DNA of 64,000 bases, from positions 1 to 64,000 of IMG/VR virus record IMGVR_UViG_3300023174_000112; one strand, written 5' to 3'. Of this stretch, positions 1-64,000 are shown piece after piece. Position 1 is the stretch's first letter. Every line of letters begins with the position of its first letter. Source of the stretch: a virus. A program made the translations under genes and the position numbers. Under the pieces are notes generated by a model, which made no database searches, was not told where the DNA came from, and saw only the letters and a list, made by a program, of their open reading frames with translations.

Positions 1-1
1 A

Positions 2-1795
2 GGTATCAAATACGCAGATGCAGTTAAACTGGGAATTTTTGCCACCAAAGATCTAGCAGACGAATACAGCAAGATAACAGAAGATCAAAAAAATGGAGGC
101 ATAGAAGGCAAAAAAGCTGCTGATGCATTGACGGATGCCAACATCAAACTGGCTCAAGCGCAACAACAAGCCATGTTGGACCTGCAGGCAGTCACAGCCA
201 AAAGCATGTTGAGTGTGACTGAGCTGTCAATTGAAATGGCCAATGCTGGCGGAGACATGGCCGAAGTCTACGATGAATTAACTCCGTTGATGCAGCAATT
301 TACTGAACTCATGAAAGAGTTAGTAAAAGAGTTGATGCCTTTGTTGATTGACGGTTTCAAACTTCTATTAAAAGCAGTCAACGCAATCATCGAACATGTC
401 AATGGCACAATTGAAGCAGGTAAAAAAGTTGCCGAAGGCGATATAAAAGGTGCTGCTGAGGCTGGTATTGGCAAGCATGCTGGAACATTGGGTGTGGGGG
501 CCGCCGGCGCTTATGCTGGCATGGCAGCCGGCGGCGCATTGGGGGTGTTAACTGGCCCGTTAGCGCCACTAATGGTTCCACTACTGACAACTTTAGGTGG
601 GGCGGCTGGTGCTTACTTGGGCGGCAAGGTGGGTGGATACCTGGGCGAGATGGGCGACAAAGATACTGTAGAACATGGTGGAGTTGCTGGACGCTTACAA
701 GGTAGAGCGTCGGGCGGACCTGTTTCATCTAAAACTCCATACATTGTGGGTGAACAAGGTCCTGAACTGTTCATGCCCAAGCATGCTGGTAATATTATCA
801 ACAATGAACAATTCATGAATAATATGACCATGCCCAAACTGCCTGACATGCCTGAAATGAGTGCTGAGTACAAAAAGATTGAATCAGGAATTCTTGGCGC
901 TTCTAAAAATTCACAGATGCTGGCGGATCAGACTCCAGAATACAAAAAAATTGATTTGGCTGTCAAAGACATTGCGGCAGACATACAAAGTATGGCCAAA
1001 TATGATGATCTGCGATCTACTACAACCAAAACATTTACAGAAAAATACACTGATTACACCAAGTCCATGTCTGACTTGCTGGATCAGGACCTGGTCAACA
1101 CAACACGATTCATGGAAGCCGGTGGAACTTCGTCGGTCAGCGGTGCTATGTCCAGTGGCGGCTACGGCAGCGGGCAAGGTATCAAATCCACCGGCAGCGG
1201 CGCACCAGGCATGACCAGCGGCGACAGCCTTCAAGGCCTAAAAATGAAAAAAGGAGATGTACAAGCCGAAGGAGCAGGTGTACATCCAAAGCTGATTGAA
1301 ATGGCCAAACAAGTGCAGGCCAATATGCCAAATTTTGCATACTTCAGTGCGTTCAACGACCAGTATCATCAGGAAAATGCACCCAGCAGTTTCCATACCA
1401 AAGGCCTGGCCATGGACTTTGCATTGAACAAAGCACCAACCAAAGAAGAAGGGCAAGCCATTGTAAAATATCTACAAAGCATAGGTGCCAGCACAGCCAT
1501 CGACGAGTACAACAATCCCAGCAGTAAAGCCACAGCAGGGCATATTCATGCTCAGATTCCCGGATTTGCCGACGGCGGCATAGCACTGGAACCTACCATT
1601 GCCATGGTAGCTGAAAAAGGTCCAGAAGTCATGATGCCATTGACCAATGACGGATTTTTGGGACAATTGAACACTGGTATCAACAGCTTATTGCCACAAC
1701 AACAACGCATGATATTATTGCTAGAAGATATCAGCCGTAGCCAAAATGCCACGGCTGTGGCCAGTGAGCGAATGGCCGCCGTGGCCAGCAACTAA
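2..1795 (+). CDS. Tail tape-measure-like protein, C-terminal part, with M15-type peptidase motif (5' truncated)
   Basis: The reading frame is open from the first bases, so the true start lies before the window. Three parts are visible. A helical, hydrophobic Ala/Gly-rich segment (about 480-660) resembles the membrane-active stretch of tape measure proteins. Two copies of the phage tail motif 'VGEQGPELFMP' (about 740-780) and 'VAEKGPEVMMPL' (about 1608-1640) follow. Between them is a compact domain with 'SSFHTKGLAMDF' (His codon at 1394, Asp codon at 1415) and 'GHIHAQI' (His codons at 1541 and 1547), the metal-ligand pattern of M15 D,D- or L,D-peptidases such as VanY and phage endolysins. Inference: a tape measure or hub protein whose tip domain opens peptidoglycan during injection. 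It sits directly upstream of the portal gene. The tail role is likely; peptidase activity is probable but unproven. Confidence 0.72.
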   Translation, partial: GIKYADAVKLGIFATKDLADEYSKITEDQKNGGIEGKKAADALTDANIKLAQAQQQAMLDLQAVTAKSMLSVTELSIEMANAGGDMAEVYDELTPLMQQFTELMKELVKELMPLLIDGFKLLLKAVNAIIEHVNGTIEAGKKVAEGDIKGAAEAGIGKHAGTLGVGAAGAYAGMAAGGALGVLTGPLAPLMVPLLTTLGGAAGAYLGGKVGGYLGEMGDKDTVEHGGVAGRLQGRASGGPVSSKTPYIVGEQGPELFMPKHAGNIINNEQFMNNMTMPKLPDMPEMSAEYKKIESGILGASKNSQMLADQTPEYKKIDLAVKDIAADIQSMAKYDDLRSTTTKTFTEKYTDYTKSMSDLLDQDLVNTTRFMEAGGTSSVSGAMSSGGYGSGQGIKSTGSGAPGMTSGDSLQGLKMKKGDVQAEGAGVHPKLIEMAKQVQANMPNFAYFSAFNDQYHQENAPSSFHTKGLAMDFALNKAPTKEEGQAIVKYLQSIGASTAIDEYNNPSSKATAGHIHAQIPGFADGGIALEPTIAMVAEKGPEVMMPLTNDGFLGQLNTGINSLLPQQQRMILLLEDISRSQNATAVASERMAAVASN

Positions 1796-1796
1796 C

Positions 1797-1804
1797 AATA
1801 AATA
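1797..1804 (+). promoter_or_regulatory. T4-type late promoter (AATAAATA) before the portal gene
   Basis: One mismatch to TATAAATA; ends 7 bases before the ATG at 1812. No Shine-Dalgarno. Confidence 0.55.
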
Positions 1805-1811
1805 ATAAATC

Positions 1812-3599
1812 ATGGCAGAACCCAAACAACCCGGCTGGCGCAAGTATTTCAAAGTAGCAGACACTTCAGGTGTGATGAGCCCTATTTCAGGCAGGAACCA
1901 GTATGGTCTTCCTGGCTACACCAAAAACGATGGCTCAGACACAGGCATGCCAGCAGACTTTGTGTTTCGAAATTATGCGTCAAGACTGCCTGAAGTTTAC
2001 TCCGGACACCCCAATCGTATTGAACGCTATAATCAGTACGAAAACATGGACATGGATTCAGAGATTAATGCTTGTTTGGACATCATTGCTGAGTTCAGCA
2101 CACAGATGAACGAACAAAACGGCACGCCGTTCCTGGTTGATTATGCAGACAAGCCTACTGACAATGAAGTCAGCATCATCAAGAAACAACTGCAACAGTG
2201 GATCAAGCTCAACAAGTTAGACCAGCGTATTTTCAAACTTTTTCGCAATACCATCAAGTATGGTGATCAGGTGTTTGTGCGTGATCCAGAAACATTTGAA
2301 ATGATGTGGGTGGACATGAGCAAATTGGCCCGTGTGATTGTAAACGAATCAGAAGGCAAGCGTCCTGAGCAGTATGTGATCCGCGACATCAACCCCAACT
2401 TTCAAAACATGACTGTGGCAGCAAAAACCACCACAGACTACATGACCAACCCTGTGACAGGTTCAATCTCGGGCAATGCCAACTATACCATGCCCAATGG
2501 CGGCACTGGTGGCGGTGTGGGCAACAGCAGATTTATGACTGCCATGAACGAAGTTTGCTTGGATGCCAAGCACGTGGTACACATCAGCTTGAACGAAGGC
2601 TTAGACGTGTTTTGGCCATTTGGACGTAGCATACTAGAACAGATTTACAAAGTATTCAAGCAAAAAGAACTGCTGGAAGATGCTATTTTAATCTATCGTG
2701 TGAGCCGTGCTCCAGAACGCAGGATTTTCAAAATTGACGTGGGCAACATGCCCAGCCACTTGGCCATGGCCTTTGTGGAACGTGTGAAGAATGAAATGTA
2801 TCAGCGGCGAATTCCCACCATGACTGGCGGCGGCCAAAACATGATGGATGCGTCATACAATCCACTCAGCACCAACGAAGACTACTTCTTTCCCCAAGGT
2901 CAAGACGGACGTGGCTCATCAGTAGAAACACTTCCTGGCGGGCAGAACCTAGGCGAAATTGACGATTTGAAATACTTCAACAACAAAATGGCTCGTGGTT
3001 TGCGTGTACCGTCAAGCTATTTGCCCACTGGTCCTGACGATTCAGACCGTGCCATGAGCGACGGCAAAGTAGGCACAGCCTTGATCCAAGAGTACAGATT
3101 CAACCAGTATTGCGAGCGTTTGCAAGCATTGATTGTGCAAAAGTTAGACGACGAATTCAAGATGTTTATGAAATGGCGTGGGTTTAACATAGACTCTAGC
3201 CTGTTCTCTTTGAAGTTTAATGCACCTCAAAACTTTGCAAGCTATCGTCAAAGCGAGCTGGATACCACACGTATCACTGCATTTGCACAGTTAGAACCGC
3301 TGCCTTACTTGAGCAAACGCTTTTTGTTGCAACGATACTTGGGCTTGACCGAAGAAGAAATTGCAGAAAACGAAGAAATGTGGCGTGAAGAACGTGATGA
3401 GCCTGAACTGGAAACCAATGCAGGACAAGACATGCGTAGTATTGGTATCACGCCCGGTGGCTTGGAAGCAGACATCGAAACAGGCGAAGCAGTGGCTGGT
3501 ATGCAACCTGCTGGCGCCGGTACACCACCAGGCGGGCCTCCGGCTGCTGCACCTCCTGCACCTGCTGGTGGAGCCGCACCTGCACTCGGTGCAGTATAA
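1812..3599 (+). CDS. 20: Portal vertex protein (T4 gp20-like)
   Basis: 595 residues, somewhat longer than T4 gp20 (about 520). The body has the gp20 features: an N-terminal part with 'YNQYENMDMDSEINACLDIIAEFS', a central 'IKYGDQVFVRDPET' segment, and the conserved stretch 'IYRVSRAPERRIFKIDVGN' followed by 'VPSSYLPTG'. The last 40 residues are Pro/Ala/Gly-rich and look like an added flexible tail. Known role: dodecameric portal through which DNA enters and leaves the head, and nucleator of head assembly. It is the first gene of the head operon and is followed by core, protease, scaffold and capsid genes in T4 order. No Shine-Dalgarno is visible; a late-promoter-like AATAAATA lies just upstream. 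Confidence 0.95.
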   Translation: MAEPKQPGWRKYFKVADTSGVMSPISGRNQYGLPGYTKNDGSDTGMPADFVFRNYASRLPEVYSGHPNRIERYNQYENMDMDSEINACLDIIAEFSTQMNEQNGTPFLVDYADKPTDNEVSIIKKQLQQWIKLNKLDQRIFKLFRNTIKYGDQVFVRDPETFEMMWVDMSKLARVIVNESEGKRPEQYVIRDINPNFQNMTVAAKTTTDYMTNPVTGSISGNANYTMPNGGTGGGVGNSRFMTAMNEVCLDAKHVVHISLNEGLDVFWPFGRSILEQIYKVFKQKELLEDAILIYRVSRAPERRIFKIDVGNMPSHLAMAFVERVKNEMYQRRIPTMTGGGQNMMDASYNPLSTNEDYFFPQGQDGRGSSVETLPGGQNLGEIDDLKYFNNKMARGLRVPSSYLPTGPDDSDRAMSDGKVGTALIQEYRFNQYCERLQALIVQKLDDEFKMFMKWRGFNIDSSLFSLKFNAPQNFASYRQSELDTTRITAFAQLEPLPYLSKRFLLQRYLGLTEEEIAENEEMWREERDEPELETNAGQDMRSIGITPGGLEADIETGEAVAGMQPAGAGTPPGGPPAAAPPAPAGGAAPALGAV

Positions 3600-3602
3600 A
3601 TA
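3595..3602 (+). promoter_or_regulatory. Perfect T4-type late promoter (TATAAATA), leaderless type
   Basis: Exact consensus. It includes the portal stop codon TAA (3597-3599) and ends five bases before ATG 3608. Confidence 0.8.
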
Positions 3603-3607
3603 CACTC

Positions 3608-3826
3608 ATGCTGTTAAACGAATTTTTTCACAAAAGTCCTGATGCCTATCAGGATGTGTCGCAAGACAATAGTCAGGTGCAACTCAGCGACTTGCGTAAA
3701 ACTCGTCTCACACTGCGTCAGTTAAACAAACTGCGCAAAATGAATGATGTGAGAACTTATGAGTTCAAGGAAAAACTCAAACTAGTTCGCAAACAATACG
3801 CACCACCTCCTGCCCCACCAGTTTAA
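3608..3826 (+). CDS. Small basic head-operon protein, function unknown
   Basis: 72 residues, rich in Lys/Arg in the middle ('LRKTRLTLRQLNKLRKMND') and ending in a Pro-rich tail ('YAPPPAPPV'). Its place between portal and core protein matches the position of small prohead genes in T4-like phages, so a virion or prohead role is likely by context only. I recognise no domain. The start is ATG at 3608, only five bases after a perfect TATAAATA late promoter and with no Shine-Dalgarno, so late mRNA probably starts at or next to the initiation codon. The promoter overlaps the stop codon of the portal gene. Confidence 0.7.
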   Translation: MLLNEFFHKSPDAYQDVSQDNSQVQLSDLRKTRLTLRQLNKLRKMNDVRTYEFKEKLKLVRKQYAPPPAPPV

Positions 3827-3838
3827 CGCTACTGTAAT

Positions 3839-3864
3839 AAAACTAGACATTTATACCTAGTTTT
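3839..3864 (+). terminator. AT-rich hairpin, possible terminator
   Basis: AAAACTAG (3839-3846) and CTAGTTTT (3857-3864) form an 8-bp stem with a 10-base loop in the gap between the small basic gene and the acidic core gene. The low GC content makes it a weak terminator; it may only attenuate. Confidence 0.45.
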
Positions 3865-3896
3865 CACCTCTTAAACCTGGTGTTTTTCTCCTACAT

Positions 3897-3904
3897 CGTA
3901 AATA
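3897..3904 (+). promoter_or_regulatory. T4-type late promoter (CGTAAATA) before the acidic core gene
   Basis: TAAATA core at 3899-3904, 32 bases before ATG 3936, leaving room for the TAGGAG ribosome site. Confidence 0.55.
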
Positions 3905-3935
3905 ACAGCACACTTTACCTATAGGAGTTTCCCAT

Positions 3936-4763
3936 ATGAACCGTTTTGAACAATTGATTGAATATGTAATCAATGACGAAGAGGCGAAAGCCCGCGAACT
4001 TTTCCACGACATCGTTGTGGAAAAAAGCCGTCAGATCTATGAAAATATCATGGCTGAAGAAGCCCAAGAAGAGCTAGACGAAGCTGAAGACATCGAAGAA
4101 GCCGACATGGGTGGCGATGCCGCCGACAGCCTAATCGACGACGTGGAAATGGAAGAGGAATCTGACATGAACATGGAAAGCGAAGAAGACGAAGCTGACG
4201 TAGAATTTGACAACGACGCCGAAGAAGCTGGCGACGACTTAACACACGATTTGGAAGCCGGTCACGATGGTGAAGAAGCAGCTACCAAAGACGACATTAT
4301 GAATTTAGAAGACAAACTGGACCAGTTGATGGCTGAGTTTGAAGACCTCATGGGCGGTGACGACATGGGCGACGGCGACGGCTTTGGTCCTGACGAAGGC
4401 GGCGACGCTATTGAAATGGACGACACTGACGAAATGGAACCAGGCATGATGGAAGCTGTGAATTTAAAAGCAGCCCCAAAGCCAGTTACCAGTGAAGAAG
4501 GCGGCGTAAACAAGAAGTCTACCTATGCAGCCAACAGCGGACAAGCAGGCATGGCCAGCCGTCCAGTACACACTGGTGCCAGCGAAGGTGGACATCATGA
4601 CACATCTGCTTACAGCATGAACACCAAAGAATTGATTGGCAAAGTTGGCAACACACCTGCACAAGGCACACAAAAGCCTTCAGCAGCACCAAAGCCTAAA
4701 ATGGGCGACAACAGCGCAGGTCAAAACAACAAGAGCCCACTCCCTAGCGGACGTAAGGGTTAA
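3936..4763 (+). CDS. 67: Acidic prohead core protein (gp67/PIP-like)
   Basis: 275 residues. The first 45 residues form a helix ('LIEYVINDEEAKARELF') that resembles the start of the T4 prohead internal protein gp67. They are followed by more than 100 residues dominated by Asp and Glu, then a Gly/Ser/Asn-rich tail. T4 gp67 has the same plan, a helical head and an acidic tail, but is much shorter (about 80 residues). The position between portal and protease also fits. The N-terminal 'FEQLIE' contains an (I/L)xE site of the kind cut by gp21-type prohead protease. Known role: part of the scaffold core, degraded during maturation. A Shine-Dalgarno 'TAGGAG' lies before ATG 3936. Confidence 0.72.
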   Translation: MNRFEQLIEYVINDEEAKARELFHDIVVEKSRQIYENIMAEEAQEELDEAEDIEEADMGGDAADSLIDDVEMEEESDMNMESEEDEADVEFDNDAEEAGDDLTHDLEAGHDGEEAATKDDIMNLEDKLDQLMAEFEDLMGGDDMGDGDGFGPDEGGDAIEMDDTDEMEPGMMEAVNLKAAPKPVTSEEGGVNKKSTYAANSGQAGMASRPVHTGASEGGHHDTSAYSMNTKELIGKVGNTPAQGTQKPSAAPKPKMGDNSAGQNNKSPLPSGRKG

Positions 4764-4767
4764 TTAG

Positions 4768-5406
4768 ATGTCATCTAGATACCTAAGAGAAGATTTAACT
4801 TTTAGCCAGGCCAACATTCGAGTCTTAGAAGAGTCGGATGTGTCTGGCAAAAAGCATCTCTACCTTGAAGGCATTTGTATTGAAGGCGACAAGCGCAATG
4901 CAAATGAACGTATCTATCCGCGACACGAAATTATCAAGGCAGTTGAAACCATTAACGAACAGATACTGAAAGGTAACTCCGTTTTAGGTGAAGTGGACCA
5001 TCCAGATGATTTAAAAATCAATTTGGATCGAGTTTGCCACACAGTGGAAAAAATGTGGATGGACCAACATGCCGGTTGCGGCAAGTTGAAAATCCTGCCA
5101 ACTCCCATGGGAGAATTGATTAAAACGCTGATCACATCAGGTGTAAAACTTGGCGTCAGCAGTCGTGGCAGCGGTAACGTAGACGACAGAACAGGACATG
5201 TAAGTGACTTTGAAATTGTCACTATAGATGTGGTTGCACAACCCAGCGCACCCAATGCTTATCCAACAGCAATTTATGAAGGTCTCATGAACATGAAGCA
5301 CGGTCATAAGCTGATGGAGATGGCTCGGGAATCTGGTGAAGGCGACAAAGTACAGAGATACCTAAAGAATGAAGTTAAAAGACTCATTCGGGATCTCAAA
5401 ATCTAA
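4768..5406 (+). CDS. 21: Prohead core protease (T4 gp21-like, peptidase U9/S80)
   Basis: 212 residues, the same length as T4 gp21. Two signature segments are visible: 'LGEVDHPDD' with His78 and 'GVSSRGSG' with Ser131/Ser132, matching the catalytic His and Ser regions of the herpes-assemblin-like prohead proteases. Known role: inside the prohead it cuts scaffold, core and capsid proteins after (I/L)xE motifs, and then itself. The C-terminal basic helix 'YLKNEVKRLIRDLKI' is usual. It starts 4 bases after the acidic core gene and is followed 12 bases later by the scaffold gene, so the three are almost certainly co-transcribed and translationally linked. Confidence 0.95.
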   Translation: MSSRYLREDLTFSQANIRVLEESDVSGKKHLYLEGICIEGDKRNANERIYPRHEIIKAVETINEQILKGNSVLGEVDHPDDLKINLDRVCHTVEKMWMDQHAGCGKLKILPTPMGELIKTLITSGVKLGVSSRGSGNVDDRTGHVSDFEIVTIDVVAQPSAPNAYPTAIYEGLMNMKHGHKLMEMARESGEGDKVQRYLKNEVKRLIRDLKI

Positions 5407-5418
5407 GGAGAACCAGGC

Positions 5419-6507
5419 ATGTTTGATGCAATTAAACCCTTGCTTGATAGTGGCCTAATTAACGAAGACGTTAGTCAAGAACTCAACGAAGCTTGGGAAT
5501 CAAAACTAAACGAAGCCCGTGAACAGGTACGTGGAGAACTCAGAGAAGAGTTCGCACAACGCTACGAGCATGACAAGACAGTAATGGTAGAAGCCCTAGA
5601 CAAGATGGTAACAGAAGGTTTGGCCGCAGAAATTGCGCAAGTGGCTGCTGAGAAGCAAGCACTTGCGGAAGATCGCGTCAAGTTTCAAGGCAAGATGAAA
5701 GAATCAGCACAGAAGTTTAACGGCTTCTTGGTTAGCAAACTTGCAGAAGAAATTGGCGAATTGCGCAAAGACCGTAAAATGCACACTGAAGGAGTTGCAA
5801 AACTCGAAAACTTTGTGGTGCAAGCATTGGCACGTGAAATCACAGAATTCGCCAAAGACAAACGCGATGTCGTAGAGACAAAGGTGCGTCTGGTACGTGA
5901 AGCACGTGGCAAACTTGAATCGTTGAAGAGCCGTTTCGTAAAAGAATCAGCTGAGAAAATGAGTCAAGCTGTTAGCCGTCATCTCAAGGCTGAGTTGAAT
6001 CAGTTACAAGAAGACATCAAAGTTGCTCGTGAGAACAACTTTGGTCGCAGAATCTTTGAAGCGTATGCAGCAGAGTTCGGAGCCACTCATTTGAATGAGA
6101 AGGCAGAAGTCCGTAAACTGTATGATGTTATTGCTGAGAAGGATCAGAAATTGCGTAAAGCAATCGACATTACCCGTACTGCAAAGGCCGTGGTAGAGTC
6201 AAAAGAACGTGAACTGCGTATAATCAAAGAATCCAACGAGCGTGAAAGCACAATGGATGAATTGCTACGTCCCTTAAACAAGGAAAAGCAAGAAGTTATG
6301 CGTAATTTACTCGAAAGCGTTCAAACACCCCGTTTGAAAAATGCTTTTGAAAAGTATCTACCAGCAGTGTTGGAAGACAAATCTGTAAAAGCCCGTAAAG
6401 TAATTGCAGAATCTGTTACCTCAGTAACTGGTGATAAAACTACTGTTCCCAGTGTGTCGGAAGATCGCAGCAACGTGATTGACCTCAAGCGCCTGGCAGG
6501 TCTTTAA
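5419..6507 (+). CDS. 22: Prohead scaffold protein (T4 gp22-like)
   Basis: 362 residues, almost entirely charged helix and predicted coiled coil, rich in Glu, Lys, Ala and Arg, with no cysteine. T4 gp22 (about 270 residues) has this same composition and lies in the same place between gp21 and gp23. Segments such as 'LLDSGLINEDVSQELNEAWESK' at the N-terminus and 'LKNAFEKYLPAVLE' near the C-terminus are typical of the gp22 family in aquatic T4-like phages. Known role: main component of the assembly core inside the prohead, removed by the protease. Shine-Dalgarno 'AAGGAG' precedes the ATG. Confidence 0.92.
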   Translation: MFDAIKPLLDSGLINEDVSQELNEAWESKLNEAREQVRGELREEFAQRYEHDKTVMVEALDKMVTEGLAAEIAQVAAEKQALAEDRVKFQGKMKESAQKFNGFLVSKLAEEIGELRKDRKMHTEGVAKLENFVVQALAREITEFAKDKRDVVETKVRLVREARGKLESLKSRFVKESAEKMSQAVSRHLKAELNQLQEDIKVARENNFGRRIFEAYAAEFGATHLNEKAEVRKLYDVIAEKDQKLRKAIDITRTAKAVVESKERELRIIKESNERESTMDELLRPLNKEKQEVMRNLLESVQTPRLKNAFEKYLPAVLEDKSVKARKVIAESVTSVTGDKTTVPSVSEDRSNVIDLKRLAGL

Positions 6508-6526
6508 TCTTAACAAGGAGACTTAA

Positions 6527-7723
6527 ATGTCACAAGAACTATTAGAAAGTCGTTGGGGCGAAACCAAAGAGGCACTGTTAGAAGGTCTTAATGGAACCAA
6601 ACGCAATAGCATGAGCGTTATCCTAGAAAATACTCGTCGCTATTTGAAAGAGAATGCAAGTGCAGGTTCAACTGCATCTGGTAACATTGCCACACTTAAC
6701 CGTGTGATTCTGCCAGTGATTCGTCGTGTTATGCCTACCGTTATTGCTAACGAGTTGGTTGGCGTTCAGCCCATGACTGGTCCTGTTGGTCAAATCCACA
6801 CCCTGCGTGTGCGTTATGCCCAAAGTTTGACAGACACTTCTGCAGCCGCTACTAGCGTCGCAGCTGGTGAAGAAGCATTGAGCCCATTCAAAATTGCTCA
6901 AGCATATTCTACTGTGCCACAAGCTACAACAACTGCTACCAACTACACTGGTAACAACACAGCTACCATGGAAGGTACTGGCGGTAAGCAAATTTCCGTT
7001 CAAATCCTGAAACAAGCTGTTGAAGCTCGCACACGTAAGTTGCAAGCTCGCTGGACATTTGAATCTGCACAAGACGCACAAGCCATGCATGGCATTGACG
7101 TTGAAGCAGAAATTATGGCAGCATTGGCTCAAGAGATTACAGCTGAGATCGACCAAGAGATTCTCTTGTCATTGCGCTCACTGGCCTCTACTGAGTTCAC
7201 ATACAACCAAGCTACCGTTTCTGGTACAGCAACATTCGTTGGTGACGAACACGCCGCTTTGGCCGTGTTGGTTAACCGCGTTGCTAACTTGATTGCTCAA
7301 CGCACACGTCGTGGCGCTGGTAACTACGCTGTGGTTAGTTCAGCCGCCTTGACAGTGTTGCAATCTGCAACTACTTCTGCTTTTGCTCGCACTACAGAAG
7401 GTACATTTGAAGCACCTACCAACACCAAGTTTGTTGGTACATTGAACGGTTCTATGCGTGTTTTCGTTGACAGCTATGCCAGCGATACACAATCAGTACT
7501 GGTTGGTTACAAAGGTTCTTCAGAAGCAGACGCACCAGCATTCTACTGCCCATACATCCCATTGATGTCTTCAGGCGTTGTGTTGGATCCAAGCACATTC
7601 GAACCAGTCGTGTCATTCATGACACGTTATGGTTACATCGAACTGACAAACACTGCATCTAGCTTCGGCAATGCTGGTGACTATGTTGGTGAGATCGCTG
7701 TGTCTAACCTTTCATTCTCCTAA
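6527..7723 (+). CDS. 23: Major capsid protein (T4 gp23-like)
   Basis: 398 residues, shorter than T4 gp23 (521) but in the range of aquatic relatives. Conserved capsid segments are present: 'NLIAQRTRRGAGNYAVVS', 'GYKGSSEADAPAFYCPYIPL' and the C-terminal 'SFMTRYGYIEL'. A likely gp21 cleavage site is 'YLKENASAG' (after Glu42), which would remove the N-terminal propiece as in T4. A strong Shine-Dalgarno (AAGGAG) lies 6 bases before the ATG. It is the last gene of the head operon; a strong hairpin terminator follows 33 bases after the stop. Known role: forms the hexameric shell of the head. Confidence 0.96.
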   Translation: MSQELLESRWGETKEALLEGLNGTKRNSMSVILENTRRYLKENASAGSTASGNIATLNRVILPVIRRVMPTVIANELVGVQPMTGPVGQIHTLRVRYAQSLTDTSAAATSVAAGEEALSPFKIAQAYSTVPQATTTATNYTGNNTATMEGTGGKQISVQILKQAVEARTRKLQARWTFESAQDAQAMHGIDVEAEIMAALAQEITAEIDQEILLSLRSLASTEFTYNQATVSGTATFVGDEHAALAVLVNRVANLIAQRTRRGAGNYAVVSSAALTVLQSATTSAFARTTEGTFEAPTNTKFVGTLNGSMRVFVDSYASDTQSVLVGYKGSSEADAPAFYCPYIPLMSSGVVLDPSTFEPVVSFMTRYGYIELTNTASSFGNAGDYVGEIAVSNLSFS

Positions 7724-7755
7724 TCAGAGAATCCAACCCAGGGATGGGAAGGAAC

Positions 7756-7781
7756 AAAAAAGCACCCTCGGGTGCTTTTTT
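7756..7781. terminator. Bidirectional rho-independent terminator after the capsid gene
   Basis: GCACCC-TC-GGGTGC type stem flanked by A6 on the left and T6 on the right, so it can act on both strands. It lies between the converging capsid gene and TPR-glycosyltransferase-like gene. Confidence 0.9.
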
Positions 7782-7786
7782 GTTGG

Positions 7787-8935
7787 CTATACTTTGAACC
7801 ACGTTAGATATTGCTCTATCTTCTTGGTCACACTGGTCCAGTCATCCTGTGCAGGCTGTCGGAATATTCTCATGCTGCTGTACCAAGGACTGCTATCGCG
7901 ATTCAACATCCAACGCCAGCATGGTGCAAACCAATTCAACATCAACCAAGTGGGTCTGCCCAGAGCCGCACTCAAATGTGCAATGCTTGTGTCCACACTC
8001 AACACCACGTCCATGTGTGCAATCAATGCCGCAGTGTCAGCAAAATTTCTGATAGTGCCAGGATAGCGTGTGACTCCCAGTGCAGCCAATACAGAATCTT
8101 CTTCAGCGCTGGCATCTACTTGTAAATTAACCCATTCGTACGTGGGATTGTTTTTTATCAACTCCATCATCTTATCAAACGGCATGCCCTTGTGTGTGTT
8201 GAGCCAGTTGTCTTTGCGACCACTCCAACAAAATCCCACTCGCATGCGTTTTTTTGGACCTAGGCGTTCTTGCCATTGTTGAAACAAGTCTTGATGTGCA
8301 TTCAAGTAGCTGACCTGCTTGGGCAAGTTTTCCGTGGTTACACCCAATATACCAGGCAAGCTCATGATGGGAATCCAGTAATCAAACTCAGGAGGGGTAT
8401 CAACATATCTGCCCACCCAATCGACCACGTTGCTGCCTGACAGCATGGGAATCAATCCATCTGTGACCTGAAACAATACTCGTGCTCCGGCGGCGTGCAA
8501 GTTGAACAAGAATCGCATGAATTGAATGTTGTCTCCATGCCCTTGTTCACCTATGACCAAAATAGTTTTGTCTCGGAGATCTTGCCCGGCCCAACGAGGC
8601 TGAGCAAATTGTGGTTGGGTGCCTGCTAGGTGTTCGTAATTCCAACGACATTCGTAGGCAGGCCAACCACGAGCATAGTCGCCCTGAATCAGATAACTCA
8701 CAGCCAGGTTGAATTGTGCTGTGGGATTGTCAGGTTGCAACACCAAGGCATGTTGTAGAAATGGTATGGCTCGTTGTGGCTGACCAATTTCACGCAACAC
8801 ATTGCCGTAGTTGTTGAACGCCGACGCTGAGTCAGGATCGTCAACAAATGCCTGTGCATAACATTTAAGAGCTGCCACTGGTTGTCGGTCAGCTCTGAGT
8901 TGATTGCCTTGTTCAATTAGTTCAGATGAATTCAT
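7787..8935 (-). CDS. TPR protein with glycosyltransferase-like (GT9/OGT-type) domain
   Basis: 382 residues. Residues 1-110 are three TPR-like helix pairs ('AFNNYGNVLREIGQPQRAIPFLQHALVLQPDN'-type units). Residues 120-380 resemble the C-terminal half of ADP-heptose or O-linked GlcNAc glycosyltransferases: 'VIGEQGHGDNIQF', 'VGFCWSGRKDN', and the donor-site-like stretch 'VVLSVDTSIAHLSAALGRPTW'. Such TPR-GT proteins are known in bacteria and in phages; substrates vary. Context: minus strand, facing the capsid gene, outside the core operon, so it is an accessory gene. Inference: it may glycosylate a virion protein or a host surface glycan. The start is ATG 8935, four bases after a TGTAAATA late-promoter core and with no Shine-Dalgarno. 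Confidence 0.75.
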   Translation of the reverse strand: MNSSELIEQGNQLRADRQPVAALKCYAQAFVDDPDSASAFNNYGNVLREIGQPQRAIPFLQHALVLQPDNPTAQFNLAVSYLIQGDYARGWPAYECRWNYEHLAGTQPQFAQPRWAGQDLRDKTILVIGEQGHGDNIQFMRFLFNLHAAGARVLFQVTDGLIPMLSGSNVVDWVGRYVDTPPEFDYWIPIMSLPGILGVTTENLPKQVSYLNAHQDLFQQWQERLGPKKRMRVGFCWSGRKDNWLNTHKGMPFDKMMELIKNNPTYEWVNLQVDASAEEDSVLAALGVTRYPGTIRNFADTAALIAHMDVVLSVDTSIAHLSAALGRPTWLMLNWFAPCWRWMLNRDSSPWYSSMRIFRQPAQDDWTSVTKKIEQYLTWFKV

Positions 8936-8939
8936 GAGA

Positions 8940-8947
8940 TATTTACA
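8940..8947 (-). promoter_or_regulatory. T4-type late promoter (TGTAAATA), leaderless type
   Basis: On the minus strand TGTAAATA is followed by TCTC and then the ATG of the TPR-glycosyltransferase-like gene: a four-base gap. Confidence 0.6.
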
Positions 8948-8981
8948 GTATATACAGGGTGGTTAATTATTTTAACAGGTC

Positions 8982-8989
8982 CATAAATA
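8982..8989 (+). promoter_or_regulatory. T4-type late promoter (CATAAATA) with long structured leader
   Basis: Core 90 bases upstream of ATG 9079. The leader contains a hairpin AACGCA-ATTC-TGCGTT (8996-9011), with CATAA (8982-8986) able to pair with TTATG (9012-9016) outside it, and then GCGG/CCGC (9016-9033). A good Shine-Dalgarno (AAGGAG) lies before the ATG. Apart from this leader I see nothing in the 143-base gap. Confidence 0.6.
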
Positions 8990-9078
8990 AAAGTCAACGC
9001 AATTCTGCGTTTTATGCGGCGTTAACCCACCGCGTAGCGACTAGAACTCGCATCGGGCTTCTTTAAGGAGAAATACAA

Positions 9079-9918
9079 ATGGGAAGAGCTCTCAAAATTC
9101 AAAAAAACAACGTTGGTTCAGGAACCACCGTCACTGGATCACCCCCAGTTACCTCATACAATCAAACCATTCTCACAGATGCTGCTTACCCACCGTTTTC
9201 AGCATTGACCAATCCGGTGTACAATTCACCAGTTCAGACACTTGACAGTGCTCAGTTTTTGGGAGTGGTTGGTGGATCACCAGCTACTAGCACACCTACT
9301 GCTACCTATCCTGAAATTTCTGCATTGGTCAACATTACCTTGGCCGACGGTTCAGACAGCTACACCGCCACAAGTTCATACACAGGTCGTATCATACGCC
9401 AAAAAGGTTCACACAAGTTCCTGGTTGCAGCCACTGGCGCAACCATTGCTGACGAAGATATGATCGTGGGACAAGCCTATCAAATTGCTGTGCTTGGAAC
9501 AACCAATTGGCAAGCCTGTGGTGCACCAGCTGGTGCCGCGTTGGGCGATGTGTTTACTTGCACAGCAGATGCTGGTGCAGGCACAGGCGAAGTTTATGCA
9601 GTTGGACAATGTGTGTTGTCAAACACTGCTACTCCAGCAACTGGCTACATGAGTATTCTATATTCAGTGGGCGACAGCGCCGCTGTGTATGCCAGCTACA
9701 TCACCAACAAGTGGGTGCGTGACTGGAACGGTATGACATATCAAAACTATTCTCCTACCAACTACGGTGTCAACATTCAAAGCAGCGAAAACTTCTATGT
9801 TACCAACTTCTTCACAGACGAAGGCACAGTTACATGGTCTGGTGCAGAAGTTATCAACAGTGCTTACGCACAAAATGGTACACTGCAATTGGCTCAGATC
9901 GCCAGCGTTACTTCTTAA
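9079..9918 (+). CDS. Virion structural protein, probable
   Basis: 279 residues, rich in Thr, Ser, Ala and Gly, low in charge. The middle part 'GQAYQIAVLGTTNWQACGA...FTCTADAGAGTGEVY' is a beta-rich module seen many times in structural proteins of T4-like and other phages (a 'Y-I-GTTD-GA-G-FTATG-G-GTG' pattern). The rest is not recognisable. It begins a plus-strand series that leads into the tail-fibre genes and ends in a strong terminator, so it can be expressed as its own unit from the CATAAATA promoter at 8982. A head decoration, whisker or fibre-associated protein are all possible; I do not assign one. Confidence 0.6.
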   Translation: MGRALKIQKNNVGSGTTVTGSPPVTSYNQTILTDAAYPPFSALTNPVYNSPVQTLDSAQFLGVVGGSPATSTPTATYPEISALVNITLADGSDSYTATSSYTGRIIRQKGSHKFLVAATGATIADEDMIVGQAYQIAVLGTTNWQACGAPAGAALGDVFTCTADAGAGTGEVYAVGQCVLSNTATPATGYMSILYSVGDSAAVYASYITNKWVRDWNGMTYQNYSPTNYGVNIQSSENFYVTNFFTDEGTVTWSGAEVINSAYAQNGTLQLAQIASVTS

Positions 9919-9935
9919 TTTGTTGAGTAACCCAG

Positions 9936-9966
9936 TCCTCCCAGCTACATACTGGGAGGATTTTTT
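9936..9966 (+). terminator. Rho-independent terminator whose 3' arm is also the next gene's ribosome site
   Basis: TCCTCCCAG (9936-9944) pairs with CTGGGAGGA (9952-9960) around a 7-base loop, followed by T6 (9961-9966) and directly by ATG 9967. The 3' arm holds GGAGGA (9955-9960), six bases before that ATG. In read-through RNA the ribosome site is therefore buried in the terminator stem. Confidence 0.88.
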
Positions 9967-10554
9967 ATGAGCGCATCATTTGTACTGGGCAACGGCGTCA
10001 GCAGACTGGCCGTGGATTTAAACCAACTAAAACAACGTGGAAAGATCTACGGGTGCAATGCCTTGTACAGAGAATTTGTGCCAGATGTGTTGATCAGCAC
10101 AGACAAAGCCATTGCTGGCGCCATACAAAATTCAGGCTATGCTCAAAGCAATCTCATGTACACTCGCAGACCCTTGCCAGGACTGGGGGCAAGAACTGTG
10201 CCCCAAAACTACTACGGCTATAGTTCAGGCCCTATTGCAGTGGCCATGGCAGCCCTGGAACGACCATTGGCTGTGTATCTCTTGGGGTTTGACATGGGGC
10301 CAAAGCCAGGCAACCGATTCAACAATGTTTACGCAGACACAGAATACTACAAAAAGAGTTCAGCGAATCCCACTTTCACTGGAAACTGGGTCAGGCAATT
10401 GGTCACAGTGACCAAAGATTTTCCCTTGATCAGTTTTCACCGTGTGACAGGCGATACCACAGCGTCAATTGCAGAGTTGGAAAATATTAAAAATCTGCAT
10501 CACATGCCCATGACAGACTTTGTTGACCGTATAAATAATCAAAAGGATCTTTAA
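9967..10554 (+). CDS. Unknown; MAF/sialyltransferase-like N-terminal fold suspected
   Basis: 195 residues. The N-terminus 'SFVLGNGVSRLAVDLNQL' followed by 'IYGCNALYREFVPDVLISTD' follows the GNG-S ... GCN ... PD ... D pattern seen in DUF115/MAF flagellin glycosyltransferase-like and GT42 sialyltransferase-like proteins. A later 'YLLGFDMG' and 'NNVYADTEYYK' fit the same family loosely. Inference: a nucleotide-sugar-binding enzyme related to surface or fibre modification. The family link is by motif reading only. The start is ATG 9967, placed right after the T-tract of a terminator whose stem contains its Shine-Dalgarno, so translation is likely to be controlled by RNA folding. Confidence 0.5.
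   Translation: MSASFVLGNGVSRLAVDLNQLKQRGKIYGCNALYREFVPDVLISTDKAIAGAIQNSGYAQSNLMYTRRPLPGLGARTVPQNYYGYSSGPIAVAMAALERPLAVYLLGFDMGPKPGNRFNNVYADTEYYKKSSANPTFTGNWVRQLVTVTKDFPLISFHRVTGDTTASIAELENIKNLHHMPMTDFVDRINNQKDL
10530..10537 (+). promoter_or_regulatory. Perfect T4-type late promoter (TATAAATA)
   Basis: Exact consensus inside the end of the preceding gene, 17 bases before ATG 10555; an AGGA ribosome site lies in the short leader. Confidence 0.75.
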
Positions 10555-10770
10555 ATGTCAGCAGTCAAAAATGTCAACGGCGACTATACTATTCAAACCA
10601 CTGGCGCAGGCACAACTGTGGCAATCAACTCAACTGCATTGATTGTTCCTTCATACACCAATACCACTGCTAGAGATGCTGCTATCACCAGTCCAAAAAA
10701 AGGAATGATAGTGATAGCCGCCACCACTTTCTATGGCTACACTGGCGCTGCTTGGGTCGCATTAAATTAA
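10555..10770 (+). CDS. Small structural protein, probable fibre- or tail-associated
   Basis: 71 residues of Thr/Ala/Val-rich beta-type sequence ending in 'KGMIVIAATTFYGYTGAAWVALN'. The end resembles the short 'G-M-x-V-....-Y-G-x-W' modules found at fibre or collar domains of phage proteins. It has its own perfect late promoter and lies 58 bases upstream of the first large fibre gene, so a virion role is likely. I do not recognise a specific family. Confidence 0.55.
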   Translation: MSAVKNVNGDYTIQTTGAGTTVAINSTALIVPSYTNTTARDAAITSPKKGMIVIAATTFYGYTGAAWVALN

Positions 10771-10796
10771 ACTGAAAAACTGTAATCTCGTGCTCT

Positions 10797-10827
10797 GGTA
10801 AATACAACTAAGAGGACGAAATTTACC
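10797..10827 (+). promoter_or_regulatory. Late promoter (GGTAAATA) forming one arm of an inverted repeat around the ribosome site
   Basis: GGTAAAT (10797-10803) is the exact reverse complement of ATTTACC (10821-10827), which touches the ATG region at 10829. The loop holds AGAGGA, the likely Shine-Dalgarno. RNA started at the late promoter lacks the left arm; read-through RNA has both. Confidence 0.6.
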
Positions 10828-10828
10828 T

Positions 10829-13800
10829 ATGGCACAGCAGATCATCAACACCGGTGCAAACGCAAACGACGGCACCGGTGAACCCTTACGTGAAGCATTT
10901 ACCGCAGTAAATGACAACTTCACGGAGATCTACACCGCCGGCCCAGTAGGCACAGATGTACGCATTGTTGGTAATACAATTACCACTCTGCAGATCAATC
11001 AGAATCTAACACTCAAGCCCAACGGCATCGGGTTAATTCAAGCCAATGCCACAGTAGTCCCCAGTGTAAATCTAGTATATGATTTGGGTTCTCCCACCAA
11101 GCAATGGGACAGCGTTTATGCTGGATACTTCATTGGTAATGGCGCATTACTAACAGGCGTTGTTGGTGGCAATGCAAGCAACAGTTTCTCAACCATCTCA
11201 GCCAATGGCATCAACATTGTAGCAAATTCTTCCACTGGTGTTCTTACATTAACTCCTGGCAACAACATTACCATTGTTGGTTCTGCTGGATCAAACACCG
11301 TAACGTTTGGAGTATCAGCTTCTCCTAGTTTTTCTGGCAATGTCTCTGGTGGTAATTTTTTAACTGGTGGCACAGTCAGTGCTGCTGGCAACATAACTGG
11401 TGCTAACTTACGCACCACTGGATCAATTTCCACTGCTGGCAATATCACAGCCAACAACATTGTGTTCAGTGGCAACTTGGTTGGCAACATATCTACCACT
11501 GGCAACATCATTGCTGGCAATGTGATATCCACGCAGGCCATAATTGCCGCGTCAGACATCACTTCGGCGGCCAACATCACAGGCAATTACATTTTTGGTA
11601 ATGGTGCATTTTTAACTGGCATTTCGGGCGGTGCTGGCAATTACAGCAATGCTAACGTTTCTGCATTCTTGCCCACATACACTGGCAATGTTTCTGGTGC
11701 TTATTTCATAGGCAATGGTAGTCAGTTAACTTCCGTCACTGGTGCCAATGTTGTGGGCATAGTGTCAAGAGCCAACATTGCCAATGTGGCATATTCAGTT
11801 GCTGGCGCCAACGTTACAGGCACGGTAGACAATGCCAACTATGCTGGCTTTGCCAATCTTGCGTATACTGCATACGGCAATGGCATCATTGGTTCTGTGG
11901 CCACAGCCAACATTGCCAATGTGGCATATTCAGTATCAGGTGCCAATGTGGTGGGCACTGTGGCCAATGCCACCTACGCTGTCACCGCCGGAACAGCTAC
12001 CACTGCCAACACTGCCAATACTGCTAATCGAGCCAATATTGCCAATGTGGCATATTCAGTTGCTGGAGCCAATGTCACAGGCAATGTGGCCAATGCCACC
12101 TATGCTGAATTTGCCAATTTGGCATACTATGCATATGGCAATGGCATTATTGGATCAGTCGGCAGTGCTAACACAGCCAACATTGCCAATGTGGCATACT
12201 CAGTATCAGGTGCCAATGTTGTGGGCACTGTGGCCAACGCCACTTATGCTGTGTCAGCAGGTTCAGCAGGTTCAGCCAACACCGCCGGCCAGGCCAATAT
12301 TGCCAACATTGCCAATGTGGCATATTCAGTTGCTGGAGCCAATGTCACAGGCAATGTGGCCAATGCCACCTATGCTGAATTTGCCAATCTTGCATACTAT
12401 GCATATGGCAATGGCATTATTGGTTCAGTCGGCAGTGCTAATACTGCCAACATTGCCAACATTGCTAATGTGGCATACTCAGTTTCAGGAGCCAATGTTG
12501 TAGGCACAGTTGCCAATGCCACCTATGCGGTCACAGCAGGATCAGCCAACACTGCCAACCGAGCCAACATTGCCAACGTGGCATACTCGGTTGCAGGGGC
12601 TAACGTCACAGGCAACGTGGCCAATGCCACCTACGCTGAATATGCCAATCTTGCATACTATGCCTGGGGCAATGGTATTGTTGGACAAATTAGTACAACC
12701 AGCAACATCATTGCTGGCAATATTTCAACCACAGGTAATGTTACCAGCACATATTTCTTAGGCAATGGATCACAACTCACCGGCGTTGTTGCCACTGATG
12801 TTGGAGTATTGCCCAGTCTCAGTGTCACTGGCAATGCACAAATTGGCAACGTAAGAACAGCAGGACAAGTTAGTGCTGCTGGAAACGTTACCACAGGAAA
12901 TTATTTTGTAGGTAATGGCGCATTTTTAACAGGCATTGTGGCCAGTGCAGGCAGTGAAATATTATATGCCTGTAGCAGTGTAAGAATTGGTGGCGCCAAC
13001 GCCAATGTCACAGTCAGTGTCAATGCGGTGAGCAATGTGGCGGTGTTTACCACTGGTGGCATGTCTACCACGGGAAATATTATTGCCAACGCCAATGTTC
13101 TTGCCAATGGGCAGATATCAGCAGTAGGCAACGTCACTGGTAATTATATTTTTGGTAATGGCGCATTACTAACTGGAGTCATTACCAGTGTAGCCAACAT
13201 CAACAATGGCACAAGTAATGTTACTGTGGTCAGTTCAGGTGGTAACATCACTGTTGGAGTCAACGGCTCTGGCAACATAGTAGTTTTTGCCAACACTGGA
13301 GCCTATGTTGATGGGGTGGTCAGCGCAAGTGGCAACATAACAGCCAATTACTTCATTGGTAACGGATCACAACTGACTGGGGTTACTGCCGCTGGGGTCA
13401 ATGCCGCAGCATTAACAGGTACTACGTTAAGCTCAAATGTTTTATATTCGAGCTTGACACAAGTTGGCAACTTATCCAATTTAAGTATTGTTGGTAACAC
13501 AGTTGGTGGTAATTTATTAACAGCCGGTATAGTAAGCGCCGCAGGTAATATCTCAGCCAATTACTTTATTGGTAACGGATCACAACTGACTGGCATTGAT
13601 GCTACCAGTATTCAAAACGGCAACAGCAATGTAAAAGTTTATGCCAATGGCAATGTGTCAACATCAATAAATGGCACATCAAACATTGTAGTAGTGTCTG
13701 ACGCAGGACAATATGTTACAGGGGCAGTTTCCGCGTCAGGTAATATCACTGGTGCTAACTTAGTTACAAGTGGCCTGGCATCTGTCACTGGCAATATTAT

Positions 13801-16800
13801 TGGTGGTAATGTAAGCATCACAGGCGGCATGTTGGCATTTGCCAATGCTAATATTTCACAAACTAACCCGCTAGATTTAGCAATCACTGGTGCCTATCAA
13901 ATTAGTGTAAAACCAGCTGGCGGAACATATCAATGGACGTTTGGTAACGATGGTGCTTTAACTGGGGCAACTGGAGTTGGTGTCACTGGGTATCTATCAG
14001 CAGGCGGCAATGTAACTGGTGGCAATTTGTTAACAGGTGGCCTAATCAGCGCCACTGGTAATATTATTGGTAGTAATATTAACACCAGTAACATTCGACC
14101 CGTCACCGGCGGCCTAACAATCAGCACAGGGACTGGCAATTTAACACTACAACCTGCTGGCAACATTGTGTTGGCCAACACCATTATCAACAGTGTAGCA
14201 TATCCGCAACAAGATCAAGATGCTGCCAGCAAGATATATGTTGACAACATGGTGTCAACTGGTTTGTCATATCACTCACCTGTGACAGCAGCCACCACCA
14301 CAACTTTGGCAATTACCACAGGCGGTACAATAACCTATACACAGCCCAATGGCATTGCCAACGGCATTGGGGCACTGCTGACCACCACTGGCAGCTTCAA
14401 TTTAATTGACACAGCCAACGTGCAAACAGTTGGCATACGCATCTTGGTTAAAAATGAAGGCAACGCAGTATACAATGGCGTGTATACCTGGGCAAATGCC
14501 ACTAACATTGTGCGTTCAACTGACACAGACCAATACGGACCAGACAGCACAGAAGCGTTGAGCCTCAACGACTATTTCTTTGTTCAAAGTGGTAACATCA
14601 ACAAAGGTGGCGCTTGGGTGGTCAGCGCACCCCCTGGCACAATCACTTTTGGCTCAAGCAATATTGAATTCAGTCAGTTCAGTAGTTCACAAACATACAC
14701 TGCCAACACCTCAGCTGGTATAAGTCTGGCAGGCACTCAAATCAATGCCAAAGTTGATGAGAATACCACATCATTTGACGGTGGTGGCAATATCATTGTC
14801 AAAGCTGGTGCAAATCTCACAACACCCAACATTGGTGCAGCCACTGGTACAAGTTTGAGTTTGACTGGCAATGCAACCGCTGGTAATCTAAATGCTGTTG
14901 GCCTGAGTTTGAGTGGCAATGTAGTATCAACACTCAATGTCACTGGTAACATTGCTGGCGGTAACATCACAACACCTGGACTGATCTCTGCCACGGGCAA
15001 TATATCTGGTAATTATTTCCTTGGTAATGGTAGTCAACTCACTGGTGTTATTGCAGCCGGAGGCCAAGGCAATACCATTACATTGGGCACACCCACAGAC
15101 GGTAATCTCACAGGTAATGACGTTGCTTATCAAGGTTGGACCACTAGTACTTTTGTCACTGATGGCCTTGACGACTTGAACCAAGTGGCGCTGAACATTG
15201 CCGGCAATACTTTTGTGGGCAACACCTACATCACTGCCAACGTGAGTTCAGGACCCAGCCCATTGAGCGTGGCGTTAACAGGTCGTTATATTGGCAACCC
15301 CAATGCGTACTTGTGGCAGTTCGGTGATGGTACCGCCAATGTGACCACAGCCAATGCTGTACATACATTTAGCAATGTGTCAGGCGGCACATTCACAGTG
15401 TCTTACACTGCGTACAACACCAATGGCACACACGCAGGCAATGCTGCCAATGGAGCCAAAGGGTCAACCAGCACAGCCACCACAACAATAACACTGTACA
15501 CTCCCACCCCAATACCGTCGTTTACAGCCAACAGAACCAGTTTGGATACTCCTGGCGATGTGCTCATAACCAACACCAGTCAGTACGCAGAGACATACTC
15601 AATCAACTGGGGTGATGGCACCATTGTTATTCCAGCCAACAACTGGACCACAGCCAGCCACACTTTCACCAATTCTTCAGCCAACACTGATACATTGTAT
15701 GGCGTTAATTTAACTGGCAACAGCGCCAATGCAGGTGCTTCTCCAGTGAGTGTGACATCGGCCAATACCAATGTCAAAGTGTATTCTTCTCAAGCCAGCA
15801 ATGTATTCTTCACAGCCAACGTGGCCAATGTGATCAACGGCGTTGGTACAATAAGTTTTAGAAACGATTCTAACGGTGCACCTGGTAACACAGCAAGTTT
15901 TGGCGCACAACAGTTGTACAGTTGGAATTATGGCGATGGCAACATCAGCAATGTCAACATCCAATCAGGTCTTGCTGGAAATCCTGGTGCAGCCAATGTC
16001 ACACACACATTTGCGCTGAGCGCTGCCAACCAGTCTGGCAACAAGTACGAACAATACACAGCAAATTTGTGGTTGTACACTGGTTACAGTACCAGTCCAT
16101 TCAAGAGTGGCAATGTTACCATTACCATTGAACCGCAGACACGTGCCAACTACATTGGAACCACTGCCAATGTGATCACAGATGCCACAGCCAACACAGG
16201 CAATGCCAGAGTGGGTTACTTGTACACAGACTACAATGGAGCCAACCGTTCAACATTTACATTCCAGAATACCAGCGAAAACAGCAACATCGCCAACTGG
16301 ACCTGGGGCGATGGCACATTCAGCAATGGTGTATCAAATGTGGGCAACGTTTTAAAGACCTATACCAGTACCGGTGCCAAAACAGTGACTTTGCAGGCCA
16401 ATGGTACTCCCAATGGCATTACCAACACTGCTCAAAGCAATTCTTACAGTGTGACTGGTTATATTTTTATTGCCAACAACCCCACAGCACCCACTGATCT
16501 CAGCGGATTTGCCAATTTGGCCATAGCCAACGCCAGTCAATTTACCAATGCACCGTTGTTGGCAGCCGGAGCGGCAGATGCCACAGGCGGAAATATTCCA
16601 GCCAACGGTGCATCGGTCACACGTTTTGCAACCACAACACCAATCATGACCTATGCCAACGTGGTCAACGCCAATACATCAACCACAGGCACATTGGCTG
16701 CCTATGTGAACAACGCCAACGCTGGCGGTGTGGCTCTCAGCGTGGCAGGCAACGCAGTCACAGCCAGTCCATACGGAGCATTGGTTGTGTCAGCTGACAG

Positions 16801-18127
16801 AGACTTGCACGTGGCCAATGCCGCAGTGCCCAGTTATTTCTACAAAGTGTTCAGCGCCAACATAAGTTGTGCCTTGGCCAGTTTGAGCACAGGCTACAAC
16901 AACTACAAACTGGTACATTCAACATCGGGCAACACCAACTATGTGGGATTTGTCAAAGACAACTTGAATTCAGCACCAACCTTGGTTACCAGCAATGTGG
17001 TCATGGTTGAAGCCACAGCTGGCACCTACAGATATATTTCAGGTATTCCTTACTACAACACAGGATCGCCAACCATTACCATTGCCAACGTAGAAGTGCA
17101 GAATTTGGCAGGGCAAACATACACCAGCACCACTCCATTCACCCTGGCCAGCGGCACAGTGCTTGAAGGTTCAGGTGCTGTGCTTTCAGCCAATCAGACC
17201 AAGACACTGGCACAGATTGACAATGCAGCCAACAGTATGTTGACCGGCAGCAACGTCAAAGCCAACATTGGCATTGGTACAAATTATACTCTAGGCAACT
17301 TGACTGCCACCCTGGGCGGCTCAAACAACAGCGTGAGCACATTGCAGGCCAACATATTGAATGTGATTGGTACCAGCACCACAGTGCAGTTGCCGGCCAA
17401 TGTGCAAATGTATGCAGGTGCCAACTCTGGCATAAACGAGCAGGCCATTGTTGCATCAACTGCAGGAAATACGCAAGTGGGTGTGCGCATTGTGATGAGC
17501 ACCGCAGGCAATACTCCGGTGTTTGATGGATCAATCAACTACTACACTGCCAATGCCTGGTCAGGAGCGCAAACCATTGCTGGAACTCCAGAAGCAGTCA
17601 CCCGTTACGGCAACGTCAAACACTTTGTCACAAACTTGGCCACCGGCTACTTGCCCGTGGGACCAAATTTAAACACTGGTAGATCAGGCACACAATACTT
17701 TACTTTTGCATTTAGAAGACCAAGCCTGGCCAACTTTGACATAATCTTGACCACAAGCACTGGCATTGCCGGCCTCTGGGTGGCATTGCCAGGCACCACA
17801 ATTGACACTGGTGGGTTCACATCTCCCACACCTGGGTATCCTGGTCCTACCAGTACCATCAATGGTTGGCTGGAAGGATTCACACAGAATCAAAATGCTG
17901 GAGTACCAGGTGCCAGTGCCACTGGTGGCAACCCCAGTGGTACCAATGGATGTGCGGTAACCGGCGCTGACGTAATTCCGTTAAATACAGCAATTAGCAA
18001 TCAGAGATATACCATGACCTTTGGTACAATGAATGCGTCATACAGCACCGGTAACAATATGTTGATTAGAATTGCACTGAGCAGTGGTCAAACACTGTCT
18101 GACTTACAGATAGGGCCAGCAACATAA
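10829..18127 (+). CDS. Giant tail-fibre protein 1 (2,432 aa) with repeats and PKD-like domains
   Basis: The N-terminus 'INTGANANDGTGEPLREAFTAVNDNFTEIY' is the usual first domain of long tail-fibre proteins in aquatic T4-like phages. Residues 80-1400 are short beta repeats of the types 'YFIGNGSQLTGV', 'VSAAGNITGGN' and 'ANIANVAYSVAGANVTG'. Around residues 1120-1350 is a copy of the 'KAYVDN ... RILVKNEGNAVYNGVY' module shared with the other fibres. Residues about 1470-1870 contain at least four PKD-like units marked by 'WQFGDGT', 'INWGDGT', 'WNYGDGN' and 'WTWGDGT', each followed by 'HTF' or 'KTY'. The C-terminal 500 residues are unrelated beta-rich sequence and may be the tip. Known: such proteins bind host receptors. 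The stop overlaps the next start (TAATG). Confidence 0.85.
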   Translation: MAQQIINTGANANDGTGEPLREAFTAVNDNFTEIYTAGPVGTDVRIVGNTITTLQINQNLTLKPNGIGLIQANATVVPSVNLVYDLGSPTKQWDSVYAGYFIGNGALLTGVVGGNASNSFSTISANGINIVANSSTGVLTLTPGNNITIVGSAGSNTVTFGVSASPSFSGNVSGGNFLTGGTVSAAGNITGANLRTTGSISTAGNITANNIVFSGNLVGNISTTGNIIAGNVISTQAIIAASDITSAANITGNYIFGNGAFLTGISGGAGNYSNANVSAFLPTYTGNVSGAYFIGNGSQLTSVTGANVVGIVSRANIANVAYSVAGANVTGTVDNANYAGFANLAYTAYGNGIIGSVATANIANVAYSVSGANVVGTVANATYAVTAGTATTANTANTANRANIANVAYSVAGANVTGNVANATYAEFANLAYYAYGNGIIGSVGSANTANIANVAYSVSGANVVGTVANATYAVSAGSAGSANTAGQANIANIANVAYSVAGANVTGNVANATYAEFANLAYYAYGNGIIGSVGSANTANIANIANVAYSVSGANVVGTVANATYAVTAGSANTANRANIANVAYSVAGANVTGNVANATYAEYANLAYYAWGNGIVGQISTTSNIIAGNISTTGNVTSTYFLGNGSQLTGVVATDVGVLPSLSVTGNAQIGNVRTAGQVSAAGNVTTGNYFVGNGAFLTGIVASAGSEILYACSSVRIGGANANVTVSVNAVSNVAVFTTGGMSTTGNIIANANVLANGQISAVGNVTGNYIFGNGALLTGVITSVANINNGTSNVTVVSSGGNITVGVNGSGNIVVFANTGAYVDGVVSASGNITANYFIGNGSQLTGVTAAGVNAAALTGTTLSSNVLYSSLTQVGNLSNLSIVGNTVGGNLLTAGIVSAAGNISANYFIGNGSQLTGIDATSIQNGNSNVKVYANGNVSTSINGTSNIVVVSDAGQYVTGAVSASGNITGANLVTSGLASVTGNIIGGNVSITGGMLAFANANISQTNPLDLAITGAYQISVKPAGGTYQWTFGNDGALTGATGVGVTGYLSAGGNVTGGNLLTGGLISATGNIIGSNINTSNIRPVTGGLTISTGTGNLTLQPAGNIVLANTIINSVAYPQQDQDAASKIYVDNMVSTGLSYHSPVTAATTTTLAITTGGTITYTQPNGIANGIGALLTTTGSFNLIDTANVQTVGIRILVKNEGNAVYNGVYTWANATNIVRSTDTDQYGPDSTEALSLNDYFFVQSGNINKGGAWVVSAPPGTITFGSSNIEFSQFSSSQTYTANTSAGISLAGTQINAKVDENTTSFDGGGNIIVKAGANLTTPNIGAATGTSLSLTGNATAGNLNAVGLSLSGNVVSTLNVTGNIAGGNITTPGLISATGNISGNYFLGNGSQLTGVIAAGGQGNTITLGTPTDGNLTGNDVAYQGWTTSTFVTDGLDDLNQVALNIAGNTFVGNTYITANVSSGPSPLSVALTGRYIGNPNAYLWQFGDGTANVTTANAVHTFSNVSGGTFTVSYTAYNTNGTHAGNAANGAKGSTSTATTTITLYTPTPIPSFTANRTSLDTPGDVLITNTSQYAETYSINWGDGTIVIPANNWTTASHTFTNSSANTDTLYGVNLTGNSANAGASPVSVTSANTNVKVYSSQASNVFFTANVANVINGVGTISFRNDSNGAPGNTASFGAQQLYSWNYGDGNISNVNIQSGLAGNPGAANVTHTFALSAANQSGNKYEQYTANLWLYTGYSTSPFKSGNVTITIEPQTRANYIGTTANVITDATANTGNARVGYLYTDYNGANRSTFTFQNTSENSNIANWTWGDGTFSNGVSNVGNVLKTYTSTGAKTVTLQANGTPNGITNTAQSNSYSVTGYIFIANNPTAPTDLSGFANLAIANASQFTNAPLLAAGAADATGGNIPANGASVTRFATTTPIMTYANVVNANTSTTGTLAAYVNNANAGGVALSVAGNAVTASPYGALVVSADRDLHVANAAVPSYFYKVFSANISCALASLSTGYNNYKLVHSTSGNTNYVGFVKDNLNSAPTLVTSNVVMVEATAGTYRYISGIPYYNTGSPTITIANVEVQNLAGQTYTSTTPFTLASGTVLEGSGAVLSANQTKTLAQIDNAANSMLTGSNVKANIGIGTNYTLGNLTATLGGSNNSVSTLQANILNVIGTSTTVQLPANVQMYAGANSGINEQAIVASTAGNTQVGVRIVMSTAGNTPVFDGSINYYTANAWSGAQTIAGTPEAVTRYGNVKHFVTNLATGYLPVGPNLNTGRSGTQYFTFAFRRPSLANFDIILTTSTGIAGLWVALPGTTIDTGGFTSPTPGYPGPTSTINGWLEGFTQNQNAGVPGASATGGNPSGTNGCAVTGADVIPLNTAISNQRYTMTFGTMNASYSTGNNMLIRIALSSGQTLSDLQIGPAT
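11765..12690 (+). repeat. Tandem DNA repeat, about 260-270 bp unit, roughly four copies
   Basis: Units begin near 11771, 12031, 12295 and 12562 and each encode 'NIANVAYSVAGANVTG ... NLAYYAYGNGIIGSV ... VAYSVSGANVVG'. DNA identity between the units is high by eye, with small insertions of 'GCCAAC' triplet pairs. It is in frame throughout. Confidence 0.8.
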
Positions 18128-19458
18128 TGGCTGCCACATTTACTGAATCACAACAGCTAGACTATCTGTGGAAGAAGATTGGCTACGGGGTAGCCAAAAC
18201 AGCCGAACCGTCGGCATTGAATGCATCCAATGAGGCCACACCCAGTCCTCTTTTGTATCGCGGTGACTTGGTATGGGCACAAAGTGGTGATATTCCTGCT
18301 ACTCCTCCTGCATCAACCACCAGCATTGTACAAGTTTACACTGACACTGTTGCAGTACAAACCACAGAAATTCCCAGTGCTCCAGATAATCAAAGCTGGA
18401 CTACCAATTTAACCAACTGGATTCCCACGCAGTTTGGGCCCAACTATCTGGTACGAGTGTATGCTGGACCACCAGGTGCAGCCAACATACGAGCAACTGG
18501 TACACAATTAAATCAAAACGGGTCAGGCGTAGATGACACCTGGTTCTTTGACTATCAAGCTGGCATAGTAAACTTCAACGGTGCCAATATCCCAACCGCT
18601 ATTGGCACATCAACTGCCAACACCATATATGTCATGGGCTACAGATATGTGGGTGTCTATGGAGTTGACGGAACTGTCAAAAGTTCAATATCCAATGGCA
18701 CATCAAATGTAAGTGTGGTCAGTTCGGGTGGCAATGTTACTATAGGTATCAACGGCACCAGCAATGTGGCGGTTTTTGCTAACACGGGTGCGTATATTAC
18801 TGGACTGCTCAGTGCCACAGGCAACATACTTGGTGGAAATGTCATCAGCAATGCTGCAATATCTGCCCTGGGCAACATAATCAGCAACAACATAATTTCT
18901 GCACTGGGCAACATTGTTGGTGGCAATGTCATAACGTCAGGGGCAGTTAGTGCTGCCTCAATGAGTTCTTCGGGTAATATTACGGGCAATAACTTGAATG
19001 CCGCAGGATTGAGCTTGAGTTCAAATGTGGTATCAAATTTAAATGTCACAGCAAACATTGCTGGCGGCAATATCACAACACCAGGAATAATTTCTGCAGT
19101 GGGCAACATCGCCGGCAATTATTTCATTGGCAACGGCGTTGCATTAACAAGTACCCTGACAGATCGTGGGTCAGATTCTAATAATTGGAACACGCTGACT
19201 CAAATGGGCGTGTACACGGTAAATAGAACAAGTTGGGCTGGAACCACCAATACACCGTTGGACAGCCAGGTTTTTGTGGGGTTGTTAGAGGTAAAAAACA
19301 GTATGAATATGGCCATTGAACAAACTTTTTATCCCGGTACAATTGACAGTACCAATGTAAAAATGCAATGGACTCGTACCTATTGGAACGGCACCTGGGT
19401 GCCATGGGTATTGATGACAAATGATGGACAGACGCTGAGTGGCGGCGAGTTTTCTTAA
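18127..19458 (+). CDS. Tail-fibre protein 2 (443 aa) with pyocin-knob-like tip
   Basis: The first 180 residues ('DYLWKKIGYGVAKTAEPSALNASNEATPSP ... DDTWFFDYQAGIVNFNG ... VMGYRYVGVYG') form a domain I know from virion proteins of aquatic T4-like phages and that probably joins the fibre to a larger part. Residues 185-335 are the same 'SATGNILGGN' repeats as in the neighbouring fibres. The C-terminus 'WNTLTQMGVYTVN ... TFYPGTID ... YWNGTWVPWVLM' matches the pyocin-knob type of receptor-binding domain found at the ends of phage fibres. ATG 18127 shares one base with the previous stop, so it is coupled to fibre protein 1. Confidence 0.78.
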   Translation: MAATFTESQQLDYLWKKIGYGVAKTAEPSALNASNEATPSPLLYRGDLVWAQSGDIPATPPASTTSIVQVYTDTVAVQTTEIPSAPDNQSWTTNLTNWIPTQFGPNYLVRVYAGPPGAANIRATGTQLNQNGSGVDDTWFFDYQAGIVNFNGANIPTAIGTSTANTIYVMGYRYVGVYGVDGTVKSSISNGTSNVSVVSSGGNVTIGINGTSNVAVFANTGAYITGLLSATGNILGGNVISNAAISALGNIISNNIISALGNIVGGNVITSGAVSAASMSSSGNITGNNLNAAGLSLSSNVVSNLNVTANIAGGNITTPGIISAVGNIAGNYFIGNGVALTSTLTDRGSDSNNWNTLTQMGVYTVNRTSWAGTTNTPLDSQVFVGLLEVKNSMNMAIEQTFYPGTIDSTNVKMQWTRTYWNGTWVPWVLMTNDGQTLSGGEFS

Positions 19459-19466
19459 AATAAATA
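19459..19466 (+). promoter_or_regulatory. T4-type late promoter (AATAAATA) before the largest fibre gene
   Basis: Starts directly after the preceding stop codon; ends 20 bases before ATG 19487. The leader has CAGGAAG as ribosome site. Confidence 0.65.
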
Positions 19467-19486
19467 CAGGATACAGGAAGATATAA

Positions 19487-22400
19487 ATGGCAAATACAAT
19501 ATTAATCAAGCGCTCAGGCAATGTTTCCGCACAACCAAGCGGGGCACAACTAGCCTTAGGCGAACTGGCAATCAACTACACCGATGGCAACTTGTTCTAC
19601 AAAGACAATGCAGGTGCCATTCAAGTAATTGCTAGTAAGCAATTTGTTTCAGTCACTGGCAATATCACTGGTGGAAACATACTGACTGGTGGATTGATCT
19701 CAGCCACAGGCAACGTAACTGGCGGCAATATCATAACTGCTGGAGCAATTTCCGGCTCAAGTGTCAGTGTCAGCGGCAATGTAACTGGCGGTAATTTGAA
19801 TGCCTCAGGTTTGAGCTTGAGCTCAAACGTTTTGTCAGCGTTGAATTCCACATCAAATATCACCACCACAGCCAACATCGCTGCCAATTACTTCATTGGT
19901 AATGGATCGCAACTGACTGGTATTGATGCCACCAGCATCCAAAACGGCAACAGCAACGTAAAAGTTTATGCCAATGCCAACGTAACCACCAGCGTAAATG
20001 GCGTAGCAAATGTTGTAGTAGTGTCAGATACAGGTCAATATGTTACAGGGCTGATTTCAGCCACAGGCAACATCATCGGTGGCAACATCACTACCACTGG
20101 ATCTGGCGGCAACATTTCTGGCGCCAATGTAATTTCTGGTACCACACTCAGTGCCACTGGCAACGTCAACGCCACTGTTGTCAGTGCCACAGGCAATGTA
20201 ATTGCGGGCAATTTAAATGCTGCTGGCCTGAGCTTGAGCTCAAATGTTGTATCCGCACTCAATGTCACAGGTAATATTGCTGGTGCAAATGTAACAACTC
20301 CTGGTCTAATTTCAGCCACAGGCAATATTGCTGGCGGCAACGTCAACACAGGTATTGTCAGTGCCACAGGTAACGTACAAGCCGGCAACTTGAATGCTGC
20401 TGGTTTGAGCCTAAGTTCAAACGTTGTTAGTACATTGAACGTCACAAGCAATATTGCTGGTGGCAACTTAACAACTCCTGGTCTAATTTCAGCTACAGGC
20501 AATATTGCAGGTGGCAACGTCAACACTGGCATTGTCAGCGCTACAGGTAATGTTCAATCTGGCAATGTCAATACTGGTAATTTGAGCCTGAGTGGCAATA
20601 TTATCAGTGCATTGAATGTCACTGGCAATGTAACTGGCGGCAATATTATATCTGTTGCTGCTATTTCCGGCGCTTCGGTAAGTGTGAGTGGCAATGTTGA
20701 CGGTGCCAATGTCAATGGCACAACTGTAAGTGCAACTGGCAATGTGGTAGCTGGCAATGTAAATGCTGGCTCAGGCTCAATTTCTACCACCGGCAACGTC
20801 AATGGTGGTAACATCAATACTAATAGTATTGTTGGTACTGGTACTGCAATCAAATCCACAGGCGATTTAACTCTAAGTACAACTGGTAATGTTGTAGTTA
20901 ATAGCTATATCAATGGAGTAACAAGCCCAGTACAAGATTCAGACGCAGCCAACAAAGCCTACGTTGATTCAGTTGCTCAAGGACTTGATGTCAAGGCCTC
21001 AGTGGTATACGCCACAACTGTGGCATTGCCAGCTTACACTTATAATAACGGCACAGCAGGTGTTGGCGCAACTATTACAGCCAACACCTTTGGCACATTG
21101 AGCATTGACAGCTCGTCGCCTAGTGCCACCAATCGCGTGTTGATTAAAAATGAAACCGGTGCCAATGAGCCTTACAATGGTATCTACGTGGTTACCAATG
21201 CTGGCGGGGTAGGCGCTGCATTTGTATTGACTCGGGCCACTGATTTTGACAATGGATCTCCATCAGGAGAAATTCCAGGAGCATTTACATTCGTCGAAGC
21301 AGGTTCTACTAATGCTGATACTGGTTGGGTATGTACCACTAATTCGCCAGTTGTTGTGGGTACCACCAATATTGTGTTTGCTCAGTTCTCAGGTGCAGGT
21401 CAATACACAGCCAACACGTCAGCAGGTCTAAGTCTAATTGGCACTCAGTTCAACGCCAAAGTTGATGGTATTACTACCGCATTTGATGTTGGTGGCAATA
21501 TCATTGTCAAAGCCAGTGCAAATCTCACAACTCCAAATATTGGTGCAGCCACTGGTACAAGTTTAAGCACAACTGGTTCCATAACCGGTGATGTGGTAAC
21601 TGGTAACACAGTTAGCTCAGTGGGCAATGTGATTGCAGGCAACTTGAATGCTGCTGGTTTGAGCTTGAGCTCAAACGTTGTTAGCAATTTGAATGTAAGT
21701 GGCAACGTTGCTGGCAGTAACATAACAACTCCAGGATTGATCAGTGCTACTGGTAACATCGCTGGTGGTAATGTCAATACTGGCATTGTCAGTGCCACAG
21801 GCAATGTGGTAGCAGGCAACTTGAACGCCGCAGGATTGAGTCTAAGTTCAAATGTTGTCAGTGCATTGAATGTCACAGGTGATATTGCTGGTGCAAATGT
21901 AACCACACCTGGACTGGTTTCAGCCACAGGCAACATCACTGGTGGCAATGTCAACACAGTACTGGTCAGTGCTAGTGGCAATGTGATTGCTGGCAACTTG
22001 AATGCTGCTGGCTTGAGCTTGTCAAGCAACGTTGTTAGTGCATTGAATGTCACTAGCAACATTGCTGGCGGTAACTTAACAACACCTGGACTGATTTCAG
22101 CAACTGGTAATATTGCTGGCGGTAACGTTAACACTACCAACTTGAGTTTGAGTGGTAATGTTGTCAGTGCATTGAACGTAACTGGCAACGCTACCGCAGG
22201 CAATATCATATCTGTTGGAGCAGTTTCTGGTGCAAGTGTCAGCGCTTCAGGCAATGTTGATGGTGGCAATGTCAACACCACTATTGTCAGCGCAACTGGT
22301 AATGTCATAGCTGGCAATGTCAATGCAACCAATTTGAGCCTAAGTGGTAACGTTGTCAGCGCATTGAACATAACTGGCAATGCCACAGCAGGTAACCTTA

Positions 22401-25400
22401 TATCTGTTGCTGCCATTTCAGGCGCAAGTGTCAGTGCTTCGGGCAACATCACTGGTGGTAATTTAAACGCTGCTGGCTTGAGTTTGAGTTCAAACGTAGT
22501 ATCTGCGTTGAATTCAACATCAAATATCACTACCACAGCCAACATCGCTGCCAATTATTTTATTGGTAACGGATCACAACTAACTGGCATTGATGCTACC
22601 AGCATCCAAAATGGCAATAGCAATGTAAAAGTCTATGCCAACGGTAATGTAACAACATCTGTGAATGGCACAGCAAATGTGTTAGTAGTAACAGACACTG
22701 GACTGAATGTCACTGGCACAATAAGTTCCAATGGCAATGTAACTGGCGGTAACATCATTACCAGTGCCGCAGTAAGTGCTGGCTCTGTATCAGCAAGTGG
22801 CAACATCACAGGCGGCAATTTGAATGCTGCTGGTTTGAGCCTTTCGAGCAATGTTGTTAGTTCATTGAATGTCACAGGTGATGTTGCTGGTGCAAATGTA
22901 ACAACTCCTGGACTGGTTTCAGCCACTGGCAACATCACCGGTGGCAACGTCAACACTACCAATTTAAGCCTAAGCGGCAATGTTATCAGTGGACTGAATG
23001 TCACTGGCAACGCCACAGCAGGCAACGTTATATCTGTTGGCGCCATTTCAGGCGCATCGGTATCTTCAAATGGCAACGTAACTGGTGGCAATTTGATCAC
23101 CACGGCTGCTGTCAGCGCTGGATCTGTATCTTCAAGTGGCAATGTAACTGGCGGTAACATCATAACCAGTGCTGCTGTAAGTGCTGGATCTGTATCAGCA
23201 AGTGGCAACGTAACCGGTGGTAACTTGAATGCTGCTGGATTGAGCCTGAGCTCAAATGTTGTGAGTGATTTGAATGTAACTTCAAACATTGCCGCCGGCA
23301 ATGTAACAACACCTGGCTTGATTTCGGCCACAGGCAACGTTGCTAGTGGCAACGTCAACACAGGCAACTTGAGTCTGAGCGGCAACGTTATCAGCAACTT
23401 GAATGTCACTGGTAACGCCACAGCAGGCAATATCATATCTGTTGGTGCCATTTCAGGCAGCTCAGTAAGCGTAAGTGGCAATGTAACTGGTGGCAATTTG
23501 AATGCCTCAGGATTGAGCCTGAGCGGTAATGTGTTGAGTGCTATAAACTCAACATCAAACATCACCACCACAGCCAATATTTCTGCCAATTATTATATTG
23601 GTAATGGTAGCCAATTAACTGGTGTATCAGCTGACACAGCCAAGAGAATAGCCAACGGCACATCAAATGTAGACATAGCTGTGGCCGGCGGTAATATTAC
23701 CACTGGTGTAAACGGCACAGCAAATGTCATTGTAGTGTCAGATGGCGGACAGTATGTCACTGGGTTGATCAGCGCAAATGGCAACATCACCGGTGGTAAT
23801 TTACTGACTTCTGGTAATGTACGCACTGAAAACATAGTTAATCCAACAGCCAACACAAGTATTGGAATGGGCAACGGCAGCGGTATAGTAGTAATTACTT
23901 CAGCCGGCAACTCAACACAATTCAAGCCAGGTGGTCAAGTAGAATTAGGCGGTGCTTCACAAATTATTGGCGGAACATTTGGTGGGTCTGGTGTCACATT
24001 AGGCGGTAGTCAAACAGACATATTCCAAAATCGTGGTGGCAATGTAACAGTACAAGTTGGCACAGGCGGAACAATCGCCAATACTTGGACATTTGCACAA
24101 GATGGTTCGTTCAGCTCTCCTGGTGCAATTTCCGCAGTGGGCAACGTAACTGGTGGCAACTTGAATGCTGCTGGATTAAGTTTGTCAAGCAATGTTGTTA
24201 GTAATTTGAACGTGACATCAAACATTGCCGGCGGTAACGTAACAACACCTGGCTTGATTTCAGCCACAGGCAATATTGCAGGTGGCAATGTCAATACCAC
24301 TATTGTGAGTGCTACAGGCAACGTGGTTGCTGGTAATTTGAATGCAGCTGGCCTCAGCTTGAGCTCAAATGTGGTCAGCAATTTGAATGTCACCAGCAAC
24401 ATTGCTGGTGGCAACGTAACAACACCTGGCTTGATCTCAGCCACAGGCAATGTAACAGGCGGTAATATTATAACCAGTGCCGCAGTAAGTGCTGGCAGTG
24501 TGAGTGCAAGTGGCAACATTGATGGTGGTAACTTGAATGCCGCTGGTCTAAGTTTGAGTTCAAACGTTGTCAGCAACTTGAACGTAACTGGCCAAATTGC
24601 TGGTTCTAATATCACAACTCCTGGACTGATCAGTGCTACAGGCAACATCACCGGCGGAAACCTAATCACTAGTGCTGCTGTAAGTGCTGGATCTGTAAGT
24701 GCAAGTGGCAATGTCACAGGCGGCAATTTGAATGCCGCTGGATTGAGTTTATCCAGCAATGTTGTCAGCAACTTGAATGTTACTGCTAATATTGCAGGCG
24801 GCAACTTAACAACTCCTGGTTTAATTTCGGCCACAGGCAACGTACAAGCTGGCAATGTCAACACCACCAATCTGAGTTTGAGTGGCAACGTGGTCAGTGG
24901 ACTGAATGTCACAGGCAATATCACTGGCGGCAACATCATATCCATAGCAGCTATTAGTGGTGCATCAGTATCGGTCAGCGGCAATGTCGATGGTGCCAAT
25001 GTCAACGCAACAACTGTAAGCGCCACAGGTAACGTGATTGGTGCCAATGTCAATGCAACAACTCTAAGTGCTATAGGCAACGTGATTGCTGGCAACGTTA
25101 ACACCAACACTGTTGTTGGTACTGGCACCACAATCAAATCCACAGGCGATTTGACTCTAAGCTCTACAGGCAACGTTGTGGTCAACAGCTACATCAATGG
25201 AGTAACAACACCAGTACAAGACTCTGATGCGGCCAACAAAGCCTATGTTGACTCAGTTGCACAAGGACTGGATGTCAAAGCATCGGTTGTGTATGCCACA
25301 ACTGCACCATTGCCCGCTTACACTTATAATAATGGCACAGCAGGAGTGGGCGCGACCATTACAGCCAACGCATTTGGAGCACTGAGTATTGACAGCTCAT

Positions 25401-28400
25401 CGCCCAGTGCCACAAATCGTGTGTTGATCAAGAATGAAACTGGTGCTAACCAGCCATACAATGGTATCTATTTGGTTACCAATGCTGGTAGTGCCGGAGC
25501 TGCATTTGTACTGACTCGTGCAACAGATTTTGACAATGGATCTCCGTCAGGTGAAATCCCAGGTGCATTCACATTCGTTGAAGATGGACCGGTCAATGCT
25601 GACACTGGCTGGGTATGCACCACAAATTCTCCAGTCACGGTAGGCACAACAAACATTGTGTTTGCTCAGTTCTCTGGTGCAGGACAGTACACAGCCAATA
25701 CTTCAGCAGGCCTGAGCCTGATTGGTACTCAATTCAATGCCAAAGTTGACAATGACACCACAGCATTTGACGTATCAGGTAATATTATTGTCAAAGCTGG
25801 TGCAAATCTTACTACTCCAAATATTGGTGCTGCTACTGGTACAAGTTTGAGCACGACAGGCAACATTACTGGTAATGTATTATTTGGTAACACAGTTAGC
25901 TCAGTGGGTAATGTTATTTCGGGCAATGTCAACACTGGTAACATAAGCCTGAGTGGCAACGTTATCAGCAACTTGACAGTCACTGGTCAAGTAACTGGTA
26001 GCAATATCTACTCCAATGGATATATATCAGCTTCTGGCACCATTGATACGTTGGGCAATATTGGTGGCGGCAATTTAAACACTGGAGGTTTGGTCAGTGC
26101 CACAGGCAACGTCCGTGGTGGTAATATCACCACAGCCAATGCTGTAACTGCTGGGTCAGTCAGTGCAAGTGGCAATGTCACTGGCGGCAATGTATTAACC
26201 GGTGGATTGATTAGTTCTACTGGTAACATCACAGGCAGCAATGTCAACACAGGCATTGTCAGCGCCACAGGCAATGTTGTTGCTGGCAACTTGAATGCAG
26301 CTGGATTGAGTCTAAGTTCAAATGTTGTATCTGCACTCAATGTCACAGGCAATATTGCTGGTGCAAATGTAACCACACCGGGATTGATTAGTGCCACAGG
26401 CAATGTCACAAGTGGCAACGTCAACACTGGCATTGTCAGTGCAACTGGCAACATTATTGGTGGAAACTTAAATGCAGTTGGATTGAGCCTAAGTGGCAAT
26501 GTTATCAGTGCATTGAACGTAACTGGCAATGTCAATGCTGGCAATGTCAATGCCACAGCAAACATTTATACTGATGGATACATTTACGCCAACACAGAAA
26601 TTGGTGGTGCTAACATAATATCACCTGGATTTGTAAGTGCTAATGGCAACATCATTGGTGGCAATGTCAAAACTGGTAATTTAAGCCTAAGTGGCAATGT
26701 ATTGAGCGCTATCAACTCAACATCAAATATCACCACAAGTGCTAACATTGCAGCCAACTACTTTATTGGTAACGGGTCACAGTTAACTGGACTGCCAAGT
26801 CCTAATAAAATTTACAACGGCACCTCAGAAGCCAACATTGGTACTGCAAACGGCAATGCCAATATTTCTATAAACGGCACATCAAATGTTGCTGTGTTCA
26901 GTCAAGACGGACTGGCGGTAACAGGAACTGTTTCCTCTAGTGGTAACATTACCACAGGCGGTTCTATTATCACAGGCGGTACTGGCACTGGTAACATCAC
27001 AGGTGCCAATGTTGTTTCGGCAATCACATTGAGTGCCACAGGCAATGTCATTGGCGGAAATGTCAATGCTGGCCAATTGTCTGTAAGTGGCAATGTAATC
27101 AGTCCATTGGATGTGACAGGCAATATCACCGCAGGTAATATCATATCTGTGGCTGCTGTTTCGGGTGCAAGTGTTAGTGCAAGTGGCAACATCACTGGCG
27201 GCAATTTGAATGCTGCTGGGTTGAGTTTAACCAGCAATGTTGTCAGTGCATTGAATGTCACAGGTAACATAGCTGGTGGCAATGTAACTACACCTGGACT
27301 GATCAGCGCTACAGGCAACGTCACTGGTGGTAACGTAAATGCAACCAACTTGAGTCTGAGTGGTAACGTTGTCAGTGCATTGAATGTCACTGGCAACGCC
27401 ACAGCAGGTAATATTATATCTATTGCTGCTATTTCAGGTGCTAGTGTCAGCGCAAGTGGTAACATCACTGGCGGCAATGTCAACACTGGTATTGTCAGTG
27501 CCACAGGCAACATTGAAGGTGGCAACATCAATGCAACAACATTGAGTGCTACAGGCAATGTCAATGGCGGCAATGTCAACACCAACAATGTTGTTGGTAC
27601 CGGTACTACAATCAAATCTACAGGCGATTTGAATCTGAGTGCAACTGGCAATGTTGTTGTCAATAGTTACATTAACAATGTAACAACTCCTGTGCAAGAC
27701 TCTGACGCAGCCAACAAAGGCTACGTTGACTCAGTGGCGCAAGGACTTGACCCCAAAGCATCAGTGGCTTATGCCACAACTGGTGCATTGCCAGCTTATA
27801 CCTACAACAATGGTACAAGTGGAGTTGGTGCTACCATCACTGCCAACACCAATGGTGCTTTGAGCATTGACAGCTCATCGCCTGGCGTCACAAATCGTGT
27901 GTTGGTTAAAAATGAAACAGGTGCTAATGCTCCTTACAACGGCATCTATGTGGTCACTGACACAGGTGGCGCAGGCTCACCATTTATATTGACCCGGGCC
28001 AGCGACTTCAATCAGCCTAGTGAAATTCCAAGTGCGTTTACTTTTGTTGAAGATGGTCCTACAAATGCTGACACTGGTTGGGTATGTACTACTAATGCTC
28101 CAGTCACTATTGGAACAACAAACATTGTATTTTCTCAGTTCTCTGGTGCAGGACAATACACAGCCAACACCTCAGCTGGTTTGAGCCTAACTGGTACAGT
28201 ATTCAGTGCCAAAGTTGACCAAAATACCACTGCATTTGATGGGTCAGGCAACATCATTGTCAAGGCCAATGCAAATCTTACAACACCCAATATTGGTGCG
28301 GCCACTGGTACAAGTTTAAGCACCACTGGCAACATCACTGGCAATGTGTTGATTGGTAACACAATCAGTACCACAGGCAATGTGATTGCAGGTAATTTGA

Positions 28401-31400
28401 ATGCCGCTGGATTGAGTTTGAGCTCAAACGTTGTCAGCAACTTGAATGTAACTGGCGTTATTGCTGGTGCTAACGTAACAACACCTGGACTGGTTTCAGC
28501 CACAGGCAACATCACGGGTGGCAACGTCAACACTGGCATTGTCAGTGCTTCAGGCAATGTTCAAGCAGGCAATTTGAATGCCGCTGGATTGAGTTTGAGC
28601 TCAAATGTTGTGAGTGACTTGAATGTTACCAGCAACATCACTGGTGGTAATGTACAGGCTGTCTCATTGTTGAAGACCAATAATTTCAGCATCAGCGGCA
28701 ATGTCACCGGTGATTTGTTGCCCAGTGCCAACATCACATATGATTTGGGTAGCAGTACACAACGCTGGAAAGATTTGTGGTTGTCTGGCACTAGCATCAA
28801 ACTAGGTGCACAGACAATATCAGCCAATGCTACAGCAGTCAGTGTTGGCGCCACAACTGATATTGCAGCCAACAATGTCACAGCAGTAAGTCAGGTAAGT
28901 GGTGCCACAGTCAGTGCAAGTGGCAACGTAACCGGTGGCAACGTATTGACTGGTGGATTGATTAGTGCCACAGGCAACGTAACTGGTGGCAATTTGGTCA
29001 CTGGTGCGGCAGTCAGTGCTGGTAGTGTCAGTGCAAGTGGCAACGTAACTGGTGGCAATATTGTAACCAGTGCCGCAGTCAGCGCCGGATCAGTTAGTGC
29101 AAGTGGCAATGTAACCGGTGGCAATCTAAACGCCGCTGGACTAAGTTTGTCAAGCAATGTTGTATCTGCACTCAATGTCACAGGTGACATTGCCGGTGCT
29201 AACGTAACAACACCTGGACTGATCTCAGCCACAGGCAACGTAACTGGTGGCAACATTGTAACCAGTGCCGCTGTAAGTGCTGGTTCTGTGAGTGCAAGTG
29301 GCAATGTAACCGGTGGCAATCTGAATGCCTCAGGATTGAGTCTAAGTGGCAATGTGTTGAGTGTGATTAATAGCACTTCAAACATCACCACAACTGGCAA
29401 TATTGCTGCCAACTACTTGTTGGGTAACATTGCATACGCAAATGGTTACAGTGCCAGCAAAATTTACAATGGCGTCAGCGAAGTCAACATTGGCATTGCC
29501 AACGGCAATGCCAATATCAGCATAAACGGCAGCTCAAATGTTGCTGTGTTCAGCACAAGTGGTTTGGACATCACTGGTACAATAAGTGCCAATGGTAATA
29601 TCACTGGTGGCAATCTGAATGCAACCAACTTGAGCCTAAGTGGCAATGTGGTGAGTGCATTGAACATCACTGGCAATGCCACAGCAGGTAACATTATATC
29701 TGTGGCAGCTATCTCGGGGGCCAGTGTCAGCGCAAGTGGTAATGTTCAAGCAGGCAACGTCAATGCCACTGGACTGAGCCTAAGTGGCAATGTGGTGAGT
29801 GCATTGAACATCACAGGCAATGCCACAGCAGGCAACATCATATCTGTGGCAGCTATTAGTGGTGCAAGTGTCAGTGCAAGTGGCAACATCACAGGTGGCA
29901 ACGTCAACACCGGTATTTTGAGCGCCACAGGCAACATTGAGGGTGGCAACATCAATGCAACCACACTGAGTGCCACAGGCAATGTCAATGGTGGCAATGT
30001 CAATACCAATAGTATTGTTGGTACCAGCACCACAATCAAGTCCACAGGTGATTTAAATTTGAGTGCTACAGGTAATGTTGTGGTCAACAGCTACATCAAC
30101 GGCGTCACAGCCCCTGTACAAGACACAGATGCAGCCAACAAAGCCTATGTTGATTCAGTTGCACAAGGACTGGATGTCAAAGCATCAGTGCTTTATGCTA
30201 CAACCACTGCACTGCCTGCTTATACCTACAACAATGGCACAGCAGGAGTAGGCGCAACCATCACTGCTAACGCATTTGGTACTTTGAGCATTGACAGCTC
30301 ATCACCCAGTGCCACAAGTCGTGTGCTGATCAAGAACGAAACAGGAGCCAATGCACCTTACAACGGTATCTATTTGGTCACCAACGCTGGTGGTGCTGGT
30401 GCTGCATTTGTTCTGACTCGTGCCACTGATTTTGATAACGGATCTCCATCTGGAGAAATTCCTGGCGCATTTACTTTTGTTGAAGATGGTCCTACCAACG
30501 CCGACACTGGTTGGGTGTGTACTACCAATGCTCCAGTCACAGTGGGCACAACAAACATTGTGTTTGCTCAGTTCTCAGGTGCAGGACAATACACAGCCAA
30601 CACTTCTGCTGGTTTAAGTCTAATTGGTACGCAGTTCAATGCCAAAGTTGACAACAACACCACAGCGTTTGACGTATCAGGCAATATCATTGTCAAAGCC
30701 AGTGCCAATTTGACCACACCCAACATTGGTGCTGCCACAGGTACTAGCCTAAGCACCACTGGCAACATCACTGGTGATGTGGTAATTGGTAATGTGATCA
30801 GCACAACTGGCAACGTAATTGCTGGCAATTTGAATGCTGCTGGTTTGAGTCTAAGCTCAAATGTTGTTAGTAATCTAAATGTCAGTGGCAATGTTGCTGG
30901 TTCAAATATCACAACTCCTGGATTGATCTCTGCCACAGGCAACGTCACAGGTGGTAATGTTATTACCAGCGCCGCAGTCAGTGCAGGTTCAATGAGTGCA
31001 AGCGGCAACATCACTGGTGGTAATTTGAATGCTGCTGGATTGAGTTTGTCAAGCAATGTTGTCAGCAACTTGAATGTCACAGCAAATATTGCTGGTGGCA
31101 ATGTAACCACCGCTGGACTGGTTTCAGCCACAGGCAACATCACCGGCGGCAATTTAATCACCAGTGCTGCCGTCAACGCAGGCAGTGTCAGTGCAAGTGG
31201 CAATGTCAATGGTGGCAACATCATATCTGCCGCAGCAATATCAGGCGCAAGTGTTAGTGCCAGTGGCAACGTTGACGGCGGTAATGTCAATACAACAATA
31301 TTGAGTGCCACAGGCAACATCATTGGCGGTAACTTGAATGCTGCTGGATTGAGTTTGTCAAGCAATGTTGTCAGCGCATTGAATGTAACAGGCGCCATCG

Positions 31401-32755
31401 CTGGCGCAAATGTAACAACTCCTGGACTGATTAGTGCTACAGGCAATATCACTGGTGGCAACTTGATTACCAGTGCTGCTGTCAGTGCTGGTAGTATCAG
31501 TGCAAGTGGCAACGTTGACGGCGGTAATGTCAATACAACAATATTGAGTGCCACTGGCAACATCACAGGTGGCAATGTCAATACTGGTATTTTGAGTGCC
31601 ACAGGCAATGTTCAAGCAGGCAATGTAAATGCAACCAACTTGAGTCTGAGCGGCAATGTTGTGAGTGCATTGAATGTCACAGGCAATGCCACAGCAGGCA
31701 ACGTCATATCTGTTGGTTCTGTCAGTGGTGCAAGTGTTAGTGCAAGTGGCAACATCACTGGTGGTAACGTATTAACTGGTGGATTGAGCCTGAGTGGCAA
31801 TGTGTTGAGTGTTATCAACTCAACTTCAAACATTACCACAAGTGCAAACATTGCTGCCAGCTACTTTATTGGTAATGGTAGCCAATTGACTGGAGTGTCA
31901 GCTAATACTGCCAAGAGAATTGCAAATGGCACATCAAACGTAGACATAGCTGTGGCCAATGGTAACATTACTACCGGTGTAAACGGCACAGCAAACGTTG
32001 TAGTAGTAGCTGACTCAGGACAATATGTTACCGGATTGATTTCAGCAAGTGGTAATGTGACCGGTGGCAACTTGATCACTGGTGCTGCGGTCAGTGCTGG
32101 TAGTGTTAGTGCAAGTGGCAACATCACTGGCGGCAATTTGAATGCAGCTGGATTGAGTCTAAGCTCAAATGTTGTGAGTGCATTGAATGTCACAGGCGAC
32201 ATTGCTGGTGCAAATGTGACCACACCAGGTCTAATTTCTGCAACTGGCAATATTGCTGGCGGTAACGTCAACACTGGCATTTTGAGTGCAACTGGCAATA
32301 TTGTTGGCGGTAACTTGAATGCGGTGGGATTGAGCCTAAGTGGCAATGTCGTTAGCGCATTGAACATCACTGGCAATGCCACAGCAGGCAATATTATATC
32401 TGTTGGGGCTGTCAGCGGTGCAAGTGTCAGCGCAAGTGGTAATGTTATAGCAGGTAACTTGAATGCAGCTGGACTGAGCCTGAGTTCAAACGTTGTGAGT
32501 GCATTGAATGTCACAGCAAACATTGCTGGTGGCAACATTACCACAGCTGGATTGATTTCAGCAACCGGCAACATCACTGGTGGCAACATCAGCATTATTG
32601 GCAACACCGTATCAACCAGCACCAGCACTGGTGCGCTGATTATCACAGCCAGTGGAGGATTAGGAGTTGGTGGCGCAATTTATGCTACTCAAATTTTTGA
32701 TGGTGGATCTCGTGTACTAACTGTTGACAGCACAGTTGATGGCGGTACTTTCTAA
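19487..32755 (+). CDS. Giant repetitive tail-fibre protein 3 (4,422 aa)
   Basis: The N-terminus 'ILIKRSGNVSAQPSGAQLALGELAINYTDGNLFYKD' is the small attachment domain seen at the start of many fibre proteins (like the Mtd/fibre N-domain). Almost all the rest is built from 8-20-residue beta repeats ('NVTGGNLNAAGLSLSSNVVSALNVTGNI', 'TPGLISATGN', 'AISGASVSASGN'). Four copies of a 245-residue module ('QDSDAANKAYVDSVAQGLD ... VLIKNETGANAPYNGIY ... TNADTGWVCTTN ... QYTANTSAGLSL') interrupt the repeats near residues 449, 1877, 2703 and 3511. The protein ends in a short 'GGLGVGGAIYATQIFDGGSRVLTVD' domain. No frameshift or stop occurs in 13.3 kb. Its length is extraordinary for a phage fibre. Role inferred: a very long trimeric beta-structured side fibre. 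Confidence 0.85.
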   Translation: MANTILIKRSGNVSAQPSGAQLALGELAINYTDGNLFYKDNAGAIQVIASKQFVSVTGNITGGNILTGGLISATGNVTGGNIITAGAISGSSVSVSGNVTGGNLNASGLSLSSNVLSALNSTSNITTTANIAANYFIGNGSQLTGIDATSIQNGNSNVKVYANANVTTSVNGVANVVVVSDTGQYVTGLISATGNIIGGNITTTGSGGNISGANVISGTTLSATGNVNATVVSATGNVIAGNLNAAGLSLSSNVVSALNVTGNIAGANVTTPGLISATGNIAGGNVNTGIVSATGNVQAGNLNAAGLSLSSNVVSTLNVTSNIAGGNLTTPGLISATGNIAGGNVNTGIVSATGNVQSGNVNTGNLSLSGNIISALNVTGNVTGGNIISVAAISGASVSVSGNVDGANVNGTTVSATGNVVAGNVNAGSGSISTTGNVNGGNINTNSIVGTGTAIKSTGDLTLSTTGNVVVNSYINGVTSPVQDSDAANKAYVDSVAQGLDVKASVVYATTVALPAYTYNNGTAGVGATITANTFGTLSIDSSSPSATNRVLIKNETGANEPYNGIYVVTNAGGVGAAFVLTRATDFDNGSPSGEIPGAFTFVEAGSTNADTGWVCTTNSPVVVGTTNIVFAQFSGAGQYTANTSAGLSLIGTQFNAKVDGITTAFDVGGNIIVKASANLTTPNIGAATGTSLSTTGSITGDVVTGNTVSSVGNVIAGNLNAAGLSLSSNVVSNLNVSGNVAGSNITTPGLISATGNIAGGNVNTGIVSATGNVVAGNLNAAGLSLSSNVVSALNVTGDIAGANVTTPGLVSATGNITGGNVNTVLVSASGNVIAGNLNAAGLSLSSNVVSALNVTSNIAGGNLTTPGLISATGNIAGGNVNTTNLSLSGNVVSALNVTGNATAGNIISVGAVSGASVSASGNVDGGNVNTTIVSATGNVIAGNVNATNLSLSGNVVSALNITGNATAGNLISVAAISGASVSASGNITGGNLNAAGLSLSSNVVSALNSTSNITTTANIAANYFIGNGSQLTGIDATSIQNGNSNVKVYANGNVTTSVNGTANVLVVTDTGLNVTGTISSNGNVTGGNIITSAAVSAGSVSASGNITGGNLNAAGLSLSSNVVSSLNVTGDVAGANVTTPGLVSATGNITGGNVNTTNLSLSGNVISGLNVTGNATAGNVISVGAISGASVSSNGNVTGGNLITTAAVSAGSVSSSGNVTGGNIITSAAVSAGSVSASGNVTGGNLNAAGLSLSSNVVSDLNVTSNIAAGNVTTPGLISATGNVASGNVNTGNLSLSGNVISNLNVTGNATAGNIISVGAISGSSVSVSGNVTGGNLNASGLSLSGNVLSAINSTSNITTTANISANYYIGNGSQLTGVSADTAKRIANGTSNVDIAVAGGNITTGVNGTANVIVVSDGGQYVTGLISANGNITGGNLLTSGNVRTENIVNPTANTSIGMGNGSGIVVITSAGNSTQFKPGGQVELGGASQIIGGTFGGSGVTLGGSQTDIFQNRGGNVTVQVGTGGTIANTWTFAQDGSFSSPGAISAVGNVTGGNLNAAGLSLSSNVVSNLNVTSNIAGGNVTTPGLISATGNIAGGNVNTTIVSATGNVVAGNLNAAGLSLSSNVVSNLNVTSNIAGGNVTTPGLISATGNVTGGNIITSAAVSAGSVSASGNIDGGNLNAAGLSLSSNVVSNLNVTGQIAGSNITTPGLISATGNITGGNLITSAAVSAGSVSASGNVTGGNLNAAGLSLSSNVVSNLNVTANIAGGNLTTPGLISATGNVQAGNVNTTNLSLSGNVVSGLNVTGNITGGNIISIAAISGASVSVSGNVDGANVNATTVSATGNVIGANVNATTLSAIGNVIAGNVNTNTVVGTGTTIKSTGDLTLSSTGNVVVNSYINGVTTPVQDSDAANKAYVDSVAQGLDVKASVVYATTAPLPAYTYNNGTAGVGATITANAFGALSIDSSSPSATNRVLIKNETGANQPYNGIYLVTNAGSAGAAFVLTRATDFDNGSPSGEIPGAFTFVEDGPVNADTGWVCTTNSPVTVGTTNIVFAQFSGAGQYTANTSAGLSLIGTQFNAKVDNDTTAFDVSGNIIVKAGANLTTPNIGAATGTSLSTTGNITGNVLFGNTVSSVGNVISGNVNTGNISLSGNVISNLTVTGQVTGSNIYSNGYISASGTIDTLGNIGGGNLNTGGLVSATGNVRGGNITTANAVTAGSVSASGNVTGGNVLTGGLISSTGNITGSNVNTGIVSATGNVVAGNLNAAGLSLSSNVVSALNVTGNIAGANVTTPGLISATGNVTSGNVNTGIVSATGNIIGGNLNAVGLSLSGNVISALNVTGNVNAGNVNATANIYTDGYIYANTEIGGANIISPGFVSANGNIIGGNVKTGNLSLSGNVLSAINSTSNITTSANIAANYFIGNGSQLTGLPSPNKIYNGTSEANIGTANGNANISINGTSNVAVFSQDGLAVTGTVSSSGNITTGGSIITGGTGTGNITGANVVSAITLSATGNVIGGNVNAGQLSVSGNVISPLDVTGNITAGNIISVAAVSGASVSASGNITGGNLNAAGLSLTSNVVSALNVTGNIAGGNVTTPGLISATGNVTGGNVNATNLSLSGNVVSALNVTGNATAGNIISIAAISGASVSASGNITGGNVNTGIVSATGNIEGGNINATTLSATGNVNGGNVNTNNVVGTGTTIKSTGDLNLSATGNVVVNSYINNVTTPVQDSDAANKGYVDSVAQGLDPKASVAYATTGALPAYTYNNGTSGVGATITANTNGALSIDSSSPGVTNRVLVKNETGANAPYNGIYVVTDTGGAGSPFILTRASDFNQPSEIPSAFTFVEDGPTNADTGWVCTTNAPVTIGTTNIVFSQFSGAGQYTANTSAGLSLTGTVFSAKVDQNTTAFDGSGNIIVKANANLTTPNIGAATGTSLSTTGNITGNVLIGNTISTTGNVIAGNLNAAGLSLSSNVVSNLNVTGVIAGANVTTPGLVSATGNITGGNVNTGIVSASGNVQAGNLNAAGLSLSSNVVSDLNVTSNITGGNVQAVSLLKTNNFSISGNVTGDLLPSANITYDLGSSTQRWKDLWLSGTSIKLGAQTISANATAVSVGATTDIAANNVTAVSQVSGATVSASGNVTGGNVLTGGLISATGNVTGGNLVTGAAVSAGSVSASGNVTGGNIVTSAAVSAGSVSASGNVTGGNLNAAGLSLSSNVVSALNVTGDIAGANVTTPGLISATGNVTGGNIVTSAAVSAGSVSASGNVTGGNLNASGLSLSGNVLSVINSTSNITTTGNIAANYLLGNIAYANGYSASKIYNGVSEVNIGIANGNANISINGSSNVAVFSTSGLDITGTISANGNITGGNLNATNLSLSGNVVSALNITGNATAGNIISVAAISGASVSASGNVQAGNVNATGLSLSGNVVSALNITGNATAGNIISVAAISGASVSASGNITGGNVNTGILSATGNIEGGNINATTLSATGNVNGGNVNTNSIVGTSTTIKSTGDLNLSATGNVVVNSYINGVTAPVQDTDAANKAYVDSVAQGLDVKASVLYATTTALPAYTYNNGTAGVGATITANAFGTLSIDSSSPSATSRVLIKNETGANAPYNGIYLVTNAGGAGAAFVLTRATDFDNGSPSGEIPGAFTFVEDGPTNADTGWVCTTNAPVTVGTTNIVFAQFSGAGQYTANTSAGLSLIGTQFNAKVDNNTTAFDVSGNIIVKASANLTTPNIGAATGTSLSTTGNITGDVVIGNVISTTGNVIAGNLNAAGLSLSSNVVSNLNVSGNVAGSNITTPGLISATGNVTGGNVITSAAVSAGSMSASGNITGGNLNAAGLSLSSNVVSNLNVTANIAGGNVTTAGLVSATGNITGGNLITSAAVNAGSVSASGNVNGGNIISAAAISGASVSASGNVDGGNVNTTILSATGNIIGGNLNAAGLSLSSNVVSALNVTGAIAGANVTTPGLISATGNITGGNLITSAAVSAGSISASGNVDGGNVNTTILSATGNITGGNVNTGILSATGNVQAGNVNATNLSLSGNVVSALNVTGNATAGNVISVGSVSGASVSASGNITGGNVLTGGLSLSGNVLSVINSTSNITTSANIAASYFIGNGSQLTGVSANTAKRIANGTSNVDIAVANGNITTGVNGTANVVVVADSGQYVTGLISASGNVTGGNLITGAAVSAGSVSASGNITGGNLNAAGLSLSSNVVSALNVTGDIAGANVTTPGLISATGNIAGGNVNTGILSATGNIVGGNLNAVGLSLSGNVVSALNITGNATAGNIISVGAVSGASVSASGNVIAGNLNAAGLSLSSNVVSALNVTANIAGGNITTAGLISATGNITGGNISIIGNTVSTSTSTGALIITASGGLGVGGAIYATQIFDGGSRVLTVDSTVDGGTF
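20831..21570 (+). repeat. 740-bp module copy 1 inside the giant fibre gene
   Basis: Begins at GTTGGTACTGG and ends at ACAAGTTTAAGCAC. It encodes the 'AYVDSVAQGLDVKASV' module; same length as copies 2 and 4. Confidence 0.8.
25115..25854 (+). repeat. 740-bp module copy 2 inside the giant fibre gene
   Basis: Same boundaries as copy 1; differences are mostly at third codon positions. Confidence 0.8.
27593..28323 (+). repeat. 731-bp module copy 3 inside the giant fibre gene
   Basis: The most diverged of the four; nine bases shorter, with 'DFNQPSEIP' in place of 'DFDNGSPSGEIP'. Confidence 0.8.
30017..30756 (+). repeat. 740-bp module copy 4 inside the giant fibre gene
   Basis: Very close to copy 2 at protein level ('RATDFDNGSPSGEIPGAFTF', then 'VEDGPTNADTGWVCTT'). 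Confidence 0.8.
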
Positions 32756-32764
32756 ATTGGAACT

Positions 32765-32794
32765 AACTCTGGCGCTCAAAATATTGCCAGAGTT
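32765..32794 (+). terminator. Hairpin after the giant fibre gene, possible terminator
   Basis: AACTCTGGC (32765-32773) and GCCAGAGTT (32786-32794) pair perfectly over 9 bp with a 12-base loop, then GCTTCTTT. The T-run is short, so termination may be partial. Confidence 0.6.
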
Positions 32795-32821
32795 GCTTCT
32801 TTAAAGTGATAAGTACACCGT

Positions 32822-34906
32822 ATGACTAACACAGTATTAATCAAACGCTCAGCCACAGCAAATGCAGTGCCCACGTCAGGGCAGTTAGCCAACGGCGAAA
32901 TTGCCATAAATTACGCCGACGGCAACTTGTTTTTTAAAGATTCTGGCGGATCAGTACAAACACTGGCCAGCCAAAAATTTGTTTCAGTTTCGGGCAACAT
33001 CACCGGTGGCAACGTCAACACTGGCATTGTCAGTGCCACAGGTAATGTCACAGCAGGCAATCTAAATGCTGCCGGATTGAGTTTGAGCTCAAATGTTGTT
33101 GGTGCATTGGTATCTGCCGCAAATATCACCACAACTGCCAACATTGCAGGTGGGTATTTTATTGGCAACGGCTCACAACTGACCGGATTGCCTGCGTCAT
33201 ACAGCAATGCCAATGTTGCCACACTGCTCTCTAATTTTGGTTCAAACGTCATTTCAACAACTGGAAATGTCACAACTGGTAACCTGACAGTCAACGGCAA
33301 CATCACTTATGTCAACAGCAATGTTGTTACCATAAACGACAAATTTATCAATGTGGCCAACAATGCAGCCACTGCCGGTGCTGCCAATGGCGGTGGACTG
33401 GGGGTAGGCCCTGTGGACGCTGAATATGCCACACTTACATTCAACAATGGTACCACAGCCTGGAACACCAACATTCCACTCAGTGTCAACGGCAATGTTG
33501 CCGGCAGTTACTTTGTGGGCAATGGATCAGCGTTGACCAGTATCACAGGTGCCAATGTTACTGGTACTGTGGCCAATGCTACCTATGCGGTCAGTGCTGG
33601 TAGTGCTGGATCAGCTATCACAGCAGAACAAATAACCTATGCCATTCAATCCAATATCACAGGAGTTGGCACACTGGGCAATTTGAGTGTGTCGGGCAAC
33701 ACCACAGTTGGTAACTTGAGCACTGGTGGATTTGTATCAGCCACAGGCAACATCACCGGCAGTTATTTCATTGGCAATGGTTCATTGTTAACAGGCATTG
33801 CCGTATCAAGTTATGGCAATGCCAATGTGGTGGCCAATCTTGCCGCACTGGGTAGCAATCCAATATCAACTACTGGCAACGTAACTGGTGGTAACGTATT
33901 AGGCGGAGCCAACGTTAATGCCACACTGTTTACAGGTACCACTGTGTCAGTAACTGGCAACATCACTGGTGGTAACGTATTAGGCGGAGCCAACGTTAAT
34001 GCCACAACACACACCGGTACCACTGTTTCAGTAACTGGTAATATAACTGGTGGTAATATTTTAGGTGGAGCCAACGTCAATGCCACCACACACACAGGCA
34101 CTACAGTAAGTGTAACTGGTAATATCACCGGCGGTAACATATCCACTGCTGGTATATTGTCTGGAGCAAATAATTTCATAATCAACGCACCCAGCCCAAG
34201 TGCTGAAGGTGCGCAGATTGTTATGGCCTGGGCCAATATTAGTGGATTGGTTGGACAAGCCAATTCTACTTGGAATCTTGATGTTGATGCCACCAACAAC
34301 TTCCGTATTTTTTATCAAAATGCCACAGGTGGTACAGCAGTTCCGATCACTATCACACAAAGTACCAATGCTATAAGCATGATTGGCGCACTGTCAGCGG
34401 CCAGTCTGTCAGTATCCACTGGCAACGTTACTTTAGGCAACATTGTCAATGCAGGCGCCAATGGGGTGGGTAATATTGGAACAGTAGGCGGATATTTCAA
34501 CACTGTGTTTGCCAAAGCCACATCAGCACAATACGCTGACTTGGCAGAATATTACTCAGCAGACGCTGAATATGAACCTGGAACTGTGGTTAGTTTTGGT
34601 GGCGTTCAAGAAATCACAATGTGTACAGCAATCAATGATCCACGGGTAGCCGGGGTAATATCTACAAATCCTGCGCATGTGATGAATTCAGGACTTGACA
34701 GTGAACATGTGGCCACAGTGGCTCTGACCGGGCGAGTGCCTACCTTGGTAATAGGCCCAGTATTGCCTGGTGATATGATGGTTTCAGCAGGCGGCGGCCG
34801 AGCAAAAGCCTGTGCAACTCCTGCCATGGGCACAGTGATCGGAAAGGCCTTGCAAGCACACCCTGGTGGACAGGGTGTAATTGAAGTTGTAATTGGCAGA
34901 ATATAA
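32822..34906 (+). CDS. Tail-fibre protein 4 (694 aa) with conserved C-terminal domain
   Basis: The N-terminus 'VLIKRSATANAVPTSGQLANGEIAINYADGNLFFKD' is a clear paralogue of the start of the 4,422-residue fibre. The centre has fewer of the shared repeats plus a triplicated 'GNITGGNVLGGANVNATTHTG' unit (33890-34110). The C-terminal 140 residues, from 'NTVFAKATSAQYADLAEYY' to 'GVIEVVIGRI', are a conserved domain found at the end of many fibre proteins of T4-like phages and related to intramolecular-chaperone or self-cleaving tip domains; I only infer that role. Weak or no Shine-Dalgarno is seen before ATG 32822. Confidence 0.8.
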   Translation: MTNTVLIKRSATANAVPTSGQLANGEIAINYADGNLFFKDSGGSVQTLASQKFVSVSGNITGGNVNTGIVSATGNVTAGNLNAAGLSLSSNVVGALVSAANITTTANIAGGYFIGNGSQLTGLPASYSNANVATLLSNFGSNVISTTGNVTTGNLTVNGNITYVNSNVVTINDKFINVANNAATAGAANGGGLGVGPVDAEYATLTFNNGTTAWNTNIPLSVNGNVAGSYFVGNGSALTSITGANVTGTVANATYAVSAGSAGSAITAEQITYAIQSNITGVGTLGNLSVSGNTTVGNLSTGGFVSATGNITGSYFIGNGSLLTGIAVSSYGNANVVANLAALGSNPISTTGNVTGGNVLGGANVNATLFTGTTVSVTGNITGGNVLGGANVNATTHTGTTVSVTGNITGGNILGGANVNATTHTGTTVSVTGNITGGNISTAGILSGANNFIINAPSPSAEGAQIVMAWANISGLVGQANSTWNLDVDATNNFRIFYQNATGGTAVPITITQSTNAISMIGALSAASLSVSTGNVTLGNIVNAGANGVGNIGTVGGYFNTVFAKATSAQYADLAEYYSADAEYEPGTVVSFGGVQEITMCTAINDPRVAGVISTNPAHVMNSGLDSEHVATVALTGRVPTLVIGPVLPGDMMVSAGGGRAKACATPAMGTVIGKALQAHPGGQGVIEVVIGRI

Positions 34907-34934
34907 TGAACACAACTTTAAATCTCATTTTGAC

Positions 34935-34942
34935 GCTAAATA
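34935..34942 (+). promoter_or_regulatory. T4-type late promoter (GCTAAATA)
   Basis: 31 bases before the ATG of the small gene at 34974; AGGAAG ribosome site in the leader. Confidence 0.6.
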
Positions 34943-34973
34943 TACCAGTTACTAAAATACAGGAAGAACAAGT

Positions 34974-35135
34974 ATGTCATCAGGACCTTTAACATTTGGA
35001 CCCGGGATTGTGATTGAAGCCGGCGGCATTCAAGCAGGCCCAGATGTCATTGTGATAAATTTTGAGTATCTTATAACCGAAACCGGCGATTTTTTAATGA
35101 CTGAAGCTGGTGAGTATTTAGGCACCGAACAATAA
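34974..35135 (+). CDS. Small protein of 53 aa between fibre genes
   Basis: ATG 34974 to TAA 35133-35135. The sequence reads MSSGPLTFGPGIVIEAGG and so on, ending 'ITETGDFLMTEAGEYLGTEQ'. It contains two short repeats of the 'I-T-E-x-G-x-F/Y-L' type often seen in tiny phage virion proteins. It has its own late promoter and an AGGAAG ribosome site 8-13 bases upstream, and it is followed after 10 bases by the next fibre gene, so it is very likely translated. Function unknown; a fibre-assembly or adaptor role is only a guess from position. Confidence 0.65.
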   Translation: MSSGPLTFGPGIVIEAGGIQAGPDVIVINFEYLITETGDFLMTEAGEYLGTEQ

Positions 35136-35145
35136 TAGGAATATC

Positions 35146-38100
35146 ATGACAACAGTGGCAATTTCAGCCTTACCGGCAACAAATACAGTAGATGCAACCA
35201 CAGTTGCTCCAGTGGTTTACAATGGTTCAACATACAAAGCCACACTGACAACACTAGGTGCGTTTATCAATACCAATGCTGCCACAGTGTCAGCTAGTGG
35301 TAATATCACAGGTGGCAACTTAAATGCTGCTGGATTGAGCCTAAGCAGCAATGTTGTATCAGCACTCAATGTGACAGCAAATATTGCTGGCGGCAATGTA
35401 ACAACCCCTGGACTGATCAGTGCCACTGGCAACATCACAGGTGGCAACATTTTAGGTGGTGCCAACGTCAATGCTACTACACATACAGGTGCCACAGTTT
35501 CAGTAACTGGCAACATCACTGGTGGCAACTTAAATGCCGCTGGGTTGAGCCTGAGTTCAAACGTTGTGAGTGCATTGAATTCTACATCGAATATCACCAC
35601 TTCGGCCAACATCAGCGGCAGTTATTTCCTGGGCAATGGTAGTCAATTAACTGGTATTGACGCCACTAGCATACAAAACGGCACCAGCAACGTGCGTGTG
35701 CTAAGTTCAGGTGGCAATGTTTCAGTTGGTATTGGTGGAACATCAAATGTGGCAGTGTTTGCTACCACAGGTGAATATGTCACTGGTGAGATAAGTGCAA
35801 GTGGTAATGTAACCGGTGGCAACTTGATCACATCAGCAGCCATTTCAGGTGCAAGTGTCAGTGCGTCAGGCAATGTCACAAGTGGCAATTTAAACGCCGC
35901 AGGGTTAAGTTTGTCAAGCAATGTTGTTTCCGCACTCAATGTTACAGCAAACATTGCTGGTGGCAATGTACGCGGCTCAAGTTTGACTGGTAACGTAATA
36001 TCAGTATCAGGCAATATCACTGGTGCCAATATCATTGGGATTATTGCAGCTGGTTCCAACGCAATCACCACAACTGGCAACATCACCGGTGGTAACTTGA
36101 TCACTGGTGCCGCGGTCAGTGCTGCTTCTGTGAGTGTCAGTGGCAATATCACTGGCGGCAATATAGATGTTGGCACAGGCAACATCACTGGTGGCAACAT
36201 CAGTCTCAGTGGCAACAGCATTCCTGCCAATTTATTAACTGGTGGTGTTGTCAGCGCCACAGGCAATGTCACTGGCGGCAACATCATTGGTACCACAGCA
36301 GTTGTGGTGCCCACAGTTCGCAATACCGCTGCACTCACAATCAGCACCAGTGCAGGCAATTTGAATTTGAGCCCAACTGGCAATATTGTGGTCAACAGCA
36401 AGTACATCAATGGTGTCACAGATCCTGTGCAAGATCAAGACGTTGCTACTAAAAAATATGTTGATAATTTTGCCACAACTGGCATTGCATATCACACTCC
36501 AGTGGCAGCAGCCACCACTACAACAATGGCCGCTGCTACAGGTGGTACAATCTCATACACTCAACCTAATGGTGCAGGCAATGGCGTTGGTGCATTGTTG
36601 ACCACAACTGGTGCATTCAACTTGATTGACACTGCTAATGTGCAGACTGTTGGAACACGTATCCTGGTCAAGAATGAAGCCAATGCTGTATACAACGGGG
36701 TGTATACCTGGGCCAATGCCACCAACATTGTTCGCGCCACTGATGCAGACGAATACGGACCAGACTCAATCATAGCGTTGAGTATAAATGATTATTTCTT
36801 TACCTCAGGCGGCAACGTCAATGCAGGTTCTGCTTTTGTGGTCAGCGAACCCTCGGGCACAATCACTTTTGGCACCAGCAACATCACATTCAGCACTTTT
36901 AGTACCAGCCAAGTGTACACAGCCAACACTTCAGCTGGTGTCAGCCTAAACGGCACAGTGATCAATGCCAAAGTTGATGGCACCACAACTGCATTTGACG
37001 GCGGCGGCAACATTGCCGTTAAAGCGTCGGCTGTATTGACCACTCCCAATATTGGTGCTGCCACAGGTACAAGTTTAAGCGTCACTGGCAACATCACAGG
37101 TGGCAACGTTAATGTAAGCAGAATTGTGAATGGCACCAGTGAACTTGCTATTGCTGCCAACGCCAACACCACAATCAAAGTAGGTGGCGATGTGGCAGCA
37201 GTATTCAGCGGATCACTGCTTGATTTGAGCCAATTGCCCGGCTACCGTATCAGCGCAACTGGCAATATTTCAGGCGCCAACTTGAACGTTGCATCCGGCG
37301 GCAAGGTTGGTGTGGGCACAGCCACTCCTGATGCAGCAGTTACGATTGTGGCCACTCCACAAACTGTGGTTTACCCAATAACTGGCAACAGTACTGCAGA
37401 GGGTACAGACTTGCACATTTCTGGTTCTAACAGTACAATCACCCGCATCACACAAGATGCATTTGGTACCTCAAATTATCCAGCATTCACTGGACGATCT
37501 TCCAGAGGCACAGCCGCCGCACCCACTCAATCACAACTCAATGACGTGTTGAATCAGTTCACTGCACGTGGTTTCAGCAATGGTACACTGCAATTTGGCA
37601 ATGCATCATCTGGACGATTGGACGTTGTTGCAGCTGAAGCCTTCACTGATACCAGCAGAGCTACCAAGTTGATAGTGTATACCACTCCAGTTGGTTCTAT
37701 TACACCAGTTGCCACTGCGCTGTTTGACAGCACAGGTGCATTCAGTGTAACAGGCAACATCACCGGTGGCAACGTAATTACCGGCGGAGCATTGAGTGCG
37801 GCATCATTGAGCCTAAGTGGTGCCAGTCAAGCAGCCAGTTACAGTGCAGGCACTGGCAACATCACTGGTGGCAACATTGTCAACGGAGGTGCCAACGGTG
37901 TAGGCAACATTGGTAATGCCACAACTTATTTCAACACAGTGTTTGCCAAAGCCACATCAGCACAATACGCTGACTTGGCAGAAAAATACACAGCTGACGC
38001 AGAATATGCATCAGGCACTGTGTTGAGTTTTGGCGGCGCCCAAGAAGTCACTGTAACGTTGATTGACGCAGATCATCGTGTGGCAGGTGTTGTGTCCACC

Positions 38101-38340
38101 AATCCTGCTACCATCATGAATGCAGGTCTAATTGGTGAACATGTGGCCACAGTGGCACTAACTGGTCGTGTACCATGTTCAGTAACAGGCACAGTGCGCA
38201 AAGGCGACAGCATGGTGTCAGCTGGCAATGGTGTTGCTAGAGCAGAAGCCAATCCTGCTGTAAGCACAGTGATTGGTAAAGCTCTTGCTGATTTTGACGG
38301 CGAGTCAGGCGTGATTGAAATTGTAGTTGGACGAGTCTAA
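35146..38340 (+). CDS. Tail-fibre protein 5 (1,064 aa)
   Basis: The N-terminus 'VAISALPATNTVDATTVAPVVYNGSTYKATLTTLGAF' is a separate attachment domain. It is followed by the shared 'VTGGNLNAAGLSLSSNVVSALN' repeats and one diverged copy of the fibre module ('KKYVDNFATTGIAYHTP ... RILVKNEANAVYNGVYTWANATNIV', residues about 420-640). The C-terminal 140 residues ('NTVFAKATSAQYADLAEKYTADAEYASGTVLSFGG' and onward) are a paralogue of the end of the 694-residue fibre. Residues 740-870 are unrelated and may be variable. An AGGA ribosome site precedes the ATG. It is the last fibre gene; a strong bidirectional terminator follows 13 bases after the stop. Confidence 0.82.
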   Translation: MTTVAISALPATNTVDATTVAPVVYNGSTYKATLTTLGAFINTNAATVSASGNITGGNLNAAGLSLSSNVVSALNVTANIAGGNVTTPGLISATGNITGGNILGGANVNATTHTGATVSVTGNITGGNLNAAGLSLSSNVVSALNSTSNITTSANISGSYFLGNGSQLTGIDATSIQNGTSNVRVLSSGGNVSVGIGGTSNVAVFATTGEYVTGEISASGNVTGGNLITSAAISGASVSASGNVTSGNLNAAGLSLSSNVVSALNVTANIAGGNVRGSSLTGNVISVSGNITGANIIGIIAAGSNAITTTGNITGGNLITGAAVSAASVSVSGNITGGNIDVGTGNITGGNISLSGNSIPANLLTGGVVSATGNVTGGNIIGTTAVVVPTVRNTAALTISTSAGNLNLSPTGNIVVNSKYINGVTDPVQDQDVATKKYVDNFATTGIAYHTPVAAATTTTMAAATGGTISYTQPNGAGNGVGALLTTTGAFNLIDTANVQTVGTRILVKNEANAVYNGVYTWANATNIVRATDADEYGPDSIIALSINDYFFTSGGNVNAGSAFVVSEPSGTITFGTSNITFSTFSTSQVYTANTSAGVSLNGTVINAKVDGTTTAFDGGGNIAVKASAVLTTPNIGAATGTSLSVTGNITGGNVNVSRIVNGTSELAIAANANTTIKVGGDVAAVFSGSLLDLSQLPGYRISATGNISGANLNVASGGKVGVGTATPDAAVTIVATPQTVVYPITGNSTAEGTDLHISGSNSTITRITQDAFGTSNYPAFTGRSSRGTAAAPTQSQLNDVLNQFTARGFSNGTLQFGNASSGRLDVVAAEAFTDTSRATKLIVYTTPVGSITPVATALFDSTGAFSVTGNITGGNVITGGALSAASLSLSGASQAASYSAGTGNITGGNIVNGGANGVGNIGNATTYFNTVFAKATSAQYADLAEKYTADAEYASGTVLSFGGAQEVTVTLIDADHRVAGVVSTNPATIMNAGLIGEHVATVALTGRVPCSVTGTVRKGDSMVSAGNGVARAEANPAVSTVIGKALADFDGESGVIEIVVGRV

Positions 38341-38353
38341 CTGCAACACCCAC

Positions 38354-38384
38354 AAAAAAACCCGCTTAGGCGGGTTTTTCTTTT
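38354..38384. terminator. Bidirectional rho-independent terminator closing the fibre block
   Basis: A7 - CCCGC - TTAG - GCGGG - T5CT5. The hairpin overlaps the stop codon of the opposing NUDIX gene at 38366-38368. Confidence 0.9.
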
Positions 38385-38785
38385 TCCAACAATGCAATTT
38401 TGTCTTGCACAGCTTCTATGTTCATGGTTGACCATAATCCTGGGTGCATTGGTCTAGGCCACTGCCCAGGATCAATCCAGGCATAGCCCAGGTGTTCGTA
38501 GTTCAACACCGGCACAAATTCGTCAGCTACTACACAAACCCAGGTATTGTATTCAAATTGTCCGTCGGCACTTGTGAATTTTTCCAAAGGAACCAGGCGT
38601 GTATACTCAGGAAAAAATCCCAGCTCTTCTATGCACTCACGTTCCATGGCACCCAGCAAGGTTTCTCCAGTTTCCACCTTGCCTCCGGGCAGTCCCCAAG
38701 CACCTGGGTGTCTGTCATCGTTGCGCAACAAATAAAGATACCTGCCGGTGGCACTGCTACGAAACCAAACTCCCACTGCTTTCAA
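38366..38785 (-). CDS. NUDIX hydrolase
   Basis: A full Nudix box, G-x5-E-x7-REUxEExGU, is present as 'GGKVETGETLLGAMERECIEELG', preceded by 'RHPGAWGLP'. The family splits nucleoside diphosphates linked to another group (oxidised dNTPs, NADH, RNA caps, nucleotide sugars); the substrate cannot be told here. An ATG at 38854 would overlap the gp15 gene by 73 bases and add 23 residues that do not look like the family. A TTG at 38785 overlaps the gp15 stop as TTGA and has GGAG eight bases upstream, so I prefer it (139 residues). It is co-directional with gp15 and gp14. Confidence 0.85.
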   Translation of the reverse strand: MKAVGVWFRSSATGRYLYLLRNDDRHPGAWGLPGGKVETGETLLGAMERECIEELGFFPEYTRLVPLEKFTSADGQFEYNTWVCVVADEFVPVLNYEHLGYAWIDPGQWPRPMHPGLWSTMNIEAVQDKIALLEKEKPA

Positions 38786-40182
38786 AGCACAATGCTCCAA
38801 GTTCCGCCATCGTATACCCCTTGATAGCTTTTGATCCACTGTGTTCCGGTCCACTCGTATTGTGTGCCAGTGTGTATGTTGGTAACATAATTTGCAGTGG
38901 ACTGATCACTGGACACAAACACCACACGCCAACGTGCGCCATCAAATTCAATGATGTCATTGGCCGATGCTACCAGTGGTTGTCCACCAGTACCAGCCCA
39001 GGCCGTGGGATTGGCTGGATTGGCATGATCGCCAGTGCCCTCAGTCAACAAATATCGTTGTCCCAACAGCGCACTGTCTAAGCCGTCACCAGGTCCACTC
39101 AACAGCGGATTGATAATGGCATCAATTGGTGCCAAGGTATTTTGTGGTGCAGTATCTGGGTCCACGTCAAAAATCACCAGTCGGTCATCATTGGGGTTGA
39201 TTACAATGGTGCCCACAATCACTGATCCGTCGGCTTGGTCTAAACGTATTTGACTGATGCCTGGACGATACACGCCATAAGCACTGATCAACGCAGGCCA
39301 CAACAAATTGCTGCCAGCCACAATTTGCGTGGGTACCAGGGTGTCTAAACTGCCGTCGGGCACTATGGTGGGTGCGTACAAACACTGTATTTGATTTTCA
39401 ATCACAACCAGTTTGTAGTTCCATGGAGTAACTAATAGTCGTGTGCCCAGCAACAAATCATTGTTGGTAATGGCATCATTCAAATCGCCTTGAGCATCGT
39501 ACATTGACGCAACAACACGTTCCACCACACCCAATTTCTTGACCTTGGCCGGTGGAGATAACCAAATTGGCATGCTAAATGTCAAAGTAGCAATATCAAT
39601 GGGATTTTCTGTGCCAATGGGCACAGTACGACTTGACCATACTGTTCTGTCCAGGTACATCACACTCAAACTGGTCCAGTCAATGTAGTTGTCTGTGCTT
39701 TGAATTTCCAAACTGGGATTGAACAGCGTCAAAATCTGTTCCAGTAACTGCAATTTCTGATTGGTGTTTGACGTCCATATGTCCACATTGACAGTGAGTT
39801 TGAATGGCACAGGCATGAGTCGTTCAACTGTGAATGCATTGCCTTGTGTGGTTTCGTAACTTTCAGTCACACTGTCATAAGTGCGTTGTCGTACATTGAT
39901 CTTGCTCACAAAGTATGGATCTTGTGTGCGACTTTGTTCGTAGTCCAGGCCGGTGATGTAAAAAGTTATCAACGGAGTTGATGGCAAACTGTTGCGACTG
40001 TTTTCTTGTATGATGGTTTGTGCGTTGCGAGTAGCGTCACCATAGCGCACAGGCACACGGATCAGCGCGGCATTGTTTACCCCGTCATTTTCGTTGCCGT
40101 ATTCAATTTGAAAACCTGAAAACACTCTTGTGATTTGCAACAAGAATCGGCGTATTTGGGCATCATAAAAAAATTGTTGCAT
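38782..40182 (-). CDS. 15: Tail sheath stabilisation / tail completion protein (T4 gp15-like)
   Basis: 466 residues. Residues 1-235 match the plan of T4 gp15 (272 residues): 'FFYDAQIRRFLLQITRVFSGFQIEYG', 'LIRVPVRYGD', 'MPVPFKLTVNVDIWTSNTNQKLQLLEQILTLFNP' and 'LTFSMPIWLSPPAKVKK'. Residues 240-466 are an extension not present in T4, ending in a small beta module ('NDIIEFDGARWRVVF ... GTQYEWTGTQWIK'). Known role: ring at the head-proximal end of the tail that stops sheath and tube polymerisation. It lies 3 bases downstream of the gp14-like gene. T4 has 13-14-15 in one direction; here 14 and 15 are on the minus strand, away from gp13. Confidence 0.88.
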   Translation of the reverse strand: MQQFFYDAQIRRFLLQITRVFSGFQIEYGNENDGVNNAALIRVPVRYGDATRNAQTIIQENSRNSLPSTPLITFYITGLDYEQSRTQDPYFVSKINVRQRTYDSVTESYETTQGNAFTVERLMPVPFKLTVNVDIWTSNTNQKLQLLEQILTLFNPSLEIQSTDNYIDWTSLSVMYLDRTVWSSRTVPIGTENPIDIATLTFSMPIWLSPPAKVKKLGVVERVVASMYDAQGDLNDAITNNDLLLGTRLLVTPWNYKLVVIENQIQCLYAPTIVPDGSLDTLVPTQIVAGSNLLWPALISAYGVYRPGISQIRLDQADGSVIVGTIVINPNDDRLVIFDVDPDTAPQNTLAPIDAIINPLLSGPGDGLDSALLGQRYLLTEGTGDHANPANPTAWAGTGGQPLVASANDIIEFDGARWRVVFVSSDQSTANYVTNIHTGTQYEWTGTQWIKSYQGVYDGGTWSIVL

Positions 40183-40185
40183 AAG

Positions 40186-41559
40186 TTAACTTGACTTTTG
40201 TCCTGGTTGTGTTAGCGGGAAAGGCTTGGGTGATTTACCACCATCTTGATTGCCGTTGTCAGCCTTGGGTCGCAGTATTTCGCTGAGACTCTGGCGACTG
40301 GGAATGTTGCCTTGATCAGTTGTGTTCACAGTGTATGTATTGTTTACAAAGGTACTGCGTAAAGTATTGTTGGTAGGCCCATTGTTGAGATTGGTACGCA
40401 CATTGTCCTCAATTTTGATCCATCTTGTGCCATCGTAACGGAACAGTCTATTTGGCATGTAATCCAATCGCAAAGCATAATCTCCAGCCACAGGGTTCAG
40501 TGGGAAACTCACACCTGGAGTGACTGGCAAGCCATTTGGTGCCTGACCATCCCCAGTGAGATAGCCCATGGTATAGCCTTCTCCACGCGGTGTCACATTC
40601 ATGCCACCTTGTGTTCCGTCCACAGTGTCGCCAGACTGGTTGGTCAATGACACAGGATTGGCTGGCTGTCCATCCAGTAGTGTGGGCACAATGTAGAACT
40701 TGGTAACATCATAACCTGACAGCGGAACGTCAGCATCTGCTTGAATCAGGATGGCATCATTGATTTGTGTGTCTTTATCGCGAGTGCCCTGGATGTCACT
40801 GATTGTGGCAGGAGTGTATGGCTTCCAAAATTCTGTGTTGTTGATATCTGTGTCAGCAGGAGTATTTTTCTGTGCTTGATAGTAGGTATCGCCATAGTTC
40901 ACAATAGTGCCAGCAGGATAAAAATTGCCCGGATCCCAGATGTTTTCTTGTACAAATGGCTTGTTGGTAATTTGTGCAAACTCTTGTTGATCTTTCATTG
41001 GTGTGCATTTTACACGCCACAAGTGAGGCAACCAAGTTACTGAAAATCCTTCACTTGCAAAGTCAGCATCTTGTATCACATAGTATCTAGGCAATGCTCT
41101 GGGGATGTCCTGATTCAGCGGATGATAGTCTTTCAAATTGGGAATCTCTATCACATCACCGTTCATGAGCTTGCGACCAAATGTGTCAATCATGGTGTTG
41201 TAGTGAAACGTCATGAATATGGTGTCGTTGTTCAAGAACAAGCCAAATTGTGTCAAGTCAAAGTCCACATCTTGTGTGTTGTACACACCGCGCATGACAT
41301 ACACATCTGGATCATAGATCCTGTCACGGTTTTCTAGCAACAGCAAGTCTTGAATGTTCAGCACATCTACATCTGCGTAGGTAGGTTGTGTGGCATCAAA
41401 GTTTCCTGAGAATGCAGAATCCTCGCCTCCAGCTTGTGGTCCCATGTAGCGATGGATGTAAATATCAAGGCCACCAACAGTGTACATTTCACGTATGGTG
41501 CGGTCCAGGAATTGGTAATCTCTGGTGCGATTTGGGCGGTATAGGGATAAGCGTGGCAT
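40186..41559 (-). CDS. 14: Neck protein (T4 gp14-like)
   Basis: 457 residues from the ATG at 41559 (MPRLSLYRP). Conserved neck segments are 'DRIYDPDVYVMRGVYN', 'DTFGRKLMNGDVIEIPNLKDYHPLN' and 'VTWLPHLWRVKC', matching T4 gp14 (256 residues), with an additional C-terminal half rich in Asn, Gly and Thr. Known role: with gp13 it forms the neck joining head to tail. An upstream in-frame ATG at 41592 exists, but a perfect TATAAATA lies between the two, four bases before 41559, so the later start is preferred. The next gene, gp15, follows after 3 bases. Confidence 0.88.
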   Translation of the reverse strand: MPRLSLYRPNRTRDYQFLDRTIREMYTVGGLDIYIHRYMGPQAGGEDSAFSGNFDATQPTYADVDVLNIQDLLLLENRDRIYDPDVYVMRGVYNTQDVDFDLTQFGLFLNNDTIFMTFHYNTMIDTFGRKLMNGDVIEIPNLKDYHPLNQDIPRALPRYYVIQDADFASEGFSVTWLPHLWRVKCTPMKDQQEFAQITNKPFVQENIWDPGNFYPAGTIVNYGDTYYQAQKNTPADTDINNTEFWKPYTPATISDIQGTRDKDTQINDAILIQADADVPLSGYDVTKFYIVPTLLDGQPANPVSLTNQSGDTVDGTQGGMNVTPRGEGYTMGYLTGDGQAPNGLPVTPGVSFPLNPVAGDYALRLDYMPNRLFRYDGTRWIKIEDNVRTNLNNGPTNNTLRSTFVNNTYTVNTTDQGNIPSRQSLSEILRPKADNGNQDGGKSPKPFPLTQPGQKSS

Positions 41560-41563
41560 TCTA

Positions 41564-41571
41564 TATTTATA
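41564..41571 (-). promoter_or_regulatory. Perfect T4-type late promoter (TATAAATA), leaderless type
   Basis: Minus strand, four bases (TAGA) before ATG 41559 of gp14. It is divergent from the sigma-70 promoter at 41598. Confidence 0.8.
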
Positions 41572-41597
41572 GTACTTTGGGTTTACCGTCAAGCGGG

Positions 41598-41626
41598 TTG
41601 ACCAATAATTCCCAAAATGCTATAAT
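41598..41626 (+). promoter_or_regulatory. Host-type sigma-70 promoter, near consensus
   Basis: TTGACC (41598-41603), 17-base spacer, TATAAT (41621-41626). Drives the 89-residue gene. Confidence 0.88.
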
Positions 41627-41653
41627 ACGGACTTAACAACAAAGGAGCCAACA

Positions 41654-41923
41654 ATGAGTGATTTAGTTACCGATTTGCACAGCGAGATGATCAACAGTGT
41701 AGCACCAAATTACAGTATCAATTATGAAGCAGAGGCTCTTGCTAGTTTTGAAGACTCAGGTTATGACTTGATGGAAGCACTTGAGACTCGTGCTACAGAC
41801 TTTATTGCAGAGACAACTGGGGCAGATGTGCGCGAGGACTTGGGTGGGCTCACAGTATTTTTCCGTGGTAATACTTTGGTTGCATTTTACGATTACGAGC
41901 GATTTAAAGGGCATGTGTTCTAA
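41654..41923 (+). CDS. Small protein of unknown function, early-type expression
   Basis: 89 residues, acidic, with no membrane segment or cysteine. The C-terminal part 'DVREDLGGLTVFFRGNTLVAFYDYERFKGHVF' is the most ordered-looking stretch. I do not recognise a family. It has a near-perfect sigma-70 promoter and AAGGAG seven bases before the ATG, unlike the late genes around it, so it is probably made early by host RNA polymerase. A GNRA-loop hairpin follows the stop. A host-takeover or regulatory role would fit the expression pattern but is not shown by the sequence. Confidence 0.75.
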   Translation: MSDLVTDLHSEMINSVAPNYSINYEAEALASFEDSGYDLMEALETRATDFIAETTGADVREDLGGLTVFFRGNTLVAFYDYERFKGHVF

Positions 41924-41924
41924 T

Positions 41925-41950
41925 ACCCTGAGCCCGAAAGGGCTTTGGGT
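41925..41950 (+). terminator. Hairpin with GAAA tetraloop between two early genes
   Basis: AGCCC-GAAA-GGGCT with an outer ACCC/GGGT pair. No T-run follows; it runs straight into the -35 box of the next promoter. It may end or stabilise the upstream transcript. Confidence 0.55.
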
Positions 41951-41978
41951 TGACCAATAATTGCCATTCTGCTATAAT
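41950..41978 (+). promoter_or_regulatory. Host-type sigma-70 promoter, near consensus, twin of 41598
   Basis: TTGACC (41950-41955), 17-base spacer, TATAAT (41973-41978). The first 13 bases TTGACCAATAATT are identical to the promoter at 41598. Confidence 0.88.
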
Positions 41979-42001
41979 TACATATAATTTAAGGAGCCCT
42001 G

Positions 42002-43135
42002 ATGAACGCAACACGAGCCGCTGTCAAGCCATTGAACCCTCGCAGTCCTGATACCAAGTACACAGGGCTGGAGCCCACATGGCGTGTGCAACCCACAGAT
42101 GACCGCACCAGTCAAATGAGTTCGGCATTTTCGTGGTACAATTACTTCTACGGCAAAAAAGATGCACGTGAAATGCTGGTAGCATATTTAGAAAGCCATG
42201 GACGCCGAGCAGATGTTCGTGCATTAAAAGGAGTGCCAGATCACGCTATACGACTGACCACTGCATGGTTGTGCCGTATGAGCATGGTGGGATTGGAACT
42301 AACAGACACTGAGACAGTGCGATTGGAAGGCTACATTCAGGAAATACTAAAATCACGTGAACCCGAAGTGGTACAACAAGAAGTGGTAGCAGTGGCCAAA
42401 CCCAACATTCAAGACCGGTTGCGAGAAAAGGTATCGGAATGTGCCGGAGAGCTGGATGGCATGTTTGATGAGTTTGTTGTTGCTGGCGCTAAAATGTCAG
42501 CAGACTACAAACCAATCACAGTTATCCGTGGACTGAATGTAGCACCGCAGATGATTTCGGACATTGCAAATATTTGGAAAGCCAAATTGTCAGAGTTTGA
42601 AACTGTGATTGAGGGCAAAGATGCACAGTTGGTAGAAGGCTACAGTCACCTCAGCAAAATCCAAATGCGTAATCTTGTGAAGTTCTGTGAAGCAGTGATC
42701 AATGACTGCGGCGCTTATGTGCAGATCAAGAAAGTTGAACGCAAGCCACGCAAGGTCAAGGCAGTGCCACCTGAGAAACGTGCCGCAAAATTCAAAGTGC
42801 TCATGGACTTTGCTGAGCTCAAACTCAAAGGCCTGCCAGCCGCAAGTCTTGTGGACAAAGCCGAAGCATGGTTGTACGATACCAAGAAGCGCAAGTTGAT
42901 ACATCTTGTTGCTGACAGCCACACACAGGCATTCACTGTGAAAAGCAACAGCATCATTGGTTTCAGCACCATAGAGACCATGCAGAAAACTGTGCGCAAA
43001 CCAGCAGATGTTGTCAAGGCTGTGCAAGCCGCAGGCAAGCCAGCGGCACGTAAGATCTACAAAGACCTTACCACAACAGAAACCCCGTTCAATGGACGCG
43101 GCACAGAGAATTTGATGGTGCTCAAAGCCTGGTAA
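42002..43135 (+). CDS. Conserved phage protein of unknown function (377 aa), early-type
   Basis: The N-terminal part contains 'QMSSAFSWYNYFYGKKDAREMLVAYLE', a motif I associate with uncharacterised proteins of aquatic T4-like phages. The middle is helical and charged; residues about 245-265 are strongly basic ('KKVERKPRKVKAVPPEKRAAKFK'). The C-terminus 'ARKIYKDLTTTETPFNGRGTENLMVLKAW' looks conserved. The basic stretch would suit nucleic acid binding, but this is inference. It is driven by its own sigma-70 promoter with AAGGAG six bases before ATG 42002, so early or middle expression is likely. Function unknown. Confidence 0.75.
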   Translation: MNATRAAVKPLNPRSPDTKYTGLEPTWRVQPTDDRTSQMSSAFSWYNYFYGKKDAREMLVAYLESHGRRADVRALKGVPDHAIRLTTAWLCRMSMVGLELTDTETVRLEGYIQEILKSREPEVVQQEVVAVAKPNIQDRLREKVSECAGELDGMFDEFVVAGAKMSADYKPITVIRGLNVAPQMISDIANIWKAKLSEFETVIEGKDAQLVEGYSHLSKIQMRNLVKFCEAVINDCGAYVQIKKVERKPRKVKAVPPEKRAAKFKVLMDFAELKLKGLPAASLVDKAEAWLYDTKKRKLIHLVADSHTQAFTVKSNSIIGFSTIETMQKTVRKPADVVKAVQAAGKPAARKIYKDLTTTETPFNGRGTENLMVLKAW

Positions 43136-43142
43136 GTAGTAC

Positions 43143-44087
43143 ATGCTCGAAAACACTAGATATTTGCTGGACAAGGTCGAATTTTACATCACGAATGTTT
43201 GCAACTTAAATTGTGATCAGTGCAACCGATTCAATGATTATAAATTTACCGGATGGCAACGTTGGAGTGACTATGAGGCCATTCATCAACGTTGGGCTAA
43301 ATTGATTGACATCAAGCACCTGGTTATCCTTGGTGGCGAGCCGTTGCTCAATCCTTCTATAAATGAATGGATAACAGGATTAGGCAACATATGGAAAAGG
43401 CCGATACAGATCTTAACCAACGGAACACGATTAAATCAAACACCGGGACTTTATGAAACATTGCTGTCCTGGGATCCAGACCCCACACACCTAAAGCATT
43501 GGATTGGTATCAGTGTTCACAATATGGCAGACATGGATTTTTATGTACAAGAAGCCAAAAAATTTCTTCACGGAGATATACAAACTTCAACAGATAAAGC
43601 AACCATATATGGAGCTGATTTGGCACTAGTGGACGAGAACGGCGTTCGAGTACATTTTTGGATACAAGACAATTTTTACAATGCCGCAGTTACCAACAAT
43701 AACAACGGCGAGTTAACATTGTTCAACAACGATCCAGAACTGGCACACCGACACTGTGGATTTGTACAATGGAAAAACTATCATTTTATACGTGGTACTT
43801 TGAACAAGTGCGGTCCTGCCCCATTGTTTCCTGAGTTTGATCAACAACATCCACTGGCCATCAGCTCAGCTGATCGTGAACTGATCAATGCATATCGGCC
43901 CTACATCATAGATCAAGTGGAACAGCAAGGCACTGATATTCTAAAGACAATTGACGACATGCTGCCTCAATGCAAATTTTGCCCAGTGCCTGCAGATATG
44001 AAATATCGACAAATTCATGCTACACTGAAAAATAAAACAATTCCTATATCGCAAATCAAAGCAAAAGAACTGCAGGAATTGCAATAA
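43143..44087 (+). CDS. Radical SAM protein 1, with C-terminal cysteine-rich (SPASM/twitch-like) region
   Basis: 314 residues. The radical SAM cluster motif is 'CNLNCDQC' (Cys20, Cys24, Cys27), followed by 'LVILGGEPLLNP', the usual SAM-binding GGE motif. Further cysteines near the C-terminus ('HRHCGFVQW', 'NKCGPAP', 'PQCKFCPV') suggest a second iron-sulfur cluster, as in SPASM or twitch enzymes that often modify peptides. The substrate is unknown. It lies 7 bases after the 377-residue gene, probably on the same transcript, and its stop codon is inside the late promoter of gp13. The gene looks more AT-rich than the structural genes, which suggests separate acquisition. Confidence 0.82.
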   Translation: MLENTRYLLDKVEFYITNVCNLNCDQCNRFNDYKFTGWQRWSDYEAIHQRWAKLIDIKHLVILGGEPLLNPSINEWITGLGNIWKRPIQILTNGTRLNQTPGLYETLLSWDPDPTHLKHWIGISVHNMADMDFYVQEAKKFLHGDIQTSTDKATIYGADLALVDENGVRVHFWIQDNFYNAAVTNNNNGELTLFNNDPELAHRHCGFVQWKNYHFIRGTLNKCGPAPLFPEFDQQHPLAISSADRELINAYRPYIIDQVEQQGTDILKTIDDMLPQCKFCPVPADMKYRQIHATLKNKTIPISQIKAKELQELQ

Positions 44088-44090
44088 ATA
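44083..44090 (+). promoter_or_regulatory. T4-type late promoter (AATAAATA) before gp13
   Basis: Contains the stop codon of the radical SAM gene (44085-44087). The expected RNA start is about 44096. Confidence 0.65.
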
Positions 44091-44092
44091 CA

Positions 44093-44107
44093 GGGACTTG
44101 GAGTCCC
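44093..44107 (+). promoter_or_regulatory. Ribosome-site hairpin of gp13, split by the late start site
   Basis: GGGACT (44093-44098), loop TGG, AGTCCC (44102-44107), three bases before ATG 44110. The loop and 3' arm hold GGAG. RNA from the promoter at 44083 should begin about 44096 and lose half of the 5' arm, freeing the site. Confidence 0.55.
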
Positions 44108-44109
44108 AC

Positions 44110-44880
44110 ATGCCAGAACAGCAACAACAATCACTGCCCACACTGAAGCAGAACTTAATCGAATATGTCAAGCTACAGTTGGGCGGCGACATAATTGATT
44201 TAGAATTAGACCCCTCACACTACGAAGCGGCTTATCAAAAAACCATTGGCACTTACCGCCAACGAGCCAACAATGCCTATGAAGAAAGCTACAGTTTCAT
44301 GCAGTTGGTCCAGGACGTTAACATTTATGAACTGCCACAAGAAGTCATAAGTGTGCGACAAATCTTTCGCAGAACATTTGGCGACAGTTCAGGTCCGTTT
44401 GCATCAAACTTTGATCCGTTTGCACAAGCTTCGGTCAACGTTTATCTAATGAACTTCAACGTGGCAGGTGGCTTGGCCACTTACGATTTCTACAGTCAAT
44501 ACATTGAACTGGCTGGTCGTATGTTTGGCGCATTCATGGCCTACACATACAATCCCGTGACAAAGAAACTGCAACTGATCCGTGACCCCAAAGGCTCAGG
44601 CGAAACTGTGTTGCTGTGGAGTTATAACTTGAAGCCTGAATTTAACTTGTTGAGCGATTATCAAATTAGTCAATGGATCCGTGATTACATGGTGGCCAAC
44701 TGCAAAATGATCATTGGCGAAGCACGTGAGAAATTTGGCACCATTGCTGGACCGCAGGGCGGCGGAACCTTAAATGGCGCTGCCATGAAGACTGAAGCAC
44801 AGACTCAAATGGACGCTCTCATTGAACAACTCAAAATGTACGTGGACGGTTCACAGCCACTCACCTGGGTCATTGGATAA
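44110..44880 (+). CDS. 13: Neck protein (T4 gp13-like)
   Basis: 256 residues from ATG 44110, against about 309 in T4. The family pattern is clear: N-terminal 'LPTLKQNLIEYVKLQLGGDIIDLELDPSHYEAAYQKTIGTYRQRANNAYEES', then 'YELPQEVISVRQIFRRTFG', and a C-terminal half with 'QISQWIRDYMVANCKMIIGEAREKFG'. Known role: head-side neck ring that joins the portal to the tail. Its usual partners gp14 and gp15 are 2.5 kb away on the other strand. A late promoter with a ribosome-site hairpin precedes it. An earlier TTG at 44098 is in frame but lies within the hairpin and is less likely. Confidence 0.9.
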   Translation: MPEQQQQSLPTLKQNLIEYVKLQLGGDIIDLELDPSHYEAAYQKTIGTYRQRANNAYEESYSFMQLVQDVNIYELPQEVISVRQIFRRTFGDSSGPFASNFDPFAQASVNVYLMNFNVAGGLATYDFYSQYIELAGRMFGAFMAYTYNPVTKKLQLIRDPKGSGETVLLWSYNLKPEFNLLSDYQISQWIRDYMVANCKMIIGEAREKFGTIAGPQGGGTLNGAAMKTEAQTQMDALIEQLKMYVDGSQPLTWVIG

Positions 44881-44884
44881 GGAA

Positions 44885-45586
44885 TTGACAATAATAAAAG
44901 ATGTATTGATTGTAGGGTGCAGTTTTGTTCATGCCTTGCAGAATATTAATTACTCAAGAATTGATCGATACGGATCTTGTGCGGCATCAAATACCAGCAT
45001 TGCGTCAAGAGTAATGTATCAACTTGCCCAGCAAGAATATAAAAAAGTAGTTGTAATATGGTCCGGAATTAATCGACTCAGTGTCCCGGTAGATGTTGAG
45101 TTACACAAGTTATACCAACTTGATAGGGATCCTTACACGTTTTATGACAATCAAGATCCAATGGTATGGTATCACAGCGGTGGAATACTAGCCGCTGAGG
45201 TTCACTCAAATATTCCAAAGTTTATTAAAAACTATTTTAAAGCTCAATATAAAACAGTTTCTCCTCGTTACTTAACAGATCAAACATTACAAAACATTAT
45301 TGGAGTTCAGTCGTTGTTGGAAAATAAAAAAATCAAGTACGAGATGAACTTTATATACGATATACACAAAGATTATTCAACATTTAGATGGGGATACTCA
45401 TTGGGAAAAATTGATACCAGTTCTCCATTGTATACCGCAGTGAACTGGGATAAGATTACTCAACACACCAGCCTATATGAATGGGCAAAATTACACGGTC
45501 ATCTGGCAGATGATCAGTGGCATATTACGTCAAACGGAATGATCAAATGGTTTGAGTCTGATTTGGGAATAGACTTACTCTCTTAG
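44885..45586 (+). CDS. SGNH/GDSL-hydrolase-like protein
   Basis: About 233 residues. The four SGNH blocks can be read loosely: block I 'LIVGCSFVHALQ', block II 'GSCAASNTSIASR', block III 'VVIWSGINRLS', block V 'LADDQWHITSNG' with the Asp-x-x-His pair. Family members are esterases, lipases or carbohydrate acetyl-esterases; the target is unknown, and the block I residue is Cys-Ser rather than Asp-Ser. The likely start is TTG 44885, preceded closely by AAGGA; an in-frame ATG at 44822 would overlap gp13 by 59 bases. The gene is visibly AT-rich compared with gp13, suggesting a different origin. Confidence 0.6.
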   Translation: MTIIKDVLIVGCSFVHALQNINYSRIDRYGSCAASNTSIASRVMYQLAQQEYKKVVVIWSGINRLSVPVDVELHKLYQLDRDPYTFYDNQDPMVWYHSGGILAAEVHSNIPKFIKNYFKAQYKTVSPRYLTDQTLQNIIGVQSLLENKKIKYEMNFIYDIHKDYSTFRWGYSLGKIDTSSPLYTAVNWDKITQHTSLYEWAKLHGHLADDQWHITSNGMIKWFESDLGIDLLS

Positions 45587-45587
45587 A

Positions 45588-45616
45588 TAGACACGTATCT
45601 AATATCCTGCTATAAT
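45588..45616 (+). promoter_or_regulatory. Sigma-70 promoter placed at the start codon of the exonuclease gene
   Basis: TAGACA (45588-45593), 17-base spacer, TATAAT (45611-45616), ATG at 45622. The expected RNA start coincides with the ATG. Confidence 0.7.
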
Positions 45617-45621
45617 CAATC

Positions 45622-46140
45622 ATGGACTTGATGATTGACATTGAAGGTTTGGCCACAGGCCCTGAAGCAACAATCTTAACCATTGCGGCCCAGGCGTTTG
45701 ATCCTCTTGGCGCTGGCTACTACAAACAGCAGTATTATGCCAGGGTTGATCTTGAAAGCCAAGAAACACGTACCATTGAACAAGGCACTATTAATTGGTG
45801 GGCCACTCAAGGCGCCGCACAAGACGAAGCCTTTGCAGAAGATGGTCGTATACCCTTGGACCAAGCACTAGATGAATTGCACAAGTTGTGTTGGAAATGC
45901 AATCGTATCTGGATGAACGGACCCACCTACGACGCCAACATACTTGAGCATGCTTACAAGAGTTATGGTAAGCCTTTACCTTGGCAATATTATAAGATAC
46001 GTGATGCACGAACAGTGTACAGTTTATATCCAGGGTTGCCCAAACCTGCGACCAGCCACCATGCGCTGGAAGACTGCCGCAGACAAATCGACATGCTGCA
46101 AGCCACTCTTAAACATTTAAACGTTACTGAATTGGCCTAA
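45622..46140 (+). CDS. dexA: 3'-5' exonuclease, DEDDh type (T4 DexA-like)
   Basis: 172 residues. The catalytic residues are in place: 'MIDIEGL' (Asp6, Glu8), 'NGPTYDANIL' (Asp104) and 'SHHALEDC' (His146 or 147, Asp151). The order and spacing match the RNase-T/Rv2179c/DexA group. T4 DexA is an exonuclease A on single-stranded DNA, not essential. There is no Shine-Dalgarno, and the sigma-70 -10 box ends five bases before the ATG, so early leaderless mRNA is likely. The 3' end overlaps the converging B12-type radical SAM gene by 17 bases, with no terminator visible between them. Confidence 0.85.
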   Translation: MDLMIDIEGLATGPEATILTIAAQAFDPLGAGYYKQQYYARVDLESQETRTIEQGTINWWATQGAAQDEAFAEDGRIPLDQALDELHKLCWKCNRIWMNGPTYDANILEHAYKSYGKPLPWQYYKIRDARTVYSLYPGLPKPATSHHALEDCRRQIDMLQATLKHLNVTELA

Positions 46141-48076
46141 TCCAGTTTCCTGTGCCTTGCCAGGGAAATTTGAAAACAAAATCTTTTCCGAATTCACCAG
46201 GTGGATGATCCTGTCCATGAATGAAAATTTCATGGTCAAAGTCGGCATGCCAATCACCGTTGATATCTATTTTAAATAGGTACCTGGCTTTGTAGTAACT
46301 GTTCATCCTTGGTAAATTAAATACGCCTAGTTCTTGTGTGTCGTACTCAGGATCAAATTTTAAATCTAATTCATATGGACCCAAGGCCAACCATAGCACT
46401 CTTAGCAAAGGCCAAATTTCGTTGACCACAGTGGCATTCAATGGATGGTCAGTTATTTTGATAATATCAAAATCAAACTGTTCGTAAGGTATGTCAGTGA
46501 TAATGTTTGCTGGATCATATGTTAATGTATAGTGCTCGGGCTTTTCCAGGCCTGGCCGCTCATTCATAGTATGAAAACCATGTCTGCGATTTTTTATCAA
46601 ATGGTTCAAAATAACATTGACACATTTATAACGTATCAACCGTTGAAAAATAGTGTTGGTAAAATCATTACTACGCCATTGATGAGTCATTTGATGCTCT
46701 GAAATTCCAAACTTTGATCGTTCATAGTTCAATGGAGTATCCATGCCAATTTGACAAGTACCAAAACTCCGACCAAATATGTTATAATTTCGAGTGCGCC
46801 ATAGCAGTGTCATGGTATCTGCTACATCATTGTAGCCTTCGCCAGGGAACCCCACAAACCAATTGGTGTGACACTGAATGCCTGCCTTTGTAAAATCTTT
46901 TAAGTTTTGTTCAACTGCATCTCTCTTAACATTCTTTTTCATTAGATCAAGCACACGCTGGCTACCAGATTCGATACCAAAGCTCAACATGCCGCACCCA
47001 CCTTTTTTGAGAATTTTGATATACTCGAGATCCATTCGCCCGTCACATCTTGCATATCCCATCCAGTGCAAGTAAATTTTACGGTCAATTAATCCTTGGG
47101 CAAATTCTTTTAATTCTTTTAAATTGCCGTTGACCAAGCTATCAATAAACCATACACTGGTAATTCCAAGGGTGTTGTATTGATATTCCAGTTCATCTAA
47201 TATGTTGGTTGCTTGCCTACCCCGATATCTCCAAAAAGTGGTTTCGCTACAAAATTGACACTTTGCCACACATCCTCGACTGAGTTCGGCACTCACGCCT
47301 TTTTGGTTATACATTGATAGATCAAAATCGCTGTAGTCTGGGTATGGTAAACTGTCAAGATCTATTCTGATACTTTTGTCATGCACTAGAAATTTTTCAT
47401 CAATCTTGATACCAGATTCAATTTTTTCCATTAAATCTAAGAATACCACTTCTCCTTCGCCCACTACAATATGATCTATTATGCTGGTATCTTCAATTTT
47501 TTCTTGTATGGCAGTTGGACCACCTGCAATTATAACAATATCAGGTAAAAGGATACGCAGTTGTTGAATCATCCATTTTGTGGCTTTGTTGGTAGTGGTA
47601 AAAATACTAAATCCCATGACATCGGGTTTGAATGCCACAATTTTTTCCAAGTATTCATTCAACAGGGGTTCGATCATTGGATGTATTTCGGTATAATAAT
47701 CATCGTTGGTCCACTTCCAATCCTTGTACCCGCCCCAATAAGTTTTGTCAAATTTTGAATAGCATGCGGCATTTATATCATATGACACAGTTGCAAATCC
47801 ACTGGCTCTACTGAGTGCAGTGATCCTGGCCAAGTTATATGGAGGAATGTACGGGGCCCACTCAGGCAGTAGAGCCAATGCCAACCGTGTTTTTCTAGTA
47901 GATTGATGATTGATAACAGGTTGAATGAGATTTTTTTGTGGTGTTGATTTTCTGAGATTGGCCAGCTGCAATGCCTTGAGCATGGCCATATCCCGAGCGC
48001 CACCATCGGTGGTTTCAACTAATTTTGTGAGATCTGGAGCAGCCGCAGACTGTATATCAAAAATCTTATTATTCAT
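46124..48076 (-). CDS. Radical SAM protein 2, cobalamin-binding type (650 aa)
   Basis: Residues about 50-230 are a B12-binding-like Rossmann domain with 'DVMGFSIFTTTNKAT', 'IVIIAGGPTAIQ' and 'IVVGEGEVVFLDLM'. The radical SAM core follows with 'SRGCVAKCQFC' (Cys269, Cys273, Cys276), 'SVWFIDSLVNG' and 'CGMLSFGIESGSQRVLDLMKK'. The C-terminal 250 residues are not recognised. Enzymes of this class methylate or rearrange unactivated carbons and need cobalamin from the host. Such a large complete one is rare in a phage. Minus strand, convergent with dexA, AT-rich compared with neighbours. The ATG is four bases after a TGTAAATA late core and has no Shine-Dalgarno. The substrate cannot be told. Confidence 0.85.
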   Translation of the reverse strand: MNNKIFDIQSAAAPDLTKLVETTDGGARDMAMLKALQLANLRKSTPQKNLIQPVINHQSTRKTRLALALLPEWAPYIPPYNLARITALSRASGFATVSYDINAACYSKFDKTYWGGYKDWKWTNDDYYTEIHPMIEPLLNEYLEKIVAFKPDVMGFSIFTTTNKATKWMIQQLRILLPDIVIIAGGPTAIQEKIEDTSIIDHIVVGEGEVVFLDLMEKIESGIKIDEKFLVHDKSIRIDLDSLPYPDYSDFDLSMYNQKGVSAELSRGCVAKCQFCSETTFWRYRGRQATNILDELEYQYNTLGITSVWFIDSLVNGNLKELKEFAQGLIDRKIYLHWMGYARCDGRMDLEYIKILKKGGCGMLSFGIESGSQRVLDLMKKNVKRDAVEQNLKDFTKAGIQCHTNWFVGFPGEGYNDVADTMTLLWRTRNYNIFGRSFGTCQIGMDTPLNYERSKFGISEHQMTHQWRSNDFTNTIFQRLIRYKCVNVILNHLIKNRRHGFHTMNERPGLEKPEHYTLTYDPANIITDIPYEQFDFDIIKITDHPLNATVVNEIWPLLRVLWLALGPYELDLKFDPEYDTQELGVFNLPRMNSYYKARYLFKIDINGDWHADFDHEIFIHGQDHPPGEFGKDFVFKFPWQGTGNWIRPIQ

Positions 48077-48080
48077 AGCG

Positions 48081-48088
48081 TATTTACA
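48081..48088 (-). promoter_or_regulatory. T4-type late promoter (TGTAAATA), leaderless type
   Basis: Minus strand; four bases (CGCT) before ATG 48076. Confidence 0.6.
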
Positions 48089-48108
48089 GCAATTGGATAA
48101 CTATGATA

Positions 48109-48137
48109 TTGTTTCTTTATTTGAAAGATGTTAATAT
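48109..48137 (+). promoter_or_regulatory. Weak sigma-70-like promoter before the dNMP kinase gene
   Basis: TTGTTT (48109-48114), 17 bases, TAATAT (48132-48137), ATG at 48143. Only a partial match. Confidence 0.35.
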
Positions 48138-48142
48138 ACACT

Positions 48143-48799
48143 ATGAGTAAAATTATTGGCGTTTGTGGATTTATTGGTTCAGGCAAAGATACCATTGCAG
48201 ATTATCTTGTAAATTTACATCACTTCCGTAGAGAAAGTTTTGCCAACACACTCAAAGACGCTGTGAGTGCTGTGTTTGGCTGGGACCGGACCATGCTGGA
48301 GGGCCGCACCAAGCAAGCCCGTGAATGGCGTGAACAAGTGGATCCTTGGTGGGCCGAACGTCTGGGAATACCACACTTGACACCACGTTGGATATTACAA
48401 AACTGGGGCACAGAAGTATGCCGCAAAAATTTTCACGATGACATTTGGATTGCCAGCTTGGAAAACAAACTACGTGCCAGCACCGACGACATTGTTATAA
48501 GCGACTGCAGATTTCCCAACGAAATAGCAGCCATCAAAAAAGCTGGTGGGCGGGTGGTGCGTGTGGTACGTGGCGCTGAGCCTGAGTGGTATGGCGCAGC
48601 CGTGAGCCGCAATCGTGGACCCAACGGCAACTCAAGCTGGGCACTCAGTGGCAGGAAACTAGAACAACTGGGCATTCATGACAGTGAAACAGCCTGGGTA
48701 GGCACACGATTTGATGCTGTGCTAGACAACAATGGTACCTTGGAAGACCTATATCAGCAGGTCAAGCGTCTGGCTCAAGATCCCCCGGCCGCCAAATAG
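48143..48799 (+). CDS. 1: Deoxynucleoside monophosphate kinase (T4 gp1-like)
   Basis: 218 residues from ATG 48143. The P-loop is 'GFIGSGKDTIADYL' (residues 9-16 core), followed by 'FANTLKDAVSAVFGWDR', 'RWILQNWGTEVCRKNFHDDIW' and 'DIVISDCRFPNEIAAIKKAGG', all typical of T4 gene 1 dNMP kinases. It phosphorylates dNMPs to dNDPs and so feeds phage DNA synthesis. Upstream in-frame codons up to 48128 exist, but 'MSKIIGVCGF' is the natural family start. The 3' end overlaps the opposing HNH/zinc gene by 38 bases. It is the only nucleotide-metabolism kinase in the window. Confidence 0.92.
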   Translation: MSKIIGVCGFIGSGKDTIADYLVNLHHFRRESFANTLKDAVSAVFGWDRTMLEGRTKQAREWREQVDPWWAERLGIPHLTPRWILQNWGTEVCRKNFHDDIWIASLENKLRASTDDIVISDCRFPNEIAAIKKAGGRVVRVVRGAEPEWYGAAVSRNRGPNGNSSWALSGRKLEQLGIHDSETAWVGTRFDAVLDNNGTLEDLYQQVKRLAQDPPAAK

Positions 48800-49106
48800 T
48801 TTCAACACGTGAAATTTCTTCCACACAATTCCTGCACACTGTGCGAAGATTTTTCAAAGCTGAATTGTTGAGATCTCCATCCACATGATAAACCAGCAGT
48901 TGACTGATAATTCTAGCCCTGAACCCACATCGATCACATGTGGGTTTTTTCTTGTATCCTGAGGATTGCCAACGAGGCACTGGCGGCTTTAGTTTTTTTC
49001 TTTTTTTGATGCAAGTGGTACACTGAGATCGATAATACACTCGATCGTATTTGTGGTAAGCAATGGCTCGGTGCCGGATTTTACAAACGCTACACATGGG
49101 TCTCAT
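48762..49106 (-). CDS. HNH-like zinc-binding protein, possible endonuclease
   Basis: 114 residues from ATG 49106. Two zinc-binding halves are seen: 'CSVCKIRHRAIAY ... CTTC' and 'CDRCGFRA ... VYHVDGDLNNSALKNLRTVCRNC'. The second has the H-x-DG-x-x-N-x8-N-L-x-x-VC-x-x-C layout of HNH nucleases, and similar small proteins are common in aquatic T4-like phages. Activity is not certain because the first His of a classic HNH pair is not obvious. An in-frame ATG at 49121 lies inside the GATAAATA promoter core, so 49106 is preferred; it is five bases after that core. It is divergent from the tail sheath gene. Confidence 0.72.
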   Translation of the reverse strand: MRPMCSVCKIRHRAIAYHKYDRVYYRSQCTTCIKKRKKLKPPVPRWQSSGYKKKPTCDRCGFRARIISQLLVYHVDGDLNNSALKNLRTVCRNCVEEISRVETIWRPGDLEPDA

Positions 49107-49111
49107 ACGGT

Positions 49112-49119
49112 TATTTATC
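49112..49119 (-). promoter_or_regulatory. T4-type late promoter (GATAAATA), leaderless type
   Basis: Minus strand; five bases before ATG 49106. Divergent partner of the sheath promoter at 49170. Confidence 0.65.
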
Positions 49120-49169
49120 ATACGGACCTATATATAGGCCGCCGTAACACACCTTTTTTTGGATATACC

Positions 49170-49177
49170 TATAAATA
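49170..49177 (+). promoter_or_regulatory. Perfect T4-type late promoter (TATAAATA) of the tail sheath gene
   Basis: 25 bases between its end and ATG 49203; leader with AAGGAAG ribosome site. Confidence 0.85.
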
Positions 49178-49202
49178 TCTACAACTTGAAAAGGAAGCAA
49201 TC

Positions 49203-52200
49203 ATGGCACTAACATCACCAGGCGTAGAAGTAGTAGTAATTGACGAAAGTCAGTATATCCCTTCTGCGGTAAACACAGTACCCTATTTTTTAATCGCCAC
49301 TGCACAGAACAAAGCTGATGCAGCCGGCGTAGGCGTTGCAGCCGGCACAACTGCTGCTAATGCAAACAAAGTTTATCTCATTACCAGTCAGCGAGATTTG
49401 GCAGCCACTTATGGTGTGCCATTCTTCTACAACACCACAACTGGCACACCTATCAACGGATACGAACTCAACGAATATGGTTTGTTGGCAGCGTATTCTG
49501 CACTGGGAGTTACAAACCGTGCATATATTCAACGTGTGGACATTGATTTGACAGAACTCACTGCAAGTTTGAGTCGTCCCACAGGCAATGCCAACAATGG
49601 TTCTTATTGGTTGGATGCCAGCACCAGTCTTTGGGGCATTTTCCAATGGAATCAAACCACCGCTGCATTCACAAATCAAGTGCCCATGGTACTCACCAGC
49701 ACAGCTGATGTTGTAGATGCGGCCACTGAAGACTACACTCCTTTGCAAACTATTGGTAGCATTGGTGACTATGCAGTCAGCGCAGTCAGCACCGACAATC
49801 AAACATATTACAAACGCGGTGGCCCTACTGCTACTGAAACTAGTGTCACCGCATTGAGCAATCTTTACAACACCTGGGTACTGGTGGGCAGTGATAATTG
49901 GAAAACTTCTTGGCCCGCAGTGCAAGGAACAAATTCAGTTAGCGTTGCATTGACCAATGGTTACAACATGTATCTCAATGGTCAGTTGGTCACAGTTGGC
50001 GCAGGTGGTACGGCACTTACTGTTGCTGGATTTGCAACAGCCATCAACAATGCCAACATCACAGGCGTGTATGCAGCCTCTATCAGCAACAAGCTCACAA
50101 TTTATGCTGATTCAACTGCAAGCAACGACGGATCAACTGCTAACGGTGGCGTTGTTTCAGTTATTGCTGGTCCCAATGGTGGTACTTCTTTGTTGACAAC
50201 ATTGGGTATTGCAGATGCTGAATATCGTGCTCCAAGTTATTTGCCAGGATACAGCTATCAAGCACCACGTTGGTCATCAACTCAACCACAACCAGCACCC
50301 ACAGGTAGTGTGTGGCAAAACATCAGCTCAGCAGGCAACGGTATGAGTTTGAAAGTCAAAACATACAGTGCCGCATTGGATACATGGGTACCACAAGTCA
50401 GCAACGTTTACGGCAATGACGCTGAAGCCAACTACACACTTGACCCCACAGGCGGCGGCAGAAACATTCCAGTAGGCACAACTTATGTGCAATGGGGTGT
50501 ATTAGACTATGTTGATAACCAGCCCGTTTCGGCTTTTACTTTGCTTGAAAGAAATGCTCTAGGAGCCACTGTAATTACAGGTGACACTGTGCCTACCACC
50601 TTTATAAGTGGTAACAGTTTTAACTTGGCTGCTTCCCAAGCCGGCTCATCTGCATACATTGACTATACAGTGACTTTGGCTGGCACAACAGTCAGTGCAT
50701 TTATCAATGCTGTGAGCGCTGCCAACATTCCTTATGTTAGCGCATCTGTTAATACTGCTGGTAACATTGTGTTTACACACAGCCAAGGTGGATCAATTTA
50801 TTTGTTGAATGTCACTGGCACGCCAATTACAACTGCAGGCTTTACATTGAGCACTACCAATGTAAGACAATCTTCCTACAATGCCACTGAATTGGTTTTG
50901 AGTAATTGGGTTACCGCACCTGAATTCACTTATACTGCCAGCGACACTGCACCAGATCAAAATCCTGCAGACGGACGTTTGTGGTATTACAGTTCAGTGG
51001 ATGACGTTGACATCATGATCCAAGAAAATGGAGAGTGGATGGGTTATCAAAACGTAACCAACGACACACGTGGCTTTGATTTGACATTGACCAATGCATC
51101 TGGTCCTATTGTTGCAGCAACAGCACCTACCACACAAAACAACACAGCCGAAAGCCCATTGCAATACGGTGACTTGTGGATTGACAGCAGCGACTTAGAA
51201 AACTATCCCATGTTGTATCGTTGGGAACAAGTCAGTGGTGTTGATCAATGGGTGTCAGTCAACACTACAGATCAAACATCATCAAATGGTATTTTGTTTG
51301 CTGATGCACGTTGGGCACCAAACGGCACAACAGATCCAGTGGCAGATCCATTCCCGACCATTGTGAGTTTGTTGACCAGTGACTATTTGGACTTGGATGC
51401 GCCTGATCCTGCACTGTACCCCCAAGGTATGTTGTTGTGGAACACACGCCGTTCAGGGTACAATGTCAAGAGCTTCCAATTGAACTATTTCAATTCAACC
51501 ACATTCCCTGATGATATATTGCCCACAGTGACCAACACATGGCTCACAACGTCAGGCAACAAAGCTGATGGTGCAATGTATGCTGGTCGTCAGGCACAAC
51601 GTGCATTGATTGTGGCTGCAATGAAATCAGGTCTTGATACAAGTTTAACAGCAAGAGAAGAGCAAAATCAATTCAACTTGATTGCGGCTCCTGCTTATCC
51701 TGAACTGGCACCAAACATGGTTGCACTCAGCAATGAACGTGCCAACACACTGTTTGTGGTGGGTGATACTCCCATGCGTTTGGCGGCCAACGGAACTGAC
51801 CTGGTCACTTACGCCACAGACAACGGTGGATTAGGATTACCAACAGGAGATGGATTGGTCATTGGATCGCCTTACTCTGCTGTTTTCTATCCTTCATGTC
51901 AGACCACAGACTTGTCAGGCAACATAGTTGTACAACCGCCAAGTCACATGATGATACGCACAATCTTGCGCAGTGATGCTGTGAGTTATCCATGGTTGGC
52001 TCCTGCTGGCACACGTCGTGGTGTGATTGACAATGCCACAGCAATTGGTTATATCCAATCAGCCACTGGTGAGTTTGTACAAACCGCCATTGGACAAGGC
52101 TTGCGTGATGTGTTGTATTCATACAATATCAATCCAATTACATTTATTCCAGGAGTTGGTATCACTAACTTTGGTAACAAAACACGCCAAGCCACCAACA

Positions 52201-52532
52201 CTGCATTGGATCGTATCAACGTTGCTCGACTGATTTGTTTCTTGCGTGGTCGCTTAGAAGAAATTGGCAAACAGTATTTGTTTGAACCCAACGATCAAAT
52301 CACACGCAATCAGATCAGCAATACCATCAACAGTTTGATGATTGACCTTGTGGCTAAACGTGCCTTGTACGATTACTTGGTGGTGTGTGATTTGAGCAAC
52401 AATACTCCATTCCGCATTGACAACAATGAACTATGGGTTGACGTAGCTATTGAACCAGTGAAAGCTGTGGAGTTTATCTATATTCCACTGCGCATCAAGA
52501 ACACTGGAGAAATCAGCGGTGTGGCAGCATAA
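49203..52532 (+). CDS. 18: Tail sheath protein (T4 gp18-like), enlarged
   Basis: 1,109 residues from ATG 49203 (MALTSPGVEVVVIDES), against 659 in T4. The N-terminal 'SPGVEVVVIDESQYIPSAVNTVPYFLIATAQNKADA' and the C-terminal part ('PSHMMIRTILRSDAVSYPWLAPAGTRRGVIDNA', 'LNRIN'-type 'TALDRINVARLICFLRGRLEEIGKQYLFEPNDQITR', 'IPLRIKNTGEISGV') are typical sheath segments. The additional length is in the middle (about residues 150-650), which holds beta-rich inserted domains likely exposed on the sheath surface. Known role: contractile sheath around the tail tube. Strong late promoter and ribosome site. A long hairpin separates it from the tube gene. Confidence 0.93.
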   Translation: MALTSPGVEVVVIDESQYIPSAVNTVPYFLIATAQNKADAAGVGVAAGTTAANANKVYLITSQRDLAATYGVPFFYNTTTGTPINGYELNEYGLLAAYSALGVTNRAYIQRVDIDLTELTASLSRPTGNANNGSYWLDASTSLWGIFQWNQTTAAFTNQVPMVLTSTADVVDAATEDYTPLQTIGSIGDYAVSAVSTDNQTYYKRGGPTATETSVTALSNLYNTWVLVGSDNWKTSWPAVQGTNSVSVALTNGYNMYLNGQLVTVGAGGTALTVAGFATAINNANITGVYAASISNKLTIYADSTASNDGSTANGGVVSVIAGPNGGTSLLTTLGIADAEYRAPSYLPGYSYQAPRWSSTQPQPAPTGSVWQNISSAGNGMSLKVKTYSAALDTWVPQVSNVYGNDAEANYTLDPTGGGRNIPVGTTYVQWGVLDYVDNQPVSAFTLLERNALGATVITGDTVPTTFISGNSFNLAASQAGSSAYIDYTVTLAGTTVSAFINAVSAANIPYVSASVNTAGNIVFTHSQGGSIYLLNVTGTPITTAGFTLSTTNVRQSSYNATELVLSNWVTAPEFTYTASDTAPDQNPADGRLWYYSSVDDVDIMIQENGEWMGYQNVTNDTRGFDLTLTNASGPIVAATAPTTQNNTAESPLQYGDLWIDSSDLENYPMLYRWEQVSGVDQWVSVNTTDQTSSNGILFADARWAPNGTTDPVADPFPTIVSLLTSDYLDLDAPDPALYPQGMLLWNTRRSGYNVKSFQLNYFNSTTFPDDILPTVTNTWLTTSGNKADGAMYAGRQAQRALIVAAMKSGLDTSLTAREEQNQFNLIAAPAYPELAPNMVALSNERANTLFVVGDTPMRLAANGTDLVTYATDNGGLGLPTGDGLVIGSPYSAVFYPSCQTTDLSGNIVVQPPSHMMIRTILRSDAVSYPWLAPAGTRRGVIDNATAIGYIQSATGEFVQTAIGQGLRDVLYSYNINPITFIPGVGITNFGNKTRQATNTALDRINVARLICFLRGRLEEIGKQYLFEPNDQITRNQISNTINSLMIDLVAKRALYDYLVVCDLSNNTPFRIDNNELWVDVAIEPVKAVEFIYIPLRIKNTGEISGVAA

Positions 52533-52567
52533 TGAAACGGGGGCCTGATTACCAGGCCTCCATTTCA
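52533..52567 (+). other. Long stable hairpin between sheath and tube genes
   Basis: TGAAA-c-GGGGGCCTG (52533-52547) pairs with CAGGCCTCC-a-TTTCA (52553-52567) around a 5-base loop: 14 pairs (one G-U) with one mismatch. No T-run follows, so it may protect or process mRNA rather than terminate. Confidence 0.75.
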
Positions 52568-52575
52568 GGTAAATA
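52568..52575 (+). promoter_or_regulatory. T4-type late promoter (GGTAAATA) of the tail tube gene
   Basis: Directly after the hairpin; 22 bases before ATG 52598, with CAGGAGA ribosome site. Confidence 0.65.
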
Positions 52576-52597
52576 AACACAACAGGAGATATAACAA

Positions 52598-53233
52598 ATG
52601 CCATCAGCATCACTAAACAATATGACAGTACCATTGGCCAGCGATCAAAGCGCTAGTAGCCAAGGTCTGTTGATGCCCAAACTCAAATATCGCTTTAGAG
52701 TGAGTTTTGAAAATTTTGGACCACAAAGTGCAACCCCAGTAACTGAATTAACCAAACAAGTGATAAGTTTTACTCGCCCTAACTTGACCTTTGAAGAAAT
52801 TGCATTGCCTATTTACAATTCAACACTGAAACTGGCTGGACGTCATTCATGGGCCGACTGCACATGTTCAGTGCGTGATGACGCTGGTGGTAACATTACC
52901 ACTTTGATCGGACAGCAAATGCAGAAACAAATGGACTTTTTGGAAATGAGTTCGGCTGCATCCGGCATCGATTACAAATTCACAACCAAAGTTGAAGTAC
53001 TTGACGGCGGCAATGGTGCCACTGCTCCAGTGGTATTGGAAACATGGGAACTGTATGGTTGTTACCTCAAAGGTGCCAACTACGGTGACTTGAACTACGG
53101 CACTAACGAAGCAGTCACAGTAGAAATGACCATTGCTTACGACAACGCCAATCAAAGCCCAACTGGTGTTGGTGTTGGTACAGGATTTGGACGTACTATT
53201 GCAGGTGCTGTTACAGGTGCCGGTCAGGCTTAA
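52598..53233 (+). CDS. 19: Tail tube protein (T4 gp19-like)
   Basis: 211 residues; T4 gp19 is 163. Family segments are 'LLMPKLKYRFRVSFENFG', 'QVISFTRPNLTFEEIALPIYNSTLKLAGRHSWADCTCSVRDDAGGN', and 'YDNANQSPTGVGVGTGFGR' near the end. Known role: stacked hexamers forming the inner tail tube through which DNA passes. It follows the sheath gene, as in T4, and has its own late promoter and ribosome site, which fits the need for a different dose. A second tube-like gene follows after two bases. Confidence 0.92.
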   Translation: MPSASLNNMTVPLASDQSASSQGLLMPKLKYRFRVSFENFGPQSATPVTELTKQVISFTRPNLTFEEIALPIYNSTLKLAGRHSWADCTCSVRDDAGGNITTLIGQQMQKQMDFLEMSSAASGIDYKFTTKVEVLDGGNGATAPVVLETWELYGCYLKGANYGDLNYGTNEAVTVEMTIAYDNANQSPTGVGVGTGFGRTIAGAVTGAGQA

Positions 53234-53235
53234 AC

Positions 53236-54483
53236 ATGTCAAATTTTGGACAAGACTTCCTCAAAGGGGTCACCCAAGGGATTGACTTCAAAAGTTTTGG
53301 CAAAAATGTAGTCGAAGGATTCATAGGCAACGATGTCTTGCGTGATTACACTCACGCAAGCAAAACTTTTACCACCAACGCCTACGAACTCAAACCAAGA
53401 TTTAAGTTTTTATTTCATGTCAGCTTCACGCTGAATGTCACCGAGATTCCTTATTTGAATGGTGCATTCAGTGCCGACGATCAAATGAATCTCAGTCTCA
53501 CAGTAAAAACTGTTGACCTCCCCAAGTTTACCATCGAAACTGACACACTGAACCAGTACAATCGCAAAAGAATTATACAGAAAAAACTCAAGTATGAGCC
53601 AGTGAATATAACATTTCATGACACCAGCAATGATTTGGTGCGTAAAATGTGGTATTACTACATGAGCTACTACTACAAAGATCCATCAAACCGATACCTA
53701 GATCCCAACAACAACAATGGCACCAATGGTGCCAGTAGCTTGCGACAAGCAGGCTTTGGCTACAACGATCGAGACATCTACGACCGACAACGCATTGGCA
53801 ATGTCAACGACTGGGGTTACATTGGCGAAGCCTACAACGATGGCAACACTACTGGTACCACTGGCAAACCCCCATTTTTCAGAGACATCAGAATTTACGG
53901 CATGGACCAACGCAAGTTTGCTGAATATGTTTTGATCAATCCATTGATTACCAGTTGGTCCGGTGACACATACAGTTATGCCGAAGGTGGCGGCATCATG
54001 CAGAACACCATGACCGTAGACTATGAAACAGTGAAATACTATTCAGGTGCTGTAGGCTCGGCACAATCTGGCGGAGATCCAAATGTGCAAGGATTTGCCA
54101 CTGATGCACACTATGACAAAACAGTCAGCCCCATTGCTAGGCCTGGCGCCAATGCCACAGTGTTTGGCCAAGGCGGCCTGTTGGAAACTGGTGCCGGAAT
54201 CATTGGCGACCTGCAAAGTGGTAGTGTGCTGGGCTTGATTGGTGCCGCGCAAAAAGCAGCACGTCTCAATCAAACATTCAAAGGCAAAAATCTTGGCAGC
54301 CTGGCTGCCAGTGAAGCTGTGAGACTAGGAACACAAACCATTCAACAAGGTGTCACACCAGGTGGTGTCAGAGCAGTGGCCAACAAAGTTGATGGATGGA
54401 TATTCCCCACGCCACAAAACACTGGACAAAATGGATCAGCTCAAGGCAGAACCAATCCCAACCCATTGACAAATCAGAGATGA
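53236..54483 (+). CDS. Tail-tube-like baseplate protein (gp19/gp48/gp54-like)
   Basis: 415 residues. Residues 45-330 repeat the tube pattern: 'ELKPRFKFLFHVSFTLN', 'SLTVKTVDLPKFTIETDTLNQYNRKRIIQKKLKYEPVNITFHDTSND', 'YVLINPLITSWSGDTYSYAEGGGIMQNTMTVDYETVKYY'. In T4 the tube initiator gp54 and tube cap gp48 share the tube fold, so this is likely the baseplate-side initiator or cap; I cannot decide which. The C-terminal 100 residues are low in order, Gly/Gln/Asn-rich. It lies 2 bases after gp19 and its stop overlaps the next start (ATGA), indicating coupling. Confidence 0.78.
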   Translation: MSNFGQDFLKGVTQGIDFKSFGKNVVEGFIGNDVLRDYTHASKTFTTNAYELKPRFKFLFHVSFTLNVTEIPYLNGAFSADDQMNLSLTVKTVDLPKFTIETDTLNQYNRKRIIQKKLKYEPVNITFHDTSNDLVRKMWYYYMSYYYKDPSNRYLDPNNNNGTNGASSLRQAGFGYNDRDIYDRQRIGNVNDWGYIGEAYNDGNTTGTTGKPPFFRDIRIYGMDQRKFAEYVLINPLITSWSGDTYSYAEGGGIMQNTMTVDYETVKYYSGAVGSAQSGGDPNVQGFATDAHYDKTVSPIARPGANATVFGQGGLLETGAGIIGDLQSGSVLGLIGAAQKAARLNQTFKGKNLGSLAASEAVRLGTQTIQQGVTPGGVRAVANKVDGWIFPTPQNTGQNGSAQGRTNPNPLTNQR

Positions 54484-54839
54484 GTACTGTAAATTACACC
54501 AATCCCAACACAGACTTGTCTGTGAGAATTTTTGACAGCTTCTATGACTATGATGTCAATATTCCCGCTGACGAATATGATGTGGTACACACTTATTTTT
54601 TAAGTGTGATGACCACCCGGCAAGCTGCTGGAAACTTTACTGTGAGTTTGTTCAGAGTAGCACAAGACACTGGCATTAACCCACTGACATTGTTGAAAGA
54701 ATTTCAAGGTCTCAATGGCACAAATCTCAGTGCAAGTTTAGCCTATTATCTCAACAGTATTCGCAGTAGAGCTACACTGTTGGGGGTTGGAGCTCCTGTG
54801 ACTCCAAACTTTTATCAGGCTAGAAATGTATTGGTATGA
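54480..54839 (+). CDS. Conserved virion protein (119 aa), function unknown
   Basis: Starts at ATG 54480, which overlaps the previous stop as ATGA. 'MSTVNYTNPNTDLSVRIFDSFYDYD' and 'VHTYFLSVMTTRQAAGNFTVSLFRVAQDTG' belong to a small family that is found in aquatic T4-like phages beside tail tube and gp4 genes and is often called structural. No catalytic motif is seen. Its stop overlaps the gp4 start in the same way, so tube-like protein, this protein and gp4 form one translationally coupled chain. A role in tail or head completion is plausible from context only. Confidence 0.72.
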   Translation: MSTVNYTNPNTDLSVRIFDSFYDYDVNIPADEYDVVHTYFLSVMTTRQAAGNFTVSLFRVAQDTGINPLTLLKEFQGLNGTNLSASLAYYLNSIRSRATLLGVGAPVTPNFYQARNVLV

Positions 54840-55267
54840 GTCACTGGGCACAAGGACCGTACACAGTAATTAACCGCGAAAAATACGTGGGCAATGGCAC
54901 ACCACGTTATAGATCTGGGTGGGAACTCAGCTTCATGAAGTTTTGCGATAGCAATGATCATGTGTTGCAGTGGGCAAGTGAGAGCATTGCTATTCCGTAT
55001 CGTCATCCACTCACAGGCAAGATGACACAGTACATTCCAGATTTTTTGATCACGTATCGTACCAGCAACAACACAATCAAAGCCGAGTTAATCGAAATCA
55101 AGCCTAAAAAACAAAGCGTGGTAGAATCAAAAATGAGTGCCAAAGATCGTGCTGTAGTGGCAATAAACTACGCCAAATGGGATGCAGCCACCAAATGGGC
55201 ACGCCGCAACGGGCTGATGTTTAGAGTCATCACTGAGAACGATATGTTTCACAACGGCCGAGCTTGA
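54836..55267 (+). CDS. 4: Head completion protein (T4 gp4-like, nuclease-fold)
   Basis: 143 residues, close to T4 gp4 (150). The conserved frame is 'YRSGWELSFMKFCDSNDHVLQWASESIAIPYRHPLTGKMTQYIPDFLITY ... AELIEIKPKKQ', which contains the E...PD...E-I-K signature of TnsA/PD-(D/E)XK nucleases. In T4 the protein is needed to finish packaged heads before tail joining; its nuclease activity there is not established. ATG 54836 overlaps the preceding stop as ATGA. The next gene starts 15 bases downstream with its own late promoter. Confidence 0.9.
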   Translation: MSHWAQGPYTVINREKYVGNGTPRYRSGWELSFMKFCDSNDHVLQWASESIAIPYRHPLTGKMTQYIPDFLITYRTSNNTIKAELIEIKPKKQSVVESKMSAKDRAVVAINYAKWDAATKWARRNGLMFRVITENDMFHNGRA

Positions 55268-55269
55268 CC

Positions 55270-55277
55270 CATAAATA
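55270..55277 (+). promoter_or_regulatory. T4-type late promoter (CATAAATA), leaderless type
   Basis: Four bases (GGGC) before ATG 55282; no Shine-Dalgarno. Confidence 0.65.
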
Positions 55278-55281
55278 GGGC

Positions 55282-55803
55282 ATGACTCGTAAACTGGAAG
55301 AACTATTTGATTTGCCCACAACAGAACAGGCCGAAGTAGCAGCCGCAGTTGATGCCATCAGTCGTGACGATGTGCGCACTCAACTACAAACCCTGGATGA
55401 AACCATAGACAAAATTGATTCTGCCTTGCCCGGAGTGCGTGGCCTAGAAGCCAATGACGAAGAAATGGACAATCTAGCAGACTTGGCCAAAAGCAGTTAC
55501 AATGATCTCATGGATCTTGGTATGCAAGTGGACTCAAGATTTGCCAGCGAAATCTTCAGTGTAGCCAGCAACATGTTGGGACATGCCATCACAGCAAAAA
55601 CAGCCAAGATGGACAAGAAGCTGAAAATGATTGACTTGCAGTTGAAGAAGATGCGGCTGGATCAGCAACAAAGTGTGATAGATGCCAAGGCCGCAGATGC
55701 CGGCGGCGAAGCCATGCAAACAGCACAGGGCATGGTGCTGAGTCGCAATGATCTGCTGGAACGACTGTTGGCCAGCAAAGATCAAAAAGATAAAAAAGAA
55801 TAA
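55282..55803 (+). CDS. 16: Terminase small subunit (T4 gp16-like)
   Basis: 173 residues; T4 gp16 is 164. The centre 'MDNLADLAKSSYNDLMDLGMQVDSRFASEIFSVASNMLGHAITAKTAKMDKKLKMIDLQLKKMRLDQQQ' is the coiled-coil core of the gp16 family and is very well conserved. Known role: ring that recognises phage DNA and regulates the gp17 motor. In T4, 16 and 17 are adjacent; here they are separated by about 7 kb of small virion and accessory genes. The start is ATG 55282 with the late promoter four bases upstream; the stop codon lies inside the next late promoter. Confidence 0.9.
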   Translation: MTRKLEELFDLPTTEQAEVAAAVDAISRDDVRTQLQTLDETIDKIDSALPGVRGLEANDEEMDNLADLAKSSYNDLMDLGMQVDSRFASEIFSVASNMLGHAITAKTAKMDKKLKMIDLQLKKMRLDQQQSVIDAKAADAGGEAMQTAQGMVLSRNDLLERLLASKDQKDKKE

Positions 55804-55806
55804 ATA
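55799..55806 (+). promoter_or_regulatory. T4-type late promoter (AATAAATA)
   Basis: Contains the gp16 stop codon (55801-55803). The expected RNA start is near 55812, before AGGA and ATG 55824. Confidence 0.6.
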
Positions 55807-55823
55807 TGTTACAGGAACCTGAT

Positions 55824-56432
55824 ATGAAAAATTTTGCCCATTACCTAGCCGAAAGCGAACGTACCTACAACTATCGTATCAAACTGCTGGGTAAACCACC
55901 TGGCGATTTGGTGTCGCAGTTGAAGAAAAAGCTGGATCAATTTGATCCTGTAAAGATGGGTGATCCCAAGACTACCCCTATACAGATCATACCCACTGAC
56001 TTTCCCAATCACAAAAATGATTCGGTCACAATGTTTGATGTCAGTTTCAAGTATCCAGCCATTGAGCCACAGATCAAACAACTGGCACAGTTGTTGGGTT
56101 TTGACCCCAATCACATCATCATGCAGACCACACCACACGTGGATGGCCTGGTGGATGAGTACGAACAAATTGATGCTGAAAACAAAGACCTGTTGGGTGA
56201 CACTGATTACCCTGCTCCTGACGCAGAACAACGTGCATTGAGCAAAGACTACTCAACTGGTCCTTATGACCATGCTGTGTTGAAAAATGCATACCGCAGT
56301 GACTTCACCATTGCTGGTGGTAAAACACCACCTGCTAAAACCACAAATGATATTGCTCAAGGCGATAAGAGCCCAATGACCAAGATCAATCGTCCACCCA
56401 AGCCAGCTACTGGCGCCAACCCAAGAGGATAA
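55824..56432 (+). CDS. Probable internal head protein with capsid-targeting-like N-terminus
   Basis: 202 residues from ATG 55824. The start 'MKNFAHYLAESERTYNYRIKLLG' resembles the T4 capsid-targeting sequence (MKTYQEFIAE type), which sends proteins into the prohead core and is cut by gp21 after (I/L)xE; here the cut would fall after 'YLAE'. The rest has 'FDVSFKYPAIEPQIKQLAQLLGFDPNHIIM' and an unstructured C-terminus. An in-frame ATG at 55806 would hide the motif; it lies within the promoter and lacks a ribosome site, while AGGA precedes 55824. A conserved protein of aquatic T4-like phages with no known function. Confidence 0.7.
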   Translation: MKNFAHYLAESERTYNYRIKLLGKPPGDLVSQLKKKLDQFDPVKMGDPKTTPIQIIPTDFPNHKNDSVTMFDVSFKYPAIEPQIKQLAQLLGFDPNHIIMQTTPHVDGLVDEYEQIDAENKDLLGDTDYPAPDAEQRALSKDYSTGPYDHAVLKNAYRSDFTIAGGKTPPAKTTNDIAQGDKSPMTKINRPPKPATGANPRG

Positions 56433-56436
56433 TACA

Positions 56437-58941
56437 ATGACATTTTTTTATGATTTAAACAAAAAGCTAGACAGCATTCGCGAAAAGCCTGAAGTCACAC
56501 ACAAACAATTGAATGAACGTGACGAAGGCAAGCCAGGCAAAAACTTTGCCAAAATTGCCAAGGATGCTGGTGACCGTTATGGCAGCAAGGCTGCTGGTGA
56601 ACGTGTGGCTGGTGCTGTGCGCAACAAACTCCGAGATCAAGGCAAGTTGGAAGAAGAAGGCATGAGCCGTGCTGCCAAAGGCTATGAAAAGTACGGCCGA
56701 GAAGGCATGGAAGCCTTGGCCAAAGCCGGACGCGAAGGCAAATCTCTTGACCCTGTTAGAAAAAAATACGACAAGTATGACGAAAGCCAACAAGTTGATG
56801 AGATCAGTGATGAACTAGCAAACAGAGCCGCTCAAGGTAGACGAGACCAATTTGATGCTGCCAAAAAGAAAAGTCAGGCTGCAATCAATGCTGAACGAAA
56901 CACTGTTGGCGGTTCTGAGGATGAAAAATGGGCCAGATGGGATAATTCTTTAGCTCTAAACAATGCTACAAATCAAGCAGGTGTAAAGATGGGTCAAAAT
57001 ATGCAGTTGCAAAAGTCCAGACTGGCACGTCAAGCTAATGCTGCTGTGGCTGAAGGTGGATCCTACTTGAACTATGCAGATTCCCATGATGAAAATGTTC
57101 GTGCTGGAAAAAAACCAGCTGCACCCACAGCACCAAAGCCACAAGGCGTAATGGACAAAATGAAAAGTGTTGGCAAGAAAGTTGCTGGCGGTATCAACAA
57201 ACTAGTTGGCCATGGTTCAGATGAAGAGATGCGTAAAGACGTGCAACGCAAAGCAGGTGCCGCTGTCACAGGCAAAATGCCACAACAAGTCAAAGAAAAA
57301 ATGTCACCAGCAAAACAAAAAAGTTTTGCAGCATTAGCACCTCCCACAGACAAAATTACTTTTGCTGACAAAATTGCCGGTGCCAAAAAAGAAGTTGACG
57401 AAATGCTGGGCCAAGTGGCTGCCGAAGCCATGCGCAATGCAGTCGGCGGCGGTCAAGGTCGTAATGCTGCCATGGACGAAGAACGTTCCAAAGGCACCGC
57501 GTTTGACATGAGCACACCAAGAGCTACCAAGCCCAAAGTTGGCAGCATTGAACGTGGTCACAAACACGACATCAAACACACAGCTACAGGCCGTATGGTC
57601 ACACGTCGTGTAGACGACCAAGGCAACAGTGTAGGCGCTGATGATGATTCAGATACACAAGCAGGGCCACGTGGACGTGGCAGACCAAAAGGCACTAAGG
57701 GTGCTATTGGCGCCAAAGGACCCAGCGGCCGGTCAAAGTTAATGACCAAAGAAGGTGCAAATCAAGGCCAAGCACAACAAATTGTTGATGATCTTGCTGA
57801 ACTCCGAGCAATGGCAAAGCAAGCACAACGTGGCGGCGAATTTCCACAAGGATTTGCCAGTCAGTTGGAGGTTGCACTGTATGCGGCAATGACATTGATC
57901 AAGAATCAACAGTCAGGCGATGCACAAGTTCGCGAAGAGTCTACAACCAAAAAAGACGACCGTGCTGAAAAGGCTGGTAAAAAGGTCACTAAAGACATCG
58001 AGTACGATGAAGGTCACAAAGGTAAAGATGACAACAAAGCTGAAAAGGCTGGCAAAAAGGTCACCAAAGACATTGAGTACGATGAAAAGAAAAAAGACAA
58101 AGAAGAAGAAGAAGTTGATGAGTCAACTACCAGTGGTTCGATTGCTACCAGCACTACCACCAAAGGCAGCAAAGGCGGTGTGTACGGCAAAGGCATTTAT
58201 GACTCAATGAACTTTGAGTTGGAACAAATGATTGCTGAATCAATGAGCATTAACATGAGTGATTCAACTGAAGGCAACAAAAGCCTTACAGTAACAGCCA
58301 CTGATGATGACGCACTGAAACTGGGCATGATGTTGAAAAATTCCGGACTGGGTGGCGGAGATTCACACAGTGGTGACATGCACTCACATGAAGAGTCATG
58401 CCCCACATGTGGCATGGAAGATTGTGGCTGTGGCGATGTGCAAGAAGCAGTGGACGAAAATGCACCTGACTGGCCCACAAACACAGAAACTTCAGACAAT
58501 GCGATGCAATACTCGGGTGGCTTGAACAAGCCCAAAGCAAGTGGCATGGCTACTGTTCCTGTCACAGACGTTAGTGTAGATGGAGAAGATATGTTTGGAA
58601 AACAAGCCAATGAAGATGCACTACGTAGAATGATGGAAATGGCTGGTATCAAACAAGCTGAACTTGAGCCATGGAAAGAGACCATGAAGGAAACAGCCGA
58701 CGACGTCTGCAATGATTGCCACAAAGATCCTTGCGAGTGCGATGAGAGTGTGGAAGAAAGCATTCAACGCATGCGAGAAATTGCCGGAATCAAGGAAGCC
58801 AAAAAGCCAGACTTTTTGGACATGGACAAAGATGGCGACAAAAAAGAGCCCATGACCAAGGCCATCAAGGACAAAGAAGAAAAGAAAGTTGATGAAAGCA
58901 TTTTTGCTTTGACCAACCAATGGAAAGCATACCGGGGGTAA
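56437..58941 (+). CDS. Large charged virion/internal protein with AT-hook and cysteine clusters
   Basis: 834 residues, highly charged and mostly disordered in appearance, Lys/Glu/Gly/Ala-rich. Notable parts: an AT-hook core 'PRGRGRPKG' at residues 411-419; a near-perfect tandem repeat 'AEKAGKKVTKDIEYDE' around residues 509-552; two Cys clusters, 'CPTCGMEDCGCG' and 'CNDCHKDPCEC'; and an EF-hand-like loop 'DMDKDGDKKEP' near the C-terminus. The latter two also occur in structural proteins of other aquatic T4-like phages. Inference: a DNA-associated internal head protein, or a virion protein processed by gp21. It starts 4 bases after the previous gene. Function not established. Confidence 0.68.
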   Translation: MTFFYDLNKKLDSIREKPEVTHKQLNERDEGKPGKNFAKIAKDAGDRYGSKAAGERVAGAVRNKLRDQGKLEEEGMSRAAKGYEKYGREGMEALAKAGREGKSLDPVRKKYDKYDESQQVDEISDELANRAAQGRRDQFDAAKKKSQAAINAERNTVGGSEDEKWARWDNSLALNNATNQAGVKMGQNMQLQKSRLARQANAAVAEGGSYLNYADSHDENVRAGKKPAAPTAPKPQGVMDKMKSVGKKVAGGINKLVGHGSDEEMRKDVQRKAGAAVTGKMPQQVKEKMSPAKQKSFAALAPPTDKITFADKIAGAKKEVDEMLGQVAAEAMRNAVGGGQGRNAAMDEERSKGTAFDMSTPRATKPKVGSIERGHKHDIKHTATGRMVTRRVDDQGNSVGADDDSDTQAGPRGRGRPKGTKGAIGAKGPSGRSKLMTKEGANQGQAQQIVDDLAELRAMAKQAQRGGEFPQGFASQLEVALYAAMTLIKNQQSGDAQVREESTTKKDDRAEKAGKKVTKDIEYDEGHKGKDDNKAEKAGKKVTKDIEYDEKKKDKEEEEVDESTTSGSIATSTTTKGSKGGVYGKGIYDSMNFELEQMIAESMSINMSDSTEGNKSLTVTATDDDALKLGMMLKNSGLGGGDSHSGDMHSHEESCPTCGMEDCGCGDVQEAVDENAPDWPTNTETSDNAMQYSGGLNKPKASGMATVPVTDVSVDGEDMFGKQANEDALRRMMEMAGIKQAELEPWKETMKETADDVCNDCHKDPCECDESVEESIQRMREIAGIKEAKKPDFLDMDKDGDKKEPMTKAIKDKEEKKVDESIFALTNQWKAYRG

Positions 58942-58944
58942 ACT

Positions 58945-59133
58945 ATGAGTTCAAACAACATGATGAGACCTTACAGTGAAGTGGCAGCAGAAATTGCACA
59001 GCGCAATGCCAACAACTATGTGCCACCTGCTGTGCCATCAGTGAAACAAACACCTGTGGAAATTCCAGGTGTTATGTATCAAGCACGAGAACTATTTCAA
59101 CCCATAGTCTCCAACACTCAAGGTGACAAATAA
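58945..59133 (+). CDS. Small protein of 62 aa, function unknown
   Basis: 'MMRPYSEVAAEIAQRNANNYVPPAVPSVKQTP ... YQARELFQPIVSNTQGDK'. A short helix and then Pro/Val-rich linear sequence. It lies 3 bases after the large charged gene, and its stop overlaps the start of the next gene (TAATG), so it is surely co-translated. No family recognised; a virion role is likely from the setting. Confidence 0.65.
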   Translation: MSSNNMMRPYSEVAAEIAQRNANNYVPPAVPSVKQTPVEIPGVMYQARELFQPIVSNTQGDK

Positions 59134-59459
59134 TGGCTGTTCAAGTAGTTAATTCAGCAAGCAACGTGGCCTGGACCGCAGACAAAGTAGAATTTGCCAC
59201 CACCGCAGCCAATGTGACTTTTCAAGTTAGTTTGACTCAAACAACTTATCAACAGTCCAATGGCACACCGGCCAACACCAGTATGCCAACTGGCAACTTG
59301 TACGCCAATGCCATTGTTGTGCCAGGTAATTCAGTGCAAACATACTATGTGGGTGCAGGCAACTATCTAAACATTGTGACAGGCACTGGTTTCACTGCCA
59401 CAGCAATGGGCACCACTACATCAGGAACAAGTGGCGTATACGGATCAACATCAACTTAA
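59133..59459 (+). CDS. Small beta-rich structural protein (108 aa)
   Basis: Thr/Ala/Asn/Gly-rich with only five charged residues ('VVNSASNVAWTADKVEFATTAANVTFQ ... VPGNSVQTYYVGAGNYLNIVTGTGFTATAMG'). The composition and pattern fit a single beta-sandwich, such as a head decoration or tail-attached domain. ATG 59133 is coupled to the preceding stop (TAATG). No specific family assigned. It is followed 2 bases later by a gene with a capsid-targeting-like start. Confidence 0.62.
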   Translation: MAVQVVNSASNVAWTADKVEFATTAANVTFQVSLTQTTYQQSNGTPANTSMPTGNLYANAIVVPGNSVQTYYVGAGNYLNIVTGTGFTATAMGTTTSGTSGVYGSTST

Positions 59460-59461
59460 TC

Positions 59462-59836
59462 ATGAGAGCCACTGAGTTCCTTGTTGAAAAGCAAGAAGGT
59501 AAAATCCGACATAGATACCATCAGGCCACTCGTGGCTTGAACAAATTTCGTGATCCAGGTGGCTATGATCGTACCTATGAACTCAACCGCGTGATGATGG
59601 CAGTGGCCTGTGCTGACGGCACAGATGCTCCAATAGACATGGACTCAGCCAGTTGGGTGGGCAAATACAACACAGCACATCCCTACACTGACCAAGAAGC
59701 CAAGATGATGAAGCAGGCTTTCAAAGCAGTGGGCAGTGAAACACATGACATGAACCATGGGGACAATCGCAGTCAAGAACCAGATGACACCAACACCACC
59801 AGTCTGTTGAAAGCGTTCAAAGGATATCCCCGATGA
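59462..59836 (+). CDS. Conserved small protein with capsid-targeting-like start (paralogue A)
   Basis: 124 residues. 'MRATEFLVE' looks like a capsid-targeting sequence with an (I/L)xE gp21 cut site after Glu9. The body ('ELNRVMMAVACADGTDAPIDMDSASWVGKYNTAHPYTDQEAKMMKQAFKAVGSE') is a conserved small family of aquatic T4-like phages. The end 'SLLKAFKGYPR' is shared with the next gene ('PVKAFAGYPR'), so the two are diverged paralogues or share a C-terminal tag. The stop overlaps the next start (ATGA). Inference: packaged in the head and perhaps injected. Function unknown. Confidence 0.7.
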   Translation: MRATEFLVEKQEGKIRHRYHQATRGLNKFRDPGGYDRTYELNRVMMAVACADGTDAPIDMDSASWVGKYNTAHPYTDQEAKMMKQAFKAVGSETHDMNHGDNRSQEPDDTNTTSLLKAFKGYPR

Positions 59837-60225
59837 GAGCTCACGAATTTCTTACCGAACAAGCAACGTTGCCTGCTGAACAAGCAGATCCCATGCGTTA
59901 TACCTATGTAATTCCTGGCCTCAGTGCAGCCGATCCTTATCGCAACTATCGATTTGGTGTGGCCATGGCACGAGCAAGAAGTGATGCTGGCGCTGATGAT
60001 CACTCAATAGATCCTTTTAAACCAGCCTGGAGTCCAGAAACAGCATTTGGAGAACACGGAGTGGTTGTGGGTATGAATAGCAGTATTGAGCAAGTTATTG
60101 ATCAAGCATTGACAATGACCAACACTCCCGGCGGCAAAAAAATAGTAAGCACTCCCACAAGCACAGAACCCAACTTTGTTGATGTACAAAGCCCAGTAAA
60201 AGCCTTTGCTGGCTACCCTCGTTAA
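59833..60225 (+). CDS. Conserved small protein with capsid-targeting-like start (paralogue B)
   Basis: 130 residues. 'MRAHEFLTE' resembles the start of the preceding gene and the T4 capsid-targeting sequence, with a predicted gp21 cut after Glu9. The body 'NYRFGVAMARARSDAGADD ... WSPETAFGEHGVVVG ... IEQVIDQALTMTNTPGGKKIVSTPTSTEPNFVDVQSPVKAF' is well conserved among aquatic T4-like phages as an uncharacterised protein. Coupled to the previous gene by ATGA. Function unknown; a head-interior location is inferred. Confidence 0.7.
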   Translation: MRAHEFLTEQATLPAEQADPMRYTYVIPGLSAADPYRNYRFGVAMARARSDAGADDHSIDPFKPAWSPETAFGEHGVVVGMNSSIEQVIDQALTMTNTPGGKKIVSTPTSTEPNFVDVQSPVKAFAGYPR

Positions 60226-60257
60226 ACTTCTCACCTTTTTATAATAGTCCTTGTTTC

Positions 60258-60286
60258 GCTAAATAAAGCAACTTAGGAATATTTAG
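60258..60286 (+). promoter_or_regulatory. Late promoter (GCTAAATA) within an inverted repeat around the ribosome site
   Basis: CTAAATA (60259-60265) is the exact reverse complement of TATTTAG (60280-60286); the 14-base loop holds TTAGGAA. ATG follows at 60290. Same geometry as at 10797. Confidence 0.58.
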
Positions 60287-60289
60287 ATC

Positions 60290-60895
60290 ATGGCTAATCC
60301 GCCTCCACCATATGACAACATCACAGGCATAAGCCGTGCTGTAATGAAGGACAACGCACAAGAAACTATTGGTGCATACAACGGTGTTGCACGACCCAGC
60401 GAACTTGTGGTTGATCAACTCACACAAAACTTATATGTGGGCAACACCAACGGCAATCTAAACTTGATAGCATTTGGCTCTGGGGTCTCAACTCCAACAG
60501 CATTTGACCCACAATGGACCGACGGCAGCAGCACCACTGCTGGTTCAACAGTCACAGCATCATACACATTGATGGGACCGCTGTGTTATTTTCAAATTTA
60601 TGTAGACTTTGCAACCTGTACCAACTTTGGCACATTGGGGTATCAAATCACTTTGCCATTCCCGTCTGCGCAGACCATACGCATGGCCAATGGCACCTTG
60701 CATCAAACATCGGGCACAGGCAGTCCAGCAAATTTTCACATTGCTGGCATCACCGACATAGACGTCAGTACCACAGTTCACAAACTGTATTATTCAGGCA
60801 GCACCACAGACCTAGCCTGGAAATACAACACACCAGTCAACGCTACCAACACTGGCAGCCACTTTGACCTCTGTGGCATCTACCAAATAGCATAA
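60290..60895 (+). CDS. Structural protein, probable fibre- or head-associated (201 aa)
   Basis: The N-terminal third ('YDNITGISRAVMKDNAQETIGAYNGVARPSELVVDQLTQNLYVGNTNGNLNLIAFG') is a short attachment region of the kind seen at the start of phage fibre or decoration proteins ('GELVVD..TN-LYVGN..G'). The rest is beta-type ('YFQIYVDFATCTNFGTLGYQITLPFP') with a jelly-roll-like look. No catalytic residues are seen. It has its own late promoter with an inverted repeat and ends at the promoter of the nuclease gene. Exact role unknown. Confidence 0.65.
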   Translation: MANPPPPYDNITGISRAVMKDNAQETIGAYNGVARPSELVVDQLTQNLYVGNTNGNLNLIAFGSGVSTPTAFDPQWTDGSSTTAGSTVTASYTLMGPLCYFQIYVDFATCTNFGTLGYQITLPFPSAQTIRMANGTLHQTSGTGSPANFHIAGITDIDVSTTVHKLYYSGSTTDLAWKYNTPVNATNTGSHFDLCGIYQIA

Positions 60896-60903
60896 TATAA
60901 ATA
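60896..60903 (+). promoter_or_regulatory. Perfect T4-type late promoter (TATAAATA), leaderless type
   Basis: Begins directly after the previous stop codon (60893-60895); five bases before ATG 60909. Confidence 0.8.
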
Positions 60904-60908
60904 CCCAT

Positions 60909-61715
60909 ATGAAAAAACTACTATTTGTGCTGTTGCTCACAGCCTTTCAATCAGCACAGGCCTGGGATCAAACTGCCCCTCTAGCAGTGGACCACTGTAA
61001 AGCCCACAATCCTTATGGTTGGGCACAGACTAGCAAACCGGTCACAGCCATTTGTCGTAGAGCATACTTTGTTGCTTATGATGCAGCCGCAAAGATTCCC
61101 AACTATGTCACATACACATTGACACCACCCAATGCACTAGGCTGCTGGCCAAGAACCAATGCGTTTGTGGCTGATGCTAGTGTAGCCAATGGACCACGTC
61201 CAGATGACTATGCTGGCACCGGCTACGACAAAGGTCATGCTGCACCTGATGGTGACTTATCATGGGACCAACAAGTGGAATACGAAAGTTTCTTAATGAC
61301 CAACATGTATCCACAACTGGGTGGACTTAATCGTGGCATTTGGAAACTGCTGGAAACTTCAGTGCGTGGCTGGACTGTGCAACAAAATCAAGCCTACACA
61401 ATCTATGTGGGTGCAGTATACAACACAGCCACTGATAAGAAAATTGGCAATGGTGTTGTTGTGCCACATGGTTTCTACAAGATTGTGATCAACAACCAAA
61501 CAGGTGCCATGGCTGGTTGGTACTTCCGACACGAAGGTGGACAGGGCAATGATTTGACCAAGGCTCGTGCAGCCATATCGGCTATAGAAAACAAAGCCGG
61601 AGTGAAGTTTGCTTATCCTGCCAATGCCCGGGAACTGCCCATTGGCAGCGAATGGCCCGTGGACTTTGGCGCACTCACAACGGCCAAACGTGCCAAATGC
61701 AAAAACAGTGACTGA
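60909..61715 (+). CDS. Exported DNA/RNA non-specific endonuclease (Serratia-nuclease type)
   Basis: 268 residues. Residues 1-18 form a clear Sec signal peptide (KK, then a Leu-rich core, then 'SAQA' before Trp19), so the mature protein is periplasmic or secreted. The active site of the bba-Me nuclease family is present: 'YDKGHAAPDGDLSWD' (His110, DRGH-type motif) and 'NRGIWKLLE' (Asn141, Glu149). The Asn-to-Glu spacing of eight residues equals that of Serratia nuclease (Asn119, Glu127). Cys30/Cys49 may form a disulfide. Known activity: cuts single- and double-stranded DNA and RNA. Expressed late from a leaderless-type promoter and linked to a membrane mini-protein. A role against superinfecting phage DNA or in scavenging is inferred. 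Confidence 0.88.
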   Translation: MKKLLFVLLLTAFQSAQAWDQTAPLAVDHCKAHNPYGWAQTSKPVTAICRRAYFVAYDAAAKIPNYVTYTLTPPNALGCWPRTNAFVADASVANGPRPDDYAGTGYDKGHAAPDGDLSWDQQVEYESFLMTNMYPQLGGLNRGIWKLLETSVRGWTVQQNQAYTIYVGAVYNTATDKKIGNGVVVPHGFYKIVINNQTGAMAGWYFRHEGGQGNDLTKARAAISAIENKAGVKFAYPANARELPIGSEWPVDFGALTTAKRAKCKNSD

Positions 61716-61717
61716 GC

Positions 61718-61846
61718 ATGATTCACTATCACTTGTATCACGCCGCTTGGACAGCGGCGTTTGCATGGTTGATATGGCAACATGGTTGGATTCCGTTTGT
61801 CGTAGCGTATCTGGTCATTGGCACCATTTGTTTCTGGCGAGCCTGA
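61718..61846 (+). CDS. Membrane mini-protein of 42 aa
   Basis: ATG 61718 to TGA 61844-61846, two bases after the nuclease stop, so translation would be coupled. The sequence begins MIHYHLYHAAWTAAF and has two hydrophobic stretches (residues about 9-20 and 25-40) with Trp residues at the flanks and one His-Gly-Trp turn, as in small inner-membrane proteins. No family is recognised. Small membrane proteins such as T4 Imm, Sp and holin-like factors act in superinfection exclusion or lysis control, so a link to the exported nuclease is a hypothesis. Caution: a hairpin (61740-61760) lies within it and could instead be a terminator. Confidence 0.5.
   Translation: MIHYHLYHAAWTAAFAWLIWQHGWIPFVVAYLVIGTICFWRA
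61740..61760 (+). terminator. GC-rich hairpin after the nuclease gene, possible terminator
   Basis: ACGCCGC - TTGGACA - GCGGCGT, 7 perfect pairs, followed only by TTGC. It lies inside the mini-ORF, so it may instead be a coding coincidence of Ala codons. Confidence 0.35.
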
Positions 61847-61851
61847 TTCAC

Positions 61852-61859
61852 CGTAAATA
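61852..61859 (+). promoter_or_regulatory. T4-type late promoter (CGTAAATA), leaderless type
   Basis: Four bases (ACGC) before ATG 61864. Confidence 0.6.
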
Positions 61860-61863
61860 ACGC

Positions 61864-63024
61864 ATGTCTAACTTTTATTGTGCCGCGCCCTGGCGGGGAC
61901 TGCATATCAATCCCCGAGGCGATGTCAAAACCTGCTGTGCTGGTGACCCCAACATGTTGGGCAACCTCAATGATCATAGCATTGAACAAATACTCAATAG
62001 CAATTTAATGACTGAGATACGTGCCAGTCTCTCACAAGGACAAGCACACGAATACTGTTCAAACTGTGTGCGAGCAGAACGGTTTGGCGCAGACTCAGAA
62101 CGTGCCTGGCACAACAATGTCAATCCTGACTTTGATTACAGCACCGCAGGCGATCAATACCATTATCCTGTGATTGTAGACGTGCGTTGGAATACCACAT
62201 GCAATTTGAGTTGCAACTATTGTGGCGAAGCATGCAGTAGTAAATGGGCAGGAATCAAAAACATACCTTTTAAATCTGGTGCTAGGCCCTACTATGAACA
62301 AGTGTGTGACTTCATTGAACAACACTATGAACACATACACGAAGTTGCGCTAGTGGGCGGCGAGCCGTTGTTGCTGCCAGAGAACGATCGACTACTGGAT
62401 GTTATCCCAGACACTGCTATTGTCACACTGATCACTAACTTGAATGTGGATTTACAAACAAACAAAATATTCCGTAAATTAGCACAGCGCAAAAGAGTTG
62501 GCTGGAGCATGAGCTTTGACAACATAGACCAACGTTTTGAATACGTACGACACGGCGGCAACTGGATGGTGTTGCAAGAAAACTTAAAGACCATACAACA
62601 GTTAATGAAGTCACAAGGACAGTGGGGCGGTGTTCATGCAGTGTACAACATGTACAATGCCACACGCATTTGTGAATTCAGACAGTTTGTGCAAGATGCA
62701 GGCGCCACTGTATTATGGCAAAACTTGTTTCAACCTGAGTACTTGGATCCGTTCCTGCACGGACCTGAGTTAGCTGATTTGGCTGCACAAGAAATTGAAA
62801 ATTTCTATGCCATGAATATAGCAACACCAGCTGAACGCCAATTCTTTGATCAGGCATTAAATAATTATCGTGCAATAAAACAAGAACGTCCTGGGATAAC
62901 ACAGCAGTTCCGCCAGCACATACATGACAACGAATCCAAGTATCATACTGATACTGCTGGTAAGTTCAAACAGTTATGGCCTGAATTAGCAGAAAGAATA
63001 TTGAATGATATCGCCACCAAATAA
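61864..63024 (+). CDS. Radical SAM protein 3, twitch-domain type
   Basis: 386 residues. The radical SAM motif is 'CNLSCNYC' (Cys113, Cys117, Cys120) with 'VALVGGEPLLLP' behind it. The N-terminal 80 residues carry five more cysteines (Cys6, Cys24, Cys25, Cys65, Cys68) in a 'CAAPWRGLHINPRGDVKTCCAG ... YCSNC' layout, which is the twitch/SPASM cluster fold placed before the core instead of after it. This architecture is known as twitch-domain radical SAM proteins in bacteria and aquatic phages; substrates are not known. It has a leaderless-type late promoter, and its 3' end overlaps the terminase large subunit gene by 20 bases, so the two are co-expressed. Confidence 0.85.
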   Translation: MSNFYCAAPWRGLHINPRGDVKTCCAGDPNMLGNLNDHSIEQILNSNLMTEIRASLSQGQAHEYCSNCVRAERFGADSERAWHNNVNPDFDYSTAGDQYHYPVIVDVRWNTTCNLSCNYCGEACSSKWAGIKNIPFKSGARPYYEQVCDFIEQHYEHIHEVALVGGEPLLLPENDRLLDVIPDTAIVTLITNLNVDLQTNKIFRKLAQRKRVGWSMSFDNIDQRFEYVRHGGNWMVLQENLKTIQQLMKSQGQWGGVHAVYNMYNATRICEFRQFVQDAGATVLWQNLFQPEYLDPFLHGPELADLAAQEIENFYAMNIATPAERQFFDQALNNYRAIKQERPGITQQFRQHIHDNESKYHTDTAGKFKQLWPELAERILNDIATK

Positions 63025-64000
63025 AAATTTAGAAACGGTGCTGGTCAAAGCACCACACCGTAAAGAAGTATACACTGAAGATGAACTACTAGAGTTTGCG
63101 GCCTGTGCTGACCCTGTCACAGGTCCATTGTACTTCATGGATAATTTCTTTTTTATTCAGCATCCCACACGCGGCAAAATGCTGTATCATCCGTTTGAAT
63201 ATCAAACCAGACTGATAGAAACCTATCACAACTATAGATATTCAATAAGTCTAATGCCTCGACAAACAGGCAAGTCAACTTCGGCAGCCGGGTACTTGTT
63301 GTGGTACGCTATGTTTGTGCCAGACAGCACAATTTTAGTGGCTGCACACAAATACACAGGCGCACAGGAGATCATGCAACGCATTAGATACGCATATGAA
63401 CTGTGTCCCAATCATATTAGGGCCGGTGCCACTAGTTACAACAAGAATTCACTAGAGTTTGAAAATGGAAGTCGTATTGTGGCACAGACCACAACTGAAA
63501 CAACCGGACGGGGTATGAGTATTTCACTCTTGTACGCTGATGAGTTCGCATTTGTGCGACCCACTATTGCCAGGGAGTTTTGGACTTCTATCTCACCCAC
63601 ACTGGCCACAGGTGGTAAAGCTATTATTACAAGCACTCCCAACAGTGATGAAGATCAGTTTGCGTACTTGTGGAAAGGTGCCAACAAAACTGAAGATGAA
63701 CATGGCAACACCACAACACTGGGCATCAATGGATTCCGTGCTTTTAGAAGTGACTGGCGTGAACACCCTGACAGAGATGAGCAATGGGGACTGGAGCAAC
63801 TGGCACAACTAGGCGAAGACCGATTCCGCCGAGAGATGGAATGTGAATTTGTTATCAATGATGAGACCTTGATTGCTCCTACCAAACTGTTGGATCTAGA
63901 AGGGGTAGAACCCAATCGCCGTACTGGGCAAGTGCGTTGGTATAAAACTCCGGTCAAAGACAAGATATACATTGTGGCCTTGGACCCTAGCTTGGGCACA
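63005..64000 (+). CDS. 17: Terminase large subunit (T4 gp17-like), 3' truncated by the window
   Basis: The ATG at 63005 lies within the end of the radical SAM gene; the frame stays open to the window end (332 codons). Walker A is 'MPRQTGKSTSAAGYLLWYA', Walker B 'SLLYADEFAFV', and the coupling motif 'TSTPNS' follows. The last residues, 'YIVALDPSLGT', begin the RNase-H-like nuclease domain with its first Asp. Known role: ATP-driven DNA packaging motor and headful nuclease docking on the portal. The small subunit gp16 is about 7 kb upstream. No separate promoter is visible; it probably depends on the radical SAM transcript. Confidence 0.95.
   Translation, partial: MISPPNKNLETVLVKAPHRKEVYTEDELLEFAACADPVTGPLYFMDNFFFIQHPTRGKMLYHPFEYQTRLIETYHNYRYSISLMPRQTGKSTSAAGYLLWYAMFVPDSTILVAAHKYTGAQEIMQRIRYAYELCPNHIRAGATSYNKNSLEFENGSRIVAQTTTETTGRGMSISLLYADEFAFVRPTIAREFWTSISPTLATGGKAIITSTPNSDEDQFAYLWKGANKTEDEHGNTTTLGINGFRAFRSDWREHPDRDEQWGLEQLAQLGEDRFRREMECEFVINDETLIAPTKLLDLEGVEPNRRTGQVRWYKTPVKDKIYIVALDPSLGT

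Follow-up and report, generated by a model that had tools for sequence, protein, structure and literature searches.

Late promoters fused to start codons in T4-related freshwater giant phages predict leaderless or near-leaderless late mRNAs

In a clade of uncultured freshwater giant (jumbo) phages related to T4, a class of genes carries a T4-type late promoter core set almost directly against the ATG, and we consider it highly probable, judging from sequence, that these fused promoters yield late mRNAs with no leader or next to none. In the mechanism that we propose, a −10-only box (TAAATA or TATAAATA) fused straight to the start codon would be read by a phage gp55-like sigma factor acting on the host RNA polymerase, transcription would begin on the A of the ATG or within about three bases of it (a leader of 0–3 nt), and translation would enter via the 5′-terminal AUG in place of a Shine–Dalgarno (SD) sequence. 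Late expression would then run in two modes at once. Portal, small head, accessory and enzyme genes would use fused leaderless promoters; others, such as the opener of the capsid run, the tail sheath and the tail tube, have the promoter 17–32 nt upstream in combination with an SD sequence. The actual transcript start, the use of gp55 at the fused sites and translation from the terminal AUG are what we infer; the leaderless reading agrees with all in silico tests run, namely the sharpness of the gap, the comparison with shuffles, the SD energies, the restriction to ATG, conservation, the placement at strand switches and the signature of the start base.

The DNA analysed here (the window) consists of the first 64,000 bases of the 90,132-base IMG/VR record IMGVR_UViG_3300023174_000112. 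It encodes a T4-type portal protein (PF07230, E 2.9e-101) together with the major capsid protein gp23 (PF07068), a prohead protease, a tail sheath and a tail tube. Because relatives of the window genes are carried by IMG/VR contigs of up to 364 kb, the 90-kb record probably represents part of a jumbo phage genome. Among cultured phages, the portal is closest to those of Phosso, Atu_ph07 and PA5oct (48–57% identity), and a host search for portal relatives in bacterial genome assemblies returned none. Radical SAM/SPASM genes sit among the virion genes of the window (61864–63024, and 46124–48076 within the region 42002–48076), and a large related family of them exists in the clade.

The preliminary description of this sequence had listed eight ATGs preceded at four or five bases by a late core, and every one of them is present with the gap claimed. 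On the plus strand these are the small post-portal gene (TATAAATA at 3595–3602, gap 5, ATG 3608, CDS 3608–3826), a phrog_16202 gene (TAAATA at 55272–55277, gap 4, ATG 55282, CDS 55282–55803), a DNA/RNA non-specific endonuclease gene (TAAATA at 60898–60903, gap 5, ATG 60909, CDS 60909–61715) and a SPASM/radical SAM gene (TAAATA at 61854–61859, gap 4, ATG 61864, CDS 61864–63024). The minus strand contributes a TPR/glycosyltransferase-9-like gene (TAAATA at 8940–8945, gap 4, ATG 8935, CDS 7787–8935), a virion structural gene (TATAAATA at 41564–41571, gap 4, ATG 41559, CDS 40186–41559), a B12-binding radical SAM gene (TAAATA at 48081–48086, gap 4, ATG 48076, CDS 46124–48076) and an HNH-endonuclease-like gene (TAAATA at 49112–49117, gap 5, ATG 49106, CDS 48762–49106). 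Two sites at gap 7 were missing from that list, one at the portal gene itself (TAAATA at 1799–1804, plus strand, ATG 1812, CDS 1812–3599, PF07230) and one beyond the window at 64602 on the plus strand, and the same record holds two further gap-5 sites past the window, at 74888 (plus) and 81698 (minus). The portal stop codon TAA (3597–3599) doubles as the first half of the late core of the post-portal gene (3597–3602), and the intergenic distance between the two genes, 8 nt (rarely 11 nt), is kept in ten clade contigs.

Could an A+T-rich hexamer fall beside start codons by chance? All ATGs that open an ORF of at least 60 aa were scanned in the record, with no selection of starts, and the null was built from 100 dinucleotide-preserving shuffles of the 50 nt upstream of each ATG. 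Ten cores were observed at gaps 4–5 against 0.34 ± 0.62 in the shuffles (maximum 3 in 100), and twelve at gaps 4–7 against 0.73 ± 0.90; gaps 4 and 5 each occur five times, and every other gap from 0 to 60 occurs at most twice. Two observations are of the kind that coincidence would produce: the window as a whole holds no excess of TAAATA (30 found, 23.85 ± 4.30 expected), the positioning of the hexamer alone being unusual, and at 3597–3599 one core shares an upstream stop codon. Set against these are the shuffle nulls, which lie well below the observed counts, the lack of a comparable peak for the control hexamers TAATAA, AATAAT and ATTAAA, the absence of the layout from T4 and PA5oct, both of which are more A+T-rich, and the retention of the exact gap in relatives. 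ATAAAT and TTAAAT do rise at gaps 5–6, probably through their overlap with the core. We therefore regard chance as refuted by the shuffle and conservation tests and give it practically no credence.

The same pattern extends across the clade set, which comprises 11 contigs (the record and ten others with a portal orthologue; 1.295 Mb). Its histogram of gaps is bimodal, with 107 sites at gaps 4–7 and 136 at 17–32, and only 23 sites at gaps 0–3 and 8–16 together; the sparse valley at 8–16 would follow if transcripts carried either no leader or one with room for an SD sequence. Since orthologues recur among the contigs, so that pooled counts are not made up of independent observations, gene families and distinct upstream sequences are also reported. 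A core lies 3–8 nt from the ATG in 95 of 1,181 clade genes, spread over thirty families, and the same procedure finds 1 of 223 genes in T4 and 4 of 281 in PA5oct. In the 347-kb relative G017 alone, 39 sites lie at gaps 4–7, with 4.78 ± 2.27 expected. The comparison of the gap distribution with shuffled sequence, proposed beforehand as a check, thus places the peak far above chance in both the record and G017. The near-constancy that had been ascribed to the gap holds as a sharp peak at 4–5 and gives way at its upper edge, where the short class reaches 6–7 nt.

Ribosome binding divides the genes along the same line. Measured as the energy of pairing with the 16S tail in the region from −20 to −4, the anti-SD interaction averages −0.56 kcal/mol for short-gap genes, of which 6% lie at or below −4 kcal/mol, weaker than at random positions (−1.57 kcal/mol, 13%); coreless genes average −3.62 kcal/mol (46%) and genes with a distant core −4.93 kcal/mol (75%). 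The contrast drawn earlier between SD-less fused genes and longer-leader genes with clear SD sites is thereby borne out, clade-wide (energies of −4 kcal/mol or lower in 75% versus 6%) and at the eight listed sites, where seven give −2.8 to +1.6 kcal/mol and the eighth, 49106, which lies outside the energy table, is SD-less by sequence. The short-gap peak exists at ATG alone; GTG, TTG, CTG and ATT have none. Weaker structure at the 5′ end was considered as a further leaderless trait and rejected: short-gap genes do differ (−2.80 versus −3.92 kcal/mol), but the trait is not specific to them, since late genes with a leader give a value close to theirs (−3.01).

It is conceivable that the fused ATGs are not true starts, the real ones lying downstream and the ATGs being part of a 5′ leader or errors of annotation. 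The coding score favoured a slightly later start at a few sites, for instance 24 nt later at 60909, but the residues that immediately follow the fused ATGs are conserved in relatives, cultured relatives begin the post-portal gene at the matching place (e.g., MKLTELF, MLNELF), and the RefSeq starts of the cultured Pelagibacter phage HTVC008M coincide with its fused ATGs in the annotated stretches read. Misplaced starts are accordingly a very improbable explanation.

The conservation that bears on these arguments was counted over distinct upstream sequences of orthologues in IMG/VR relatives. The portal gene keeps gap 7 in 55 of 57, the post-portal gene (3608) gap 5 in 55 of 59, and the radical SAM gene (61864) gap 4 in 43 of 51; the structural gene (41559) has gap 4 in 24 of 28 and gap 6–7 in the remaining four. 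For the 55282 gene, gap 4 is found in 29 of 40 upstreams and in 7/7 clade orthologues, the other 11 of the 40 having no exact core, and those of them that were inspected look like pattern matches to other ATGs. The 8935 gene is fused in 7 of 8 clade orthologues (gap 4–5), and G017 has, at 248073, a fused core whose gene begins with an N-terminus similar to that of the 60909 gene. Of the families found in four contigs or more, 12 contain fused members, 8 are mostly leadered and one has both kinds. The 48076 family, in which the fused layout is not conserved in other members (1/6), and the 43143 family have a single fused member each and are two of the 12, so the layout can be gained or lost.

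That the fused core acts as a promoter is suggested, first of all, by its placement: 28 of the 95 short-gap genes open a run of genes on one strand, as against 74 of 959 coreless genes (Fisher p 6e-9). In the relative G005, two divergent genes (70479, minus; 70511, plus) have 31 bp between their ATGs, and this space is filled by two opposed cores; the same divergent layout occurs in G008 (86369, minus; 86401, plus) and G017 (100379, minus; 100407, plus), with about 27–31 bp between the ATGs. Profiles of the sites show a conserved TAAATA and no conserved −35 block, and the spacing to the expected start fits the T4 arrangement, in which the core precedes the start by about one helical turn. Two other candidate signs of a promoter were discarded, a terminator upstream of the core as proof of a start site (2/95 short-gap genes, about the random 2%) and an inverted repeat around TAAATA (CCCG-TAAATA-CGGG in the 61864 family), whose pairing over all sites, 19–25%, is at chance level.

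Bacterial transcription tends to begin on a purine preceded by a pyrimidine, and the bases after the core can be read in that light. T4 has 32 TATAAATA sites, and in 26 of them a purine occupies the sixth position past the core, a signal that by itself recovers the published placement of the T4 late promoter, TATAAATA at −13 to −6 (PMC1524935). At the clade's gap-5 sites, a pyrimidine precedes the ATG in 32 of 35 distinct sites (13 families), compared with 49% in other genes, and it is for this reason that transcription of the gap-5 class would be expected to start on the A of the ATG. At gap-7 sites an A occupies the fifth position in 16 of 18, with two pyrimidines after it, a pattern suggestive of a 3-nt leader, ACY-AUG; for gaps 6–7 as a whole a leader of 1–3 nt is likely. 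A pyrimidine before the ATG could in principle also reflect a translational preference.

In a further alternative, TAAATA beside the ATG is an A/U-rich, SD-independent element for translation initiation, embedded in a longer transcript that starts upstream. Several fused genes do lie inside plus-strand operons, where read-through transcription could reach them, and since several of them sit 8–16 nt past an upstream stop codon, translational coupling on a read-through mRNA could also make these operon-internal proteins. A translation element would not, however, be expected to match the late core that the same genomes use 17–32 nt upstream of other genes, and the motif is identical to it; nor does it account for the enrichment of fused genes at points where the coding strand changes and a promoter has to be present, for the two opposed cores that fill a 31-bp divergent gap, or for a base before the ATG that fits a transcription start. 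We consider this alternative unlikely, and the leaderless promoter remains the preferred reading.

The leaderless reading survives every sequence test run, but it does not describe late genes at large. The idea that a short gap is how late genes are usually built is contradicted by the capsid-run opener, sheath and tube, each of which has a core 22–31 nt upstream together with an SD sequence: the gene at 3936, which opens the prohead protease/major capsid run (TAAATA at 3899–3904, plus strand, gap 31), the tail sheath gene (TAAATA at 49172–49177, plus, gap 25, ATG 49203) and the tail tube gene (TAAATA at 52570–52575, plus, gap 22, ATG 52598). The 3936 family is leadered in 10/10 orthologues, with a mean SD energy of −6.8, and the sheath family in 5/8; for the tube gene, a leader is seen in the record. 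A leadered late core with an SD sequence also precedes the single open frame of 4,422 aa at 19487–32755. The fused families, for their part, include the portal, small head genes, glycosyltransferases, nucleases and radical SAM enzymes, and the leaderless class presumably has a lower output than the class with leader and SD sequence.

As to the machinery, 13 of the 15 clade records encode a gp55-like late sigma factor (E 1e-46 to 1e-59), but the 90-kb record has none. Searches for the T4-family gp45 clamp (phrog_223) gave none in the clade, PA5oct, Atu_ph07, Phosso, Munch or RaK2, and a bacterial beta clamp (PF02767) as its replacement was likewise found in neither the clade nor the comparison phages searched. 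The clade, PA5oct, Atu_ph07, Phosso and Munch have gp55 despite having no phrog_223 clamp (RaK2 was not among the gp55 searches), and the clamp of the clade may have diverged or been replaced. A search for the coactivator gp33 (phrog_254) recovered it from HTVC008M, Mosig and Melnitz but gave no hit in PA5oct, Phosso or the six clade records covered. With T4-family gp45 and gp33 both undetected, gp55-dependent activation is not reconstructed for the clade.

On the translational side, a dedicated mode, as had been suggested for these genes, would call for a specialised factor or state of the ribosome, and ordinary initiation on a 5′-terminal AUG is enough. A separate lead is the ribosomal protein bS21 (PF01165). 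Five large records of the group (G005, G015, G016, G018 and G019) encode it, as do HTVC008M, Mosig and Melnitz, whereas T4, the four cyanophages searched, KVP40, Aeh1 and RB49 gave no hit. The bS21 of HTVC008M is reported to be built into E. coli ribosomes, and bS21 expression in other freshwater phages to be tied to late replication (PMC9723584). Leaderless late mRNAs and phage bS21 might form one programme, in which, late in infection, ribosomes with phage bS21 favour SD-independent or 5′-AUG initiation and so select phage messages. This connection is a correlation with counterexamples, not a result, and we hold it to be improbable: G017 shows the layout but gave no bS21 hit, and bS21 is present in PA5oct, Atu_ph07 and Phosso, in which the layout was not seen.

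T4 itself shares with the clade the core, the dispensability of a −35 box and virion genes on both strands (PMC1524935, PMC2988020), as well as gp55, to which T4 late transcription adds gp33 and gp45. It differs in that its cores lie mostly 21–29 nt before the ATG, with a leader, and in showing no excess at gaps 4–7 (3 versus 5.77 ± 2.20 shuffled); Syn9, PA5oct and Phosso (400 of 469 kb scanned) show none either. For further phages, exact-pattern counts were compared with the reversed pattern, and by this measure KVP40, Aeh1, S-PM2, P-SSM2, phiM12, Cr30, RaK2 and Munch have no clear excess, while the counts in Atu_ph07, P-HM1 and RB49 are small and unclear. PA5oct, Atu_ph07, Phosso and Munch resemble the clade in their portal (about 45–57% identical), the same small post-portal gene and a gp55 homologue, but in these four phages no core abuts the ATG of either the portal or the post-portal gene.

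The layout does recur in HTVC008M (Kyanoviridae), which has 12 sites at exactly gap 5 and 13 at gaps 4–5 against 2.59 ± 1.71 (maximum 9 in 100 shuffles). Its fused products include CsgF, the tape measure, DNA end protector, head closure, tail tube cap, baseplate wedge and tail completion proteins; the DNA end protector and head closure genes diverge (18916, minus; 18943, plus), and the 26 bp between them are filled by two opposed cores, each with gap 5. This phage belongs to a distant lineage and differs from the clade in its single sharp gap of 5, in the common flank TAAATAGTA and in possessing a T4-type clamp and gp33. The layout is therefore present in at least two distant T4-like lineages. 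Mosig (6 sites at gap 5) and Melnitz (3) give no more than a hint of it, since their totals at gaps 4–5 fall inside the range of 100 shuffles.

We found no earlier description of leaderless late genes in T4-like phages or pelagiphages in the open literature searched. Late mRNAs of phiKZ are leaderless, and in mycobacteria and other bacteria leaderless mRNAs use a 5′-terminal AUG as start signal with no SD sequence; the latter differ from the clade in depending on cellular promoters, with no tie to a phage late sigma factor. In phiKZ, the conserved TATG of the late promoter runs up to the start base (PMC5312081), which makes short leaders possible there as in the clade, but transcription is by a phage non-virion RNA polymerase from another promoter, with no relation to gp55.

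The textbook late gene of a T4-like phage consists of promoter, leader and SD sequence; here, one short sequence would serve as both promoter and start signal. The layout raises the question of whether one late sigma factor sustains two levels of output through the distance between promoter and ATG. It predicts transcript starts base by base, and it would give gene callers a rule for start sites in many environmental phages. Since it spans widespread aquatic giant phages and a distant cultured phage of Pelagibacter, leaderless translation in lytic infection becomes testable in a culturable system.
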